This document shows positions 1-64,000 of a DNA stretch of 64,000 nt, in pieces. The translations under genes and the position numbers were made by a program. A model generated the notes under the pieces. It made no database searches. It was not told where the DNA came from and saw nothing but the letters and a program-made list of their open reading frames with translations. The DNA comes from Bacteriovorax sp. MedPE-SWde (lineage in GTDB: Bacteria > Bdellovibrionota > Bacteriovoracia > Bacteriovoracales > Bacteriovoracaceae), in contig MPCU01000002.1 of assembly GCA_001874305.1 (NCBI GenBank), forward strand, positions 434,001 through 498,000, read 5' to 3'. Each line of letters begins with the position of its first letter. The first letter of the stretch is position 1.

Positions 1-809
1 ATCCCTAAGAGTTCACTAATCTTTTCATCAAGCCCTTGCTCATGAAAATTAAGAGGGACTTTATATATCGAATCAAGGTCTATAGATTGAAAGACGTTAT
101 CTTTTGGTACATTACAGAACAGAGAAATCTTCTCAATAATACTCTCTTCAACATCTCTATCACTTCGACATAGAATCAGATTAGGAAATAACCCTTGAGA
201 TCTAAGCTCTTTTACAGAGTGTTGGGCCGGCTTAGATTTTAACTCTCCTGCAGCACCTAAGTACGGAATTAAAACAAGGTGAATGAAGAGAACATTCTCA
301 TGCCCCACATCATGTGCAAACTGTCTTATCGATTCAACATATGGAAGAGATTCAATATCTCCCACTGTTCCACCAATTTCTCCAATCAGTAAATCAGCAT
401 CTTCTGCTGCGATATTAATTCTTCTCTTTATTTCATTTGAAACATGAGGAACAACTTGAACAGTTTTCCCAAGATACTTCCCTTCTCTTTCATTCTCAAT
501 AACCTGCAAATAAACTTGACCAGTTGTGAAGTTACTTTGCTTGGAAAGAGTTAGTGAGGTAAAACGCTCATAATGACCTAAGTCTAAATCCGTTTCAGCT
601 CCATCATCAGTAACAAAAACTTCCCCATGTTGAGTAGGACTCATTGTCCCTGGATCAACGTTTATATATGGATCCATCTTCAGCATATTGATCTTAATTC
701 CTCTTCTTTCAAGAAGAGCTGCAATACTAGCTGCGGCCAATCCCTTACCTAGAGAGCTCGAAACTCCCCCAGTTATAAAGATATATTTCTTCTGTTGATT
801 ATTTGCCAC
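1..809 (-). CDS. pyrG: CTP synthase, 3'-truncated by the window edge
   Basis: CTP synthase aminates UTP to CTP using ATP and glutamine. Only the first 269 residues, the N-terminal synthetase domain, lie in the window; the glutaminase half is beyond the edge. The P-loop [10 protein letters not shown] is at about residues 14-23, followed by the family stretches [14 protein letters not shown] and [21 protein letters not shown] place the start at a GTG (809-807), preceded on the minus strand by GGGAG. There is no ATG before the conserved YIFITGG. The start overlaps the end of kdsB by 11 bases, so the two are likely translated as one operon. In many proteobacteria kdsB and pyrG are neighbours, which supports both calls. 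Confidence 0.95.
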
Positions 810-1557
810 TTAAAACTCCCTCTATGTGTTCAATATCTTCAGGTGTATCTACACCGCAAAGGTACATATCTGTAGGAACAGCACCAATGGAAAATCCATT
901 ATCTATCATTCTCAATTGTTCTAGACACTCTATCTCTTCATACTGACTCGGCCTTAGTGTACAAAAACTTTTAAGCACCTCTGGTTTAAAAGAATAAATA
1001 CCAATATGCAGAAACCACGACAGACCTTCTGTATTATTTCGATTATGAGGAAAAGAAGAACGTGTAAAGTAATGACATTTTCCAGATGTATTTGAATAAA
1101 TGGCCTTAACCTTATTGATATCTGTGTAACCAGAGTCAGTCATTGGCATTTTCTTAACAACTGTTCCAACATCAAATCCTTCAGTATCTTGAAACACTAA
1201 AAGTTCTCTTAAAAGTTCACCATTTATCAAAGGCTCATCACCTTGGACATTAACGATATAGTCGAAATTCTGGTCTTTAAAATAACGTTCATAAGCAATC
1301 TGAATTCTTTCCGACCCGCTAGGAACATCGTCATCAACCCTAACAACATGACCTCCAAAACCCTTTACTGTTTCTTCGATCTCATCATTATCGGTTACAA
1401 CGCAAACCACTGAGTCCTTCCAGTCTTCAACAATAGATTTACATCCATCATATACCCACTGAACCATTGGCCTATCAGAAATCTTTGCAAGAGGCTTCCC
1501 TGGAAACCTTGTAGAGGCATATCGAGATGGTATCAATACCAAAGCTTTTTTATCCAT
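799..1557 (-). CDS. kdsB: 3-deoxy-manno-octulosonate cytidylyltransferase
   Basis: Activates Kdo with CTP to CMP-Kdo for lipopolysaccharide inner-core synthesis in the cytoplasm. The protein has the nucleotidyltransferase start [15 protein letters not shown] at about residues 9-23 and the conserved VQGDEPLI stretch further on. The frame stays open 17 codons upstream, but the ATG at 1557 sits behind AAGGATAGG at good spacing and gives 252 residues, the usual KdsB length. Its product depends on CTP, and pyrG follows immediately in the same operon, overlapping its stop by 11 bases. The presence of kdsB implies a Kdo-containing LPS, hence a Gram-negative cell. Confidence 0.95.
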
Positions 1558-1627
1558 TATCCTATCCTTAGACGTCAAAATTTTATCACTCAGAGTGATT
1601 TTTGGCAAAGTATGATATTATCAATTG

Positions 1628-1987
1628 ATGAAATATTTTATGATTACCTCATGTGTCATTCACTCTCTCTTAATTAGTAACGCGGCAGCATATACTAGTG
1701 CACAAAATATTCAAGAGGCGATCATTACAGACCCTTCAATTTCAAGGCGATGTGAGAGTTTAGTTGGTAATCGCAAAAAGAAGATAAAGCACCGACAAAG
1801 ACTTACTTACCTTTCTCAAAGAAATAAGAAACTATTAAAGATCGCACCTAAAGAAAAGATATCTATCAAAAAGGTATTAAAAGAAAATCAAGAATCTATA
1901 TTAAAAGAGATGCGACTCACCAACCTAAAAATACAAGATATTGAAGAAAATATCATAAGGCGTGGTTGTCCAGGAATAAGTCTATAA
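1628..1987 (+). CDS. small exported basic protein, function unknown
   Basis: About 119 residues, not recognised. The first 20 or so residues form a hydrophobic signal-like segment ending near AAAYTSA, so export is likely. The rest is rich in Lys, Arg, Glu and Ile and looks helical. It has one Cys soon after the signal (RRCESL) and one near the C-terminus (RRGCPG), which could form a disulfide in the periplasm. A TTG one codon upstream could serve as start, but the ATG at 1628 is preferred. It is divergent from kdsB with only about 70 bases between the starts. Function cannot be inferred. Confidence 0.55.
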   Translation: MKYFMITSCVIHSLLISNAAAYTSAQNIQEAIITDPSISRRCESLVGNRKKKIKHRQRLTYLSQRNKKLLKIAPKEKISIKKVLKENQESILKEMRLTNLKIQDIEENIIRRGCPGISL

Positions 1988-2081
1988 ATAACACACTGAC
2001 TTCATAGGACATTTATCTTCACAATGTAAATTCTAACCCCTATCATTATTGTATATTAAAATACTTTTATCGTAGGTGATT

Positions 2082-3512
2082 ATGAATAAAGCATTTCTAG
2101 TGCTCCTTATGTTAACGTGGTCCGGCCACACAATGTCTCAAGATGACCTCTATGTTCAAGAAACATCAGAGGACTTTAGCCAAGTCCAAAAGATAATGAA
2201 GCCTCTTTCATTGAATATTGTTTTAGAACAAGGAATGAGAAAGAACTTCGAAGAGAATATAAGAAAGAAGAACCTCAATATTCTTGCCAATAATCTCATT
2301 GATGCAAAAGAAAGTTTCTATCTTCCTAATGTTCAACTGAAACTAGAAACTAATAATCAACGACTCGGTACAATTAAAGATGGAAGTCGTGACGGAGGGA
2401 AAACTCCTAAAGGGCCAAGTGGAACACTAGGATTAGAATTTGGTGACTACACTGTATTTAACTGGGGTAAGGATTATTTAAGTTACTTAAACACTAAAGA
2501 AACTATTGAAAGAGATATTTTAAAAAGAAAAGAAGAGTCTAGAGACTTCAGACAAAACCTCATTTTAGCCTACACAAATCTACTCTACTTAAAAGAAGTC
2601 ACTCGAATCATGAAAGATCAACTTAGAAATGCTTCTTTCATCTACCGACTCAATAGAGAAAAGGTTACATTAAAGAAAGTAACAAAGCATGACTACTATC
2701 AAGCTAGAACTGAGTATTTAAGAGGACAACAAGAATACTTCACGGCCAAACTTGCTTTTGAGCAGGCACAAGAAAAAATGGCGACATTAATAAACGATGC
2801 TCCTGGTACTCTTTACACAATCAGAGAGAACTTTGGTTATACAAAAATTAAAATGACTAAAAAGTCAGCTCTAGAGCTGGCATATAAGAACGCACCCTAT
2901 ATAAAGAATGCCAAGTTAACTAATAATATTCGAATTAGGGAATATGAAGTTGCTCTAAGAGATAATATGCCACTTCCAAAAGTGTCTCTAAACCTCGGTA
3001 CTTATAAGCATAATTTTGACTCTAAAGAAAGCCAGACACTTTATGAAACAGAATCTAATAGCAATAATATAGAACTCGTTGCAAGTGTAAATGCTACATG
3101 GACAATCTTTGGAGATGGTGGTGTATTCAACAGAAGAAAGCTCGCAAATTCTCGTATGCAAAGAGAAACTTCTGACTGGAACTACAAATCAACAAGAAGA
3201 ACTGTCGAGAATATTATTACTAATATTTTCCAGCAATTTAATAACAACCACGACCAAATCAAAATATATGATGCAAGGGTTCCTTCCCTTAAAAAAAGAT
3301 TAGACCTTGCTCTTAATAGGTACCTTGAAAAGAGAGGACGCTACAATGACTTTCACTTAGCTCTAGTTGAAAGATATGAAGCAGAAGTAGCAAACGTGAA
3401 ACTTAAGTATGAATACTTTTTGGCCAAAGTAAAGCTCGCTCAAATTATTGGAGTAGAAGATCTTCCTGGTGAAACATTCGAAACAATAATCTCTAAAACT
3501 GGAGACAAGTAA
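2082..3512 (+). CDS. TolC-family outer membrane efflux-type protein
   Basis: A 476-residue protein with a signal peptide (residues 1 to about 20) followed by two related long helical halves, as in TolC-type outer membrane channels. Those proteins form trimeric ducts for type I secretion or RND efflux. Family-like segments are the LEQGMRKNFEENIRKKN region near the N-terminus, long Arg/Lys/Glu-rich helices in the middle and the strand-like NATWTIFGDGG stretch. GTG and ATG codons compete at the start; the ATG at 2082 is better spaced from TAGGTG. The stop overlaps the start of the next gene (TAATG), so the two are translationally coupled. No inner-membrane pump or adaptor gene is adjacent, so its partner is unknown. 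Confidence 0.8.
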   Translation: MNKAFLVLLMLTWSGHTMSQDDLYVQETSEDFSQVQKIMKPLSLNIVLEQGMRKNFEENIRKKNLNILANNLIDAKESFYLPNVQLKLETNNQRLGTIKDGSRDGGKTPKGPSGTLGLEFGDYTVFNWGKDYLSYLNTKETIERDILKRKEESRDFRQNLILAYTNLLYLKEVTRIMKDQLRNASFIYRLNREKVTLKKVTKHDYYQARTEYLRGQQEYFTAKLAFEQAQEKMATLINDAPGTLYTIRENFGYTKIKMTKKSALELAYKNAPYIKNAKLTNNIRIREYEVALRDNMPLPKVSLNLGTYKHNFDSKESQTLYETESNSNNIELVASVNATWTIFGDGGVFNRRKLANSRMQRETSDWNYKSTRRTVENIITNIFQQFNNNHDQIKIYDARVPSLKKRLDLALNRYLEKRGRYNDFHLALVERYEAEVANVKLKYEYFLAKVKLAQIIGVEDLPGETFETIISKTGDK

Positions 3513-4168
3513 TGAAAAAGATATTTTTAGCAGTAACACTTCTTATTTCTTTCAACACACTTGCTGAGGTCGTTACGGCAGATCAAATACTCGCGATGAG
3601 AAATGAAGAAACAGGAATTAAAGAATACGAATATAAAGTAAGTGATGACAATTGGACGATCGATTTTTCTTATGGTCTATCTCCAAACCTAATGAAGTCT
3701 GGAGACATCTCTTCTTTTAGAGGACAAATTACTATCTTTGATAAAGCCACTGAGCTCGCTTGGATTGGTTACGCAGCTCAAACCAATATCGTAATTTCGC
3801 AGGCCACTGACCTTACTGGAAACTACGACTCAGAAGTTGAAACACTAACAGTGATGGAATTAGGAGTTGGGCTATCAAGACGTTCGGCACTAATTAAGGA
3901 CTTTATTTCCTCTCCAAATATTTATGACGAAGTTAACTTTGCCGCACTCTATTCAAGTGCAGAGAGTGATGTACTTACTAATGCAATGACAGGTTATGGA
4001 ATGGTTGCAGGTTATGGAGTATTTTGGAGAACTTCAAAATCAATACACTGGGGTCTAAGAATGGATTATCACCTCCACTCTTTAGAAGATGCAACTGATG
4101 AACAAAATGAAATCGAAGCAACTGCTAGCTGGGTGTCTCTAGGTGCAACATTCGGCCTAGTCTTTTAA
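3512..4168 (+). CDS. predicted outer membrane beta-barrel-like protein
   Basis: 218 residues with a clear signal peptide (MKKIFLAVTLLISFNTLAE). The body alternates polar and hydrophobic residues, with many Gly, Tyr and Trp, and ends in Phe (GLVF), as many outer membrane barrels do. I do not recognise a family. It starts inside the stop codon of the TolC-like gene, so it is probably made together with it and may be an accessory outer membrane factor. The barrel call rests on composition and the terminal Phe only. Confidence 0.55.
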   Translation: MKKIFLAVTLLISFNTLAEVVTADQILAMRNEETGIKEYEYKVSDDNWTIDFSYGLSPNLMKSGDISSFRGQITIFDKATELAWIGYAAQTNIVISQATDLTGNYDSEVETLTVMELGVGLSRRSALIKDFISSPNIYDEVNFAALYSSAESDVLTNAMTGYGMVAGYGVFWRTSKSIHWGLRMDYHLHSLEDATDEQNEIEATASWVSLGATFGLVF

Positions 4169-4183
4169 CTTAACGGAATCAAA

Positions 4184-5470
4184 ATGATTGAGAGATATGA
4201 AAAAGAAGAGATAAGTAATATTTGGACTGATGAATTTAAATTCACAAAGTTCTTAGAAGTTGAAGTAGCACTACTTGAAACCCTAGAAGAAAATGGTGTC
4301 ATATCAGAGAAGGTTTCAAGCAAAGCTAAGAAAGCTAAAATTGACCCTGCCAGAATTAAAGAAATTGAAAAAGAAACTAGGCACGATGTTATAGCATTTT
4401 GTACTTCTATTACAGAGCAGCTATCAACGGCAGAAGGCAAGTTCTTTCATTTTGGTGTAACTTCAAGTGACATCATTGATACTTCTCTTACTTTACAGAT
4501 AAAGAGTTGCTTAGAAATTATACATCCAAGACTCAACCAACTACTCACGACTCTTAAGACGAAAGCTCAAGAGTATGAAAAACAAATATGCATGGGAAGA
4601 AGCCATGGTATCTGGGCCGAGCCAATGAGCTTTGGTCAAAAGCTACTTGGTCACTACTCTGAGTTTAAAAGAAGATATGACGATCTTAACCACTTTATGG
4701 AAAATGAATTAACTGGTCAGTTTTCTGGAGCGGTGGGGAACTACACAATACTAACGCCTGAAATAGAAGAAGCAACACTGAGAAAGCTTGGTCTAAAGAC
4801 AGAATCAGTATCTACACAAGTAATACCAAGAGATAGAATAGCAAAATTAATTTCAATATTTTCTCTCTACGCATGCGCTGTAGAAAGGCTCTGTATCGAA
4901 ATCAGGCACCTTCAACACTCCGATGTTTCAGAGGTTTTTGAGGGCTTTGCCAAGGGACAAAAAGGCTCTTCTACAATGCCACATAAGAAGAACCCTATTT
5001 CATCAGAAAACTTATCTGGTATCGCGAGAATCTTAAGATCACATATGAGTATGGCCATGGACAATACCCTACTATGGCATGAACGCGACATTAGTCACTC
5101 TAGTGCAGAAAGAATATATCTTCCAGATGCATTTGGTCTCGTCCTCTACTCTATTGACAGGCTATCAAATACTGTCGAAAACCTTGTCATAGACAATAAA
5201 GTCATGGAAGAAAAGGTAGAATCAACTTTCAAACACTTGTCTAGTATAGTCCTACACAAGCTTATTGAAGTAAGTGAAAATACGAGAGAAGATCTCTACA
5301 AAATAGTTCAAAATGCATCCTTTGAGGCCACTGACAGAAAAAGTTTTTATAACATTTTAGAGAGTTCTTTCACTCAACAATATGAGCTTGAAGTTATTTC
5401 AACTCTTAGGTCTAAGTCAGACCTTGAGATTTTTGGAAACCACACTTCAGCAGTATTTAAGAGAAGCTAA
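4184..5470 (+). CDS. purB: adenylosuccinate lyase
   Basis: Catalyses two steps of purine synthesis: release of fumarate from SAICAR and from adenylosuccinate. At 428 residues it has the usual short-form length. The fumarase-superfamily signature SSTMPHKKNP is at about residues 262-271. The conserved HFGVTSSDIIDTSL region is near 88-101, and GRSHGIWAEPMSFGQK, containing the general-acid His, near 139-154. Its ATG follows CGGAATC, 15 bases after the barrel-like gene ends, so it may be read with the upstream pair even though the functions are unrelated. msrA follows 18 bases downstream. Confidence 0.96.
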   Translation: MIERYEKEEISNIWTDEFKFTKFLEVEVALLETLEENGVISEKVSSKAKKAKIDPARIKEIEKETRHDVIAFCTSITEQLSTAEGKFFHFGVTSSDIIDTSLTLQIKSCLEIIHPRLNQLLTTLKTKAQEYEKQICMGRSHGIWAEPMSFGQKLLGHYSEFKRRYDDLNHFMENELTGQFSGAVGNYTILTPEIEEATLRKLGLKTESVSTQVIPRDRIAKLISIFSLYACAVERLCIEIRHLQHSDVSEVFEGFAKGQKGSSTMPHKKNPISSENLSGIARILRSHMSMAMDNTLLWHERDISHSSAERIYLPDAFGLVLYSIDRLSNTVENLVIDNKVMEEKVESTFKHLSSIVLHKLIEVSENTREDLYKIVQNASFEATDRKSFYNILESSFTQQYELEVISTLRSKSDLEIFGNHTSAVFKRS

Positions 5471-5488
5471 TTACTTAGAGGAAGTACT

Positions 5489-6052
5489 ATGAAATTTGTT
5501 ATCATTTCACTCTTGGCACAACTTGCCTTATCTGCACCCGTTTATAAAAAAGCAGTATTCGCAGGAGGGTGTTTCTGGTGCATGGAGCCTCCTTTTGATA
5601 AGCAGCCTGGTGTCATTGCAACAATATCAGGTTATAGCGGTGGCGAAAGTTCAAGCGCTACTTACCAAGACGTTTCTTCGGGGCTTACAAAACATATCGA
5701 AGCAATTGAAGTCACTTATGATCCCAAAAAAGTAACCTATAAGAAGCTCTTAGATATATTCTGGCGACAAGTAAATCCAACTGACAGCAAAGGTCAATTT
5801 GTCGACAGAGGGTACCATTATACAACAGCAATATTCACTACAAATGAAAAAGAAAAGACAACAGCAGAGCAAAGCAAAAAGGAGGTTCAGAAGTACTTTA
5901 AAAGGAAGGTTATTACGCCAATAATTCCACTAAAGAAATTCTATCCAGCAGAAGCTTATCATCAAGACTATTATAAGAAGAACCCTATCCGCTATAAGTT
6001 CTATCGTTTTAATAGCGGAAGAGATCAATATTTAAATAAGATTTGGAATTAA
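5489..6052 (+). CDS. msrA: exported peptide-methionine (S)-S-oxide reductase
   Basis: Repairs oxidised methionine in proteins. The 187-residue protein has the MsrA active-site motif GGCFWC (Cys28 as nucleophile, Cys31 close behind) and conserved GYSGG and DPTDSKGQF-like stretches. It contains no cysteines after residue 31, so recycling would have to use Cys31 or an outside thiol. The first 16 residues are hydrophobic and end in LSA, which looks like a signal peptide and suggests a periplasmic enzyme. The start follows AGAGGAAG. It lies 18 bases after purB and converges with manC. Confidence 0.93.
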   Translation: MKFVIISLLAQLALSAPVYKKAVFAGGCFWCMEPPFDKQPGVIATISGYSGGESSSATYQDVSSGLTKHIEAIEVTYDPKKVTYKKLLDIFWRQVNPTDSKGQFVDRGYHYTTAIFTTNEKEKTTAEQSKKEVQKYFKRKVITPIIPLKKFYPAEAYHQDYYKKNPIRYKFYRFNSGRDQYLNKIWN

Positions 6053-6073
6053 AACTAAGAAAGTTTAGCGAGT

Positions 6074-7150
6074 CTAGAGAAGCTCTTTCTCACCACTATC
6101 TTTAAGATGCTTAACAACTTCTTTTACCCTTTGAGCATCTTTCTTTGGCATAACCATAAGTGTTTTATCATTTGATACAACAACAAGGTCATTTACATTA
6201 ATTAATGAAACAAACTTACCAGGAGCATAGATAACATTGCCCTCAGCATCTTTAAGATAAACAGACTTAGCATTAACAACTGTGTTGTCTCCATCTTGGT
6301 CAATTACCTGCTCAAGTGCTTCCCATGAACCTAAATCATTCCAGTCAAAGTTTGCTGGCACAAGAGTAACTGTTTCAGACTTCTCCATGATCGCATAATC
6401 AATAGAGTCTTCTGGTACCTTATTATAAACTTCAGTTAATTTATCAAAGTCATTAATATTATTTTTTAAGTCATTATAAAAAGAAAACATTTGAGCGGAG
6501 TGCTTAGCGAACTCTCTTTTAAATGTCCCTAGCGTCGCCATGAACATTCCAGCATTCCAAAAGTAATCTCCCGTTGAAAGATATTCCTTTGCTGTACTAA
6601 AGTTGGGCTTCTCTACAAATTCACCTACTTTATACCCTTCTCCTACTTCATCACCTTTTTTGATATATCCATATCCTGTATGAGGAAAGTGTGGACGAAT
6701 ACCAATAGTCGTAATAGAAGATGTTTCTTTTGAAAGCGCTACAGCTTTATTAAATGTTGACTGAAAACCATTTATATCTAAGATAACATGATCTGATGGC
6801 ATCACTGCAATAACATCATCATCAGTCGCTCCAGAGGCTTCCATCGCAGCTAGAGAAAGAAGAATACAAGGAGCTGTATTTCGACCTGCCGGTTCATAAA
6901 TAAAAGAGTCTGACTCTATAAGATCTTCAGAACATTGCTTCGCCAATTCACTCTGATCCATTGTTGTCACAATGTAGCGTTGTTCCTTAGGTACAATATT
7001 TTGAAAACGATTTAATGTTTGTGAAAGAAGAGTTCCATCTCCAACAAGAGATAGATACTGCTTAGGTTTATCTTGAGTTGATTCAGGCCAAAGTCGAGTC
7101 CCCTTTCCCCCGGCCATTACAAGACAATATGTTTTTGAGTTATTTGACAT
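6074..7150 (-). CDS. manC: mannose-1-phosphate guanylyltransferase
   Basis: Forms GDP-mannose from mannose-1-phosphate and GTP, a precursor of O-antigen or capsule sugars. The nucleotidyltransferase motif GGKGTRLWPES is at about residues 14-24, with PSDHVI and FVEKPNF further on. At 358 residues it has only the transferase domain. The C-terminal cupin isomerase domain of bifunctional ManC/AlgA types is absent. The ATG follows directly on a terminator-type hairpin, and the only good ribosome-binding sequence (GAGG) lies in the 3' arm of that hairpin, so expression may depend on how the RNA folds. Confidence 0.93.
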   Translation of the reverse strand: MSNNSKTYCLVMAGGKGTRLWPESTQDKPKQYLSLVGDGTLLSQTLNRFQNIVPKEQRYIVTTMDQSELAKQCSEDLIESDSFIYEPAGRNTAPCILLSLAAMEASGATDDDVIAVMPSDHVILDINGFQSTFNKAVALSKETSSITTIGIRPHFPHTGYGYIKKGDEVGEGYKVGEFVEKPNFSTAKEYLSTGDYFWNAGMFMATLGTFKREFAKHSAQMFSFYNDLKNNINDFDKLTEVYNKVPEDSIDYAIMEKSETVTLVPANFDWNDLGSWEALEQVIDQDGDNTVVNAKSVYLKDAEGNVIYAPGKFVSLINVNDLVVVSNDKTLMVMPKKDAQRVKEVVKHLKDSGEKELL

Positions 7151-7187
7151 AAAAAAGCCTCAATAATTATTAATTCTATTGAGGCAT
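7151..7187 (-). terminator. terminator-like hairpin containing the manC ribosome-binding site
   Basis: On the minus strand, GCCTCAATA and TATTGAGGC form a 9-bp stem with an 11-base loop, followed by six Ts. This looks like an intrinsic terminator for the SPOR-domain gene just upstream. The T-run abuts the manC ATG, and the GAGG that would bind the ribosome for manC lies in the 3' arm. Confidence 0.7.
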
Positions 7188-7214
7188 TATATCATACGCA
7201 ATTTTATTCAGTCA

Positions 7215-7964
7215 CTAGTCAAATTTAGTTAAAACGTAATCACGCTCTGCGAAAAGAGACTTATTCTTTAAAATATAGTTCTTTGTTTCTACAAGTGAGT
7301 CGAAAACACCAATACTAACCCTGAACCAATTCCCTCTTCCAGGAATATCCTTTTCATTAATAATTGGGTTATACCCAAGAACCTTAAAGCCTTCAGCAAA
7401 TTCCTTTGCTTCATTCAGTGTTTGAAAAGAACTTAATTGAATTGTGTATTTACCCTGAAATGAGTCTTGTGAATTATCTTCGTTAACTTGATTAGAAGAG
7501 TCTTGGGCCATATCAACTTTCTCTACTTTCGCAGTAGGTTTAGAATTTATACTTTGCTGTTGAGAAGCATCAGAGTTAGCTGTATCCATTCTATTATTTC
7601 CAGAAGGGCTGTCCATTGAAGGTACCTTGTCCGAAAACTTCTTATTCTCATTTGAGAACTCTTCTATCATTTTTTGTTTAAGAGATTTTTCAATTTCTTG
7701 ATTAACATCTTCTCTTTGCTTCTTCTCTTCTTTCTTAACAAGTTTTTCAACCTTCTCTTCTTCAGTGGAAGTGAAATCAACTTTATTAGTCTTAGTTGTT
7801 ATTTCTTGAAGGTCGCTTCCGGTGTTACCAGAATTTTGAAAAGAATAACCTGAACCTATCTTTAAACCAAATAGGAATGAAGTTATGGCCACTAAAATAA
7901 CAAAGAGTATTACTAAAAATACTTCTTTTCTTTCAAATACGTAGAAATTACTTTTATCGTTCAT
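7215..7964 (-). CDS. SPOR-domain inner membrane protein
   Basis: 249 residues with the layout of FtsN/DedD-type proteins: a short cytoplasmic N-terminus, one membrane helix at about 14-35, a long low-complexity Lys/Glu/Ser/Asn-rich linker, and a C-terminal SPOR domain from about 171 (KYTIQLSSFQTLNEAKEF). SPOR domains bind peptidoglycan stripped of stem peptides at division sites. No neighbouring division genes are present, so a role in division is inference from the domain. It ends at a hairpin terminator before manC. Its start has no strong ribosome-binding sequence. Confidence 0.8.
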   Translation of the reverse strand: MNDKSNFYVFERKEVFLVILFVILVAITSFLFGLKIGSGYSFQNSGNTGSDLQEITTKTNKVDFTSTEEEKVEKLVKKEEKKQREDVNQEIEKSLKQKMIEEFSNENKKFSDKVPSMDSPSGNNRMDTANSDASQQQSINSKPTAKVEKVDMAQDSSNQVNEDNSQDSFQGKYTIQLSSFQTLNEAKEFAEGFKVLGYNPIINEKDIPGRGNWFRVSIGVFDSLVETKNYILKNKSLFAERDYVLTKFD

Positions 7965-8125
7965 AGAGATATTTTAAACGGCCATGAATAATTCAGCAAC
8001 ATATTGAAAATACGGCAAATATGGTCACATTTTTCAAATATGAAATATTGCCCACAACAAAATACTCAACTATATGCAAATTTAGTATCTATAGCTAGAA
8101 CGCCTTATACCTAAAGGAGGTCACA

Positions 8126-8323
8126 ATGCTAGCTAAGAAAAAACAAAACAACATCCAGAACACAATCAAGAACAATAAAGGTCAAGGAGTAATGGAGTAT
8201 ATGATCATCACAAGTCTCGTAGGCGTTCTGTGCATAACGGCCATGAAAGACTTTGGACAAACAATTCAAACACGTATTGATAAAGCAAAGTCTAAAATTG
8301 TAAGAAGTATTGATATTAAATGA
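8126..8323 (+). CDS. flp: Flp-type (type IVb) pilin
   Basis: A 65-residue prepilin and the major-subunit candidate for a Flp/Tad pilus. It has a Lys/Asn-rich leader, then the class IVb processing site at Gly19 followed by QGVMEY, with Glu at +5 (residue 24) and Tyr at +6, then a hydrophobic helix. This is the standard Flp pattern cut by a TadV/CpaA-type prepilin peptidase. It has the strongest ribosome-binding site I saw in the window (AAAGGAGGT), as expected for an abundant structural protein. Its stop overlaps the next start (ATGA). Secretin and ATPase genes of the same system follow downstream. Confidence 0.85.
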   Translation: MLAKKKQNNIQNTIKNNKGQGVMEYMIITSLVGVLCITAMKDFGQTIQTRIDKAKSKIVRSIDIK

Positions 8324-8658
8324 TAATACTCAACTATATAGTGAGTCTGACACTTCTACTCACTATAACATTTTCATGTCTAGAACTGCTGAGTGATTAT
8401 AGATGTAAGCAATCTCAGCAGACAGATGTTCTTCACTATATAACAGAGACACTAAACTCAACATCCAAATTAAAAGAGTCTAAGAAAGTACACTGCTCTA
8501 GTGACTCTTTAATAAGACGCTATACAAGAAAGTCGCCAAAGGTTTTCAAAAATCAATCCTATAAGTATGTCATCGAATATGGAAAAGAATCATCACAGAT
8601 CTACCTAAGAAATGGCCTTAGCAAAAGGAATAGTAGATATGAAAAATCTAATAAGTAA
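8320..8658 (+). CDS. small membrane-anchored protein of the Tad locus
   Basis: 112 residues, not recognised. A hydrophobic N-terminal helix (about residues 1-25) is followed by a polar Lys/Ser-rich region. It could be a TadE-like minor pilin, but I see no clear prepilin cleavage site. It starts within the stop codon of the Flp pilin gene (ATGA), and its end overlaps the next gene, so it is part of the pilus operon. The role is inferred from position only. Confidence 0.5.
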   Translation: MIILNYIVSLTLLLTITFSCLELLSDYRCKQSQQTDVLHYITETLNSTSKLKESKKVHCSSDSLIRRYTRKSPKVFKNQSYKYVIEYGKESSQIYLRNGLSKRNSRYEKSNK

Positions 8659-9274
8659 TCAAAATGGTTCGATCTCATCACTCGCACTACTTCTCACCTT
8701 TCTTGTTCTGGCCTACTCCTTTTCAAATATAGCCACCTCCCTTGAAGAACTAAACTCAATTAAGTTTAGAAACAAGTCCTACCTCTGTGCAAAAGTATCA
8801 CTAAGAAAGCTTGAGAACTATAGCTTATTCATGGAGCGACTAAATAAGATCATTAAACTAAACTTCTATCTTCAACTCTCTCCAGATCCCATAGTGGGCA
8901 GAACAGCAACCGCAGCAGTAAAAACTTCTGTTCTCGCGCAAAACGCTTATCATGCCGCTTATATTGTAAAACTCAAGAACATAAATGAGTGTCAATTAAT
9001 AAATATTCTCGATCTACAGCGGACTACTCCAGCAAGAACGAGGGCAATATTTAAGCTTACTAGAAATATGGATAGAACAGTAAAAATGAGAAAGAAATGG
9101 AAAAACAAGATGATCTTCAAGGCACCAAGAAATATCAGCTCAATAAAATATTCATTTATGATCGAGCTATCAAACTCTCTACAAGGAAGTTTATTCTCAA
9201 GAAAGCTAGTAGTAAGAACAAAGGAAGTTGGCAGCAAGGGAATATATCAATTGAAGCAATTAGTTGGACTTTAA
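8639..9274 (+). CDS. pseudopilin-like protein of the Tad locus
   Basis: 211 residues from the ATG at 8639, which has AAAAGGAA at good spacing. The longer open frame from 8612 lacks such a site. The N-terminus is MKNLISNQNG followed by SISSLALLL and a hydrophobic helix, resembling a pilin leader with Gly at residue 10, but Glu at +5 is missing. The rest is basic. It overlaps the gene before it by 20 bases and the next candidate gene by 178 bases. A TadE/TadF/TadG-like role is likely from position, but no family is certain. Confidence 0.5.
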   Translation: MKNLISNQNGSISSLALLLTFLVLAYSFSNIATSLEELNSIKFRNKSYLCAKVSLRKLENYSLFMERLNKIIKLNFYLQLSPDPIVGRTATAAVKTSVLAQNAYHAAYIVKLKNINECQLINILDLQRTTPARTRAIFKLTRNMDRTVKMRKKWKNKMIFKAPRNISSIKYSFMIELSNSLQGSLFSRKLVVRTKEVGSKGIYQLKQLVGL

Positions 9275-9378
9275 TAATTCTCTTTATAACTTTTACAACT
9301 CTTCAAGTGGAGAAAAAAATTGAAAATACTAAATCAAAAGAGTTCCAAAAATTTAAAAAAGAGTGGGTCAAATATTAG
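9097..9378 (+). CDS. candidate TadE-like pseudopilin, heavily overlapping its neighbour
   Basis: 93 residues in a different frame from the preceding gene, overlapping it by 178 bases. The C-terminal half contains QQGNISIEAISW followed by a hydrophobic stretch. Gly48 with Glu at +5 is the prepilin pattern, which argues that the frame is real. There is no ATG, GTG or TTG between 9097 and that motif. The true start is therefore either the ATG at 9097, giving an unusually long basic leader, or a non-standard codon. The gene after it starts 58 bases before this one ends. Confidence is limited by the overlap and the weak ribosome-binding site. Confidence 0.45.
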   Translation: MEKQDDLQGTKKYQLNKIFIYDRAIKLSTRKFILKKASSKNKGSWQQGNISIEAISWTLIILFITFTTLQVEKKIENTKSKEFQKFKKEWVKY

Positions 9379-9844
9379 CTCCCCCGAACTTCCTCAGTCT
9401 TTATTTAATCAAAAGAAAGAGAAGCAGTTTAAAAAGAAGTTCTACTTAAGGTTCATTATTTGTCTAATCACTACAAATATTCTGACATATCAAATTACTT
9501 ACCAAAAACCTGAGAAGCAACAAGCACTTACTTTCTTAAATCAGGAGTTAACAGGGTTTAAGGTGATTAAGTTAAAGCTAATTAATAATATTCCACTCGA
9601 AGAAGGAGGTACCTCGGCAACTATTTTGACGAGAGATAATACTGTGCTTTCTAAGAAGGTTACGATTTTAAAAGAGATTAAAGACAATGATAGAGACTAT
9701 GACTCAAAGGCCTTTAGTTATTTAGTTCAAGTTCCAGAGTCAGAGATAAAGAGTTATATCCATGCTAAAGACCTTGTTCTTCATGCATACCCAATAATCC
9801 AAGACATAGAAGAACGAGGAGTTCCACATGAAGTTACATTCTAA
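9320..9844 (+). CDS. CpaB/RcpC-like pilus assembly protein (tentative)
   Basis: 174 residues. A basic N-terminus (about 1-45) precedes one membrane helix (about 46-62), and the rest is predicted periplasmic. The region with KKVTILKEI, then SYLVQVPESEI, then KDLVLHAYP is reminiscent of the C-terminal part of CpaB/RcpC, which helps the secretin in Flp pilus assembly. The protein is shorter than typical CpaB (about 250-300 residues). It starts with TTG at 9320, supported by GGAG seven bases upstream. The family assignment is tentative and leans on its place just before the secretin gene. Confidence 0.45.
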   Translation: MKILNQKSSKNLKKSGSNISSPELPQSLFNQKKEKQFKKKFYLRFIICLITTNILTYQITYQKPEKQQALTFLNQELTGFKVIKLKLINNIPLEEGGTSATILTRDNTVLSKKVTILKEIKDNDRDYDSKAFSYLVQVPESEIKSYIHAKDLVLHAYPIIQDIEERGVPHEVTF

Positions 9845-10124
9845 ATTATTACTTATTTTAATTATATCAGTAAGCTGCCAAGCAAGAGCAATTGTAGTCT
9901 TTACTTATTCGAAGAAATCGAAAGCAGCTGACTTTATATTAGCTGAATTGAGAAAGAATATTCCAACGAGTCTTATAACTTCAAAGGAGAGAGATAATGC
10001 TTGTAGAGATGACTATAAGCAATCAATACTTCACCTTTGCTTTGAATCTGAACTGAAAGTAGTAAGAAGCAACCCTGAGGTTCTTAAGAAGTCTTTCGTA
10101 GTACTAAAAAAAAAGACGCTATAA
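9828..10124 (+). CDS. small exported protein of the Tad locus, unknown
   Basis: 98 residues with a signal-like N-terminus (MKLHSKLLLILIISVSCQARA). The Cys at residue 17 is not in a full lipobox. The mature part contains two further Cys (about residues 59 and 71) and is Lys-rich. It overlaps the preceding gene by 17 bases, with GAGGAG upstream, and its stop codon lies inside a hairpin terminator. It is the last gene of the first pilus gene block. I do not recognise its family. Confidence 0.45.
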   Translation: MKLHSKLLLILIISVSCQARAIVVFTYSKKSKAADFILAELRKNIPTSLITSKERDNACRDDYKQSILHLCFESELKVVRSNPEVLKKSFVVLKKKTL

Positions 10125-10138
10125 AATAGCGTCTTTTT
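10107..10138. terminator. bidirectional intrinsic terminator
   Basis: AAAGACGCTA and TAGCGTCTTT form a 10-bp stem around a short A/T loop, with T-runs on both strands (nine on the minus strand, five or more on the plus strand). It can end the first pilus gene block on the plus strand and the small basic-protein gene on the minus strand. Confidence 0.85.
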
Positions 10139-10161
10139 AAAGCATATATAACATTTAATTA

Positions 10162-10287
10162 TTAATCTAAATGAATTTTAAACTTTGGAGTTGTTCCCTT
10201 GCTTCTATTAGCCGCTTTTCTTCTTGTACCCATTTTCTTTTTCTTGTTAGCACGTTTAGTTTTTGTGACACGTGTGTTAGAAACCAT
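10162..10287 (-). CDS. small basic protein (41 aa)
   Basis: An open frame missed by length cut-offs, encoding 41 residues: MVSNTRVTKTKRANKKKKMG, then TRRKAANRSKGTTPKFKIHLD. Nearly half of the residues are Lys, Arg or Asn, so binding to RNA or to the ribosome is plausible. I do not recognise a family. It has a strong ribosome-binding site (TAGGAG, 7-8 bases before the ATG) and its own terminator with a nine-T run downstream at 10107-10138. Its signals, codon pattern and composition look like a real gene. The opposite strand here would otherwise give a hydrophobic false N-terminus to the secretin. Confidence 0.7.
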   Translation of the reverse strand: MVSNTRVTKTKRANKKKKMGTRRKAANRSKGTTPKFKIHLD

Positions 10288-10372
10288 ATTTAATCTCCTA
10301 ATATTTATTTTTTATAAACAATTTTCAAACTTTAGATCACACTTTTTACCTAAAAGTTCAGACTTTGTCAAA

Positions 10373-11638
10373 ATTTTTTCAACGATTGTAGTAAGTTCGC
10401 TCTTTCTTAATACGGCCTTTGCTACGACAATTACTCTCTCAAAGGGTCAAGTTACTGAAATTAAAGGGTCAAATGTCAATAGCTTCGCTATCGGTAATAA
10501 GGAAGTCATCTCAGTAAAGTTCAACAAAGTTCTAAATAAATTTAGGGTAAAGGGGCTTATGCAGGGCTTTTCAGAGCTTAAGCTCTGGGGCTCTCCGCAC
10601 AAGACGATTAAGATATATGTGCTCTCCAAGTCTCAAGAACTCAAGCTTAGAGACCTTAAGCAAGAACTCACCTCAATTGGCCTAAACAAAGTGACAATCA
10701 AAGGTAGAAAGATACTTATCTCAGGAATTATTGATAGCTTTTCTCGTTATAGACTAATTAAAAGTTTTCTTCATTTTAATAAAGATCATATTCTTGATGA
10801 TTTAAAGATGACTGAAGAACTGAGTCGAGAAATAATTGCAAGAGTATATAAAGACTTCTTTAACGAGTTCTATGATGAAGTCAGCTGCAGTACTCAAGGA
10901 ATATATATAACTTGTAAGACAACAAATTCAATTCTGGCCAATAGTAGCTTTATTAAAAACATAGAAAAAAAGTACTATGTAGGGTTTCATAGCTCTAATA
11001 CTTTTAGCAATATTTCTAATTACCTAGTAGAAATGCGAATCATTCAAATCGAAAAACTTAATGGTTCAGAGATAAATCTTGGCTTAAGTGAAATAAACGT
11101 AAACCTAAAGAACTTTATAAAAAAAGGCGCTTCATCTATAGCAGAGTCTGGACATATTACTCTAAAGAAATCTGGTATCAACATTTCTACTCTTGCCACA
11201 CCTAAAGCTATTATCAAATTAAACTCTCCGTTAGAAATAAAAATAGGAAGTGAAATTCCATTTTCATCAGCTGCGACTAATAACTCACCAAGCCAAGTTA
11301 AATGGAAGTTTGCAGGACTCAATATAAACCTCAAGGTAGAGCGAGAGAATAACCAGTTTCTAGTTAATTACAAAACGGCACTTACAAGACCTATAGGTCA
11401 AACATCAAAAGGAATACAAATAAATGGAAATAGACAAAAGTCGTCATTTTCTATTGCTTTGAATAGGCCGGTACAAATTTTTGAAATAGGTTTAAAGACT
11501 AATGATAAAAAAGAAGGCTCACTACCTATTCTTGGAGATATTCCTATACTTGGAAATATTTTTAAATCTAAGTCTGATGTACAAACACATAAGAAAATTA
11601 TCGCAATTGTGAATATATCTAAGAAGGAAAACCTATGA
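10373..11638 (+). CDS. cpaC: Flp/Tad pilus secretin (CpaC/RcpA type), start unclear
   Basis: Outer membrane secretin channel for the Flp pilus. It has a signal peptide (IFSTIVVSSLFLNTAFA), then a pilus-secretin N-domain (GQVTEIKG, SFAIGNKEVISVKF, FRVKGLMQGFSELKLWG) and the typical secretin C-terminal box LPILGDIPILGNIFKS. The frame is open far upstream, but that part is antisense to the small basic gene at 10162-10287. Between 10288 and the signal peptide there is no ATG, GTG or TTG in frame. The coordinate given is an in-frame ATT at 10373. A TTG at 10365 would give MSKFFSTIVV if the six-T run at 10374-10379 had one more T. Its stop overlaps the ATPase start (ATGA). Confidence 0.8.
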   Translation: MFSTIVVSSLFLNTAFATTITLSKGQVTEIKGSNVNSFAIGNKEVISVKFNKVLNKFRVKGLMQGFSELKLWGSPHKTIKIYVLSKSQELKLRDLKQELTSIGLNKVTIKGRKILISGIIDSFSRYRLIKSFLHFNKDHILDDLKMTEELSREIIARVYKDFFNEFYDEVSCSTQGIYITCKTTNSILANSSFIKNIEKKYYVGFHSSNTFSNISNYLVEMRIIQIEKLNGSEINLGLSEINVNLKNFIKKGASSIAESGHITLKKSGINISTLATPKAIIKLNSPLEIKIGSEIPFSSAATNNSPSQVKWKFAGLNINLKVERENNQFLVNYKTALTRPIGQTSKGIQINGNRQKSSFSIALNRPVQIFEIGLKTNDKKEGSLPILGDIPILGNIFKSKSDVQTHKKIIAIVNISKKENL

Positions 11639-12768
11639 ACCAGGATATAAATTCCTATATAAGGCTCAAATTTAAAGAAAAGGTAAAGGCAACATTAAAG
11701 AAAACATTAAGTCTTTCATTTAATGATATCCTTTCTAAATGCCTACAAGAAAGCAGTATTTCAGAAACAGAGATTACATGTTCGTTAGAGTTAGAGAATT
11801 GGTTTAATTACATATTCTTCACAAACTATATAGAAGATCTTCCCTATGATGAATATCTTCAAGAAATTATAATTCATAGTGAAAGTAATATAGATCTCAT
11901 ATCAAAAGGAGAGAAGTCTAAACTTGAAGTTGATTTTCTAAGTAGTGAAGATTTGCAATTATCTTTTGAAGTTTTGGCCAGGAAGAATCAGGCTGAGTGG
12001 AATTTTCAAACCCCATTCGCTTCTTTTTCTATTCTAATTGGTGGCTCAACCTACCGTTGTACTCTGGTCCATGAATGTATTACTCAGGAGAAAAATTCAA
12101 AAGCTTTTTTTAGAAAGGCATCTCAACAATCGTTTGACTTAGAATCTTTCTCCCTAAGCTCTAAAGAAGTAAAACTAATTCAAGACCTTGTAAGACAGAA
12201 AAAAAATATTATTGTTTCTGGAGCAACTGCATCGGGTAAAACAACATTTCTTAAATCACTAGTATGCCTATTTGATAAGCAAGAACATACGATTGTTATA
12301 GAAGACACTCATGAAATCCCCGGACCTTCTAGTAGCTTTAGTCATTTACTAGCAAATGGTAGCAAAGGAAAGACAATGACTGACTACTGTAGCTATGCCA
12401 TGAGAATGAGCCCTGATCGAATCCTACTGGGAGAAATACGCTCAAATGAGGTCATCCCATTTGTCCTTGCCATGAATACTGGACACAAGGGTCTACTCAC
12501 AACAATTCATTCCAATAGCGCAAAGGATACGATCTCGCGACTTTCAATGCTCTTTTCACTATTCTCTACCGCATCAAATGCTATAAATTATCAACAAGTC
12601 ACTAAGCTAATATGTACCAATATTGATTACGTTATTCATTTAGAAAAAAAGAATGTTATTGAAATAATAAATATCATTGGGGCGGATGATAATGGAGCTA
12701 TTTATAAGACGATTAAAGGAAGTTCTTTGAAAATACCCCTACAACATCCTTTAGATCTTGCTTCTTAA
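11635..12768 (+). CDS. cpaF: Flp/Tad pilus assembly ATPase (CpaF/TadA)
   Basis: Hexameric secretion ATPase that powers pilus subunit assembly at the inner membrane. The Walker A motif GATASGKTT is at about residues 195-203, the Asp box is in VIEDTHEIPG, the Walker B region is ILLGEIRSNE and the His box is GLLTTIHSNSA. At 377 residues it is slightly shorter than most CpaF proteins. It starts in the secretin stop codon, so the two are coupled. Its last 56 bases overlap the 3' end of the aspartokinase gene on the other strand. Confidence 0.88.
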   Translation: MNQDINSYIRLKFKEKVKATLKKTLSLSFNDILSKCLQESSISETEITCSLELENWFNYIFFTNYIEDLPYDEYLQEIIIHSESNIDLISKGEKSKLEVDFLSSEDLQLSFEVLARKNQAEWNFQTPFASFSILIGGSTYRCTLVHECITQEKNSKAFFRKASQQSFDLESFSLSSKEVKLIQDLVRQKKNIIVSGATASGKTTFLKSLVCLFDKQEHTIVIEDTHEIPGPSSSFSHLLANGSKGKTMTDYCSYAMRMSPDRILLGEIRSNEVIPFVLAMNTGHKGLLTTIHSNSAKDTISRLSMLFSLFSTASNAINYQQVTKLICTNIDYVIHLEKKNVIEIINIIGADDNGAIYKTIKGSSLKIPLQHPLDLAS

Positions 12769-13822
12769 TAAGAATAGAAAAACAGTGATCGAAGTTTTCA
12801 TAGACACTATGAGAAATCCCTTTAGATGACAGATGGGAAAGTAGGTTTTCTTCATCAATAACTTTAAATAAGTTTTCCCCTAATAGTGAAATCACAACTT
12901 TATCATCATGGTCTCTTGTAGTTATCCCTATAAGACCTTTATGTTCACTGGTCGAGATAGTTGTACCACTCTCGTTAGGATAGAAAGTACTCTTTACAAC
13001 AAGGTCAATTTTTCTTTCTCTTAAGGGTTGCATCGTTCGCGGAAAAAGTACTTTTGCGCCTTTTTCAGTAAGTAGCTCTGCTTGCTCATATGAAAGCTTT
13101 TCTAAGATTCTAGCACTTGCTAGCAGTTTAGGGTCAGCTTGATAAATACCTTTAACATCTTTCCAAATAACAAGCTTATCAGTGGATAGTGCCCAAGAAA
13201 ATAGTGAAGCTGAATAATCAGACCCTTCCCTACCAAGAGTCGTAGTATTCCCTTTTAGGTCGCGCCCTATAAAGCCTTGCGTGATATAAACCTTATCCTT
13301 ACTTAGGACTTCTTTCATTTTATCTAGCTCGAAAAATATTGGAACGGCCAAAGAGAACTCAGAGTTAGTAACAATGTGATCTCTTGAATCTAAGAATTCT
13401 ATTGAATCATTCGCAGAAGTTTTCTTCAAATAAGAGAAAAGAATATATGATGAAAGTCTTTCACCTATTGAATACAGGGTGTCCATTAATAGAGGACTAA
13501 GCGCACCATTCAAGTGAATCTTATCACTTATAGAATTAGTTTCAGCTTTGAGATCAATTAAAAATGAGTTTACTTCTTCACCTATCTCAAGATCATCACA
13601 CAAGACCGTGTGCTTATCAAAAAAGGATTGAGTTAACTCCTCACTATCTATCAAAGACAGCTTTGAAGCACGTCCAATTTCTTCGAGTTCATTTGTAGAA
13701 TTATAAGTCGCAGAGAGTACAACAACTCTTAAATCTTTTGCTTTTAAAACAATGTTGGCAATACTACGAAGAGCGTCTGCGCTTTTTATAGTACTGCCAC
13801 CAAATTTATAGACTTGAGACAA
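12713..13822 (-). CDS. aspartate kinase, short form
   Basis: Phosphorylates aspartate, the first step toward lysine, threonine, methionine and diaminopimelate. Kinase motifs are KFGGSTIKSADAL at about residues 6-18 (the usual FGGTS is FGGST here), GERLSSY, and the block TTLGREGSDYSASLFS followed by KDVKGIYQADPKL. At 369 residues it is shorter than most aspartokinases (about 400-460). The tail (EHKGLIGITTRDHD onward) seems to hold only one ACT-like unit, so feedback control may differ. It follows ettA by two bases, and its end overlaps cpaF. I leave the symbol empty because which paralogue this is cannot be told. Confidence 0.85.
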   Translation of the reverse strand: MSQVYKFGGSTIKSADALRSIANIVLKAKDLRVVVLSATYNSTNELEEIGRASKLSLIDSEELTQSFFDKHTVLCDDLEIGEEVNSFLIDLKAETNSISDKIHLNGALSPLLMDTLYSIGERLSSYILFSYLKKTSANDSIEFLDSRDHIVTNSEFSLAVPIFFELDKMKEVLSKDKVYITQGFIGRDLKGNTTTLGREGSDYSASLFSWALSTDKLVIWKDVKGIYQADPKLLASARILEKLSYEQAELLTEKGAKVLFPRTMQPLRERKIDLVVKSTFYPNESGTTISTSEHKGLIGITTRDHDDKVVISLLGENLFKVIDEENLLSHLSSKGISHSVYENFDHCFSILIKKQDLKDVVGVFSKNFL

Positions 13823-13824
13823 GA

Positions 13825-15507
13825 TTAGTCCCTAGTAAGTTTTTTGTAAGTATGTCTTCTTGGGTTAATAGCGTTTTCTCCAAGACGACGCTTCTTATCT
13901 TCTTCATATTCTTCAAAGTTTCCTTCAAACCATACGACATTCCCTTCTCCTTCGAAGGCCATAATATGTGTAGCAAGTCTATCTAGGAAGAAACGATCAT
14001 GGGAAATAATAACAGCACAACCAGCATAATCTACAAGAGCTTTTTCAAGCGCCTGTAGTGTATTAACGTCAAGGTCGTTTGTTGGCTCATCCAGAAGAAG
14101 AACATTACCACCGTCCTTTAAAACTGTCGCAAGGTGAACTCTGTTACGCTCACCACCTGATAACTCAGAAACTTTCTTTTTCTGATCTTCACCAGAGAAA
14201 TTGAATTTCGCAATATATGCTCTTGAGTTTACTTCCTGGTCACCAAGCTTTAAAAACTCTGTTCCAGCAACGACATCATAAATTGTTTTTTCAGGATCTA
14301 AGTCTCTTCCCTGATCAACATATGCAAGCTTAACAGTTTCACCAACAACAAACTCTCCTGTTGTTGGTTTTTCAAGTCCTGTAATCATTTTAAATAATGT
14401 TGTCTTACCAGCACCGTTAGGACCAATGATTCCAACAATTCCACCAGCAGGAAGCTTAAACTCTAGGTTTTCATAAAGAAGCTTATCATCAAAAGCTTTA
14501 GAAACTCCATGCGCCTCTATTACTTGATTACCAAGTCTTGGTCCTGCAGGAATAAAGAGATCATTAGTCTCATTTCTCTTCTCACTTGATTCCTTTGCTC
14601 TTTCTTCATAGTTTTTGATACGGGCCTTAGACTTCGCTTGTCTCGCCTTAGGAGAAGATCTAATCCACTCAAGTTCTTCTTTCATGGCCTTTTGTCTCTT
14701 AGACTCTGTCTTCTCTTCTTTTTCAAGTCTTTTAGCTTTTGTATCAAGCCAATCAGTGTAGTTACCTTCGAATGGAATACCTTCACCTCTATCAAGTTCA
14801 AGAATCCAACCAGCAACATTATCTAGAAAGTATCTATCATGGGTAACAGCAATAACAGTTCCCTTATATTGTTGAAGGTGTCTTTCAAGCCACCAAACTG
14901 TTTCAGCATCAAGGTGGTTTGTAGGCTCATCTAATAAGAGAATATCCGGTTCAGAAAGCAGTAGACGACAAAGGGCAACCCTTCTCTTCTCCCCTCCTGA
15001 AAGTACTCCGCATTTCTTGTCCGATGGTGGGCAATTAAGAGCATCCATAGCTAGCTCAAGTCTACTATCAAGATCCCATGCATTTGAAGCGTCAAGTTTA
15101 TCTTGAAGCTTTGCTTGCTTATCTAATAGAGTATTCATTTCGTCATCGCTCATTGGCTCAGAGAACATCATACTCATTTCTTCAAATTTCTTTAAGTTAT
15201 CTACAGTTTCCTGACAACCTTCCTGAACGATTTCTCTAACAGTTTTGTTATCATCAAGCTTTGGTTCCTGCTCTAAGTAACCTACAGAGAAGTTCTTCGC
15301 TAAGTGAGTTTCTCCAAGGTGATCACTATCAAGACCTGCAAGGATTTTAAGAAGAGTTGATTTACCAGATCCGTTGAGTCCTAGGACACCAATCTTTGCA
15401 CCGTAGAAATATGATAGTGAAATATTTTTAAGAACATGCTTACTTTTATAAACTTTACCTACTCTATTCATTGAATAAATAATTTGTTTATCATTCTGAT
15501 AACTCAT
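13825..15507 (-). CDS. ettA: ABC-F translational throttle ATPase EttA
   Basis: Cytosolic ABC-F ATPase that binds the ribosomal E site and gates elongation according to ATP level. It has two nucleotide-binding domains: Walker A GLNGSGKST at about 43-51 with signature LSGGEKRRVALCRLL, and a second GPNGAGKTT near 360 with LSGGERNRVHLA. Both have Walker B LLLDEPTN (NHLD and NDLD). The charged linker with KARQAKSKARIKNYEE lies between them. There are no membrane segments. The 560-residue length matches EttA (about 555). It is read ahead of the aspartokinase gene with a 2-base gap. Confidence 0.95.
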   Translation of the reverse strand: MSYQNDKQIIYSMNRVGKVYKSKHVLKNISLSYFYGAKIGVLGLNGSGKSTLLKILAGLDSDHLGETHLAKNFSVGYLEQEPKLDDNKTVREIVQEGCQETVDNLKKFEEMSMMFSEPMSDDEMNTLLDKQAKLQDKLDASNAWDLDSRLELAMDALNCPPSDKKCGVLSGGEKRRVALCRLLLSEPDILLLDEPTNHLDAETVWWLERHLQQYKGTVIAVTHDRYFLDNVAGWILELDRGEGIPFEGNYTDWLDTKAKRLEKEEKTESKRQKAMKEELEWIRSSPKARQAKSKARIKNYEERAKESSEKRNETNDLFIPAGPRLGNQVIEAHGVSKAFDDKLLYENLEFKLPAGGIVGIIGPNGAGKTTLFKMITGLEKPTTGEFVVGETVKLAYVDQGRDLDPEKTIYDVVAGTEFLKLGDQEVNSRAYIAKFNFSGEDQKKKVSELSGGERNRVHLATVLKDGGNVLLLDEPTNDLDVNTLQALEKALVDYAGCAVIISHDRFFLDRLATHIMAFEGEGNVVWFEGNFEEYEEDKKRRLGENAINPRRHTYKKLTRD

Positions 15508-15579
15508 CGCAATTCCCCATAAGATTTAGATTTAAATTTCAATCTAAAATACCTATAAGCAATTGAAAGTTCAATATCT

Positions 15580-16449
15580 TTAGACACCCATTCCATTTAA
15601 AACAATGTAAACAACGGCGAGATAGCTCGTAAGAAAAAAGACGCAAAGCCAAACAAACTTCATCACCGTGACATGTACTTTGAGGCGTTCACATCTATTT
15701 TCATATAGTGACCATATCTCCTCTTGAAAGAGAGTAAGCTCTCTATCTATTGGCTCACCGCGCCTTATTCTATTTTCGATAATTTTTTCAAGTCTCGAGT
15801 GATAATACTCTAGTCCAGATATACTCAACTTAAAGATTTCAATAATCTCACTTCTAGCAATGGCCTCATTTACACAGACCCCTGATTGGCAAAGTAATTT
15901 AAACTTATAGATATATAGGAATAACTGGTTGAATTTACAAAGAGTATTTTCCTTCTGACGATTTATTGCATAAAGAAAGCTCGTCATTCCAAGTACGTGC
16001 CAGGCAAGCATAACTACCATGAAGATAGCCGGAAGCTTATTTCCAAGAGCATTTGTTGCATATAGACAGAAAAGCCAAGTTACAACCGCCGCTGCGACAA
16101 AGTTTCCAAGTGATGAGTAAATAAGTTGGGAGTTCTTCTTCTCGGCCTTCAGGTCATTGGTCAGTGCCCTTTTTAGAGTGTCCATTGGCCCATCTAGAGG
16201 GGTTCCATATTCATTAGAATGAGATATGACATCAAATATAAGATCATTGTAGAACTTATATTGAGGCACACCGCTCATATCACGAAGTTGGTCACTCATG
16301 AGTAGTCTTGTATAAAGTCTCTGACCCTTGCCATAAGGACCTTCAAACTTTATAACTAGTTGATTTGTCACTGAAATTAATCTATCAATAAATTGGTCTT
16401 TTATTAAGAAAGGTATAATGATGATTAATGGGTATAGCATATATTCCAT
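15580..16449 (-). CDS. TadB/TadC-like membrane protein (tentative)
   Basis: 289 residues with an N-terminal hydrophobic anchor (about 1-15), a polar region, a pair of membrane helices (about 112-132 and 138-160), a second cytoplasmic region, and a C-terminal helix (about 264-286). The segment KFKLLCQSGVCVNEAIARS resembles the part of type II secretion F-domain proteins where a run of Leu is followed by a Gly and an Ala-rich helix. TadB and TadC have this overall plan and are the platform for Flp pilus assembly. The nearby ATPase and secretin support the call. It lies beyond ettA on the opposite strand from the other pilus genes. Only one such gene is present, although Tad loci usually have two. 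Confidence 0.45.
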   Translation of the reverse strand: MEYMLYPLIIIIPFLIKDQFIDRLISVTNQLVIKFEGPYGKGQRLYTRLLMSDQLRDMSGVPQYKFYNDLIFDVISHSNEYGTPLDGPMDTLKRALTNDLKAEKKNSQLIYSSLGNFVAAAVVTWLFCLYATNALGNKLPAIFMVVMLAWHVLGMTSFLYAINRQKENTLCKFNQLFLYIYKFKLLCQSGVCVNEAIARSEIIEIFKLSISGLEYYHSRLEKIIENRIRRGEPIDRELTLFQEEIWSLYENRCERLKVHVTVMKFVWLCVFFLTSYLAVVYIVLNGMGV

Positions 16450-16501
16450 GTTTAACTCCTATACCTTGACGTAACTTTTATCTAATGGAATAACCACTAA
16501 T

Positions 16502-16765
16502 ATGAAGCAGGTTGTTAAAGAAATTCATAAACGAAATATTGAGTCATCTTCAAAACACAATGAACTACCAGAGTTCTATCTGACGGATGAATTACTTCAA
16601 GATCTACAAGACTTCTGTGATGTATTCAACCCATATGAAGAGCTAAGTCTCGAAAACAAACTGAGATTACAGGAATATGGAATCAATGATCACGACAACC
16701 CTTTTGAAGTAACTAATAAGCTTCTTCTTTTACTAGAAAACAATATCCAATTCAGAGAAAAATAA
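16502..16765 (+). CDS. small acidic conserved-looking protein, unknown
   Basis: 87 residues, rich in Glu, Leu and Asn, with no signal peptide or membrane helix. I recognise no domain. Its stop overlaps the start of the methyltransferase gene (TAATG), so the two are coupled. It may be a partner of that enzyme, but nothing in the sequence says how. The start has only a weak upstream TGGAA. Confidence 0.55.
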   Translation: MKQVVKEIHKRNIESSSKHNELPEFYLTDELLQDLQDFCDVFNPYEELSLENKLRLQEYGINDHDNPFEVTNKLLLLLENNIQFREK

Positions 16766-17946
16766 TGGCAAGAACTCCAAGAGTAGAAATTCACCCAGCA
16801 AGTATTAAACATATAAAAAGAGGGCATCCTTGGATTACCCTTGATAGATTTTCTGCGGAATTCCCAAAGTCTCCAAAGTTTTTAAGATCTCGTCTTGATG
16901 AGAAAAACTTTGCGGTTCTTCTCAATGACCCTAATCATCCAAACGTAAAAGCACGAGTTTGGGATGTTAGTACCAAGTCTCTCATTGAAGACAATGAGTT
17001 TGTTTATGATTTAAAAGGTCGACTCTATAAGTCTTTTGAACTAAGACCGAAGTCACAATTTGATAGAGACAATGTTTATATTTGTTTTGGCGAAGCTGAT
17101 AAGCTACCAGGACTGTTTATTCAAAAACTAAGTGATCACATACTTATCCAATTCTACGCTGACTTCTGGAATCATTTTGAAAGAGATGTAATTAAGATTA
17201 CACGTGAGAAGTTTCCAAACGAAACAGTTTGGGTACAAAAGAGAAACTTAAAACAAGAAAAAGAATTCTTCTGTGCAACAAACAAGAAGAAGACTGAAGA
17301 AAATATAGTTCTGACTGAATATGGTGTTAACTACCATGTTAAATTTAACAAGTTCTACGATATCGGTATCTATACTGACATGTCGGCCATTAGAGAAAGA
17401 ATCGGAAAGACACTTGCAGATAAAGACGTTCTGAACTTATTTTCTTATACAGGTGTCTATTCACTATATGCTTTAAAGAAAGAAGCGAAGAGTGTTGTTA
17501 GTGTTGATCTCTCTAAGAAGTATATCAACTGGTTAGAAGAGAATCTAGAGATCAACCCAGAGCTTGATGCTTCAAAGCATGAGGCAATGGTTATGCCTAC
17601 TAAGAAAGCTCTTATGAAGTTAATTGATCAAGGTAGAACATTTGATGTCATTATTTGTGATCCACCAAGTTCTTCAACTGATGGAAAAAAGCGAACTAAG
17701 GCAATTGATGCTTACAAAGAATTAATTCCTCTCATCGAGATGTGCCTTAATAAGAAAGGTAAGGCCTATATCTTTTTAAACACACATAGTATTACTCGAA
17801 ATAAATTTGAAGATCGAGTAAGAAAGTATATTGAAGGAAGTCGCTTAAAAGTAAGTGATCCTATAAAGCTTTCTGGTGACTGTCCTTCTTTAAAAGGCTT
17901 TCCAGAGGGTGACTATTTAAAGGGACTTACTCTTCACAAGAGTTAA
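16765..17946 (+). CDS. class I SAM-dependent rRNA methyltransferase, RlmI-like
   Basis: 393 residues with the layout of RlmI-type 23S rRNA cytosine-5 methyltransferases. An N-terminal PUA-like domain (RGHPWITLDRFSAEF) comes first, then a central region with GLFIQKLSDHILIQF, then a Rossmann methyltransferase domain with SAM motif NLFSYTGVYSLYA near residues 227-240 and the DPPSSSTDGKKR box. Family members modify rRNA cytosines in the cytoplasm. The position modified here cannot be read from sequence, so no symbol is given. It ends at a hairpin terminator shared with the nuo operon. Confidence 0.85.
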   Translation: MARTPRVEIHPASIKHIKRGHPWITLDRFSAEFPKSPKFLRSRLDEKNFAVLLNDPNHPNVKARVWDVSTKSLIEDNEFVYDLKGRLYKSFELRPKSQFDRDNVYICFGEADKLPGLFIQKLSDHILIQFYADFWNHFERDVIKITREKFPNETVWVQKRNLKQEKEFFCATNKKKTEENIVLTEYGVNYHVKFNKFYDIGIYTDMSAIRERIGKTLADKDVLNLFSYTGVYSLYALKKEAKSVVSVDLSKKYINWLEENLEINPELDASKHEAMVMPTKKALMKLIDQGRTFDVIICDPPSSSTDGKKRTKAIDAYKELIPLIEMCLNKKGKAYIFLNTHSITRNKFEDRVRKYIEGSRLKVSDPIKLSGDCPSLKGFPEGDYLKGLTLHKS

Positions 17947-17983
17947 TCAAGTCTTTCAAATATCACTTTATATTTTTAGCAAA

Positions 17984-18009
17984 AAAAAGGCTCCGATTGG
18001 AGCCTTTTA
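17984..18009. terminator. bidirectional intrinsic terminator
   Basis: AAAGGCTCC and GGAGCCTTT form a 9-bp stem with a GATT loop, with an A-run before it (a T-run on the minus strand) and Ts after it. It separates the convergent methyltransferase gene and nuoI. Confidence 0.85.
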
Positions 18010-18023
18010 ATATTTCTTCTAAA

Positions 18024-18551
18024 TTATTTAACAATTCTGTCACGCCAGGCACGAACATCATCAGCAAGATAATCATATTTCATCTCATCTACTGTGTACT
18101 GAGCGAACTCATAATCTGTTGTGTGAGTAAGACATTCAGTAGGACAAACTGTCGTACAAAGTCCACAGTAACAACAAAGAGCTGTATCAATTGTGTACTG
18201 AAGAAGGTCTAACTTGATTGGCGTTCCACCCTTAGTCTTAAGAGCAGGAGCTTCTTTATCTCTTCTTACTGCTGTAATGTAGATACAATCTACAGGACAA
18301 GCAGTTGCACACTGGTAACATGAAATACAGTTCTCAGCGTCATTAAAAAGTCTTGATCTAGAGTTAGCTGGTAACTCTTCACGAACTTCAGGGTACTCGA
18401 TAGTAACTGGCTTAACTCCGTAAACATACTTAAAAGTAATTCCCAGACCTTTAGTTACTGAACGAATCGCAGTCCAAATATTTTTGAACCACTTACCAAT
18501 TGTTAATTCGTCGTCGTATAAATTTGTGTTAACTTCCGTGCTTGAACTCAT
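18024..18551 (-). CDS. nuoI: NADH-quinone oxidoreductase subunit I
   Basis: Complex I peripheral-arm subunit carrying clusters N6a and N6b. Two 4Fe-4S binding motifs are complete: Cys75, 78, 81, 85 (CISCYQCATACP) and Cys126, 129, 132, 136 (CCYCGLCTTVCP). At 175 residues it has the usual length. It starts within the nuoD stop (ATGA) and is last in a nuoB-C-D-I operon ending at the shared terminator. Subunits A, E-H and J-N are not in this window. Confidence 0.95.
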   Translation of the reverse strand: MSSSTEVNTNLYDDELTIGKWFKNIWTAIRSVTKGLGITFKYVYGVKPVTIEYPEVREELPANSRSRLFNDAENCISCYQCATACPVDCIYITAVRRDKEAPALKTKGGTPIKLDLLQYTIDTALCCYCGLCTTVCPTECLTHTTDYEFAQYTVDEMKYDYLADDVRAWRDRIVK

Positions 18552-19684
18552 CTGTCCACCTCACCTAGTACAATATCAATACTTCCGATTGTTGCAACGA
18601 AATCGGCAATCATCTGCCCTTTTCCTAGCTCACCAAGCATTGAAGTGTGCGTAAAACATGAAGACTTAACTTTAAGTCTATATGGATTCTTTCCACCATC
18701 TGAAGTCAGATGGTAACCAAGTTCCCCTCTTGGGCACTCAGTTCTTACATAAATCTCACCTTCTGGTACCTTAATGATTTTTGGAACTTTACCAATAATT
18801 GGTCCTTCCTCAATTCCATCAAGTACCTGACGGATAATTTTTAATGATTCAAAAATTTCTAAAACTCTTACTTGATAACGGTCCCAACAGTCACCAACAG
18901 TTCCCATCTCACCTTTACCAACAACAGTATCAAAATCAAATTTGTCGTAAATACCATATGGCATTTTCTTTCTTAGATCCCAGTCAATTCCTGAACCTCT
19001 AAGAACTGGCCCCGTAGCACCATACTGATAGGCCATCTCCTCAGAGATAACACCAACATTCTTTGTTCTATCAATAAAGATAGCATTCATACCTACTAGG
19101 TCATGATACTTCTTTAAGCTCTCTTCCATTTTATCACAGAATTTAGCAATTCTTCTTAACTGCTCATCATTGATGTCATTCCAAACACCACCGATCCAAA
19201 TGTAGTTATAAAGAAGTCTTGCACCAGATAACTCTTCAAAAAGTCTAAGAATTTCTTCTCTATCTTGGAACGCATATAAGAATGGAGTAAATGCTCCAAG
19301 GTCAATTGCATAAGTTCCAAAGAACATAAGGTGAGAAGCAACACGTTGAAGTTCTGAAACTAGAACTCTGATGTACTCTGCTCTTTCAGGAACTTCCGTT
19401 CCAAGCATTTTCTCAACAGCTAGAGAGTAACCCATTTCCATATTCATTGAAGCTAGGTAGTCCATTCTATCTACAAAAGGAATAATCCCTCTATAGTCTA
19501 AGTGCTCACAGTGCTTTTCCATACAACGGTGTAAATAACCTAAGTAAGGAGTCGCTTCTGCAACTATCTCAGAGTCTGTTTTAATCTCAACACGTAAAAC
19601 ACCGTGAGTGGCAGGGTGTTGAGGACCCATATTAACCGTCATAAGGTCAGTATGGAGTTTTTCTACATTGTTAGAGTTTTCCAT
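18548..19684 (-). CDS. nuoD: NADH-quinone oxidoreductase subunit D
   Basis: Complex I subunit at the quinone-binding site, related to the large subunit of NiFe hydrogenases. Conserved stretches are GPQHPATHGVLRVE near residues 20-33, YLGYLHRCMEKHCEH, RGSGIDWDLRK and the C-terminal GELGKGQMIADFVATIGSIDIVLGEVDR region. At 378 residues it is a separate NuoD, not fused to NuoC. The ATG is preceded by AGGGAT. It is followed by nuoI with an ATGA overlap and preceded by nuoC. Confidence 0.95.
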   Translation of the reverse strand: MENSNNVEKLHTDLMTVNMGPQHPATHGVLRVEIKTDSEIVAEATPYLGYLHRCMEKHCEHLDYRGIIPFVDRMDYLASMNMEMGYSLAVEKMLGTEVPERAEYIRVLVSELQRVASHLMFFGTYAIDLGAFTPFLYAFQDREEILRLFEELSGARLLYNYIWIGGVWNDINDEQLRRIAKFCDKMEESLKKYHDLVGMNAIFIDRTKNVGVISEEMAYQYGATGPVLRGSGIDWDLRKKMPYGIYDKFDFDTVVGKGEMGTVGDCWDRYQVRVLEIFESLKIIRQVLDGIEEGPIIGKVPKIIKVPEGEIYVRTECPRGELGYHLTSDGGKNPYRLKVKSSCFTHTSMLGELGKGQMIADFVATIGSIDIVLGEVDR

Positions 19685-19699
19685 TTCTATATATCCCTA

Positions 19700-20347
19700 T
19701 TACTTTTCTTTATTACTTTCTAGGCCTTCCATCTTTCTCTTAAGAGCATCTGATAGCTCTGGAGAAACATTTCCATCCCATGAACCAGAAACGAATTTCG
19801 GGTTTGCTGCATCTAACTTTGCTTTTGAAAGAAAGTCGAAGTCATCTTGGTTAACTTTACTAGCTGGATTTACTTCCATACCTTGATAAACTTCTTGAAC
19901 TACATAGTCCTTTCTTAATGGGAAACCTTCCCAATCCTCAGGACAAAGAATTCTTCTATGATCAGGGTGTCCAGTAAACTCAACACCAAGCATGTCATAT
20001 GTTTCTCTTTCTAAAAAGTTAGCTGATTTCCAAACATCACAAACAGACTCTACTTTTACAGTTTCATCTTTTCCTGCTTTTGGAAGTTTAACTTTTAGAA
20101 TCAATTCGATATTCTTAATGAATGAAGCGATAATGTAGTTAACTTCAATCCTATCTTCAAAGTCGACACCTGATACAACTTGGAGAACATTGAACTGATA
20201 ATCAGAACTATCTCTAAGTGCAAAGCATACCGCCTTAACAGAGTCAGCATTAACAACAACTGATGCATGCCCTACTTCAACTTCTTTAGTTGTAGCATCA
20301 CATCCAGCAACTTCTTTATTTAGAAACTCTACGATTTCCTTATGCAT
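19700..20347 (-). CDS. nuoC: NADH-quinone oxidoreductase subunit C
   Basis: Peripheral-arm Complex I subunit. Family features are the [25 protein letters not shown] block at about residues 110-134 and the following EGFPLRKDY. At 215 residues it is slightly longer than many NuoC proteins because of a polar C-terminal tail. It overlaps nuoB by 8 bases and lies 15 bases before nuoD. Confidence 0.94.
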
Positions 20348-20822
20348 TCTTAACCCACTTGTTCCTTAGTAGTCTTTCGTTAGCAACTTTCTTTTGAAGA
20401 GTCATAAGACCTTCAATTAAAGCTTCTGGTCTTGGAGGACAACCTGGAACATAAACGTCAACAGGAATCACTTCATCAACACCTTTAAGAACATGGTATC
20501 CGTGCTTCCAGTATGGTCCACCTTTGTTAGCACATGATCCCATTGAGATTACATACTTTGGCTCGGCCATTTGTTGATAAAGAGTTTCGATACGAGGAGC
20601 CATCTTAAGAGTTACTGTTCCAGCAACAATCATAAGGTCAGCTCTTCTTGGTGTCGCCATAAAGGCACCACAACCAAATCTCTCTAAGTCGTACTTTGCA
20701 GCACCTGTCGCCATCATTTCGATCGCGCAACAAGCTAGACCAAATGTCATTGGCCACAAAGAGTTCTTTCTTCCCCAGTTGAAGAAGTCATCTAATTTCA
20801 TTAAAACAACGCTATCTTGCAT
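20340..20822 (-). CDS. nuoB: NADH-quinone oxidoreductase subunit B
   Basis: Carries the terminal N2 iron-sulfur cluster of Complex I. The four ligands are visible: adjacent Cys31 and Cys32 ([10 protein letters not shown]), Cys97 ([10 protein letters not shown]) and Cys128 ([11 protein letters not shown]). At 160 residues it has the usual length. It is the first gene of the operon, with a promoter-like sequence about 50 bases upstream. nuoA, which usually precedes nuoB, is absent; the next gene upstream is an unrelated exported protein. Confidence 0.96.
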
Positions 20823-20870
20823 TGGTGCAATCCCTTGTATATTGAATTTAAAGTGCAGAATTAAGCTATA

Positions 20871-20899
20871 TTTTTACCTATATAGGGGGTCTTAGTCAA
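20871..20899 (-). promoter_or_regulatory. putative promoter of nuoBCDI with embedded palindrome
   Basis: On the minus strand, TTGACT and TAAAAA are separated by 17 bases, a sigma70-like arrangement about 50 bases before nuoB. The spacer contains the perfect 10-base palindrome CCTATATAGG (20877-20886), which could be a regulator site. The -10 match is only fair. Confidence 0.45.
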
Positions 20900-20975
20900 T
20901 TAAAGCCCTTGAAAAAGTGTGAATTTAAGTTGGTTTTTTTTTGTGCAAAGTAGCAAAATCAGTGCTGAAGCGCAC

Positions 20976-21914
20976 TTAGTAGAATTCTTTGCAGCGCGCG
21001 TGAATGCGTTTCTTCATCTTTTTAAACGAAAGATATTCTGACGCAGGCAGACGTCCCTTCTGTAACCCAAAGTATGACAGTCTCTTCTTATCGTTGGAGC
21101 ATACTTTGCCCATTATAGTAGTATACTCTTTTGCTACAGCATATGGATAGGGACTTCCCCATGCAGAAGAAATCAGATGACCCTGATCACGACTTAAGTA
21201 TTTAAATTTTTCTAGTCTAAGTCTCGTCTTTTGAGACATCGAAATAAACTTATCAAAGAACTGCCCCATTTTATAAAACTCTGCCGTGGCCAATGTTCTT
21301 GAAAATTTTCCATTAGAGCCAAGAATCGACATACACTGTGAAGACAATTCGGCCTTACCAAAGATTTCCTTTCCTATACGACACTCAACCAGAAAAGCAT
21401 CAACCTCACCGCCTTTTCCTTCAATTGTATCCTTTAAAAAGGATGAGATCGTAAATTGATTCTCATAAGGGTTAAATGGCGTTTTAAACGTATAGTGAGT
21501 TAATTCGTGAACTAAGTCTAGGACAGCATTCTTTGTGTTGTGAGAGCGATCTAAGAAGACCACGCTCTTTGCTTGATAACTAACCTGAAATGGGTCAACA
21601 GACGAGAACTTTCTAATCAGTGTTGTATCAGTTAGAGAAACATCTCCAGCAGACACTACTTCTAAAAGACTCTTATCTTCTTTACGAGCTTTGATTCTAG
21701 CACGGGCCAAAAGCTTAACCCCTTTATCAGAAGTTTCAATTATTTTGAATAGCTGTTGAATAGATGATTTCTCATTTGATTCCAAGTGTTGCCACGAGTT
21801 ATTTCTTCGCCAGTTTTCCTTTGTTTCTATCTGCCCACCTCTATTCGCCCAATCGCTAGAATAGGTTTGTAGTGAAAATGAAAATAGAATACTCAAGTAA
21901 AGAAAGCTCTTCAT
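20976..21914 (-). CDS. exported protein with HExxH zinc-peptidase-like motif
   Basis: 312 residues with a signal peptide (about 1-19). It contains LVHELTHYTF, an HExxH motif at residues 136-140, and GGEVDAFLVE about 30 residues later, where Glu170 or Glu177 could be the third zinc ligand as in gluzincin peptidases. The rest is Lys- and Ser-rich and matches no family I know. It may be a secreted or periplasmic metallopeptidase. The motif is seen; activity is inferred. A small hairpin (AGTGC/GCACT) overlaps its stop codon. It is separate from the nuo operon downstream. Confidence 0.6.
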   Translation of the reverse strand: MKSFLYLSILFSFSLQTYSSDWANRGGQIETKENWRRNNSWQHLESNEKSSIQQLFKIIETSDKGVKLLARARIKARKEDKSLLEVVSAGDVSLTDTTLIRKFSSVDPFQVSYQAKSVVFLDRSHNTKNAVLDLVHELTHYTFKTPFNPYENQFTISSFLKDTIEGKGGEVDAFLVECRIGKEIFGKAELSSQCMSILGSNGKFSRTLATAEFYKMGQFFDKFISMSQKTRLRLEKFKYLSRDQGHLISSAWGSPYPYAVAKEYTTIMGKVCSNDKKRLSYFGLQKGRLPASEYLSFKKMKKRIHARCKEFY

Positions 21915-22009
21915 CGCTAATCTATTCGACGCTTAGAGACAAAGCTTGAAGTAATATTGTCCGACTAATTTTGATAGGAAATAGTTATCTGCCTATAACA
22001 CATAGCTAT

Positions 22010-22038
22010 TTGCTAGGTGATATTTATCAGCTTATACT
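22010..22038 (+). promoter_or_regulatory. sigma70-like promoter of sodB
   Basis: TTGCTA (22010-22015) and TATACT (22033-22038) are separated by exactly 17 bases, close to the sigma70 consensus. The expected transcript start is about 28 bases before the sodB ATG, leaving room for the AAGGAGAA ribosome-binding site. Confidence 0.7.
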
Positions 22039-22072
22039 CATGTCATAAATTCATTCATACAAGGAGAATTAT

Positions 22073-22648
22073 ATGGAACACAAGTTACCAGAACTGCCAT
22101 GGGCAAAAGACGCATTAGCACCACACATTTCAGCTGAAACAATTGAGTTTCATTACGGTAAGCACCACAATGCATACGTAACAAAGCTTAACGCTGGAAT
22201 CAAAGGAACTGAGTTCGCTGATATGTCTCTAGAAGATATCATCATGAAAGCTGAAGGTGGCCTATTCAATAACGCTGCTCAAGTTTGGAACCACACTTTT
22301 TACTGGAATTGTTTAGCACCAAATGCTGGTGGGGAAGCGACAGGTGCTGTTGCAGACGCTATCAATGCAAAATGGGGATCATTTGATAAATTCAAAGATG
22401 CAATGACAAACTCTGCTGCAACTAACTTTGGTTCAGGTTGGACTTGGTTAGTAAAAAACTCTGCAGGTGAATTAGAGATCGTTAACACTGACGATGCTGG
22501 TTCTCCAATGACAGACGGAAAAACAGCTCTACTTACTGTAGACGTTTGGGAACACGCTTACTATGTTGACTACAGAAATGCTCGTCCAAGTTACCTGGAA
22601 GCATTTTGGAAACTAGTTAACTGGGAATTTGTTAACTCAAATATGTAA
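22073..22648 (+). CDS. sodB: superoxide dismutase, iron type
   Basis: Converts superoxide to hydrogen peroxide and oxygen. The metal ligands are visible: His27 (EFHYGKHHNAY), His74 (QVWNHTFYW), Asp157 and His161 (DVWEHAYY). Gln70 just before VWNH is characteristic of iron rather than manganese enzymes. At 191 residues it has the usual length. There is no signal peptide, so it is cytoplasmic. It is a single-gene unit with its own promoter, AAGGAGAA ribosome-binding site and terminator. Confidence 0.96.
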   Translation: MEHKLPELPWAKDALAPHISAETIEFHYGKHHNAYVTKLNAGIKGTEFADMSLEDIIMKAEGGLFNNAAQVWNHTFYWNCLAPNAGGEATGAVADAINAKWGSFDKFKDAMTNSAATNFGSGWTWLVKNSAGELEIVNTDDAGSPMTDGKTALLTVDVWEHAYYVDYRNARPSYLEAFWKLVNWEFVNSNM

Positions 22649-22667
22649 TCCAAAAAAATCAAAAAAA

Positions 22668-22692
22668 TTTGGGGGCTTCGGCCCCTTTCTTC
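22668..22692 (+). terminator. intrinsic terminator of sodB
   Basis: GGGGC and GCCCC form a GC-rich stem closed by a stable TTCG tetraloop, followed by TTTCTTCGTTT. It lies about 20 bases after the sodB stop codon. Confidence 0.8.
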
Positions 22693-22793
22693 GTTTCAAA
22701 GTTCTTCTAACCTACTAAGAATTCGTTAATTTTATAAATCTTCTCAAGTTTCCATTGCCCGTGGACGATAAGCTAAAGGCAATAGGAGCAGTT

Positions 22794-23177
22794 ATGAAAT
22801 TTTTAACATTAGTAATTACAGTAGCAATATCAGTTTCTTCAATGACAGCAATGTCAAATGAAGACAAGACCTCTGCGAAAGCACATATGAATCGCTTATC
22901 AGTATATGAGTCTAATATTCGTAAAGTTAAATCTGAACTGCACCTAAGAAATAAGCAAGTTGAAACTTCAACAAAACAAATCAAGCAATTGAATAATATG
23001 TACTCTGGCCTCATGTCTCAATATAGACAACTTGCGAATCAAGTACAGTATCTTAAATATCAAAACGATCAGCTGATTGGTGCTTTAAAGAAAGCAGATT
23101 CCTATACGCCAGAACTAGCAAAGAAAGTAAAGAAATACGAAGGAAGAATGCCTGCTAGCGTACAACCTAAAAAGTAA
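22794..23177 (+). CDS. small exported coiled-coil protein, unknown
   Basis: 127 residues from the ATG at 22794, which follows AGGAG at good spacing. The open frame begins 13 codons earlier without such a site. The N-terminus is a signal peptide (MKFLTLVITVAISVSSMTAM). The mature part is a Lys/Gln/Leu-rich helix with heptad-like spacing, likely a coiled coil, ending in a short Pro/Lys tail. It is probably periplasmic or envelope-attached. Its last 11 bases overlap the end of the convergent barrel-like gene. The function is not known. Confidence 0.6.
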   Translation: MKFLTLVITVAISVSSMTAMSNEDKTSAKAHMNRLSVYESNIRKVKSELHLRNKQVETSTKQIKQLNNMYSGLMSQYRQLANQVQYLKYQNDQLIGALKKADSYTPELAKKVKKYEGRMPASVQPKK

Positions 23178-23733
23178 CAAAGTTATACATTAGAGAAAAG
23201 TCGATTCCAAATAGTCCAAAATCAATGTCTCCCTTATAGTAGACTAGGTCAACTCGTGAAATTACATTAGGATAAATTTCACCTTTAAGACCTCCACCGA
23301 CATGCCAATTAACATAGCTCTTATCTAAGAGACCACTAAGCTGGTTGCTTGAGTTTTTTGAATTTGCTCGAACTAGTACGTTTTGTCCGTTAACACCCAT
23401 AATTAAGTCTAATATAGGATGAACTTCAATTCTAAAACTCATACCTGTTACGACATTATCAATTTCCATTTCATAACTAACTCCACCTTTTTCAGTATCT
23501 CTTTTTAAGGCGAACTTTCTAAGAAACAACTCCATTGAGAGTCTTCCATACTTCATACCCGTCATAAAACCAGGGGCCCAGTCCGTTGCACCATTATAGA
23601 AATCGCTCTCCGCTATGACTCCCCCAAAAGAATATGAAGGACCAGCATAGATAGAAAATGCATTGGCCTTACTTGGTATAAAAGTTAGGGAGAAAAATAT
23701 AAGAGCTAAGGATAAAGTCTTTTTGAATGCCAT
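23167..23733 (-). CDS. predicted small outer membrane beta-barrel protein
   Basis: 188 residues with a clear signal peptide ending near KANA. The mature part starts FSIYAGPSYSFGG, alternates polar and hydrophobic residues with many Gly and Tyr, and ends in Phe (MYNFVTF), the usual outer membrane insertion signal. It fits an eight-stranded OmpA/OmpW-like barrel, but I cannot name the family. Its start overlaps the end of pdxH by 28 bases, so the two are co-transcribed. Confidence 0.6.
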   Translation of the reverse strand: MAFKKTLSLALIFFSLTFIPSKANAFSIYAGPSYSFGGVIAESDFYNGATDWAPGFMTGMKYGRLSMELFLRKFALKRDTEKGGVSYEMEIDNVVTGMSFRIEVHPILDLIMGVNGQNVLVRANSKNSSNQLSGLLDKSYVNWHVGGGLKGEIYPNVISRVDLVYYKGDIDFGLFGIDFSLMYNFVTF

Positions 23734-24305
23734 TTTCCATTATCCTTTATAAATTGAAATCTATCGTTAAGCCTGTGATCCCCGTAGAGAAAGAAAGTAA
23801 TTTCATATGGGTCAACAAGATAGCCTCCCCATTTCTCAGGATAAGGAACACCCTCTTCTTTGAACTTATCTCTCGCAATAGCAAATTCATTTTCTAATAT
23901 TTCTCGACTATCCACTGGTGAGCTTTGGTCTGAAATATAACTCGCAACCTGACTTTCAAAACCACGAGACTTAAAATAATCCATCGAAGTTTGCTTCGAC
24001 GCCTTTGTCGCAGCTCCTCTTATTCGAACCTGCTTACCAAGTTTATTCCAAAAGAATGTCATTGAAACTTTATCATTAGCTTCAATTTCAGAACCTTTTA
24101 CAGAGTCATAATTAGTAAAGAAGAGTAACTTTTTATCGACAACGCTCTTTAGAAGTAGTGTTCTAGCATTGACTCCACCATCTGCTGCCAAAGTAGAAAG
24201 AGTGAAGTAAGAGCCGTTATCCTCTACTTCAAGCGCTTCTTTAAACCATGAAGCGAACTCATCAACAGGGTTATCATTTTTTAAATAATTATTATAGTCA
24301 GTCAT
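23706..24305 (-). CDS. pdxH: pyridoxamine 5'-phosphate oxidase
   Basis: FMN enzyme that makes pyridoxal 5'-phosphate from pyridoxine or pyridoxamine phosphate. Conserved parts are NARTLLLKSVVDKKLLFFTN, the NYDSVKGSEIEAN stretch, FFWNKLGKQVRIRG, SDQSSPVDSRE and the C-terminal DRFQFIKDNGKWHSKRLYP. At 199 residues it is a little shorter than the E. coli enzyme (218). It would supply PLP to the class III aminotransferase fusion in this window among many others. It overlaps the barrel-like gene at its 3' end. Confidence 0.93.
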   Translation of the reverse strand: MTDYNNYLKNDNPVDEFASWFKEALEVEDNGSYFTLSTLAADGGVNARTLLLKSVVDKKLLFFTNYDSVKGSEIEANDKVSMTFFWNKLGKQVRIRGAATKASKQTSMDYFKSRGFESQVASYISDQSSPVDSREILENEFAIARDKFKEEGVPYPEKWGGYLVDPYEITFFLYGDHRLNDRFQFIKDNGKWHSKRLYP

Positions 24306-24352
24306 AGTATTAGATTGCCATAGTCTTTACTGCCTGCCAAGAAAGAGAATTA

Positions 24353-26245
24353 TCACTTTTCAACAATTAATCTCATATCTCTTGAAGGGTCATGTAGCTC
24401 TTTATTAATTAAGAGAACTTGCTTATATACTTCAGATAACTTGAGACTACCAAGTTCGTAACGAATACCCTTAATGTCCTTACCTAGTACCTCGAGTTTT
24501 AAAAAGAGATCACTCTCCCAACGATCTTGTGGGATCAATGACATAAGCAGTTTTAAACCATATCTCTTAAACATGAGACGATCAGGCATATCAATGAGTT
24601 TAGACACCCTCTCTCTCGCACTAAACTTAGGATTCGTTAATAAGTTATGAATCTTCTTTGACATTGACCTTACCGAGCTACGCTCCAACATAAACGTATT
24701 TCTTAATCTTTGCCCTGTTCTTGAAACAAACCTTCCAAGGAAAGTCTTCTTAACAACTTGCCTTTCTTGTACAAGCTTTAACAAAGTAGACCTTACTTCC
24801 TTAAGTGTAATATTTCTTAAGTGATCAAAAGCATTCTCTTTAAAAAGTACTTGTATCTTTATTTTAGTATTTTCCTTACTTCCCTTTTTTCGAAGTTCTG
24901 CAAAACTAATACCTCTTGTAATTGGTCGGGGAAGTGTGTCGCGAATAAGCTGCTCCATTTTCTTCCACTCACTAGTGTTTAGAAATTTATCATCTCTCCA
25001 AAAAGACATTCCAACATCAGAATATTTCTTTCCTACATCATCTTTATCAAGTGAAACAAGACCGTGATAACTAGTCTCAAATTCATCTTTTCTCTTAATT
25101 GTTCCGACTCTCATTTCTTCTTCATAGAAACTGACTCTATTTGGAAAGAAGTATCTATGAAGTTCTCCATCTCTTCCTTCTACAGTTATTTTATTCTTAT
25201 AGTAGGCACTGCCTTTTCTTATCTTACTTATGAGAAGGCCTATTTTAATTCCATTTTTCTTGAATCTATACTTATTAAAACCTTTGAAATTTCTCTCAAC
25301 CCCATTCCCATTTTTTGATAGCTCTTCTGCAAGAGAGAAGTCTGAAATTAGTTTATTCTCAAAGAACTCTATTCCACTGTACTTTCCTATCATGTCTTTA
25401 AAGTTAATTTTGTAAGATGGTCTTAAGATCGCATCGTATGCTTCCCTTGAGTCTTTATTTGTAAGGTCGAATACATAATCTACGATATACTGCTCCCCCA
25501 TTCCATATTCACCATAAACACTTAGCAAGTTATGAAATACGAGACCTTTTAACTTATCATCAACAATTCCAACCCCAGTGATATTTATGTCAGATTTAGT
25601 ACCGACCGAAGCTCTTGCACTATTATAAGTATTAGCTACAAGTTTCAAGCGAACATGCTTTTCATCTACACGATAAATATTTATTGTGAACTTACCTCTT
25701 AAAAGCATTCCCACAAGGCCTTCAACTTTAATCGGTCCTGTTCCACTTGCGGCTTTAGCACCTAAACTTAGAGACATCGTAGACGGATAACTAACATAGT
25801 CTCCGATATTCAATCTCTCCATTGTAGTCTTGGCATCTACAGGGAGCTTATTAAAACTGTAAGGCATGGCCTTAATGGCCTTGAGTTGAGAATCAAAGTT
25901 ACGAATAAAGTAGAGATCACTACCTTTACTGATTTCTGAATAAACTGGGCTTACCTTATCGATTATGTCCCCTGGTCTTAAATTAACATTAAATGACCAG
26001 CGATCCACTCTGAGATATTTATCAGGAATAAATGAGGGCTCAACCTCGTACTTATAAAAGATATTTGTTCCTACACCTCTAGTAATATCAGAATCGATAA
26101 GGTCGACATCAAAAGAAATATCTAGGTTGGCAACTTCTGTAACAATACGTTCTTTGATATTCGCCCATGAGAATAGTGATTTAATGGACGCGTGTGAACT
26201 GTAGCTCGTCAAAATGAGAGCTAAAACTATATAATTCTTAAACAT
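24353..26245 (-). CDS. large exported protein, unknown
   Basis: 630 residues with a signal peptide (MFKNYIVLALILTSYSSHA). No further membrane helices are evident. The mature protein is rich in Lys, Arg, Ser and Leu and seems to have a beta-rich first half (about 40-290) and a helical, strongly basic last third (about 470-630). I recognise no domain. It is divergently transcribed from another unfamiliar exported protein (26354-27541), with about 108 bases between them, so they may share control. It is likely periplasmic or outer-membrane-attached, and possibly lineage-specific. Confidence 0.6.
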   Translation of the reverse strand: MFKNYIVLALILTSYSSHASIKSLFSWANIKERIVTEVANLDISFDVDLIDSDITRGVGTNIFYKYEVEPSFIPDKYLRVDRWSFNVNLRPGDIIDKVSPVYSEISKGSDLYFIRNFDSQLKAIKAMPYSFNKLPVDAKTTMERLNIGDYVSYPSTMSLSLGAKAASGTGPIKVEGLVGMLLRGKFTINIYRVDEKHVRLKLVANTYNSARASVGTKSDINITGVGIVDDKLKGLVFHNLLSVYGEYGMGEQYIVDYVFDLTNKDSREAYDAILRPSYKINFKDMIGKYSGIEFFENKLISDFSLAEELSKNGNGVERNFKGFNKYRFKKNGIKIGLLISKIRKGSAYYKNKITVEGRDGELHRYFFPNRVSFYEEEMRVGTIKRKDEFETSYHGLVSLDKDDVGKKYSDVGMSFWRDDKFLNTSEWKKMEQLIRDTLPRPITRGISFAELRKKGSKENTKIKIQVLFKENAFDHLRNITLKEVRSTLLKLVQERQVVKKTFLGRFVSRTGQRLRNTFMLERSSVRSMSKKIHNLLTNPKFSARERVSKLIDMPDRLMFKRYGLKLLMSLIPQDRWESDLFLKLEVLGKDIKGIRYELGSLKLSEVYKQVLLINKELHDPSRDMRLIVEK

Positions 26246-26353
26246 TTAATACTTCCGTGTTGTGTGTCGTCTACATTTCATCTATAAAATGCCTATAAAA
26301 TTTACAAATCTTTTAGTAATAATTCAAACATTCTTAGTAATTAGTTAAATTAA

Positions 26354-27541
26354 ATGATGCTTAAAACCATAATCCTCGTACTACTCAGTGCACAAATTTA
26401 TGCAAATGTATGGAATTCTACTAGAAAGTGGAACGAATCGGATATTATTGGTTTTAAGAACTGGGTTTCGACTTCATTAGAAAGAGATATTTTTTCCAGT
26501 AAAGATAGTCCATATTATGGAATAAAGACTGATTGTGCTGATGCCATATTTGCATATATGGCAATATACAGTCTTGAGAACGATCTCTACTTTCAACTTA
26601 AGCTAGATCACAATAATTTCATCGACAATAATTCAAAGAGATTCGATAAGTATCCTGAGAGTGAAAGACTTAAGAAGCTTATTCACCACATAGGTTCAAG
26701 CGCCGGTACATACTCCCTGGCCTATTTTAATAGTTACCCGATTTCTATCGACGATATCTCTGCTGGAGATATTTACGTTACGGAGTGGAGAAAGAATGGT
26801 GCCTTAAATAGGCATGCTTATATGATTAAAAAGTTCTTACCTACAGGGCACTTTGAACTCTACTCTTCAACAACGCCTGTAAAGGTAAGAAAGCTTGCTC
26901 TTAGAAAGGGTATGCCTCTACACCTTTTTGAATCCTCTCCCTGGGGTTTTAAAAGATTAGCTCCTCACTACTTAATTAATAAAGACCTCATTGATATAAG
27001 TCGTAATCAATACGCAGCAAAGAAATCATGGGGAAAGAACTTTATGTCAAAACTATCCAAGAGGATTGCGACAGAAAAAGATTCAATTAACTTAAACCTC
27101 AAAAGAAGACTTTCAAATATTTGCGACATGCTGACGGGTCGAGAAAGTGAAGTCCAAGAAGCCGTTCAATACAAAGAAGAGATATCTCGTTGTATGAACT
27201 CTAAAGAGTACTATGAATACTCAACACCATCACGAGACAATAGCATACAATCCGCAATGACAGGTCTCCTTGTCGGCTGGAAGAAGATTAGAAAGTCATC
27301 ACTAGATCAGGTTGATAAAAATATAACTTCAGCTCTTGAATATTTTTTAGGAAAGAGCAAAGATCAAGATGCACGTGAAGACTTATTTAATATCTGCCCT
27401 CTAGTAATTGAAGAGTCGAGTTTTACTATGCGAGATTTTTTCATGCTAAAGAGAAGTTCAAAAATATCTTCAAATCCAAATGATCCCTACAGAATGAGAT
27501 GGGGACTCAATGGAAACAAATCAAGCTGTCCTAAATACTAA
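26354..27541 (+). CDS. exported protein with NlpC/P60-like Cys-His pattern (tentative)
   Basis: 395 residues with a signal peptide (about 1-17). Residues 58-66 read KTDCADAIF, with Cys61 where NlpC/P60-type hydrolases carry their nucleophile. SAGDIYV at about 136-142 resembles the GDL(V)F turn of that fold, and NRHAYMIKK puts His154 in a suitable place. The rest, including the basic helical C-terminal half, is unfamiliar. It could be a cell-wall hydrolase or transglutaminase-like enzyme, but this is inference from motif spacing only. It converges with the LysR gene (4-base overlap). Confidence 0.5.
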   Translation: MMLKTIILVLLSAQIYANVWNSTRKWNESDIIGFKNWVSTSLERDIFSSKDSPYYGIKTDCADAIFAYMAIYSLENDLYFQLKLDHNNFIDNNSKRFDKYPESERLKKLIHHIGSSAGTYSLAYFNSYPISIDDISAGDIYVTEWRKNGALNRHAYMIKKFLPTGHFELYSSTTPVKVRKLALRKGMPLHLFESSPWGFKRLAPHYLINKDLIDISRNQYAAKKSWGKNFMSKLSKRIATEKDSINLNLKRRLSNICDMLTGRESEVQEAVQYKEEISRCMNSKEYYEYSTPSRDNSIQSAMTGLLVGWKKIRKSSLDQVDKNITSALEYFLGKSKDQDAREDLFNICPLVIEESSFTMRDFFMLKRSSKISSNPNDPYRMRWGLNGNKSSCPKY

Positions 27542-28479
27542 TTGATTTTAACATCTACAGGACGCCAACCACTTAAATTAACATATGGGATCTGGGCTAG
27601 ATTTTCAGGCTGAATATTTAATTCGCTTAAAAGCTCTATTAGCTTTCTAATATAAAGAAGTTGTCCGTTTGATTTCTTATACATTCCATAAATTGGAAAG
27701 TTAAAATCTTTTGCAACTTCAACTCTCTTAAGACCTGTAGGTTTATAGTTTTTAAAAGAAGGAAGGAAGGTAATAATCTCACCATCCCTACAAAGAGAAA
27801 GTAGCAACTCTGAGTGCTCAGAAAAGAACTGCTCTTTTGGAAAATATGAGAGATCTAAGAAATGGGCCTTTATACTCTCTTCAATATCTTCGGTTGTACC
27901 AAATCGACCAAGAGGAATTCGCTTTAATAATTCTCTCTTGTCCTTATACTTTTCATAGAGCTCGTCAGAGCAATAGAAATCATAACTAAGCTCACCAATT
28001 TTTACTTTATCAAAGCGTGTATCAATAAGATCCGATGAAGTAATCATCCAATCCACAACATCATGTTCTAAAAAGTATATAGACTGAGAAAGGTTCTTCG
28101 ATCTCTTAGTTTCGACAAGGCCAAAAGCAGAGTAGTTCTTCCAGTATTTCTTTATGAAGTTATCAATGGTTCTATTTTCAAGGTGAGTCTCTATAGAGAC
28201 CCTAACAGAATAACCGGCCTCATCGTTAAAACTAAGCGAATCAACTAATCTCTTTCCCTTAGCGAACATTTCTTTTGCATAGGTAAAAACGCGTTCACCT
28301 TCAGAAGTTAAAATCAACTCTCGTCCCTTGCGAGAGAAAAGCTCAAGACCGTGCGCCTCTTCCAACTTCTTAACCTGCTCACTCACGGTAGAGGAAGCTA
28401 GCCCCATACTGCGCGACGCTTCTTTTAATGAGTTATTTTTGGCCACTTCATAAAAGCAGTAGAGATGATTCCAGTTCAT
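27538..28479 (-). CDS. LysR-family transcriptional regulator
   Basis: 313 residues. The winged helix-turn-helix occupies about residues 1-60 (MNWNHLYCFYEVAKNNSLKE, then TVSEQVKKLEEAHGLELFSRKGRELILTSEGE), closest in style to NhaR-like LysR proteins. The remainder is the periplasmic-binding-protein-like effector domain. The ligand is unknown. It is divergent from the pentapeptide-repeat gene across about 100 bases, an arrangement in which LysR proteins often control the neighbour. Confidence 0.9.
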   Translation of the reverse strand: MNWNHLYCFYEVAKNNSLKEASRSMGLASSTVSEQVKKLEEAHGLELFSRKGRELILTSEGERVFTYAKEMFAKGKRLVDSLSFNDEAGYSVRVSIETHLENRTIDNFIKKYWKNYSAFGLVETKRSKNLSQSIYFLEHDVVDWMITSSDLIDTRFDKVKIGELSYDFYCSDELYEKYKDKRELLKRIPLGRFGTTEDIEESIKAHFLDLSYFPKEQFFSEHSELLLSLCRDGEIITFLPSFKNYKPTGLKRVEVAKDFNFPIYGMYKKSNGQLLYIRKLIELLSELNIQPENLAQIPYVNLSGWRPVDVKIN

Positions 28480-28578
28480 AAGACTTTTTAGTTCGGTTTT
28501 CCCGAATTTACAAATATTACTCTTAATAAATCTTGATTAAATAGATAACATATTTTTGTTTAAAACAGGATGATATAT

Positions 28579-29133
28579 ATGAACACGGAAAATCAAACGT
28601 TTACAGCGATTAAGCAAAAAGCGGAACAAAGAATTAACCTTAGAAATAGCACGACGCTACGCCTCATTAGTTCTTCAGACCTTTCTGAGAGTAGTTTTGA
28701 CAACTCAAATATGGATAGACTCCATATCAAGGACTCGAACCTTTCTAGTGCAGACTTTAGAAAATGCAATATGAAAGACGCTCAATTTCAGTTTTCTAAC
28801 TTTGATCAAGCCAACTTTGAGTGGTCAAATCTTGGAAATAATCAGTTTCACAGAACAAACCTAAAAGATGCAAATCTTGAGTTTACTAATCTTTCAGAGT
28901 CAAACTTTACTGAATGTACTCTTAATAGAACAAACTTTAGATGGGCCGGTTTAAAAGGAGCAAGGTTTATCTCTTGTAACCTAAGTGAAGCAGACTTTTC
29001 AAACACAGATATTTCAACTGCAAAGTTTGAAAACTGTAATCTTAAAGGTGCAAAATTCAACATCAATACTAAGCTGCCATTTCTTAAAGAAAAAGCAATT
29101 GGTTTTGGAATGAATTTTATCGGAATTCAATAA
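28579..29133 (+). CDS. pentapeptide-repeat protein
   Basis: 184 residues. From about residue 40 to 165 the sequence is built of five-residue units of the A(D/N)(L/F)xx type (for example SADFRKCNMKDAQFQFSNFD), which fold into a right-handed square beta-helix. There is no signal peptide, so it is probably cytoplasmic. Some such proteins mimic DNA and protect gyrase; nothing here shows that activity. The ATG at 28579 is preferred over the one at 28570 because AGGA (28567-28570) is correctly spaced only from the second. It has its own terminator. Confidence 0.85.
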   Translation: MNTENQTFTAIKQKAEQRINLRNSTTLRLISSSDLSESSFDNSNMDRLHIKDSNLSSADFRKCNMKDAQFQFSNFDQANFEWSNLGNNQFHRTNLKDANLEFTNLSESNFTECTLNRTNFRWAGLKGARFISCNLSEADFSNTDISTAKFENCNLKGAKFNINTKLPFLKEKAIGFGMNFIGIQ

Positions 29134-29148
29134 AGAGAATAAAGTACA

Positions 29149-29174
29149 GGCGAGTTTCTAATAACTCGCCTTTT
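29149..29174 (+). terminator. intrinsic terminator of the pentapeptide-repeat gene
   Basis: GGCGAGTT and AACTCGCC form an 8-bp stem with a six-base loop, followed by TTTT. It overlaps the stop codon of the convergent response-regulator gene. Confidence 0.75.
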
Positions 29175-30501
29175 CAACTATTCCCTTAAACTGCAGATAG
29201 ATTCTCTCACTGTGGCCTGAAGCAAACCCCCTACTTTTAAGCTTATCTAATAACCTATACATTGAATCTTTTGAATGACCCTCATGATAGAGATGATCTG
29301 CTATATGAAGAGAAGCAATAAATATTAAGCTAAGACCAAAAATATTAGATTCACTAACTCCACGAGGAAAACCCTCTCCGTTTGGAAGTTCATGATGCTC
29401 TCTAATTATTGTCAATACATCACTTGGAACTTTATCTGAATTTGAAAGCATTTTAGAGCATTCAGTTGCATGCTCCTTTACAAGTTTCTTTGATATAGAA
29501 TCGAGAGCAGAGTATTCGTCTCCACCAATATTATAAATTTTGCAAACCTCAGAGTTAGGCAAGAGAATATCATGTAAAATTGCCGCATAGAGAAGTTTAT
29601 TAATGATTGAGTCCTGTCCCATTCCCAACTTCGTTGCAAGAAGGTACGAGATATGAGCAGCAGTCATAGAATGAGAGATAAAGTATCCCCTTCCCTTTAA
29701 GAAGACTTGAATATGATCTTTTAAACTTTTTTCACTGTCTAAGATATCTATGCATGTTTCAATTGTTGTATTAATCAAAAGAAGCTGATCACTGGTAAGG
29801 CCCAACTGTATAAGACTATCTTGCATTATTTCTAAGCTATCTCCACAAATATCAATGTGTGAAATCTTAGCAGGAGTACCAAGTAGCTTATTATTGTGAT
29901 TGATAATAATACTATCCATAAAAGGTAGGAAAGACTCCCTTAACATATAAAAGCGATCGTTCCCTTTTTCTTGGTACTTCATTATCTCATCGAGTGAATC
30001 CTCTTCTGCGTTTTTAATCTTGATATATTTTTCTTCGCTAAGTTTTATAAAGACATCTTCTGACTTACATCCGTATTTAAGTAAAAGATTAATGCTCACA
30101 TGACAATACTTAGAATTATTCTCAGAGATATCGCTTCCTTCAAAAACATTATTAATTGTCGTAATTAATTCTTCGAAATCTACTGGTTTATGTATATACG
30201 CATTTTTCTCATTAACTTCATAGAAACTAGATATATCTTCATAGTCTTCAAGATAACCACCACTCACAAAAACAAAAGGGATATTTCCGTTACTTCTATT
30301 GTGATCGAAAACAGTAGCACCGTTTCCATCAGGCATATTATAGTCAGACAAAATAAGGTCGATATCACTTGTAGATTCAAGAATTGAAACTGCTTGGTTT
30401 CCAGTTTCTGCAGTGACAACCTCACAAGAAACTTCAGACTCAATCAGCGTTGTTAGTATATCGATGATCTCAACTTCATCATCAACTATTAGAATTTTCA
30501 T
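29158..30501 (-). CDS. response regulator with C-terminal HD-GYP-like domain
   Basis: 447 residues from the ATG at 30501. A GTG 14 codons upstream would add residues before the receiver domain. The receiver spans about 1-120, with the phosphoacceptor Asp53 in LILSDYNMP and an acidic pocket in VDDE near residues 6-9. The C-terminal part carries HD-type motifs: HSMTAAHISYLL, LHDI (His310-Asp311), KEHATECSKML, and His369-His370 in REHHELPNGEGFPRG. HD-GYP phosphodiesterases hydrolyse cyclic-di-GMP; the diagnostic GYP is GFP here, so activity is uncertain. Receiver plus HD-GYP is the RpfG architecture. No sensor kinase is adjacent. Confidence 0.82.
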   Translation of the reverse strand: MKILIVDDEVEIIDILTTLIESEVSCEVVTAETGNQAVSILESTSDIDLILSDYNMPDGNGATVFDHNRSNGNIPFVFVSGGYLEDYEDISSFYEVNEKNAYIHKPVDFEELITTINNVFEGSDISENNSKYCHVSINLLLKYGCKSEDVFIKLSEEKYIKIKNAEEDSLDEIMKYQEKGNDRFYMLRESFLPFMDSIIINHNNKLLGTPAKISHIDICGDSLEIMQDSLIQLGLTSDQLLLINTTIETCIDILDSEKSLKDHIQVFLKGRGYFISHSMTAAHISYLLATKLGMGQDSIINKLLYAAILHDILLPNSEVCKIYNIGGDEYSALDSISKKLVKEHATECSKMLSNSDKVPSDVLTIIREHHELPNGEGFPRGVSESNIFGLSLIFIASLHIADHLYHEGHSKDSMYRLLDKLKSRGFASGHSERIYLQFKGIVEKASY

Positions 30502-30708
30502 ATTTTTAGCTTTCCCATCAAATACCCTATCGACAATTTTCACATATATCTCATCATATTAAAGTTAAGAAATATTAATTTTTCATATATTTATATTATA
30601 TATCAATACCTTACCTATGCTTTAGAAAATATAGTCCAATAAGGTGGCATCACGTTTGCAATAAATACTATTAACTTAGTTTTAATGAACTTCCTCACTG
30701 GCTTAACT

Positions 30709-30742
30709 GTCTAAGTAAGGATAATTGTCTAATTTTTAGACA
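30709..30742 (+). promoter_or_regulatory. TGTCTAA repeat and palindrome before the aminotransferase-reductase operon
   Basis: TGTCTAA occurs at 30709-30715 and again at 30726-30732. The second copy forms a perfect inverted repeat with TTAGACA at 30736-30742, around a TTT spacer. It lies directly upstream of the ribosome-binding site AAAGGTG of the first gene of the five-gene operon. It could be an operator or an RNA hairpin acting on translation. Confidence 0.45.
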
Positions 30743-30756
30743 CAAAGGTGTTCAAT

Positions 30757-33450
30757 ATGTACAAGAAATTTGTAAAACCATCGCAAGGCCAACTTCTAGA
30801 GTTACTCAATCTTGATAGAGTCTATTTAAGCGGCCATCAGAATTATATCTATGATCAAGATCAGATTAAGATCTTAGATATGACAGGTAGTTATGGTGCA
30901 AATAATCTTGGCCACGGTAATGAGATAAGAAACAAGGCAGCTAATTACCTTATGGAGAACAGTCTTTCTTTTACTCAAGGTGCAATAAGAAAGGAAAGTG
31001 CGGAACTTGCCGAAATTATAAATTCAGAATTAAATAGTGAAGGTCATAACGGAGAATGGATAACTCAGTTCTCAAACACAGGAACAGAAGCAGTAGAAGT
31101 ATCTATAAAAATAGCAAAGAAGCACTATCAAGAAAAAGTATCAAAACTTAGGTTAGAGCTGAACGAACAATTTAATAAAGCTTATAAAGTAATAAATGAT
31201 AAGAATGACTCTCTAGAGAAACTTGCTAATGTAAAAGCAGAAAATGAAAAGATTCTTTCTCAGTCACCAAAAAGTGTCGCCATTGAAAATAGTTTTCACG
31301 GTAAAACGAGTGCATCACTTCAACTTACTTATAACGAGTCATTAAAAGACGGAATTCTCTGTGATTTAGAAAAGTCCTCAACTATATATGTTAAAAGAAA
31401 TAATAAAGTAGATCTTGTTCTCAAAGTTGAATCAGCAAAGACATATATTAATATGCCACAGATAACTAACGGGAATGTAGAGTTTAAGAAAGTTGCATTC
31501 TACCCTATTTCAGCCTTTATACTAGAACCAATCCAAGGCGAAGCTGGTATTTTTGAATTAGAAAAGGAATTTCTAGCAATCATTCAAGAAAACTCAAAGA
31601 GAATCGACTCACTATTAATATTTGATGAAATACAATCAGGTGTATATAGAACAGGAAAACTAGCAAGTTCGACTCATGCATCTATTACCCCTGACATTTT
31701 CACTTTTGCTAAAGGGCTTAGTGCAGGTTTTGCAAAGATCGCAACAACTGTAATAAACTCAAATATATTTCCAGAAGGATTTGACAATATTCAATCGTCG
31801 ACATTTGCTGAAGATGACATGTCTTCATTTGTAGCAAAAGAAGTATTAAAAGAATGTAAAATTGCATACGAGCAAAACAATACTAATATCGAAGAACTTA
31901 AATCTCAACTTAATGAATTAGTACTAAAGTACCCTACAGTATTTTCACAAGTAAGAGGAAAAGGACTAATGCTAGCAATTGAGATTGCTCAAGAATTAAG
32001 AACAAAGTTTTACGAATTCAAGTATTTTGCCGACTGTAATATGTTAGGACATTTACTTTCAAGCGCACTATTAAATAATGAACAAATAAGAATTGCACCT
32101 ACTCTATCTAATCAATCAACACTAAGAGTACAACCTTCACTTAGAGTAAATTCATGGGAAATAAGTAAACTAGTCCAAGGCCTAGAAAATATGGCAAAGC
32201 ATATATTACTAGAGAGCTCAGAATATTTCTTCGCTCATATTCTAGGTGAAATTGAAGTTGGAAGTTTTGGAAAAATAGAATCTCCAGTTGCGAAACAAAT
32301 AACGGCAGAATATAAAGATGCTGCAGTATTTCTAAACCACCCAATTGAAAATAACGATGTAAGAAAAATACTACCTGTACTTGAACACACACCAGATGAA
32401 GTACTTGAAGAAATAATGATGCAAACTTTTAATCTTCAAAGTTTCTCACCATATTTTGCGGAGAGAGTTGAAGGTGAGAATAGTCGAGAAATCGATATTG
32501 TTATGCTATCGATCCCATTAACTTCTAAAATATTATTTAAAAAGTTTAGATCAAAACAAAGACATAAAGTAGTCTTAAAAATTCAAGAAGGAATAGACAA
32601 GGCCAAAGCTCTAGGAGCTTCAACTGTTGGTCTTGGTCAATTCACATCAATAGTTTCTAAGAATGGAATGTACCTGGATAATAAAGGTCTTAATTTAACT
32701 ACAGGAAATAGTTTCACTGCAAAGCTTGCATACGAAGCAGGATTAAATGCACAGGAGACTAATCAAAAAGTAATTGGTCTTGTTGGATATGGTGGCAATA
32801 TCATCAGTACTATTGCTCAAATGGCACTAGCGGACGCTGAAAAGGTTGTTCTATTTCACAGAGGAAAAGACCTCTACGGAAATAAGATAAGAAATTCATT
32901 TGAGGAATTAATCAAGTATGTAATTAGAGCAAAAGTCAGCTCCCCCCTAATTGATAAAATAAGAAAAAGAGTAATGGACAGCATAGGAAATATATCTGAG
33001 TCATTAGAGAGTTTTTCAGATTTAATTGAGATCTCAAATGATCTCCAAGATCTCTCAAAGTGTGATGTAATATACACGGGAACGAACTCTACACGTCCTA
33101 TTATAACCGAGGATCTATTAAAGAAGAATACAACTATAATTGATCTTGCTGTCCCTGGTGATATTGATCCAAAATTGATAAAAGAGTCTTCGATTAAAGT
33201 TATCAAAGGCGGTATTGCAAGGTTCCCAACAAATAACGATAGAGATATTAAAATAAATATCCCATCATTTCCACTTAAAACAAATGAGTCGTTCGCTTGC
33301 ATGGCCGAAACATTCTCAATTGGTTTATCTTCTAAAAAAGGTAAACTTAATATAGGTCCAATAAGTATCGACGACATTTATGAGATTAGTGAAGTTGCAC
33401 AAGATGCAGGATTCAAACTTGCAGGAACAAAAACCGAAAGCTCATTCTAA
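30757..33450 (+). CDS. class III aminotransferase fused to acyl-ACP/thioester reductase
   Basis: 897 residues with two enzymes in one chain. Residues 1 to about 480 form a class III PLP aminotransferase: TGTEAVE, SFHGKTSAS, EPIQGEAG, FDEIQSG with Asp290, and FAKGLSAG with PLP-Lys319. Residues about 560-890 match the cyanobacterial acyl-ACP reductase family: GLGQFTSIV near 626, LTTGNSFTA, a Rossmann VGYGGNI near 675, KGGIARFP, and SFACMAE with Cys848 as the probable acyl-thioester nucleophile. The logical product is a long-chain amine: acyl-ACP to aldehyde to amine. TamH of tambjamine synthesis combines the same activities (known from the literature; homology not tested here). The ATG at 30757 follows AAAGGTG and begins a five-gene operon. 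Confidence 0.85.
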   Translation: MYKKFVKPSQGQLLELLNLDRVYLSGHQNYIYDQDQIKILDMTGSYGANNLGHGNEIRNKAANYLMENSLSFTQGAIRKESAELAEIINSELNSEGHNGEWITQFSNTGTEAVEVSIKIAKKHYQEKVSKLRLELNEQFNKAYKVINDKNDSLEKLANVKAENEKILSQSPKSVAIENSFHGKTSASLQLTYNESLKDGILCDLEKSSTIYVKRNNKVDLVLKVESAKTYINMPQITNGNVEFKKVAFYPISAFILEPIQGEAGIFELEKEFLAIIQENSKRIDSLLIFDEIQSGVYRTGKLASSTHASITPDIFTFAKGLSAGFAKIATTVINSNIFPEGFDNIQSSTFAEDDMSSFVAKEVLKECKIAYEQNNTNIEELKSQLNELVLKYPTVFSQVRGKGLMLAIEIAQELRTKFYEFKYFADCNMLGHLLSSALLNNEQIRIAPTLSNQSTLRVQPSLRVNSWEISKLVQGLENMAKHILLESSEYFFAHILGEIEVGSFGKIESPVAKQITAEYKDAAVFLNHPIENNDVRKILPVLEHTPDEVLEEIMMQTFNLQSFSPYFAERVEGENSREIDIVMLSIPLTSKILFKKFRSKQRHKVVLKIQEGIDKAKALGASTVGLGQFTSIVSKNGMYLDNKGLNLTTGNSFTAKLAYEAGLNAQETNQKVIGLVGYGGNIISTIAQMALADAEKVVLFHRGKDLYGNKIRNSFEELIKYVIRAKVSSPLIDKIRKRVMDSIGNISESLESFSDLIEISNDLQDLSKCDVIYTGTNSTRPIITEDLLKKNTTIIDLAVPGDIDPKLIKESSIKVIKGGIARFPTNNDRDIKINIPSFPLKTNESFACMAETFSIGLSSKKGKLNIGPISIDDIYEISEVAQDAGFKLAGTKTESSF

Positions 33451-33463
33451 AAAGGATAAAAAA

Positions 33464-34351
33464 ATGGCAAAAAGAATATATATTTATCTATCAGAAATGT
33501 TTCCTCCTCTACACTTTATAGGAACGTATTTATTTACAATTATTATAGCTGCCGCTGTGTGTTCAATCCAAGGTAGCCCTGACTTTATAAAAAACCCGTA
33601 TGTACATATGGCCGCATTTTCAGTTGTTCTTATGTCACTAATGGTAAGAATAATGGATGAATTCAAAGACTATGAAGACGATCTGGTTAATTTTCCAGAT
33701 AGGCCTCTACCAAGTGGAAGGGTAAGAAAACAAGATTTAAAAGTTCTACAAACAATAGTTATATCTACTATTCTACTTTTATCAATTTATAGAGTAGATG
33801 TATTTATAGCAACTCTATGTGTGCTCGCATATGGACTATTAATGTATAAGTGGTTCTTCATAGAAGAGAAAATGAGAAAAAGTCTACCACTTGCATTTCT
33901 ATCACATAACCCAGTCATTCTAGTTAAGTTTGGATTTATCTGTACCGTACTTAATTCCCAAGGATATGTAGATTCCATGACCAGCACGCTTATTGGTCTA
34001 CCACTAATGTTAACAATGACAAATTGGGAACTATCAAGAAAATTAAGATCTCCTGAAGATGAAACTGACTATACGACATATTCAAAAATATGGGGACCTA
34101 AGAATGCAGCGAAAGCGTCACTATTCATACAGTCTCTCGTTTTTGCAGGTGTAACTTCTTTCCTTGTGGCTTATGGTCACTCGAAAGTTATCATCGGCCT
34201 TTATACTGTAGTAGCTGGATACTATGCTTCAATCTATATACGATTTATTCAAACACTTAAACATACAAGAACATTTAAGATTCATGCTGAGAATCTTGCT
34301 CTTGCAACTCAATTAACAGTTCTTATATCTTCTATTGTGAAGCTCTCCTAG
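33464..34351 (+). CDS. UbiA-family prenyltransferase-like membrane protein
   Basis: 295 residues from the ATG at 33464, preceded by AAGGAT; the open frame continues upstream inside the previous gene. There are about eight or nine membrane helices. The first Asp-rich loop is DEFKDYEDD at residues 65-73, followed by PDRPLPSGRV (79-87), which is typical of UbiA proteins. The second acidic loop is SPEDETDY near residue 195. UbiA enzymes attach a polyprenyl or similar chain to an acceptor in the membrane. The first motif lacks the usual leading Asn, so the substrate may be unusual. The next gene starts within its stop codon. Confidence 0.82.
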   Translation: MAKRIYIYLSEMFPPLHFIGTYLFTIIIAAAVCSIQGSPDFIKNPYVHMAAFSVVLMSLMVRIMDEFKDYEDDLVNFPDRPLPSGRVRKQDLKVLQTIVISTILLLSIYRVDVFIATLCVLAYGLLMYKWFFIEEKMRKSLPLAFLSHNPVILVKFGFICTVLNSQGYVDSMTSTLIGLPLMLTMTNWELSRKLRSPEDETDYTTYSKIWGPKNAAKASLFIQSLVFAGVTSFLVAYGHSKVIIGLYTVVAGYYASIYIRFIQTLKHTRTFKIHAENLALATQLTVLISSIVKLS

Positions 34352-36873
34352 TGATTGATTATAACTCTTCAAATATTTCAGGTGGAAAAGGCGCTTCTCT
34401 AGTAAAATTAAAGAACGCAGGTTTTAATGTACCAAGTTTTACTATAGTCAATAGTATGGACTATAAGTATTGGAAGAAAGAAGGCACACTACCACAAGAA
34501 GCTATTAAACGAATTGATTCTTTTCTAAATTCATCAAAAGGTAATTTCTTTGCTGTTAGAAGTAGTGCGACTCAAGAAGATGGAGAGCATAGCTCATACG
34601 CAGGAGTATTAGAAACTTTTCTTTATGTAACAAGAGAATCCATTCTGGAAAATATAGAAAACTGCTTTCATAGTTTTAGTAATGAAAGACTTAAGGCATA
34701 TGAAAAATCGTCAAATCAATCTAACAAAAATGCAGCAATGGCCGTTGTAATACAAGAAATGATTGAGTCTGAAGTAAGTGGAGTACTGTTTACACGATCA
34801 CCTGACTTTGATAACTCTCTTGTATATATCGAGTCAGGCCTTGGATTAGGAGAAGGTGTTGTATCAGGTCTAGTCGAAGTAGACAGGTACTATACTTCAC
34901 GCTTCAATGAAGTAATTAAAAGTGATGTAAATAATAAGGATGAAGCTCTTATTTACTCTGCTACAAATAAGAGAATTGAAAAAGTCATAACACCAGAGCA
35001 AAAGAGTATACAAAGTTCTTTAAATGAAACACAGCTTCAAGAATTAACAAATGCTGCACTCTCAATAGAAAACTTCTACAATCATCCATGTGACATTGAG
35101 TGGACATATTCAAATAATGAACTATTTATACTTCAGTCGCGTCCAATTACTCAAAAGTTAAAACCTCTTGAATTATATATTGATACAAACCTATCAGAAA
35201 GTTACCCCGGACATACAACACCAATTACTGGTGACTATGTAAATGAGGCATATTCAAGAACACATCTAGAACTTGCACAACTAATAGGCCTTGATGGGCA
35301 ACGAAGAAAAGAGTTAATGCCCTATTTAGATACAATGACAAATTATGTTGATGGTCATATGTATTATCGTTTAGAGAGTTACTATAATATCCTTCTTTCA
35401 ATTCCGGGTGGAAAACAAAACTTACAGAACTGGCATAGAATGATTGGTGGTGAAGTAGATCACATAAATATAAAGACTACAGTATCACCTGCTGATACAA
35501 AAGATGCCATTTCATACTATAAGTTTCTAGGCACAATTATATTTAAACATTCAAAGATTTTTCAAAGCTTCGTTGTGAATGCTAATCAGAAGAAAAAAGA
35601 TTTATACAACTCACTAGATAAGTGTAAATCTATATCAGATAAGATCTCCTTACTTAAGTACGCTCTCAAAAGTATTGAAGGTTTTTCTCTTACGGCCTTT
35701 AACGATGTTCTTACAATGAAGGGACTTAATCAAGTCTGTAGAATTCTTGACAAGTATGAGATTGATCATTCTATTATTCCAACTTTATTAAAAACGGAAT
35801 CAGGAGTAGAGTCACTTAATCCTCTGAATCATCTTATAAGCTTATCTGAAACAATTAAAGATCAAGAATTTTACGATATATTTAAAGGTCTTTGTGAAAG
35901 CACGAAGAATATCTCAATTTTTAAACGTTACGATAAAATACTAGAAGTACTTACAGAACAGGGTTATGAAGATACAGCCCAGGCCATTTCAAAATTCATT
36001 GATAAATATGGAAATAGATCTTTTGAAGAGTTAAAACTAGAATCTCTAACAATCAAACAATCCCCAGAGCTTTTACTTAGCTTATTAAAGCTACACGAAA
36101 CTTCATCGAGTAAGAATGAAGTGAGTGTAAACGAGGAAGATAATACTGAAAGTCTTGATAGTATAGGATTTATAGATCGAAAAATTTTGAATCTTGTCGT
36201 GTCTAAAACAAGAAAGTATATAGCAACAAGAGAAGAATGTCGTCTCATTAGAGGTGAAATGTATGGTTGGTTTAGGGAATGCTTTTTATCAATATTTGAA
36301 GAGCTTCGTTTACATAAAGACTTAAGTCATATCCCAACTTTAGACTTCTTTTACTTACACCTCAATAGTCTCTATGAAATTCAAAGAGGCGAAATAGAGA
36401 TTGCAGAAATCGAAGAAATCATTATAAAGAATAAGAAAAAGTATCTTCCAGTTAATTCATATCCTGAATTTCTCTATAAAGAAGACTTAGAGAATGGTTC
36501 ATATATTGGTAAAGTCGAAGAAGATAGTACGATAACACTAGGAGAAGTCGAAGTACGTGGACTTAGTGCCTCCAAGGGAAATATTGTAGGTAAAGTACTT
36601 GTTCTTAATAACCCTATTGAAGCTCTACACAGAAATGACTTACACGAATGTATATTAGTCACAAAGAATACAGACCCTGCTTGGATCTATATTATGACAA
36701 AGTGCAAGGGTTTGATCTCAGAGAAAGGAAGCCTACTTAGTCACACAGCAATTATCGGAAGAGAGTTAAATGTTCCGACAGTAGTTGGAGTAAAGAATAT
36801 TACCCAATTGCTAAAAAACACGAAGCAAATTAACCTAGATGCAGACAAAGGTGTTATTAATATTATTGAATAG
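34351..36873 (+). CDS. PEP-synthase-like ATP-dependent phosphotransferase (PigC/rifampin-phosphotransferase architecture)
   Basis: 840 residues, starting at a GTG that overlaps the UbiA stop (TAGTG). The N-terminal ATP-grasp domain (about 1-270) shows GGKGASLVKLKNAGFNVPS, FAVRSSATQEDGEHSSYAG, the GLGLGEGVVSG loop and ILQSRPIT. A long central domain (about 280-740) resembles nothing I know. The C-terminal swivelling domain carries GSLLSHTAIIGRELNVPTVVG with His798 as phospho-carrier. The C-terminal PEP/pyruvate barrel of true PEP synthase is absent. The same layout is seen in rifampin phosphotransferase and in PigC/TamQ, which condense prodiginine or tambjamine precursors. Here it may activate or join the amine made by the fusion enzyme (inference). 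Confidence 0.8.
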   Translation: MIDYNSSNISGGKGASLVKLKNAGFNVPSFTIVNSMDYKYWKKEGTLPQEAIKRIDSFLNSSKGNFFAVRSSATQEDGEHSSYAGVLETFLYVTRESILENIENCFHSFSNERLKAYEKSSNQSNKNAAMAVVIQEMIESEVSGVLFTRSPDFDNSLVYIESGLGLGEGVVSGLVEVDRYYTSRFNEVIKSDVNNKDEALIYSATNKRIEKVITPEQKSIQSSLNETQLQELTNAALSIENFYNHPCDIEWTYSNNELFILQSRPITQKLKPLELYIDTNLSESYPGHTTPITGDYVNEAYSRTHLELAQLIGLDGQRRKELMPYLDTMTNYVDGHMYYRLESYYNILLSIPGGKQNLQNWHRMIGGEVDHINIKTTVSPADTKDAISYYKFLGTIIFKHSKIFQSFVVNANQKKKDLYNSLDKCKSISDKISLLKYALKSIEGFSLTAFNDVLTMKGLNQVCRILDKYEIDHSIIPTLLKTESGVESLNPLNHLISLSETIKDQEFYDIFKGLCESTKNISIFKRYDKILEVLTEQGYEDTAQAISKFIDKYGNRSFEELKLESLTIKQSPELLLSLLKLHETSSSKNEVSVNEEDNTESLDSIGFIDRKILNLVVSKTRKYIATREECRLIRGEMYGWFRECFLSIFEELRLHKDLSHIPTLDFFYLHLNSLYEIQRGEIEIAEIEEIIIKNKKKYLPVNSYPEFLYKEDLENGSYIGKVEEDSTITLGEVEVRGLSASKGNIVGKVLVLNNPIEALHRNDLHECILVTKNTDPAWIYIMTKCKGLISEKGSLLSHTAIIGRELNVPTVVGVKNITQLLKNTKQINLDADKGVINIIE

Positions 36874-36886
36874 TTGAGGATTATAA

Positions 36887-37972
36887 ATGCAAATTGAAAT
36901 GTTTGATCTAGACTCTGCGTACCTTCATAAGTTCATTGCATTACAGGATAAATACTTTACTCAAGAAAATTTTATTCCATCTTTCAAAGAATCCCTTTAC
37001 GCTACATTAAATACCTCAAATCCATTCTTTCATAATGCTAAATATAGCTTAATCTTAGTGCTAAATGATGAAATGCCAATAGCAAGAGCACTAGTCACGA
37101 TAGATCCACGACGAGTTAATGAAGAAAGCTCCGTAGTAGGAAATATTGGATACTTTGAATGTCCAAATGATAAAAGTATCTCAAAATTATTAATGGATAC
37201 TGCTATAGACTGGCTTAAGCAAAACGGTGCAACAAGTGTTCATGGTCCAATGGATCTCCATATTTATAATAATTATAGATTTATGACTGAAGGATTTGAT
37301 ACAAGTCCCTTTCTTGCAGAGCCTAGAAACCCTTCATACTACCCTAGTCTATTCGAAAACTACGGATTCGAAGAAGATAATTATTGGAGGAGTTGGGAAA
37401 TTGAAGAAGACGAACTATCTAAGTTTTATGATTTTCTCAATATGATCGTAACGAGAAGAAAGAATATTCACGGAATTGAGCTTTCTCCAATTGACATAGA
37501 AAATATAGAAGATGCATTAAGTGAGTTATATGAGACTGCGCTAGATATATTTTCTCAAAACTATAGTTACTCGAAAATATCTAAAGAAGAATTTGTTGCT
37601 ATTTTTTCAAAGCTTAAAAACTTTCTTGCCCCTAACTCATTTCAAATAGCGAAAGACAGCACAGGTAAGATTGTCGGGTTCATGTATGGGCATATCGATT
37701 TTGCAGAAGGGTTTAAAAAAGCAAATGGAGACTATAGTAAATTAATAGAAAATATGGCATATAAACCTCAGAGGTATATCTATCATACATTTGGCGTCAT
37801 CAAAGAGATGAGGTTCTCTGACATGACAGGAAGACTAACACACTCTCAGATTGGAGAATTTAAAAATATATTTCCCCAATCAATTGCTGCATTGACTACT
37901 TCACAGAAGTCTATTGTTGAAAGAATAAAAGAACCTAATCGTTACTATAAGATGTATAAACTTGAGTTATAA
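36887..37972 (+). CDS. GNAT-like N-acyltransferase-type protein
   Basis: 361 residues, probably two GNAT-fold halves. The segment HGPMDLHIYNNYRFMTEGFD, then PRNPSYYPSLFENYGF, follows the pattern of a family of about 370-residue GNAT-like proteins (G-P-x(n)-GFD-x-P-x(n)-NP-x-YY-x(n)-GF). The second half contains GKIVGFMYGHIDF. Such proteins would transfer an acyl group to an amine, which fits an operon led by an amine-forming enzyme. The donor and acceptor are unknown. It is 13 bases after the PEP-synthase-like gene, with GAGGA before the ATG, and abuts the next gene directly. Confidence 0.65.
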   Translation: MQIEMFDLDSAYLHKFIALQDKYFTQENFIPSFKESLYATLNTSNPFFHNAKYSLILVLNDEMPIARALVTIDPRRVNEESSVVGNIGYFECPNDKSISKLLMDTAIDWLKQNGATSVHGPMDLHIYNNYRFMTEGFDTSPFLAEPRNPSYYPSLFENYGFEEDNYWRSWEIEEDELSKFYDFLNMIVTRRKNIHGIELSPIDIENIEDALSELYETALDIFSQNYSYSKISKEEFVAIFSKLKNFLAPNSFQIAKDSTGKIVGFMYGHIDFAEGFKKANGDYSKLIENMAYKPQRYIYHTFGVIKEMRFSDMTGRLTHSQIGEFKNIFPQSIAALTTSQKSIVERIKEPNRYYKMYKLEL

Positions 37973-38839
37973 ATGAATGAAAAAGAAAAAATTGGAAAAT
38001 ATGCTGCACTCCTCTCTATTATTGAGATCGGTCTTGGTAGTTTTCTACATTCTTTAAAAATCCCATTTTCTGGACATTTTCTTTCTTTAAATCAGGGTTT
38101 TATCCTAACAAAGGCGTCTTTAGAAATTGAGGATAAAAATACGCCAGCACTTATTAGTACGACCTCGGCCCTATTAAAATCATTATCACCAGCAGGAAAG
38201 AAGCTAACACCTATGTTGGCCATCTCAATGCAAGGACAGTTATTTAATATTGGTACCAGACTATTTGGAAGGAATATTTTTGGGCACTCTATCGCAATAG
38301 TCTTATTGGCATTATGGAGTTTCGTACAGCCTATTTGCATATATTTCATATTATTCGGTAAAGACTTTCTCTATATGATTCAATATTTCATTAGAAAGTT
38401 AAATCGTGTATTTCCAGTAACAGAGGAAAACTTATTAGTAATTCTCTTATGTATTATTGCTCTTAAGCTCACTCTTGGAGTATTCGTAGTTTTGTTGGCC
38501 TATAAATATAAGGGGCAAGATATCGAAACTTACAAGAACTGGGCGAAGAAACAAAAAAGAAAAAGTAAGGCAAAATCTGAAAGAAGTCCACTTATGGCCG
38601 CGTTTTCAGACCTTTTAAACCCAATGTTTATAATATCATTGATCTTAACAGGTATTTTCTACTTCTATTCAAAGTCAGATAAATCTATCGTTATCTGGGG
38701 ACTAATGAGGCCTCTTGCTCTTGGATATATTATATTTCTAGTAATAAGAATTTTTCCAATAGAGAAATTTGCCACAAAGCTCAAGCAAGGCAAATATAAA
38801 GAAGTACTTGAAGAGACACTTAAGAATTTAAAGGAATAA
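37973..38839 (+). CDS. multi-spanning membrane protein of the operon, unknown
   Basis: 288 residues with about six membrane helices. It begins GKYAALLSIIEIGLGSFLHS, then a polar KIPFSGHFLSLNQG segment, and has a Lys-rich cytoplasmic loop at about residues 185-205. The start ATG comes immediately after the stop of the GNAT-like gene, so it belongs to the same transcript. A transporter or lipid-handling role is possible, but I do not recognise the family. It converges with xdhC with only a four-base gap. Confidence 0.6.
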   Translation: MNEKEKIGKYAALLSIIEIGLGSFLHSLKIPFSGHFLSLNQGFILTKASLEIEDKNTPALISTTSALLKSLSPAGKKLTPMLAISMQGQLFNIGTRLFGRNIFGHSIAIVLLALWSFVQPICIYFILFGKDFLYMIQYFIRKLNRVFPVTEENLLVILLCIIALKLTLGVFVVLLAYKYKGQDIETYKNWAKKQKRKSKAKSERSPLMAAFSDLLNPMFIISLILTGIFYFYSKSDKSIVIWGLMRPLALGYIIFLVIRIFPIEKFATKLKQGKYKEVLEETLKNLKE

Positions 38840-38843
38840 GGGT

Positions 38844-39623
38844 TTACTTATCCCTATGTCTCAATAGCTGTGCTGCAATACTAATAGCAATCTCGCCAGG
38901 ATGATTACTCCCAATCTTCTCCCCTATAGGACAAATAAAAGAGTTAATCTTATCTTCATTAAGGCCAAGCTCTTTTAACTCGGCCTCCATTCGATTTCTC
39001 TTTGATTGACTGCCAATCACGGCCAAATAAGGAAACGATCTCTCATTTAAGGCCTTGTGCAATATAGGTACATCATAAGCGTGGCCCATAGTCATTAGGG
39101 CCACATATGAGTTATCACTAATATTCACTAAAGCTTCACTCATCTCTTTTGCATGTATTTTAGTGAGATTTTTATTATCTTTAATTTTATCTAGCCACTC
39201 TATTCTATTATCAATAACAGTAAGGTCACAATCGAGTCTTAATAATAGCTGAGTAAGTTCTTGCGAAATATGGCCAGCACCAAAAACAACAATACTCCAA
39301 AGAGGTTTAGGACGCATAACTTCAAAGAAGAAGCTAACTTCACCTCCACAAGTCATTCCGATATCTTTTTGTAAATTCCATGTATGTGAAATTGCCGAAA
39401 CTTTATCATCTGCTAACAATTTCTTTGAATAGTTTATACAGTGGGCCTCAACTTTTCCCCCACCAACAGTTCCAAAGTCTAGCCCGTCAGATGTTGCAAT
39501 CATTTTTGCACCAATATCTTGTGGAGCACTTCCTCTAAGGCCTGTAATAGAAACCGTTACAAAAGACTTACCCATCTCTTCAAGTTCTATTGAACGGTCA
39601 AAGTAAGATCTATTAATTTCCAC
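38844..39623 (-). CDS. xdhC: xanthine dehydrogenase accessory protein XdhC
   Basis: Protein needed to insert the sulfurated molybdenum cofactor into xanthine dehydrogenase. 259 residues. The N-terminal XdhC/CoxI domain shows VSITGLRGSAPQDIGAKM and GTVGGGKVEAHC, with the CGGEVSFFFE stretch. The C-terminal Rossmann domain starts VVFGAGHISQEL near residue 112. The GTG start (39623) follows AGGATT and overlaps the xdhB stop, so it is translated with xdhB. Confidence 0.9.
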   Translation of the reverse strand: MEINRSYFDRSIELEEMGKSFVTVSITGLRGSAPQDIGAKMIATSDGLDFGTVGGGKVEAHCINYSKKLLADDKVSAISHTWNLQKDIGMTCGGEVSFFFEVMRPKPLWSIVVFGAGHISQELTQLLLRLDCDLTVIDNRIEWLDKIKDNKNLTKIHAKEMSEALVNISDNSYVALMTMGHAYDVPILHKALNERSFPYLAVIGSQSKRNRMEAELKELGLNEDKINSFICPIGEKIGSNHPGEIAISIAAQLLRHRDK

Positions 39624-41943
39624 TTTTTAATCCTGTAAGTTCATTTAAAATCACTTCACCAGTAGCAGGAGAAGTTATATCAATAAGCTCTCCATTTGAA
39701 CGAAATGACAGCGCATGTTTTACTGCAGTCCAAGCACTTGTCCCGAGGAGAAATGGAGGTTCACCTACGGCCTTAGACCTGTGTACATTGCAATCATTAT
39801 CATCATTAGAAATAAAATCTACATTGAAAATTCTAGGAGTATCTTGAACATTTGGAATTTTATAAGTTGTAGGTGAATGTGAAATCAAACTCCCTTTATC
39901 ATTATAGAATAAGTTTTCAGTTGTTACCCATCCCATACCTTGAACATAGGCACCAGTTACTTGACCTCGGTCAATTCCAGGATTAATAGGCCTTCCAAGA
40001 TCCATGAGTATATCTGCTCTCATGACCTTCATTTCACCAGTATATTCATCAATTAGAACTTCTGTAGCAGCAACTCCTTGTGTGAAGTAATTAAAGGCCT
40101 TACCTTCAACTTTACTTTTACAAAAACCTAATCCTGGTGTTTTAAAGAAAGCGTATCCACCAACTGAAATTCTATTAAAGTATGCTTTAAAGACAAGATC
40201 TTTTAAGGCAATTTCCTTACCTGTTGAGACTTGTTTTACAACTTTTTCCTTAAATACAATATCAGGGTCGATACTCCCCTTACCTATTTCATATTCTTTT
40301 AAGTCATTACTTTCTTCACCTGCAAAAATTAGTTTTGCGAGTTCAGTAAGTCTACCTTTTACTTTATTACATGCACTGAGGGCCGCTGCACCATTAATAT
40401 CTGATCCAGATGATGCTGCGGTAGGAGACGTATTATGATTCTTTTCAGTTGAAGTTGTCATAACTTGAACATCATCAGATGGTATACCAAAAGCATGTGC
40501 ACAGATTTGTTGTATTTTGGTATTAACTCCTTGTCCCATTTCTGTAGCACCTGTAGAAACTTGGATCGTTCCATCAAGTTGTACATTAACAAGAGCATTC
40601 CCTTGATTTAAAAATCTTGCAGTAAAGGCAATCCCAAACTTAGTAGCTGTAAGAGATAGGCCTTTTATTTTCCCATTCTTTTGTGAGTTAAACTCTTTTA
40701 TCTCTTCTAACCTATTCTTATAATCACTAGATTCATATAGGTTATCAAAGAGTTGTGGAAGCATATTATTTTCAACATCCTGTCCATAAGGAGTTTTTAC
40801 ATTATTATTCTCATATATATTATGTCTTCTAATTTCAAACGAGTCCTTCTTTAAAAAGCACGCAATATCTTCGATGATACTCTCAATTGTCATATTACCT
40901 TGAGGTCCACCGAAACCACGATATGCAGTATTCGAATGGTTATTAGTTTTATAGGCATAACCTTCAATATGAACATTTTTTAAGAAGTAAGCTCCATCTG
41001 CATGAAACATTCCTCTCTCTAAAATTGACGAAGATAAGTCACTGTAAGCGCCTGCGTCTGATCGTAAAATCATCTTTATCGCTTCAATCTTTCCATTATC
41101 ATCAAAGGCAACTTTATAATCATTGGCAAAGGGATGTCTTTTTCCAGTAATAATCATATCCTCATCTTTAGTAAGGATGAGACGTGCCGGTTTATTTAAT
41201 TTCTGTGCCACTAGTGCAGCATAAGCAGCTATTGGAGCGGCCTGAGATTCCTTACCTCCGAAACCTCCTCCCATTCTCTTAACAACACAGACAACATGGT
41301 GTAGAGGAAGGCCAAGCGCCTCAGCTACTACTCTTTGAGTTTCACTTGGGTGTTGACTTGAGGAGTGAACTTCAACTTGTCCGTTTTCCATTGGATATGC
41401 AACAGTCGCCTGTGACTCCATATAGAAATGCTCTTGTCCTCCACAAATAAACTTACCTTCTAGAGTATTCTTGGCAGTTTTAAAGGCTTCATCAACATTT
41501 CCTTGAGCGAAAGGTGATGGTGCTGCATAAATTAGGCTATCTTTGGCCACAGCATCTGAAATTGAGAAGATTGGCTTGCCTTCTTCAATATCAAATTTAA
41601 AAAGTGTCTTTATATACTCAATATCATCACGGGAAGTAGATGCAAAAATACAAAGAGGCTCACCCATATAGCCAATTTCATCCTCAACAAGGATCGGCTG
41701 GTCGTGAAAGATTGCTCCCCACTTCTTTGCACTTAAGTCTGCTGCCGAATATACTCCTACACAGCTTTCATGCCTTAGTGCTTCACTTGAATCAATTGAT
41801 TTTAGTACTCCACAAGCAACAGGACTTCCGACGACACCAACAAATAGTTCGCCATGAGTAACAGGTCTGTCGTCTACAAAAATACTCTCACCTGTTACGT
41901 GTCCATAACTAGAGTCGTGTTTTATATTCTTTCCAACACTCAT
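39613..41943 (-). CDS. xdhB: xanthine dehydrogenase molybdopterin-binding subunit
   Basis: 776 residues of the molybdopterin subunit of a xanthine dehydrogenase-type hydroxylase, which converts hypoxanthine to xanthine and urate. Conserved parts are the N-terminal GESIFVDDRP, VVKRMGGGFGGKESQAAPIA, HSNTAYRGFGGPQGN (with the substrate-binding Arg), TEMGQGVNTK, SSGSDINGAAA, and the C-terminal KAVGEPPFLLGTSAW with the catalytic Glu. At this length it corresponds to the separate large subunit, as in Rhodobacter XdhB. It starts in the xdhA stop codon (ATGA). Confidence 0.93.
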   Translation of the reverse strand: MSVGKNIKHDSSYGHVTGESIFVDDRPVTHGELFVGVVGSPVACGVLKSIDSSEALRHESCVGVYSAADLSAKKWGAIFHDQPILVEDEIGYMGEPLCIFASTSRDDIEYIKTLFKFDIEEGKPIFSISDAVAKDSLIYAAPSPFAQGNVDEAFKTAKNTLEGKFICGGQEHFYMESQATVAYPMENGQVEVHSSSQHPSETQRVVAEALGLPLHHVVCVVKRMGGGFGGKESQAAPIAAYAALVAQKLNKPARLILTKDEDMIITGKRHPFANDYKVAFDDNGKIEAIKMILRSDAGAYSDLSSSILERGMFHADGAYFLKNVHIEGYAYKTNNHSNTAYRGFGGPQGNMTIESIIEDIACFLKKDSFEIRRHNIYENNNVKTPYGQDVENNMLPQLFDNLYESSDYKNRLEEIKEFNSQKNGKIKGLSLTATKFGIAFTARFLNQGNALVNVQLDGTIQVSTGATEMGQGVNTKIQQICAHAFGIPSDDVQVMTTSTEKNHNTSPTAASSGSDINGAAALSACNKVKGRLTELAKLIFAGEESNDLKEYEIGKGSIDPDIVFKEKVVKQVSTGKEIALKDLVFKAYFNRISVGGYAFFKTPGLGFCKSKVEGKAFNYFTQGVAATEVLIDEYTGEMKVMRADILMDLGRPINPGIDRGQVTGAYVQGMGWVTTENLFYNDKGSLISHSPTTYKIPNVQDTPRIFNVDFISNDDNDCNVHRSKAVGEPPFLLGTSAWTAVKHALSFRSNGELIDITSPATGEVILNELTGLKSGN

Positions 41944-43397
41944 AAAGCCGCCTCACTAAAGTTCATTCCACTATCAACAATAACTTCGTCGCAAAACTTA
42001 AGCATGAGATTATGCGCCAATAGCTTACGATAATCACTCGTACCACGAACATCGCTAAGAGGTTTAATTTCTGAGTCCAGCATTTTTGCAACTTTTTTAA
42101 ATGTAGCTTGGTCTAGTTTAGTTCCTATAATGGCCTGTTCAACTGACTTAATACGCATAACGACTGGTCCGACACCACCAATTCCTATTTTAAAATCAGT
42201 GAAGACTCCACTATCTAATTTATATGCAATTGCCATACTAACACTTGAGATATCAAGGTCTTTTCTTATCGATACTTTGTATAATTTAAATTTATAATTA
42301 TTCTTTGGTACTATAATTTTTGTAACTAACTCATCAGGTTTAAGATCAAGTTCTTTGTAACCACCAAGAAAGAAGTCGTCGATAGAAATAACTCTTTCAT
42401 CTTTCCCGTTATTTAAAACAACTTTAGCTCCACTAACTCTAAGAAAAGGAATCGTATCGCCAATTGGAGAGGCATTTACAAGGTTTCCTACAAGTGTCCC
42501 CTTATTCTTTATTTGAGGTGATGCAAAAACATGCAGTTTTTGAGAAAACTCTAAGAAGTCCTTTTCACATGCTTTTTCTACATCTGTGAGAGATGCCTTG
42601 GCACCAATAACTAACTCACTTTCTGTATCTTCAACTTTATATGATTCAAGTATATTATTAAGGCTAACAATATGTTGTAAATCTAGTTTACCTTTATTCA
42701 CAAGAACACCAAGATCTGTTGCACCTGAAGTTAGCTTCTTCTTTCCTAAACTTCCGCTTGCATAAAGAGAGTCATATGAATGAGGAAGGAGAACTTCTTT
42801 AGTTTTATTTGAAATGAGTACGTCTTGATCTTGAAGACTTGAGAACTCATTACTCATAGATGCATAATCATACTGATCTTTAAACTTTGTTACTTGGCCA
42901 AGGTCTGTTTCTACTCCGGCCTTTACGATTGGTTCATAGCCAGTACAACGGCACAAGTTACCAGTTAAGTAATTCTTTACTTTCTTTTCATCAATACTAA
43001 TTTTGCCATTAACGGCATCTTCAGACATTGCGGCCATAGAACAGATAATACCAGGAGTACAGTAGCCACACTGAGCCCCGTGATGTTTCATCATAGCATC
43101 TTGTACAGGATGTAAATGATCGAGTTTTTTCAAACCTTCTACCGTGATAAGATGACAGCGATCTAAAAGATACATAAAACTAATACAAGAGTTGATCGAG
43201 TGAGTCTGGCCCATCTTCTTTCCATCAAATCTTGAAATTAATACTGTACATGCTCCACAGTCTCCTTCAGAACAAACTACTTTTGTTCCTGTCAGACCTT
43301 TAACATATCGTAAGTAACTAGCGACAGTATCGAAGGCATGTGTACCATCGAGCTCATGTCGAACACCATTTATATAAACTAAAATTGAATTTCTCAT
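41940..43397 (-). CDS. xdhA: xanthine dehydrogenase FeS/FAD subunit
   Basis: 485 residues from the ATG at 43397. The frame is open 24 codons further up but has no conserved residues there. The plant-type 2Fe-2S cluster is bound by Cys42, 47, 50 and 71 (CSEGDCGACTVL). The second 2Fe-2S domain has Cys110, 113 (QCGYCTPG) and Cys149, 151 (GNLCRCTGY). The FAD domain follows (about 195-485), with KNKGTLVGNLVNASPIGDTIP. Together with XdhB it forms the heterodimer. It heads the operon xdhA-B-C, which lies between two lipid-type operons. Confidence 0.93.
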   Translation of the reverse strand: MRNSILVYINGVRHELDGTHAFDTVASYLRYVKGLTGTKVVCSEGDCGACTVLISRFDGKKMGQTHSINSCISFMYLLDRCHLITVEGLKKLDHLHPVQDAMMKHHGAQCGYCTPGIICSMAAMSEDAVNGKISIDEKKVKNYLTGNLCRCTGYEPIVKAGVETDLGQVTKFKDQYDYASMSNEFSSLQDQDVLISNKTKEVLLPHSYDSLYASGSLGKKKLTSGATDLGVLVNKGKLDLQHIVSLNNILESYKVEDTESELVIGAKASLTDVEKACEKDFLEFSQKLHVFASPQIKNKGTLVGNLVNASPIGDTIPFLRVSGAKVVLNNGKDERVISIDDFFLGGYKELDLKPDELVTKIIVPKNNYKFKLYKVSIRKDLDISSVSMAIAYKLDSGVFTDFKIGIGGVGPVVMRIKSVEQAIIGTKLDQATFKKVAKMLDSEIKPLSDVRGTSDYRKLLAHNLMLKFCDEVIVDSGMNFSEAAL

Positions 43398-43529
43398 GAC
43401 GAAGAGTATCGCATTTATGACTAGGAAACTCAATCTATACGCACAGCACAAGCAATTAATATGCAACAATTAGTGGCGTTCACAGTTATTTATCATAAAG
43501 CTATAAGTGGTCTCTAACAGGAGAGACAC

Positions 43530-45242
43530 ATGAACAATATCAAGATTTCGATAATATTCCTTATTTTCAGTATTATTTCTGCATCAGTAGCAGCTTTTAC
43601 TGATCATAATAATGACGAGTTTGAAGTTAGAACCTCTGGTGGAACGATGATAAATCTTCCAATTCAGATAGATCTACAAGGGAAAATAACTTATGGAATT
43701 GGGATAATGAATCATTCTGGCCATGGAACATCAAACCCTGGTCACATGAACGATATGAATGACATGGGCGATATGCACGATATGAGTGGAATGGGTGACA
43801 TGAACGATATGCAGGACATGGATTCTATGAGCGATATGGGAGATATGCACGGTGCGGATGATATGCACGACATGGGTGACATGAATGACTCAGGACATAT
43901 GGGACACAGTAAAAACAGATCAACTATTATGTGGCATATAATGCCAATGCTTCAAATTGGTGGAGATTATAACAAGCGTATTGTATCAGCTCATATTCAA
44001 GAGAATCCAACTCAACTTCTCTATCCATCATCGTTTCACACTAATTATATTAGCGTAATAAACAAGAGAATAGAAACGGGCGCAGGCCTAATGTTAATGG
44101 GGATGCCTTCGCAGATTGATTGGGGAGGATTTCTACAAGTTGGCTTCATGGCGTATAAAGGAAGTTCATTTTTTTCAAAGAGTAATCATAAGAACTACCA
44201 AAGAGCAGAAGATGCTAGAGCACTCTCAATACCTAGATCAATTCAAGAGCTGAGAGCATGGAAAATATCAGACAAGGTTGTTCTTTCGACTCACGGAGGT
44301 GTGATGATTGGTGCAGGAGTAGGTGCTACAATCTTTACGGATTTGTCGGTAAACTACATGGCCCAAGGAGACTGGAGAATCGAGATTGAAAAGACAAGTA
44401 ATACTAAATTAAGAGTGAACCTTTCAGAAACTAATATGAAGCATATTATGTACAATATGGGTGCGACAGTAGTCTCAATGAATATAGGTAAGCATAAAGT
44501 AAGAAATGCATCTTTTGAATATGAGATTGATTTAAGTAAGAGAGAAGCACTAGAAGTCTATAATCAATTACTCCAAGGCGACCTTAGATTTGCTGAGAAG
44601 TTATTAAATTCAGAAATAGAGGGTGTTAAAGATCTATATAGTAGTAATTCAAGCGGCCTTGCTAATATGTTAAATACAAAATTAGGACTTCCTCTTCTAT
44701 TTAATAGAAATAAGATGATAATGACGTCTACAACAACTCAAAAGGTAAAGAATTTACAAGAGGACATTGTTTTAAATAGCGAAATGACAATGGTTCATAA
44801 GGAAAGAAATACAGATGGTATTTTGTCCGCACATAAGAAAGACTACTCGATGTATATGGGAATGAAGAATCAAACAGGAAGTTTTAAATACAATACTTCA
44901 TCATTTGTTTGGCACTACGAAAGAGACAGAGTGAGCTTGAAACAATTGAATAAAGTACTAGCAAAGTGGAATAAATCTATTAATAGCAAGAAGCTCTTAC
45001 CATTTAAGGCCTACACAAAGAAACTTGGTCATGCGAGAGCAACTGTTAACTTAGTATTCACAGAGATTGGTCACAATAAACTAAAAGAACTGGCCAAGGG
45101 TAATATTAAATTACTAAGTAAGAAAATGCTAAACTCTCCAAAGAAATTCAAAGAGGTTCTAAATAAAATTGGAAAGAAGAATTTTCATAAAAGTTTACAA
45201 ATACAAACAGAGTTCTTTAATAAAGTCGTCAAATCAATATAA
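43530..45242 (+). CDS. exported protein with Met/Asp/His-rich repeat region
   Basis: 570 residues with a signal peptide (about 1-23). Residues 73-126 are almost only Met, Asp, His, Gly and Asn in short units such as NDM, GDM and HDM, about 16 Met in all. The remaining 440 residues are Lys- and Asn-rich with no recognised domain. Met/His clusters of this kind bind copper or silver in several bacterial periplasmic proteins, so metal capture is a reasonable idea but unproven. The start follows AGGAGAG. It is divergent from xdhA and converges with the CarS-like gene at a hairpin. It could equally be a surface protein with a flexible acidic linker. Confidence 0.6.
   Translation: MNNIKISIIFLIFSIISASVAAFTDHNNDEFEVRTSGGTMINLPIQIDLQGKITYGIGIMNHSGHGTSNPGHMNDMNDMGDMHDMSGMGDMNDMQDMDSMSDMGDMHGADDMHDMGDMNDSGHMGHSKNRSTIMWHIMPMLQIGGDYNKRIVSAHIQENPTQLLYPSSFHTNYISVINKRIETGAGLMLMGMPSQIDWGGFLQVGFMAYKGSSFFSKSNHKNYQRAEDARALSIPRSIQELRAWKISDKVVLSTHGGVMIGAGVGATIFTDLSVNYMAQGDWRIEIEKTSNTKLRVNLSETNMKHIMYNMGATVVSMNIGKHKVRNASFEYEIDLSKREALEVYNQLLQGDLRFAEKLLNSEIEGVKDLYSSNSSGLANMLNTKLGLPLLFNRNKMIMTSTTTQKVKNLQEDIVLNSEMTMVHKERNTDGILSAHKKDYSMYMGMKNQTGSFKYNTSSFVWHYERDRVSLKQLNKVLAKWNKSINSKKLLPFKAYTKKLGHARATVNLVFTEIGHNKLKELAKGNIKLLSKKMLNSPKKFKEVLNKIGKKNFHKSLQIQTEFFNKVVKSI
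43746..43907 (+). repeat. short in-frame Met-Asp codon repeats
   Basis: The coding region repeats units of nine or so bases ending GATATG or GACATG, encoding (N/G/H)DM. The units are degenerate, so this is protein-level repetition, not a tandem DNA array. Copy number could vary by slippage between strains. Confidence 0.75.
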
Positions 45243-45248
45243 GTTAAT

Positions 45249-45274
45249 GGGTAGGAAAGATCATTTTCCTACCC
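45249..45274. terminator. hairpin between convergent genes
   Basis: GGGTAGGAAA and TTTCCTACCC form a perfect 10-bp stem with a six-base loop. Neither side has a long T-run, so it may end transcription only weakly, but it sits exactly between the two convergent stop codons. Confidence 0.55.
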
Positions 45275-45275
45275 T

Positions 45276-45812
45276 CTACATTGGCTCTTTTCTGAGCTTT
45301 AACAAGTACAGCACGTAGTTTAGTAATAAATGAATAACAGTTCCCATTACTAAGAATGAAAGCAAATGTATAATACTGGCCTTAGTCATAAAGTAATACA
45401 CTATAATCAAACCAAACCCTGAATCGACTTGATCCAGTACAGAGTGAAAAAGTATATTCTCCTTTGACATTTTGCCAGGCTCAATACCTTTTCTTCTTTT
45501 AATATATGAATTTGGAAGTTCAAATAGACAATAGAAGATACCAAGAGCTATTGCTAAGATGATAGGATTATAAATACTGAGTCCAATATCAAGGTCAAAG
45601 GACCTTTCCATCCAAAGAGCAGTATAGACACCAGGGATTGTAAGAAGAGGCATGGCAACGAAGCCCCTATAAGTCTTATTCTTGCCAAAGGCCGCTGTAT
45701 TAATAGGTATTTTAATAAACTTACATAGATCAAGAGTTACTACGACCATATGGAGAACACCTCCAAAAACAAGGGGTATTAATAATAGAAATACTTCTAA
45801 TAAGAAATTCAT
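45276..45812 (-). CDS. CDP-archaeol-synthase-like (CarS family) membrane protein
   Basis: 178 residues with about five membrane helices. The motif pattern matches the CarS/CDP-diglyceride-synthase-like group: FGKNKTYRGF near residues 43-52, FELPNSYIKRRKGIEPG near 98-114, and SVLDQVDSGFG near 128-138. Archaeal CarS uses CTP to activate a glycerol-phosphate ether lipid. A bacterial relative would act on a lipid phosphate or alcohol. It starts inside the stop codon of the second PEP-synthase-like gene (TAATG), so it is in an operon with that gene and psd. Confidence 0.65.
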   Translation of the reverse strand: MNFLLEVFLLLIPLVFGGVLHMVVVTLDLCKFIKIPINTAAFGKNKTYRGFVAMPLLTIPGVYTALWMERSFDLDIGLSIYNPIILAIALGIFYCLFELPNSYIKRRKGIEPGKMSKENILFHSVLDQVDSGFGLIIVYYFMTKASIIHLLSFLVMGTVIHLLLNYVLYLLKLRKEPM

Positions 45813-48178
45813 TATTCTGTCTCCACTATGATTGCCCCTGCATCACCATCAATTGTTATATTCATTCCCGTCTTTAAAAGATTCGTTATTTTGGAAACAT
45901 TAAGAACTGCAGGAATTCCATATTCTCGGCTTATAACAGCGGCATGCGAAAGTACTCCTCCAACCTCAGTTACAACACCTGCAACTTTACCAAGTACAGG
46001 AGTCCAACCAGGGTCTGTAAACTTTGTAATGAGAATATCTCCATCTTTAATTCCAGCAGTTTCATCAAGTGTCTTTGCCACTATGACTCTTCCACTAACA
46101 AGACCTGGAGAACAAGCAATTCCTCTATATACGATTTTTCCATCAAGCTCTTCAACTCTTAGCTCTGTTTGTTTACGACCATAACCAAAGTCGTTTGGAG
46201 CTTCAAAATTAGTATAGCCTCTGTATTGCTTTCTTCTATATAAGATTGATCCTTTATATACACTGAGAGAAGTATTGTTTTCAATGAGGTCTATTATTTC
46301 ATCAATATGTAAGAAGAAGATATCTCCTCGACTTCCCCAACGTCTGTCTTGTTCTAGTAAAAACTTCCTAATCAAGTAATATGAACGAGTTGAATACTCT
46401 CTCATCTTCTCCCTTAGTTTAAGATAGCTTCTTACAAAATCTAATTTATTCTGAAATTTCTTATATATTCGATTCGAGAATAATCCTCCATTCTTTTCAA
46501 TCAATTCAGACACTCTAGAAACTTCAGTTTCATATGAATTAGAACTAGAGCTTGATGTCTCTTTATAGTTTCGGGCCATTTCAATTACACGAGAAGGGAC
46601 TTCTCCCCATCTTGGAACAGTAATGTCCAATTCACGATCACCGTGATGAAAATGTGGAACGAGAAAACTATTTACACTATCTTTTACTTCTTGAGAGTTT
46701 TCTCCATATTCATCAATGGCCGCTTTAACCTTCTTTAGATCTTTTTGTATTTCAAGATGTGAAACACCATCAAGGCCAGTTAAAAGTTGAATAGTATTAA
46801 CTTTTTCCCCAATTTTCTTTTCTAACTTTTCAAGATATTCATTGAACATAGTTTGAAGATTAGAATTATTATAAATTGTTCTATAGTAACTCGTTTCAGT
46901 ATGTAGAAAGAGTACATTTATCAAAGATAAGAAATCACTGGAAAAGTCATTGTCACTTAGTTTTGAAAGGTCTTCATTTACTAATTTATGATACTTATTT
47001 TCAAGTGGCTCAAAGAAGTTAGAGAAGTCTAAGTGCTCCTTGTGACACTTCTTAAATTCTTTTTCCATACCTATTAGAACTGGTATTGCTCGCAGAAGAG
47101 TCAAAGGATTTTGGCCAGTTGTCTTTGGTCCAGACTCACCATAATCTTTCATGATTCCAAGATCTATATCAAAGTTGGCTTCATTAAACCCAGGGATCTT
47201 TTGAAGCATACTCTTTACATTTCCAGCACTCCAGTATGCCCTTCCGTAACATGAAAAAAGCCACTGAGAAGGATGATCCTTAGGTAGTAAAGTGAGTTTC
47301 TTAAAATACTCTGGCATACTTGTGTTCATTGCCTTTCTGTATAATGAGAACATCATAGGAGTACAAACAGCAGATGAAATTCCTCCATCCTTTAAGTCCG
47401 CATCGGTTAATTCACCAAGATCTTTTCTCCATTCTATAGTTGTAATAGGTCTTGCTTGAAGAATCCATAGTTCTCCATTCTTATCAATGGCCCACTCAAC
47501 ATCTTGTGGAGTATTAAAATATGCCTGGATATCAAGAATCTGTATGGCAAGACTTTTAAGCTTTTCACCACTCAAATCAACTTTACTATTTTCTATATTT
47601 TTATGAATTATCTCTTCATTCTCATAGTGATAGGTATATTGATTAGGAGTTACTTCCCCAGAGACAAGATGCTCTCCAACTCCTTCACAAACTTCAAGAA
47701 GCATATGGTCTTCAATTCCGTCTAGCGGATTAATACTAAATGCGACCCCTGCACAGAAAGGGTCTATCATTTTTTGTATAAGAACAGAGAACTGACTATA
47801 TAGTTCTTCATTACTTTTTTCTATTCCAGCATTAGAAAGGTAGTCCTTAACTCTTTCACCCTGAGAAGATTCAAAACAATTTCTAATACTAGACTTTAAG
47901 TCTTCAAGGTTATCTATAAAAAGAAATGTTTCATAAAGGCCTGCGAAACTCATATCACCAAGATCTTCAAGCTGACCGCTACTTCTTACAGCAACAGGAA
48001 AGCCTCCAATCTTTTCAATACTTTCGAGAAGATCTTTATCTGAATATTTATCACTATAACGAATGATGTAGCCACCAGGGACATTAAATCCACCTTTTAA
48101 GAGTTCAACTAAATTCCCTGCTTTCTTACCAAGTGACTCTCTTTGCTCGTCTGTAAGGTTGTCATTTAAGAATTTCAT
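45812..48178 (-). CDS. second PEP-synthase-like ATP-dependent phosphotransferase
   Basis: 788 residues with the same architecture as the protein at 34351-36873. The N-terminal ATP-grasp domain shows KKAGNLVELLKGGFNVPGG, PVAVRSSGQLEDLGDMSFAG and WILQARPITT. A large central domain is not recognised. The C-terminal swivelling domain contains GGVLSHAAVISREYGIPAVL, with His745 as the phospho-carrier. The PEP-binding barrel is missing, so it is not a PEP synthase. It may phosphorylate or join an organic substrate at the cost of ATP to AMP and phosphate. It overlaps psd (ATGA) upstream and the CarS-like gene downstream, so it probably works on a lipid or a lipid head group (inference from neighbours). 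Confidence 0.8.
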   Translation of the reverse strand: MKFLNDNLTDEQRESLGKKAGNLVELLKGGFNVPGGYIIRYSDKYSDKDLLESIEKIGGFPVAVRSSGQLEDLGDMSFAGLYETFLFIDNLEDLKSSIRNCFESSQGERVKDYLSNAGIEKSNEELYSQFSVLIQKMIDPFCAGVAFSINPLDGIEDHMLLEVCEGVGEHLVSGEVTPNQYTYHYENEEIIHKNIENSKVDLSGEKLKSLAIQILDIQAYFNTPQDVEWAIDKNGELWILQARPITTIEWRKDLGELTDADLKDGGISSAVCTPMMFSLYRKAMNTSMPEYFKKLTLLPKDHPSQWLFSCYGRAYWSAGNVKSMLQKIPGFNEANFDIDLGIMKDYGESGPKTTGQNPLTLLRAIPVLIGMEKEFKKCHKEHLDFSNFFEPLENKYHKLVNEDLSKLSDNDFSSDFLSLINVLFLHTETSYYRTIYNNSNLQTMFNEYLEKLEKKIGEKVNTIQLLTGLDGVSHLEIQKDLKKVKAAIDEYGENSQEVKDSVNSFLVPHFHHGDRELDITVPRWGEVPSRVIEMARNYKETSSSSSNSYETEVSRVSELIEKNGGLFSNRIYKKFQNKLDFVRSYLKLREKMREYSTRSYYLIRKFLLEQDRRWGSRGDIFFLHIDEIIDLIENNTSLSVYKGSILYRRKQYRGYTNFEAPNDFGYGRKQTELRVEELDGKIVYRGIACSPGLVSGRVIVAKTLDETAGIKDGDILITKFTDPGWTPVLGKVAGVVTEVGGVLSHAAVISREYGIPAVLNVSKITNLLKTGMNITIDGDAGAIIVETE

Positions 48179-49053
48179 GACTTCACTCTCCCAACTTCGC
48201 TACCTAATTTAAAGTAGCTTTCAATACCTTTTGATGAGTAATCTGATAGGTATTTATTAAATTCTATATTCTTATTTTTTACCAGCATGACAACAGTTGA
48301 GCCACCAAAGAGGAAATGCCCCTTGGCCTCACCTCTTTTAAATTCGCTATTCTTCCACTTTTGTATAATAGTACCGACACAGAATGCACCTATCTCTACG
48401 TAAGCAACTTCACCTAAGTTCTTACAATTTAATATATTCACAACTCTTTTATTGGTATTAAGCACATCTACTTTATTTCTAAGAGCAATGGGAGAAACGG
48501 AATTTAGACTTCCTTTAATTTCAAAGCTATCTAAAACTTCTCCATCATCAGGAAAATGAAACCAATGATAATCGACTGGTGCTAGCCGACAAATGATCGC
48601 CGTAGCATCTTTATATTCTTCACCATATTCTTCCCCTATAAGATCTAATGGAGAGATACGACTTCCCTTAAGATTAACTTTATCTTTCGCCTTACTAACT
48701 AAATAGCGACCTTCGCAAAAGGCAGGAAGTACTGATTGATCACTAGACCACTCTCTCTTGCCTGGAAGAAATGTTCTTGCAAAGTAGTCATTAAAAGAAT
48801 TGAATTTTTCTATAGAGTTAAAATCTTTGGCATTTACTCCATAGTCTTTTATAAAGCTTGGAATCTCTTTAGCGCTGGCCTTTCTATTCTTAGTCCAACC
48901 ATAAATAGTGCATGGAATTGTATGAGTTAATAACTGACCTAGTAGCGATCCAGATCTCGACTCATAGAGCCATCTTAAAACTCGCGCTCCAAATACTTGT
49001 TCTTGCGTAAGTTTACCTTGCTCAATGTCAAAATACTCTATCTTACTAGTCAT
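48175..49053 (-). CDS. psd: phosphatidylserine decarboxylase-like proenzyme
   Basis: Decarboxylates phosphatidylserine to phosphatidylethanolamine and matures by self-cleavage into two chains with a pyruvoyl group. The cleavage motif is FLFGGSTVVML, with Ser252 as the future pyruvoyl residue. The family segment APVDYHWFHFP holds the conserved His residues. Earlier parts include FNSFNDYFARTF and PAFCEGRYL. The 292-residue length is usual. The ATG at 49053 is preferred, and a GTG two codons earlier is possible. It is first in an operon with the second PEP-synthase-like gene and the CarS-like gene, so its substrate might be another phospholipid of similar shape. It is divergent from the MMPL exporter. 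Confidence 0.88.
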   Translation of the reverse strand: MTSKIEYFDIEQGKLTQEQVFGARVLRWLYESRSGSLLGQLLTHTIPCTIYGWTKNRKASAKEIPSFIKDYGVNAKDFNSIEKFNSFNDYFARTFLPGKREWSSDQSVLPAFCEGRYLVSKAKDKVNLKGSRISPLDLIGEEYGEEYKDATAIICRLAPVDYHWFHFPDDGEVLDSFEIKGSLNSVSPIALRNKVDVLNTNKRVVNILNCKNLGEVAYVEIGAFCVGTIIQKWKNSEFKRGEAKGHFLFGGSTVVMLVKNKNIEFNKYLSDYSSKGIESYFKLGSEVGRVKS

Positions 49054-49129
49054 AGACACACCGTTTAATTGTAGATTCCTATACTATAGATTAAGATAAT
49101 CCGGTCATTTCATAAACCAGGTAAAAAAC

Positions 49130-51445
49130 ATGAAAAAAGTCGATAAGATTGCTCAGGATTTAAGTACTTCCATAGTAACCCGTCCAATAAAGTGGCTATG
49201 CTTAGCATTTGTAGTCTTGGCCATTACCGGTTTTGGTATAACTAAAATCAAGACAAACTTCTCAGTTAAAGTATGGCTTGACCAAAATGATCAGAGAATT
49301 CACGATCTAGAAGAGCATGAGGCCACATTTGGAAGTTCGGATACTATTGACGTCATTATCTATAATAAGAAAGGTGTCTTTAATAAAGAAACAATCCAAA
49401 CTATTCAAAACTTCACTGAGGATATGTGGCAAGTTAGAGATGTCGTGAGAGTTGAGTCTCTTACTAATGCTAATTGGATCGACACAGTAGAAGATGACAT
49501 TAATATTATCCCATTCCTTGATGAAGAAGTTTCACTTGATAAGACTACATTAGAAGACAAGAGGCTTTTGGCAGTAAACGATGAGCAACTAAGAAATAAC
49601 TCAGTATCAAGAACTGGAAAAGTTGCCTATATAAGAAGCTTTCTTCGCGTCTATAAGAAGAATCCGGCCTACAAACAAATTGTTAGTGAAGTAGAGTCCA
49701 TCGCAAAGAAATACGAGACAGAAGATATTAAAGTACACTTAAGTGGTATTGCCTATATTAATGAGTCTCTTTCAAGAGCGTCAGACCGTGATATGAAAAT
49801 GGTATTTCCTATCGTAGTACTTCTCTTAATAATAATCTTAGCTTTCTTTTTTAGATCCCCATTAGCTGTAGTATATCCCTTTGCTTTGATTGGTGTAACG
49901 ATAGTTGCAACTTTTGGTCTAGAAGGACATTTAGGTCTTGAATTTAATAATATACTTTCTGCAGTTCCTGCCGTTCTAATTGCGATAGGTCTTGCAGATG
50001 CAGTACATGTACTCATTAGTTATCGTCACAATATTATTTTTGAAAATGAAGATAATGTGACGGCGGCAATACACTCTCTAAAAAAGAACTTTATTCCAAC
50101 AGTACTGACAACGATCACAACAACAATTGGTTTCTTTAGTTTAATGACTGCAGAGATTCGTCCAATTCATGATCTAGGAATGTTAAGTGGACTAGGAACA
50201 ATGCTTGCATGGGTATTTACATATTTCTTTATTGGACCAATCTTAAAGTATATTAACTTTCCTAAGAAAAAGATTAATGAAGATATATCAGAGCTCTCAT
50301 TTCTCTATAATTTTGCTTATAAGTATAAAACTCCAATAAATATATGCTTACCAATCCTTGCTGTATCTATGGCAATTTACGGGTCTCAAAATATCATTAA
50401 TGCTGACCCTGTTGAATACTTTGATGATTCCACACCTGTTAAGAAAACCTTTAACTTAATGCGAAAAGAGTTTGGTGGATCAAGAGCTATTGAGATGGTC
50501 TTTGATAGTGAGAAGAACGAAGGAATAAAAGATCCCGAGTTTTTAAAGAAGGCCGACAAGCTAATCTCTTGGATAGAACAGAATGATAAAGTCGTTCGAG
50601 TAAACTCTCTTGTTCAAATTATTAAGAAGATGAACCAAACCCTACATGAAGGTCAAAAGAAATATTATGCAATTCCCAATAGTCGAAGAGAAATTGCTGA
50701 TCAATTATTCCTTTATACACTCGGACTTCCAGAAGGGATGGATTTAAAAAACCAATTATCTTTAGATAATAGAAAATTCAGAGTTATTGTCCTTTGGGAT
50801 ATAAACGACACAATGAATGCGATAAAAGGTACAACCGCCATTATGAAGAAGGCCAAGGAAATTGGTATAGAAGTCTATGAAGCGGGTCAGTCCCCTATCT
50901 ACAATAGAATAAATGATCTAGTTGTAGCGACTTTCTTTAGCTCTATGAGTATTTCAATCCCAATGATTTTTCTCATTATGCTACTTGTCTTTAAAGATCT
51001 AAAACTTGCCCTACTATCATTAATTCCTAACCTCTTTCCTCTGGCTACGGCGAGTGGAATAATGTATCTCAACGGAGATGAAATCAATATTGGAAATGTT
51101 ATTGTTTTCAGTGTTTGTTTGGGTATTGCCGTTGATGACACCATACACTTTATTGCAAACTATAAACTAAAGAAGTCACGAGGCATGCCAGGTATTGAGG
51201 CCTTAAAGTCTACACTTGCTCAAACCGGAAAGGCACTTGTTTTAACGACCCTCATGCTCGTTCTAGGTTTTGGGATGTTTGTCATTGGTGAATTTGTTCC
51301 TAATCAAAAGTTTGGAATCTATTGTGCTGTAATTCTAGTTCTGGCACTTGTCGCCGACCTAATACTACTACCAGCAATTCTTCTGGCTACAGAAAATGAC
51401 GAAGAAGAGCTAAATCCAGAGCTTGTAGTGACTCAAAACTCTTAA
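49130..51445 (+). CDS. RND/MMPL-family transporter
   Basis: 771 residues with the twofold RND layout: a helix at about 20-40, a periplasmic loop to about 220, six helices (about 225-385), a second helix and loop, then six helices to about 765. Conserved intramembrane segments are GLADAVHVLISYRHN and GIAVDDTIHFIANY, holding the proton-relay Asp residues. MMPL-type proteins often export lipids or hopanoids, and COG1033-like members match this size. It lies divergent to psd and next to two lipid-type operons, so lipid export is plausible, but the cargo is unproven. It ends shortly before lipA. Confidence 0.88.
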   Translation: MKKVDKIAQDLSTSIVTRPIKWLCLAFVVLAITGFGITKIKTNFSVKVWLDQNDQRIHDLEEHEATFGSSDTIDVIIYNKKGVFNKETIQTIQNFTEDMWQVRDVVRVESLTNANWIDTVEDDINIIPFLDEEVSLDKTTLEDKRLLAVNDEQLRNNSVSRTGKVAYIRSFLRVYKKNPAYKQIVSEVESIAKKYETEDIKVHLSGIAYINESLSRASDRDMKMVFPIVVLLLIIILAFFFRSPLAVVYPFALIGVTIVATFGLEGHLGLEFNNILSAVPAVLIAIGLADAVHVLISYRHNIIFENEDNVTAAIHSLKKNFIPTVLTTITTTIGFFSLMTAEIRPIHDLGMLSGLGTMLAWVFTYFFIGPILKYINFPKKKINEDISELSFLYNFAYKYKTPINICLPILAVSMAIYGSQNIINADPVEYFDDSTPVKKTFNLMRKEFGGSRAIEMVFDSEKNEGIKDPEFLKKADKLISWIEQNDKVVRVNSLVQIIKKMNQTLHEGQKKYYAIPNSRREIADQLFLYTLGLPEGMDLKNQLSLDNRKFRVIVLWDINDTMNAIKGTTAIMKKAKEIGIEVYEAGQSPIYNRINDLVVATFFSSMSISIPMIFLIMLLVFKDLKLALLSLIPNLFPLATASGIMYLNGDEINIGNVIVFSVCLGIAVDDTIHFIANYKLKKSRGMPGIEALKSTLAQTGKALVLTTLMLVLGFGMFVIGEFVPNQKFGIYCAVILVLALVADLILLPAILLATENDEEELNPELVVTQNS

Positions 51446-51490
51446 CTTCTAGGCCTTCTCTTGATATAAGCATCAAAACGGAAGGCCATT

Positions 51491-52480
51491 ATGAAAGACA
51501 AAGACTTATCATACGACTACGATACGCAACGCGACAAAGTTAAACAAAAGAAAACTAATCAATCAAGCGTTAACGAAAAACTATCAATTGAAAAAAAGGC
51601 ACTAGGTAGAAAGCCTGAATGGCTTCGCGTTGATATTCCTTCAAGTGAAAACTATAAAGAAGTAAAAAATAACTTAAGAGAAAAGAAATTATGGACTGTA
51701 TGCGAAGAAGCAAGTTGTCCAAACCTTTCTGAGTGTTGGTCCGCAAAGACTGCAACAATGATGATCCTAGGAGGAACGTGTACTAGGGCCTGTAAATTCT
51801 GTCATGTCGACACTGGTAACCCTAAAGGGATAGTTGACTATAGAGAAATTGAAAATGCCTCTCAAATGGTTACAACAATGGATTTGAACTATCTCGTGTT
51901 AACAAGTGTAGATAGAGATGATTTAGAAGACTTTGGAGCAGGACACTTTGCCAATATTGTTAATAAAATAAATAAAGACCACAAAGGAACTCTAGTTGAG
52001 GTCCTCATTCCTGATTTTGATGCTGTAGATGAACATATGCATACTCTTGCGAAAAGCTCTCCTTTTGTAATCGCCCAAAATATTGAAACAGTGAAAAGGC
52101 TTACTCACCAAGTAAGGGATAGAAGAGCTGGCTATGAGAAGACACTCACTTGTTTAAAGTTCTATGCTGAAAATTATCCAAAAATCGCAACAAAGACATC
52201 TCTGATGCTAGGTCTTGGCGAGGAACATGAAGAGATCCTTCAAACATTTAGAGATTTAAAGGAAGCAGGAGTAAAAATACTAACTCTTGGCCAATATCTT
52301 CGCCCAACGATGAGGCATCTTGCAGTTGAGAAATATTATAAGCCACAGGAATTTGATCATTACAAAGAGATAGCTCTAGAAATGGGATTTGAATTTGTAG
52401 CGAGTGGACCTCTTGTAAGGAGTAGTTATAAAGCTGCTGACTACTTAGAGCACCTCAAGGCCAAAGGTCATGAAATTTAA
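51491..52480 (+). CDS. lipA: lipoyl synthase
   Basis: Radical-SAM enzyme that inserts two sulfurs into protein-bound octanoate. The auxiliary cluster Cys are 71, 76 and 82 (CEEASCPNLSEC). The radical-SAM cluster Cys are 97, 101 and 104 (CTRACKFC). The C-terminal GPLVRSSYKA carries the conserved RSSY. At 329 residues, an N-terminal extension of about 40 Lys/Gln-rich residues precedes the conserved domain. The start follows GGAAGG. lipB overlaps its last 11 bases. Confidence 0.97.
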   Translation: MKDKDLSYDYDTQRDKVKQKKTNQSSVNEKLSIEKKALGRKPEWLRVDIPSSENYKEVKNNLREKKLWTVCEEASCPNLSECWSAKTATMMILGGTCTRACKFCHVDTGNPKGIVDYREIENASQMVTTMDLNYLVLTSVDRDDLEDFGAGHFANIVNKINKDHKGTLVEVLIPDFDAVDEHMHTLAKSSPFVIAQNIETVKRLTHQVRDRRAGYEKTLTCLKFYAENYPKIATKTSLMLGLGEEHEEILQTFRDLKEAGVKILTLGQYLRPTMRHLAVEKYYKPQEFDHYKEIALEMGFEFVASGPLVRSSYKAADYLEHLKAKGHEI

Positions 52481-53189
52481 AGAGCTTCTTAGAAAGTATT
52501 CTATATTAGATAGAGATATTGAAACTAAAGATATGAATTTTGTTATCACAAAGTTAAATTGGAATTATGAAAGTGCACTGAATTTTCAAAGTGATGCCAA
52601 TACATTTGTTTACAATAATCCGGACTATAAAATATTTATCATTACTTCTCACCCATCAGTACTCACAATGGGACGAGGCCTTCAAAGAGGTATGATTGAT
52701 AAGCACAACCTTATTGAGTTTGATACTGAACTAAGTAGCAAAATTCCTGTTGAGGTTTATAATGTAAAAAGAGGAGGTGGCCTTACATTCCACCATCCGG
52801 GACAAATAGTTATCTATCCGATTGTTCATATTGCCCACCATAAAATAAAAACTCTCCAGCTCATGAATCTCGTCTTTGAGATATCTAAGGATATTATCGA
52901 GAAACATACTTCTCTAAAAAACCTAGAGTATGAAAGGGATCTTTTAGGACTTTGGCATGATACTAATAAAATTGCCTCAATGGGGATCCAGCTTGTAAAG
53001 TTTGTTTCTCTACATGGTCTAGCAATTAATATCTTAAAAGATGAAACTATAGCGAAGGTACTTCAAAAAGTTTATCCATGTGGACTAAGTGGGCTGGTAT
53101 ATAAGTCAGTTGAAGAGATTGGAAATGTTGATCAGATGGAACTCGTTGAATCATTCAAAGATAGGTTTAAGTTAGTCTCTTTTAATTAA
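52470..53189 (+). CDS. lipB: octanoyltransferase
   Basis: Transfers octanoate from acyl carrier protein to lipoate-dependent enzymes, before LipA acts. Conserved motifs are KRGGGLTFHHPGQIVIYP (residues 100-117; most homologues have YHGPG), Lys167 in NKIASMGIQ and the catalytic Cys204 in PCGLSG. At 239 residues it is slightly long because of an N-terminal extension. It starts inside lipA and converges with the next gene (18-base overlap). Confidence 0.95.
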   Translation: MKFKELLRKYSILDRDIETKDMNFVITKLNWNYESALNFQSDANTFVYNNPDYKIFIITSHPSVLTMGRGLQRGMIDKHNLIEFDTELSSKIPVEVYNVKRGGGLTFHHPGQIVIYPIVHIAHHKIKTLQLMNLVFEISKDIIEKHTSLKNLEYERDLLGLWHDTNKIASMGIQLVKFVSLHGLAINILKDETIAKVLQKVYPCGLSGLVYKSVEEIGNVDQMELVESFKDRFKLVSFN

Positions 53190-53684
53190 CTCGTCGAGAT
53201 GCTCTTCAACCTTAACAGGACAGAGCTCCATATTCTTTATCCTATTGTGCTGCTTTAAGTTATCCATAATTTCTGCCTTACAGAATATGTTTGGGATAAT
53301 AGACTTGTCACAAAGTTGAAACAAAACAAAGATATGCTCAGGAATGAGCTCAAGAGAATTCTTTAGTCTTAAGTTAAGAAGCTTAATTTCTTCACCTTCA
53401 ACTTCACCAACGAGACTGTATATTCTAATAAACAAAATAATAAAATTAAATGGTAGAAAAACCCAACTCATTAGAATGTTTAAAAGTACGTAAAAACAAG
53501 ATGAAGCAAATCTCATAAAATCAGCATCTATATTGCCATAGAAATCAACTCGTATAGAAATCTTACGTAGATTTTCACGGAAGTGTCCCGAATACCTCCT
53601 CGTTGTTAGCTTTATATAGCTAAGAACAAGTACGAGGTTTGTAATCACTCCAAATATGTAGAAATTAAAAATATTATCTTTCAT
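53172..53684 (-). CDS. membrane protein, unknown
   Basis: 170 residues from the ATG at 53684, which has AGG at suitable spacing. The frame is open 26 codons upstream without conserved features. It has two probable membrane helices (about residues 3-22 and 62-90), then a soluble Leu-rich C-terminal half with several Cys. I recognise no family. It is divergent from the MscS gene with about 106 bases between starts. Confidence 0.5.
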   Translation of the reverse strand: MKDNIFNFYIFGVITNLVLVLSYIKLTTRRYSGHFRENLRKISIRVDFYGNIDADFMRFASSCFYVLLNILMSWVFLPFNFIILFIRIYSLVGEVEGEEIKLLNLRLKNSLELIPEHIFVLFQLCDKSIIPNIFCKAEIMDNLKQHNRIKNMELCPVKVEEHLDELIKRD

Positions 53685-53790
53685 AAAAATGCCTAGACAA
53701 TACTTATAAATCACTTGAGACTTAAACATAAGACAAGATTTCTTGACTGTAAAAATGAACACTGTCTATATTTATAATTAAGGTAACTAT

Positions 53791-54645
53791 ATGAACTTAG
53801 AAAACGTTATTGAAGTACTAAGACTGATATGGAGGTTTTGCTCTAGAACCCTCTTCGAGCTCCAAGGAACCAAAATCACACTAATATCTTTAGTCCTAGG
53901 ACTAATGATATTTCTCTTTGCCAGATCCTTAGCAAAACTAAGTGAAAGACTTGTTCATAGACTGATATCAGATAGAGGTCTTGAAAAAGGTGTATCGACG
54001 GCAATCGCAAAAATAACGAGATACTTTGTACTCACAATTGGGGTTATCATCACCCTAGACACTCTTGGTGTTAATATGAAATCCCTGGCCGCACTTGGTG
54101 CAGTTCTTGGTGTCGGGATTGGGTTTGGTCTTCAGAATATTACTCAGAACTTTATTTCAGGTATTATCATTCTTTTTGAGAGGCCGGTTAAAATTGGTGA
54201 TCTCGTTACCCTGGATGGAATAACAGGTAGAGTTGTAGATATTGGTTCACGTTCTACGAGAATCATCACTCAAGATGATACGACAATCATTGTACCAAAT
54301 AGTAAGTTCATTTCAGATAATGTTGTTAATCAAAGCTTCACTGGGGAAATCATTCGCTACAACGTGAATATCGGTGTTGCTTACGGAAGTGACACTAAGA
54401 AAGTAAAGGAAGTCATAGAGAAAGTGGCACAAAATACACCAGGGGTATTGAAGGAGCCGGCTCCACAGGTATTCTTTGAAGACTTTGGTGAGTCATCTCT
54501 TGATTTTTCAGTTGCTGTTTGGGCATCAGACCTATGGCATTCAAGAAAGATATTATCTGATATTAGATTTGATATTGAAGAAGAGTTTAGAAAGGAATCA
54601 ATTGAAATTCCTTTCCCTCAAAGAGAAGTTCGAATTAAGCCTTAG
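53791..54645 (+). CDS. mscS: small-conductance mechanosensitive channel (MscS family)
   Basis: 284 residues. Three N-terminal membrane helices occupy about 25-125; the pore helix is LGAVLGVGIGFGLQNITQNF. It is followed by the beta-domain segment FERPVKIGDLVTLDGITGRVVDIGSRSTRI and VPNSKFISDNVVNQS. The cytoplasmic alpha/beta domain ends in an Arg/Glu-rich tail. It opens under membrane tension to release solutes in osmotic downshock. The length is that of canonical MscS. It overlaps the convergent DUF1456 gene by 11 bases. Confidence 0.93.
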   Translation: MNLENVIEVLRLIWRFCSRTLFELQGTKITLISLVLGLMIFLFARSLAKLSERLVHRLISDRGLEKGVSTAIAKITRYFVLTIGVIITLDTLGVNMKSLAALGAVLGVGIGFGLQNITQNFISGIIILFERPVKIGDLVTLDGITGRVVDIGSRSTRIITQDDTTIIVPNSKFISDNVVNQSFTGEIIRYNVNIGVAYGSDTKKVKEVIEKVAQNTPGVLKEPAPQVFFEDFGESSLDFSVAVWASDLWHSRKILSDIRFDIEEEFRKESIEIPFPQREVRIKP

Positions 54646-54901
54646 TATCAGGCTTATTTGGCTTCACATAAGATTTTTTTTCAGGACGTGGACCTCTCAT
54701 TTTTATAATGAGACCATTCAAAAACTTTCTAAGAACCTGATCACCACATTCTTTATAGTTTGGGTGGTCGTCTTTTCTAAACAATGCAGATAGCTCTGAT
54801 GGAGACATTTCAAATTCAACTAATTTTAAAATTTCTAGGATTTCAAAGTCTTTGAGAGAAAGTGCTACTCTTAATTTTTTCAGAACATCATTATTTGTCA
54901 T
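54635..54901 (-). CDS. single-repeat DUF1456 (YehS-like) protein
   Basis: 88 residues. MTNNDVLKKLRVALSLKDFE and KECGDQVLRKFLNGLI correspond to one copy of the DUF1456 repeat. The E. coli-type protein YehS has two copies and about 150 residues. A Lys/Pro tail follows the single copy here. The biochemical role of this family is not established. It overlaps the mscS 3' end. Confidence 0.75.
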   Translation of the reverse strand: MTNNDVLKKLRVALSLKDFEILEILKLVEFEMSPSELSALFRKDDHPNYKECGDQVLRKFLNGLIIKMRGPRPEKKSYVKPNKPDTKA

Positions 54902-55002
54902 TTATATACCTACGGGCCATCTATATTTAGTTTCGCTAAACTATAACAATGCGCTCATATGTGCAATAAATGAAATAAAGGTGGGTCAAAAACTACATAT
55001 TT

Positions 55003-55314
55003 CTAATGAAATGTTGGTGACACCTCTACTTTACAGCAGAGATGTCCGTACTCACCTGATATATTTGAAATATGCAGGCTAAACTTCTCGCCCTTTTCTA
55101 TAAAATCTAGAAGCTCTTCACTTATGGCCACGGGAAGAATACCAATATCTTCACCCCATGCAGTAATGACTGACATCTTGTGATCTTCGCAGAAATGGGA
55201 ACTATCAATATAAAGAAGGTCACCGTCTGTGCAGTCCATTAGTAAATCCTGACGATTTAGCTGCTCAGCATTCTTATCTTCTGTTCCATTTAATTCAAAA
55301 ACTAACTCTTTCAT
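55003..55314 (-). CDS. small acidic protein, unknown
   Basis: 103 residues from the ATG at 55314, preceded by GGAGACAATT. The upstream ATG at 55326 has no ribosome-binding site. It is acidic with five Cys residues (MDCTD, HFCEDH, HLCCK among them), has no signal or membrane helix, and ends SPTFH. Cys-rich and small, it might bind a metal, but I recognise no family. It lies alone between the tRNA-Arg and the DUF1456 gene. Confidence 0.5.
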   Translation of the reverse strand: MKELVFELNGTEDKNAEQLNRQDLLMDCTDGDLLYIDSSHFCEDHKMSVITAWGEDIGILPVAISEELLDFIEKGEKFSLHISNISGEYGHLCCKVEVSPTFH

Positions 55315-55546
55315 AATTGTCTCCATACAGACATTCTCGTCAGTTTTGATAAATATTCAACACCTCTTCAGTTAACTTTTCTTGATACTTTTTACAGAAA
55401 TTTATTGAGTGTTCGAGATATTGGGAACTTACGAATCTCAATCTAAATGCAACCTTTACAACTTTTTTTCAATAAAATTAATAACTTAAGGTTATGTGAA
55501 GATTGGCAAAACAATTCATATTTACTATTGAAGGAATTTTTTGAAA

Positions 55547-55623
55547 TGGCGGGACGTGTAGGATTCGAACCTACGACCGACGGATTCGAAGTCCGCAACT
55601 CTATCCAGCTGAGCTAACGTCCC
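55547..55623 (-). tRNA. tRNA-Arg (anticodon TCG)
   Basis: The minus strand folds into a full cloverleaf of 77 bases, with acceptor GGGACGT/ACGTCCC, D arm GCTC...GAGT, anticodon arm GCGGA-CTTCGAA-TCCGT, T arm GTAGG-TTCGAAT-CCTAC and an encoded 3' CCA. Anticodon TCG reads CGA. It begins five bases after the stop codon of the DUF368 gene on the same strand. Confidence 0.95.
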
Positions 55624-55628
55624 GCTTA

Positions 55629-56594
55629 TTATTTATTTGAAGTTTTGGCCTCTAAAGTAAGCACTACTATAAATCCAATTACGATAAGAGCAAGTGAGAT
55701 CATTGTCTCAGCACCCATTGTTTCGGGAAGAATATTTGTATCTCTAATTACTCTTAGCTTTCCACGAATAACTTTCGACTCAAGAACTTCCTTCCAAGGC
55801 CACACTTTCTTCATAGAGCCAATTAGAATCCCTGTAAGGAATGCCATAGTATTTTCTCTAAAGTGCTTCATAAAGTAATTGAGGATCTTAGAAAAGCCTA
55901 ATAGACCAGTCACTGTCCCACATAGAAAGACTGCAAGCAAAGCAATTGCACCTTCACCGAAAGGATTCTTTAATGCTGCGGTGATATATTCATACTTTCC
56001 TAGAATTAAAAGAAGAAATGAGCCACTAATTCCCGGAAGAATCATAGCGGTAATCCCAATTACTCCACAAAGGTAAATAAACCAATAACTATCAGGTGTT
56101 GAAACAGGAATAAGACTTACTGTTAAATATGCAATGAATGCACCCATGAAGATGAAGAACACATTCTTAGGAGCAAAGTGGTTTTCAAGTTGTTTCCATA
56201 TAACAATTATAGATGCCGCAATCAGACCAAAGAACATTCCCCAAGTTGGTATTGGCTGCTCATTCATAAGGTAGTGCATAACCCTTGCAAGAGAGATCAT
56301 AGCCGTTGCGATTCCGAATAGAACAGGAATTATAAATCTTAAATGTATTTTTGCTAATGCATTTTTTAAATCGAACTTGAGAAGATAACCAAAGAATTCT
56401 TTATCAATACTTGCTATCGCATCAAGTAGTGTTTCATAAATTCCAGTAATGAACGCAATCGTTCCACCAGAAACTCCAGGGATTAAATCTGCAATCCCCA
56501 TAAAGAAGCCTTTTAACAAAAGAATAAAGTATTCCATTCGAGAGTGAGGTCCAGGACCTTCATTCCAAGCTTCTTTCCAAGTTTTAACTTCCAC
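55629..56594 (-). CDS. popT: DUF368 / PopT-type polyprenyl-phosphate transporter
   Basis: 321 residues with about eight or nine membrane helices. The family signature IADLIPGVSGGTIAFITGIYE is at about 34-54, and a related ILPGISGSFLLLILGKYE near 187-204 gives an inverted-repeat layout. DUF368 proteins (PopT) were shown to recycle undecaprenyl phosphate across the membrane for cell-wall synthesis. It starts with GTG inside the topA stop codon (TAGTG) and is followed after five bases by tRNA-Arg. Confidence 0.85.
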   Translation of the reverse strand: MEVKTWKEAWNEGPGPHSRMEYFILLLKGFFMGIADLIPGVSGGTIAFITGIYETLLDAIASIDKEFFGYLLKFDLKNALAKIHLRFIIPVLFGIATAMISLARVMHYLMNEQPIPTWGMFFGLIAASIIVIWKQLENHFAPKNVFFIFMGAFIAYLTVSLIPVSTPDSYWFIYLCGVIGITAMILPGISGSFLLLILGKYEYITAALKNPFGEGAIALLAVFLCGTVTGLLGFSKILNYFMKHFRENTMAFLTGILIGSMKKVWPWKEVLESKVIRGKLRVIRDTNILPETMGAETMISLALIVIGFIVVLTLEAKTSNK

Positions 56595-59155
56595 TATGCA
56601 TTTCCTTTTGCTGCTTCAGCGAGAGCCTTTGCTTCCGCAATGGCCTTTTCTTCTTCCTCTTTTGCAAAAGGAGTTTCGTCCCACATTACTTTATGCTTAC
56701 ATTCTGGACACTGAAGATGCTTACCATCTCTCTTTGTCTCCTTAACACCCATGATTGCATATCCACAAGCTGGACAGTCATGAATCTTAGGTTCAGTCCA
56801 AAGAGCAGTTTCACAGTCAGGGTAGTTAGAACATCCATAGAAGATCTTCCCATAGCGAGACTTCTTCTCTGCAAACTTACCGACTTTACACTTAGGACAA
56901 GTTACGTCGATTGTATAAGGTAGAGTTGTTTCACATTTTGGATAGTCTTCACAACGAACAAAACGTCCGTACTTACCTTTTTTAACTTCAAGTCGCTTAT
57001 CACATGTTGGACAATTATCTCTAAACCAGTTCTTTGGAAGAACTTCAATTGTTCCATCAAGATGCTTCTTAAAGTCATATGTCGAAGTACAATCAGGGTA
57101 ATTTCTACAAGCGAGGAATTGTCCATTACGTCCCCACTTTATAAGATACTCACCATCATCACATTTCGTACAATCAATTCCAGTTGGAATCTCTTGCTTT
57201 TTAAGGTTCTTCATTTCTTCTTTGGCTTTTTCAAGAGTTAATTCAAACCCTTTCCAAAAATCCTTAAGAACCCTTTTCCACTTGATTTCACCATCTTCGA
57301 TTTTATCAAGAAGCTTTTCAACGTTTGCAGTGAATTCGACATTCATTACATCAGGAAAACTTTCAATAAGCATTTTACAAACAACCATACCAAGCTCTGT
57401 TGGCATGAATCTGTTTTCAATCTTCTCAACATATCCCCTATCTTGGATATTAGAAATAATTGAAGCATATGTAGATGGACGCCCAATTCCCTTTTCTTCT
57501 AAAGTCTTAACTAGAGAAGCTTCGTTAAATCTTGGCGGTGGAGAAGTCCAGTGCTCAAGTTCAGCAGGGTTTATTTTAGGTCTTAATTTTTCACCTTCAT
57601 CAATAAGAGGAAGTTCACCTGACGCCTTAACGGACTCGTCATCTTCTCCCCCTCCTTTTATAGATCTCTTTTCTGCCGCAGCTTCAAGATAAACAGTTCT
57701 AAAACCAGCAAATTTAATGATAGATCCATTTGCTTTAAAGAAGTGTCCATTTGATTCAAACATAATGGCAGTTTGATCAATAATAGCTTGGCTCATTTGA
57801 GATGAAATAAACTTATTCCAAATTAGCTCATATAATTTTTGCTCATCTGGTTCTAAGTCTCCACGAACCTTTTGTGGAGTATACTCTAAAGAGGTAGGTC
57901 TGATGGCCTCGTGGGCATCTTGAATCTTACTACTTCCTTTCTTCTTATATTCAATTGGATCTTTTGAAAGGTGATCCTTTCCATACTTATCACTGATAAA
58001 CTCTCTAAGAGAGCCAAGCATTTCTGGTTCAGTCCTTACGGAGTCAGTACGCATATATGTAACAAGACCAACTGTACCAAAGTCTGTTGTAGCTATACCC
58101 TCATATAGTCTCTGAGCAACCATCATAGTTCGCTTAGCAGTAAATCCAAGTTTATTAGCTGCTTCCTGCTGAAGCTTAGAAGTGGTGAATGGTGGCGTAG
58201 GGTTTTGCTTACGCTCCTTCTTTTTTACTTCAACAACATTGAAATCTGTGTCAGCAACATCAGATACGATCTTCTTAACTTCTGCTTCATCAGTTAAGTC
58301 ATTCTTCTTCTTTGCAGTTTCTCCATAGTATTTAATTTCAAAGGCCTTATTGTCCTTTTCCATTTCACCATGAATTGAGAACCACTGCTCAGGAATGAAT
58401 GCATTTACTTCATCTTCTCTTTCTACAATTACTCTTAGAGCAACAGACTGAACTCGACCAGCAGAGATTCCTCTTTGTACTTTATCCCAAAGTATAGGTG
58501 AAATCTTATAACCAACAAGTCTATCAAGAACACGTCTTGTTCTTTGTGAGTCGTACATATGTACATTTAGTTCTGTTGGGTTTTCGATAGCATTAATAAC
58601 AGCAGTCTTTGTAACGGCGTTAAATACTACTCGGTGCATCTTCTTTTTCTTTCCAATCTCTTCTGCAAGATGGAATGCAATCGCCTCTCCCTCACGGTCT
58701 AAATCGGGAGCGAGGAAGATCTCATTAGCATCTTTAGCAAGTTCTTGAATTCTTTCTATCTTCGCTTGTTTTCCTGAAATAGGAACTAGGTCAATAGCAA
58801 AGTTTTCTTTGATATCAACACCAAGCTTAGACTTTGGAAGATCTTTTATATGTCCATTACTGGCAACAACTTGAAAACCTCTACCAAGATATTTCTTTAT
58901 GGTCTTGGCCTTTGAAGGTGACTCCACTATAACTAGTTTATAGTCTTTCTTTTCCGCCTTCTTAGAAGTTTTCTTCGCCTTTTTCTTTGCAGTTTTTTTG
59001 GCTGTCTTCTTAGTTACCTTCTTCTTAGTAACTTTCTTTTTAGCAGTTTTCTTCTTAGCGGCCTTTTTAGTTACCTTCTTCTTAGCAGAAGAAGTTGCTG
59101 GTTTCTTTGTTACTTTTTCTTCTGAATTTGTTACGACTTCTTCAGCTGCACCCAT
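56594..59155 (-). CDS. topA: DNA topoisomerase I with Lys/Ala-rich N-terminal tail
   Basis: Relaxes negative supercoils. The ATG at 59155 is chosen because GAGGAG is correctly spaced from it; the ATG at 59164 is too close. Residues about 12-70 are almost only Lys, Ala, Thr and Val (repeats like KKVTKK and KKTAKK), a histone-H1-like tail that in most bacteria sits at the C-terminus if present. The Toprim domain starts YKLVIVESPSKAKTIKKYLG. Tyr367 in VTYMRTDS is the catalytic residue. The C-terminus has four zinc-ribbon-like units (CPTC...CEDYPKC, CPKC...CSNYPDC, CPAC...CPEC and a first one at CTKC). Confidence 0.95.
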   Translation of the reverse strand: MGAAEEVVTNSEEKVTKKPATSSAKKKVTKKAAKKKTAKKKVTKKKVTKKTAKKTAKKKAKKTSKKAEKKDYKLVIVESPSKAKTIKKYLGRGFQVVASNGHIKDLPKSKLGVDIKENFAIDLVPISGKQAKIERIQELAKDANEIFLAPDLDREGEAIAFHLAEEIGKKKKMHRVVFNAVTKTAVINAIENPTELNVHMYDSQRTRRVLDRLVGYKISPILWDKVQRGISAGRVQSVALRVIVEREDEVNAFIPEQWFSIHGEMEKDNKAFEIKYYGETAKKKNDLTDEAEVKKIVSDVADTDFNVVEVKKKERKQNPTPPFTTSKLQQEAANKLGFTAKRTMMVAQRLYEGIATTDFGTVGLVTYMRTDSVRTEPEMLGSLREFISDKYGKDHLSKDPIEYKKKGSSKIQDAHEAIRPTSLEYTPQKVRGDLEPDEQKLYELIWNKFISSQMSQAIIDQTAIMFESNGHFFKANGSIIKFAGFRTVYLEAAAEKRSIKGGGEDDESVKASGELPLIDEGEKLRPKINPAELEHWTSPPPRFNEASLVKTLEEKGIGRPSTYASIISNIQDRGYVEKIENRFMPTELGMVVCKMLIESFPDVMNVEFTANVEKLLDKIEDGEIKWKRVLKDFWKGFELTLEKAKEEMKNLKKQEIPTGIDCTKCDDGEYLIKWGRNGQFLACRNYPDCTSTYDFKKHLDGTIEVLPKNWFRDNCPTCDKRLEVKKGKYGRFVRCEDYPKCETTLPYTIDVTCPKCKVGKFAEKKSRYGKIFYGCSNYPDCETALWTEPKIHDCPACGYAIMGVKETKRDGKHLQCPECKHKVMWDETPFAKEEEEKAIAEAKALAEAAKGNA

Positions 59156-59231
59156 TGGATACATCTCCTCTTAGTCATCTAATTTAGATGATCTTATAAA
59201 CGTGAACTATTTATCCGGACATTAGGATAGA

Positions 59232-61376
59232 TTAATTGGCCCCAGTATTCAACAATTCATCTATTTCTTCAAGGTCAAATTCAGTTAAGCCGTAAGGATT
59301 TTCTTTTGAGTTAAGATCTTCATCCATATACTTCTTACCAAACTTTGATTCCATTTCGTCCATTGACTCGAATGCGTTAGGATTTTTCTTCTTCCCATTC
59401 TTCTCAACAGATTCAAGATCGTGGTTTTCCAGATATGCATCTTCGTCCACTTTCTTCTCATTCAGTTTGGTCTCTGCATCAACTAGTTCTTTCTCTAGTC
59501 TTTCCAGCTCTTTAAGGTCTTTTTCGTGATCTTTAATTATAGATTTTTCTCGCTCTTGACGCTCTAGCTCTTCAAGCTCATCCTCATTGATTTGAACTTC
59601 ATCAATTCGATCAAGAAGGTCTTGACTCAAGTCATCAAGGTTCAATTCAACATCTAACTCTTCAAGCCCCATTTCTTCTTTAGTTCGTAAATCTTTAGAT
59701 TTTAGACCTTGTTTAATCTGTGCTTCGCGTAAAGCTTTTTCTTGTGTTTTAGACAGTGCGACAGAGCCAACTGACATATCTGTTGAGCTTGTCGTAACAA
59801 GTGCAGTCGCAAAGTTATCAGTTAAAGTTATTACAACAAGCTCACCAACTGTATATGTTGGGTTGTTAGTAATTCTCTTTCCAGTACCTTCATCTTTAAA
59901 TGAATAGACTTCAAAAATATTTCCAAGCTCTATACCATCAACTCTACCTCTATCAAGATAGACGACGTCACCCATCGCAATTCCGCCTTTCTGTCCCTTA
60001 AAGGACCCAATAACTGCGGCCTCGACACTTCTCTTATTAAATGTTTTAAATATATTATTAATTTTTGGCATATAGACCGTAACTCTAGAACCTCTTTGAA
60101 TAAGTCCTGTAAGTTCAGTTACCTCTACTTCCCATTTATCTTCTATTTGTCTTCTAGCTTTTACTTGCGCTTGTGTTGTGTACTTGTGTCCCTCTCTGTC
60201 AGAAACAGGATGAGTTACTTTTCCGTCTGCAGAGTAAATTGTAAATAAGTCGCCTGGACGTACCTTTACAGATTTATCAAATTCAATATAGATGATTTCT
60301 CTTTTTTGAATATAAACAGATTCATCTCTCTTAGCCACGATCTTACCTAAGTCTTGAACATGGTTAGTCGTTAAGAATGTATTGAGATAGAAACCTTCCT
60401 TAACCTTGAAAGTAAGCTTAGTTGTTTTATCAACACCAGACTCGTCATAAGTATCATCAGGCTCTTCAATCGTAATCTCACTAATTGGTGGATCATAATT
60501 TTTAAAGTCAGTGTTAAGCTCTGTTGCAGTCATCTCTAATACGTCAGCATAGCTTGAGTCTGTTAAGCCCTGAAAGAAAGCTCCGTTTCTTGCAAGCCTT
60601 TCTCTCTCGGCCATCCAAGGAGGAAGTATATCGTCACCATATTTAGCAAATCCCTTTGCAGCTAACTGTGATTGCTTTACAAATTCTTTTGTATCTTCGC
60701 TAGGCTCACTAAAGTCCCCAAAAGCAACTTTAGGAAAGTTCTCACTACTTCCAGTATCAAATACTAATATCTGTCCTGGTTCAACTTCATGAGGATTTGT
60801 AATTTGTGGGTTCATTGACCAAATTTTAGAATAGTAAAAACCTGAACCAAATAAACTTTGAGATATTTTCCAAAGCCAGTCACCTTCTTGAATAACATAT
60901 TTCTCAACTTTAGCTGCTGTAGAGATTTCATCCCACTCATTCTTAGGAATTTTCTTTTCAACAAACTTTGCAAGATTTAGAAGGTTCTTTTCTTCAAGAC
61001 CAGCATCGAAAATAACAGGTTTTAAAGCTCCACCAACTTTCTTAGAGGCCTTAACTTCTTTCTTTTCACTCTTACCCATAAGAGCATCAATTTCGCTCTG
61101 TTCACTTTCTTTAAGAGCATTTAGCTTTAATTTATTTTCTTTTGATAATTGAACATCTGGTAAAGTACTTCCAGCATCTTTCTTTAATGCTTCGAGGTCG
61201 TCGATCTCTTCAAGTCTTGAAAGATCAAGGTCAATACCATTCTTATCATCTTCTAAGAGAAGGTTAATATCTTCATCTTCAAGAAGCTCAAGATCTTTTA
61301 ACTCATCAGCCGAATATACCACATTCGATAGTAGCCCTAGCATAATTAGTTTTAAGATCAAACTTCTTGATTTCAT
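59232..61376 (-). CDS. exported LysM-domain protein
   Basis: 714 residues with a signal peptide (about 1-22). A very acidic Asp/Glu/Leu region follows (23-150), then one LysM domain at about 158-205 (VIQEGDWLWKISQSLFG and PHEVEPGQILVFD). A long central region has beta-rich segments (KVRPGDLFTIYS, VVYLDRGRVDGIELGNIFEVYS), and the tail is highly charged and probably coiled-coil (about 560-690). LysM binds peptidoglycan. The protein lies 11 bases downstream of the lipoprotein gene and likely works with it in the envelope. Confidence 0.8.
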   Translation of the reverse strand: MKSRSLILKLIMLGLLSNVVYSADELKDLELLEDEDINLLLEDDKNGIDLDLSRLEEIDDLEALKKDAGSTLPDVQLSKENKLKLNALKESEQSEIDALMGKSEKKEVKASKKVGGALKPVIFDAGLEEKNLLNLAKFVEKKIPKNEWDEISTAAKVEKYVIQEGDWLWKISQSLFGSGFYYSKIWSMNPQITNPHEVEPGQILVFDTGSSENFPKVAFGDFSEPSEDTKEFVKQSQLAAKGFAKYGDDILPPWMAERERLARNGAFFQGLTDSSYADVLEMTATELNTDFKNYDPPISEITIEEPDDTYDESGVDKTTKLTFKVKEGFYLNTFLTTNHVQDLGKIVAKRDESVYIQKREIIYIEFDKSVKVRPGDLFTIYSADGKVTHPVSDREGHKYTTQAQVKARRQIEDKWEVEVTELTGLIQRGSRVTVYMPKINNIFKTFNKRSVEAAVIGSFKGQKGGIAMGDVVYLDRGRVDGIELGNIFEVYSFKDEGTGKRITNNPTYTVGELVVITLTDNFATALVTTSSTDMSVGSVALSKTQEKALREAQIKQGLKSKDLRTKEEMGLEELDVELNLDDLSQDLLDRIDEVQINEDELEELERQEREKSIIKDHEKDLKELERLEKELVDAETKLNEKKVDEDAYLENHDLESVEKNGKKKNPNAFESMDEMESKFGKKYMDEDLNSKENPYGLTEFDLEEIDELLNTGAN

Positions 61377-61387
61377 TTATTACCTGC

Positions 61388-62164
61388 TTAAGATCTTTCG
61401 AAGAAGTCATGGAGAATTGAATAATATCTCTCTTGCTTCTTACCTAGTTTTAACTTTTCACTACAAACAATTAGCCTTCCTAAACTCTTGATGACTAATC
61501 CTGAAAAGGCGTACTTTCTTACAATCTCTTCATACATCTGCATCGCAAGATCATATTCGTTTTGTCTAAATAGCATTTCCGCTAAATAAAACTTTGCTCT
61601 AACTTTAATTTGTCCATTTGGAGATTCTTCTAACTCTTTTAAAAGAATTAAGGCCGAATCCATTCTATTTTGACCTACAAGCTGGTTTGCTTTAGCAAGC
61701 ATTGATAACTGTCTCTCAACAGCAGAATCTGAAATCTCTTTCTTATTCCTGTTTCGAGTTGTTCCCATCGCAGACTTAGAAGCAAGCCCGTTACTACCAA
61801 AGACATCCACTGTTTCAGCCAGATCAGCAGCAGGAGCAATCTTACTCAACTGAGAGATCATATCCGTTGGTGCAACTGGTGTCTTAGTAGATGACATTTC
61901 TTTGTTAACACGTTTTGTGCTCTTAGATTCTGCCGCTTTTATTTTGTCTAATAGAGATTCATACTTATTCAAAAGCTGCTCATACTGAGCCTTTGGAACT
62001 GTATGTTTTGATGACTTATTTGAACTACTTACCTTCTCGTCCTGAGACGAGCTTCCCTCTTCTTCAAATAATACTTTTCTTTTACTCATCCACGAGCATG
62101 ACTGCATAGATAAAGTTGCTGAAATTATTAATAAAAGAGAAATTTTCTTCCTGAAAATAATCAC
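61388..62164 (-). CDS. lipoprotein with TPR-like C-terminal region
   Basis: 258 residues from a GTG at 62164, preceded by GGAGGA with a seven-base gap. The ATG at 62179 would place that sequence inside the gene. The signal ends in a lipobox-like TLSMQSC with Cys23. The middle is Ser/Lys-rich, and the C-terminal third (from about 160) has helical repeats such as KANQLVGQNRMDSALILLKELEE and QNEYDLAMQMYEEIV, in the style of tetratricopeptide repeats. It is probably an anchored scaffold and is read together with the LysM gene. Confidence 0.7.
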   Translation of the reverse strand: MIIFRKKISLLLIISATLSMQSCSWMSKRKVLFEEEGSSSQDEKVSSSNKSSKHTVPKAQYEQLLNKYESLLDKIKAAESKSTKRVNKEMSSTKTPVAPTDMISQLSKIAPAADLAETVDVFGSNGLASKSAMGTTRNRNKKEISDSAVERQLSMLAKANQLVGQNRMDSALILLKELEESPNGQIKVRAKFYLAEMLFRQNEYDLAMQMYEEIVRKYAFSGLVIKSLGRLIVCSEKLKLGKKQERYYSILHDFFERS

Positions 62165-62264
62165 TTTTTTGTCCTCCATGACTTAAAAAGCACTGGTATT
62201 AATATATATTTTAATTTACAAAGCAATTAAGTCAATGAAATTTAAGAAAATGTAGGGAAATATT

Positions 62265-62534
62265 ATGGAAAACACTAAACAAGATAACAAACTATTACAC
62301 ATGGTTATTCGTGTTCCTAAGAAAGAATCTGCCTTTACATATTTTACTCTTGAATCAAATGAAGGCCTATGCTTTTACTCAACTTTACAAGAATCTATGG
62401 GTCAAGGGCACCGAGACATAGACATAACGGCGCACATAACATTTAAAGAAGAAGTAGAAGCGCTTTTAAAAAACCTTGAAAAGAGTATCCAAATCGAATA
62501 TCTCCTATCAGAAATTATTGAAGATAAGTCTTAA
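62265..62534 (+). CDS. small DUF4911-like protein
   Basis: 89 residues, no signal peptide. The pattern HMVIRVPKKESAFTYFTLESNEGLCFYST resembles the DUF4911 group of small proteins in delta-type bacteria (a run of basic residues, a hydrophobic F-x-x-E, a G-L and a ST). The family role is unknown to me. Its last four bases overlap the convergent gene. Confidence 0.6.
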   Translation: MENTKQDNKLLHMVIRVPKKESAFTYFTLESNEGLCFYSTLQESMGQGHRDIDITAHITFKEEVEALLKNLEKSIQIEYLLSEIIEDKS

Positions 62535-63028
62535 TCAAAGTTTATCCCCACCAAGAAACTAAGGTTACTAGAGATATAATTTAGTGTCGTTAATCTATAA
62601 TTTACCTTTGCGATAATATCTTTATAGTAGAAGAAACTGCCTGTCTCTAATAAGAAGAACTGCTTTCTCTCTGCGTCATCACGATCACCGAACCATGGAT
62701 CAGTATCTTTATTAGATCGTCCCCAACCTGCGCCAATATGAGGAGCAAATCCGTAATTCTTTAACAAGGGAAACATAACCCCTCCCTTAGCACCAAGCGC
62801 AGCCGCATCACTGTGACTATTGTTCAAATCACTATTATGTAAAAAGAAAGAAATATAAGCGTCGATACTTTTCTTCTTATTTATAAAACCTAGCTCTGTT
62901 TCAACGACAAGGAAGTCTGATGAATGTGAAACTCCTAATAATGTGAAAAGTTCTTTTGATAATTTCATCGATTTCGCACTAGAGCTCAATGATAGAAATA
63001 ATAAAGAAAAAGTGATTATTTTCGCCAT
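62531..63028 (-). CDS. exported barrel-like protein, unknown
   Basis: 165 residues with a signal peptide (about 1-17). The mature part alternates polar and hydrophobic residues with Gly-rich turns (GAKGGVMFP, HIGAGWGRSN) and ends in SFLVGINFD. It may be a small outer membrane barrel, but the C-terminal residue is Asp and not Phe, which weakens that reading. Family not recognised. Confidence 0.5.
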   Translation of the reverse strand: MAKIITFSLLFLSLSSSAKSMKLSKELFTLLGVSHSSDFLVVETELGFINKKKSIDAYISFFLHNSDLNNSHSDAAALGAKGGVMFPLLKNYGFAPHIGAGWGRSNKDTDPWFGDRDDAERKQFFLLETGSFFYYKDIIAKVNYRLTTLNYISSNLSFLVGINFD

Positions 63029-63118
63029 AAAGAATTATTGCCTTTCTACTTTCATAAGACAAATCTAAAACTGTGCCAAATCATTGTTTTACTCTCTTTG
63101 AAAAGCTAAGCTCTATGC

Positions 63119-63691
63119 ATGAAAAAATATAAAGCTGTCGTATTCGATCTTGATGGAACACTTGCTGACACAAGACTAGATTTTGTAAAAATGAGAGAAG
63201 ACCTCCAATTTCCCTTAGGGGTCTCCATATTAGAGCATTTAGAAACACTGCCACTAGATAAGAAAGACAATGCGAATCGAATCATACTTGAACATGAGAT
63301 TGCCGGAGCCAAGAGCTCGACTCTAACCTCTGGTGCGAAAGAGTTACTAGACCACCTAGAAGAAAAAAATATACCAATGGCAATACAAACGAGAAATTGT
63401 AAGGACGTTACTGATTTAGTTATTGGAAAATTAAAAATACCGATTTCAAAAGTTCTAACAAGAGAAGACTCAAGGCCAAAGCCTGACCCACATGGTTTTT
63501 TCCAGATTGCAAAAGACTGGAATATTGATATTAAAGAAATTTTGTATGTTGGAGATTCTCATTACGACTTACAAACATCACTTAACGCTAAAAGTGACTT
63601 TGCTCTGTTCACTAACCTTCATAACGAATCTAAGGAAATCAACCACCCCTTCTCCGTTTCATGCCTAAGTCAGTTAATTAGCTACTTTTAA
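63119..63691 (+). CDS. HAD-family hydrolase (phosphatase-like)
   Basis: 190 residues of the haloacid dehalogenase superfamily. Motif I DLDGTLADT is near residues 10-18, motif II IQTR near 94-97, motif III in DSRPKPDPHGF, and motif IV YVGDSHYD near 142-149. The short helical cap is inserted after motif I (class C1). The substrate is unknown; phosphoglycolate phosphatase-like enzymes have this plan. It is followed by a hairpin terminator. Confidence 0.85.
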   Translation: MKKYKAVVFDLDGTLADTRLDFVKMREDLQFPLGVSILEHLETLPLDKKDNANRIILEHEIAGAKSSTLTSGAKELLDHLEEKNIPMAIQTRNCKDVTDLVIGKLKIPISKVLTREDSRPKPDPHGFFQIAKDWNIDIKEILYVGDSHYDLQTSLNAKSDFALFTNLHNESKEINHPFSVSCLSQLISYF

Positions 63692-63692
63692 A

Positions 63693-63714
63693 ACCCAGGC
63701 CATAAGACCTGGGT
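63693..63714. terminator. bidirectional hairpin terminator
   Basis: ACCCAGG and CCTGGGT form a 7-bp stem with an eight-base loop between the convergent HAD and barrel-like genes. On the minus strand it is followed by TTTT. Confidence 0.65.
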
Positions 63715-63725
63715 CAGTATTTGAA

Positions 63726-64000
63726 TTACATATTAAAAGTAAGCATTGCACCTAGTGCAGAGTCTTTTGTGTCTGTTGAAGTCGTTCCCGATAATGTTTT
63801 TCTATCCGTATCAGTATAGAAGAATTCATAATCCATCTTTCCAACAGTTCTAGTGAAAGCTACTTTATAATCAAGGTAGTTTTCAGATCCAACTTTTTTC
63901 TCATCATCATAAGTTGTATATCCAAGAGCTAAACTTAGGCCAAGATTATGCTTTTTTGAAAGCTCAAAACCTTTATTTAGATTGAAGTACATTGAAGATG
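63726..64000 (-). CDS. outer-membrane-barrel-like protein, 5' end beyond the window
   Basis: The last 91 or so residues of a longer protein. The frame is open to the window edge, so the Met near the edge is not proven to be the start. It shows alternating strands with Gly, Tyr and Thr (GLSLALGYTTYDDE, YLDYKVAFTR, KMDYEFFYTDTDRK) and ends in GAMLTFNM, consistent with a C-terminal beta strand. The final Met instead of Phe makes the barrel call tentative. It resembles small proteobacterial outer membrane proteins of the TIGR02001 kind, but this is not certain. Confidence 0.5.
   Translation of the reverse strand, partial: SSMYFNLNKGFELSKKHNLGLSLALGYTTYDDEKKVGSENYLDYKVAFTRTVGKMDYEFFYTDTDRKTLSGTTSTDTKDSALGAMLTFNM

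Follow-up and report, generated by a model that had tools for sequence, protein, structure and literature searches.

A TamH-type transaminase/reductase locus in Bacteriovorax sp. MedPE-SWde and its proposed role in polar-lipid synthesis

What does a bacterium make with an amine-forming fusion enzyme of the kind known from pigment pathways when the genes conserved around it are lipid genes? The question is raised by a five-gene locus in a stretch of 64,000 nucleotides (the window; G000:C8:434001-498000) from the 3.76-Mb genome of Bacteriovorax sp. MedPE-SWde, judged to be a marine predator of the Bacteriovorax/Halobacteriovorax type. The answer that we find somewhat probable is an unusual polar lipid. 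Its synthesis and export would be shared between this locus and a second cluster in the window (45276-51445), and the place of the Spt-derived sphingoid base would be taken in it by a TamH-type amine, which the product of gene D probably N-acylates. That the genes specify a polar-lipid pathway of some kind we consider likely, and an amine or amide core for the lipid is a close call that leans toward yes. Every reaction and product proposed below is deduced from homologies, catalytic residues, co-localization and co-occurrence. The genes of the locus and their upstream neighbor are as follows.

29158..30543, minus strand: divergent response regulator with an HD domain, upstream of A and kept there in the related locus L021
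30757..33450, plus strand: gene A, class-III aminotransferase (N-terminal) fused to an acyl-ACP/thioester reductase (C-terminal), TamH-type; alternative GTG start at 30748
33464..34351, plus strand: gene B, UbiA-like membrane protein (from Pfam, NCBIfam and motifs)
34351..36873, plus strand: gene C, rifampin-phosphotransferase-type relative of PEP synthase (from Pfam, NCBIfam, alignment and fold)
36887..37972, plus strand: gene D, acyltransferase of the YghO/bCerS family (GNAT fold) that lies outside the Spt-linked clade
37973..38839, plus strand: gene E, membrane protein whose position implies co-transcription

All five ORFs (30757-38839) lie on the plus strand in the same direction, and the junctions read from the sequence span 13 bases or fewer, in agreement with the tight packing given in a preliminary description of this DNA. 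The stop of A at 33450 and the ATG of B at 33464 are separated by a gap of 13 bases, the stop of B and the GTG of C overlap by one base at 34351, and the spacing is 13 bases between C and D and 0 between D and E. A longer ORF for B could begin at 33380, a start that is less likely than 33464 because the match to NCBIfam PRK13592 begins only at residue 29. The HD-domain response regulator at 29158..30543 is a possible regulator of the locus. The preliminary description had also offered co-conservation of the five genes as a check on the operon, and the genomes of relatives uphold it for A to D, but not for E, whose distribution and synteny are different. Homologs of E are present in 45 of the 129 genomes of the family, many of them without A, and in G009 and G125, which both carry A, the E homolog is far from it. 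On these grounds E was rejected as a pathway member; it is a neighbor and not a conserved part of the A-D set. E matched no Pfam family, and it may belong to purine metabolism. Xanthine dehydrogenase-like genes on the minus strand (38844-43469) converge on E, and likewise on its homolog in G009 (L158 1153-7167).

The N-terminal half of A matches Pfam Aminotran_3 (4.6e-57). The Pfam match of the C-terminal half is Shikimate_DH, and a profile of this half from ten relatives finds the reductase domain of PigE (4ppm, 9e-42) and cyanobacterial acyl-ACP reductase (AAR; 6jzq, 3e-25), with the FACMAET segment of A aligned to the cysteine region of AAR. The fusion of an aminotransferase with an acyl-ACP reductase that was described earlier is thus upheld, and the profile places the C-terminal half among reductases and not in some other family. 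Both catalytic residues are in place, the PLP lysine at Lys319 and the thioester cysteine at Cys848 (numbered from the ATG). PtTamH, from the tambjamine YP1 pathway of Pseudoalteromonas tunicata, matches A in its two domains and in their order and possesses both of these residues. PtTamH is a transaminase followed by a thioester reductase that converts fatty aldehyde to amine in an L-Glu-dependent reaction and, when coupled with TamA, converts fatty acids to amines (PMC9594044). PigE also carries both domains, but in the opposite order, and A scores far below the cut-off of the PigE model. Since A is a TamH-like fusion in the TamH domain order, the formation of a fatty amine, which the preliminary description had proposed for the operon, is the best inference for its function, and with the lysine and cysteine intact A probably makes a long-chain amine. 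The setting of A differs from that of PtTamH in that its cluster lacks a TamA-type acyl-ACP loader and its genomic partners are lipid genes rather than bipyrrole genes.

Several of these partners are found in the second cluster of the window.

45276..45812, minus strand: CarS-like CTP:lipid-phosphate cytidylyltransferase family (PF01864), adjacent to A-B in the related loci L022 and L069
45812..48178, minus strand: PPS2, a second PEP-synthase-like phosphotransferase
48175..49059, minus strand: a second phosphatidylserine-decarboxylase-like protein (PSD) with a GGST maturation motif
49130..51445, plus strand: MMPL/RND-type exporter

In two sister species, G005 (L022) and G001 (L069), the CarS-PPS2-PSD-MMPL group stands directly after A-B, with A truncated by a contig end in G001. 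Co-occurrence among the 129 family genomes, for which the p values come from Fisher tests that ignore shared ancestry, is marked: A and B orthologs have 24 carriers each and share 15 of them (p=6e-8), B and CarS co-occur in 22 of 24 (p=1e-16), and A and CarS share 16 (p=2e-7). The regrouping of the same genes between the window's genome (G000) and G001 points the same way as these statistics. Two full PSD genes are present in each of the four cluster-bearing genomes of the genus (G004 has a PSD fragment besides), and one in each of the two cluster-free genomes. The CDP-alcohol transferases of the window's genome are only the two common to the whole genus, a point against the proposed pathway, and no additional CDP-alcohol phosphotransferase that goes with the cluster was found in the genus genomes, where a weak third match occurs in G005 only. 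Downstream of the MMPL gene, on the plus strand at 51491-53189, are lipoyl-synthase-like radical SAM and lipoyl-ligase-like genes.

The conserved partners of A are lipid genes, namely a bCerS/YghO-type acyltransferase, CarS, PSD, MMPL- or Lol-type export and P450; related loci also hold a lipid kinase, a BtaA-like DUF3419 protein and a desaturase. In six loci of freshwater or pond relatives from other genera (L024, L029, L032, L062, L067 and L070), a CarS-B-C-P450-D set stands beside A and is adjoined by MacB/LolC-like permeases and, where the locus is long enough, by an ABC ATPase and a LolA-like protein. The set in L025 is the same without P450, and a second locus of G001 (L157) brings together D-like, P450 and C-like genes. 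Beyond its presence in 24 of the 129 family genomes, A is found in rare Bacteroidota (Terrimonas; 1 of the 296 genomes of its family), where it is accompanied by P450 and a YghO-type protein in L030 and by P450, DUF3419 and a desaturase in L031; no C homolog was found in the Bacteroidota carriers G143 and G144, which speaks against the reading preferred here. Also found beside A in L030 and L031, apart from P450, are B12-type radical SAM proteins and a FemAB-like protein.

D gives a sub-threshold Pfam match to GNAT and is homologous over its full length to YghO of E. coli MG1655 (BLASTP 2e-19, 366 columns), which agrees with its earlier description as GNAT-like. YghO is a homolog of Caulobacter CC_1154, with which the yghO gene has been paired as an acyl-CoA N-acyltransferase required for dihydroceramide synthesis (PMC9386255). 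The tree, of 51 rows, groups the 20 Spt-linked proteins in a single 100/100 clade, in which YghO is found as well; outside it are D and 24 of the 25 other operon-linked proteins, the exception being that of Terrimonas L030. D is thus a paralog and not an ortholog of ceramide synthase. The structural neighbors of its AlphaFold model are GNAT proteins only, and these count as support only, since the mean pLDDT of the model is 54. A canonical operon of Spt, bCerS/YghO and a CerR-like SDR is present on contig 14 of the window's own genome (L149, G000:C14:17001-33000, at 5923-9237). D is therefore an extra enzyme, and the genome probably makes ordinary ceramides as well. The proposed pathway would share the logic of bacterial ceramide synthesis (Spt, bCerS/CC_1154/YghO and CerR), in which an amine is N-acylated and then phosphorylated and activated with CDP; Caulobacter phosphosphingolipid synthesis involves a ceramide kinase and a CDP-DAG-synthase-like protein, and CC_1161 has a CDP-DAG synthase domain (PMC11324152). 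It would differ in that the amine comes from A instead of Spt, which sits on the other contig and not in the A-E locus, as well as in the place of D outside the Spt-linked clade and in the separateness of the canonical set.

C is composed, in order, of an ATP domain, a helical acceptor domain and a His domain. Its Pfam matches are PPDK_N and the PEP-utilizers mobile domain, with no PEP/pyruvate barrel model among them, as expected for the barrel-less PEP-synthase-like phosphotransferase of the preliminary description, and K13, R70 and H798 are conserved. The best full-length sequence match is PRK06241 and the best fold match is rifampin phosphotransferase; C aligns over its whole length to RPH-Lm (5hv1/5fbs, E 4e-35), which has the same three domains, but the identity is 22% and C scores 223 bits against the NCBIfam RPH cut-off of 999. 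Rifampin, L-glutamine in Campylobacter, and prodiginine condensation are among the established acceptors and reactions of PEP-synthase-like enzymes, and because these enzymes act on such diverse acceptors, a lipid or head-group acceptor for C is plausible. B clears the cut-off of the Pfam UbiA model PF01040 (40.1 bits against 34.2), so it was correctly described as UbiA-like. Its first Asp-rich motif, DEFKDYEDD...RPLPSG, is intact and conserved in 27 sequences. The second motif, which in canonical UbiA proteins is of the DxxxD type, is conserved as NWExxRK, so prenyl transfer by B cannot be assumed.

These assignments suggest a mechanism in which A would convert a fatty acyl-ACP by way of the aldehyde to a long-chain amine, as judged from TamH chemistry and the intact catalytic residues, and D would N-acylate this amine to give a two-chained, ceramide-like amide. 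An oxygen function may be supplied by the P450 in the many relatives that have one. From their families, C and PPS2 would transfer a phosphate to the lipid or to its head group, CarS would turn the lipid phosphate into a CDP-lipid, the housekeeping PssA may add serine to the CDP-lipid, and the extra PSD would decarboxylate the product. B presumably acts on the lipid core, in a reaction not fixed by its family given the altered second motif. Export would be carried out by the MMPL protein here, and by the Lol-type ABC and LolA-like proteins in relatives. The order of the steps, the acceptor of C and the role of B are guesses.

An alternative is that the useful product of A is the aldehyde or alcohol, as in an ether- or wax-type lipid, and that the amine is a variant of some lineages or a side product. 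This is unlikely in our judgment, and it deserves a hearing on account of loci in many other genera in which B-, C- and D-like genes are accompanied by genes for a lipid kinase of the YegS type, for an SDR and for a protein of 680 residues that ends in an acyl-ACP reductase domain, with varying extras (P450, BtaA-like DUF3419 and an AMP-binding domain, in many cases as a fusion with B). In G134 (L150) this transaminase-free module is found where the genus mate G009 (L062) has A; hence A is one of two or more routes into what is, at its conserved core, a lipid pathway. There is no transaminase in the B-, C-, D-like loci of G134, G014 and the second locus of G110, so the D relative in each of these cannot acylate a locally made TamH-type amine, a point against our preferred reading. 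Moreover, the A homolog of G100 (L028/L071) has Asn at the PLP lysine and is without HGKT, and retains the reductase cysteine. G100 is the exception, however, since lysine and cysteine are kept in the other A homologs checked by motif, Bacteroidota L031 included (three rows fell outside the lysine search pattern and were left unjudged). The TA-TR fusion is itself conserved, at 31-62% identity, with 62% for the relative in Bacteriovorax sp. DB6_IX (L021), and D is from an N-acyltransferase family, all of which argues for the amine.

The preliminary description had further proposed that the amine is joined to a second unit in the manner of TamQ or PigC. A tambjamine- or prodiginine-like alkaloid, for which C would condense the amine from A with an activated aldehyde, accords with the likeness of A to TamH and with the ATP and His domains that C and PigC have in common, but C reaches only 267 bits against the PigC cut-off of 1300 and 209 bits against the RedH cut-off of 1350, and it folds as a rifampin phosphotransferase, which leaves such joining unsupported. 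No MBC bipyrrole gene was recognized among the window proteins scanned, and C occurs also without A. We give this alkaloid very little credence; the earlier expectation that the product is unlike tambjamines agrees with the lipid genes conserved beside A. Equally hard to credit is an archaeal-type ether phospholipid, in which B would be a geranylgeranyl transferase followed by CarS and PSD. The UbiA-like, CarS-like and PSD genes do mirror the order of the archaeal CDP-archaeol pathway, and the pairing of B with CarS is very tight. However, geranylgeranylglyceryl-phosphate synthase (GGGP synthase, PF01884) was not found in six genomes of the genus, in searches with positive controls, and for this reason the pathway was rejected as the main reading. 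The non-canonical second motif of B also stands against it, as do the added fatty-amine and N-acyltransferase genes, A and D, which would be left without a role.

The polar lipid that we prefer may, in its boldest form, represent a new class of bacterial membrane phospholipid, made by predatory bacteria alongside ordinary sphingolipids, with an N-alkyl fatty amide core derived from a TamH-type amine and with PEP-synthase-like enzymes as lipid kinases upstream of a CarS-type cytidylyltransferase. We rate this form as somewhat less likely than not. If the preferred reading is right, bacteria would have, beside the Spt route, another way to ceramide-like lipids, an amine-forming fusion of pigment pathways would enter membrane lipid synthesis, and a large uncharacterized family of PEP-synthase-like proteins would gain a testable role as lipid kinases. 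No description of the A-D/CarS gene combination was found in the literature searched in full text. Since the cluster is present in a named isolate, Bacteriovorax sp. DB6_IX, the product can be sought there.

Some related loci differ in composition from those above. The YegS kinase, the SDR and the 680-residue reductase protein with its uncharacterized N-terminal domain form a widespread lipid locus (L132, L133, L134, L136, L137, L147 and L148), for which no description was found; its further genes encode AMP-binding and UbiA proteins (sometimes fused), a PEP-synthase-like protein and often YghO, P450 and DUF3419. A 1512-residue ORF in G023 (L065 8277-12815) contains an A homolog, which suggests that A is joined there to a further domain. 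The A homologs of L061, L063, L064 and L066 keep company with a different tailoring set: ThiL-like, thymidylate-kinase-like and HAD proteins, together with Spt-like enzymes in L061 and L063 and sulfate-activation genes in L061 and L064.
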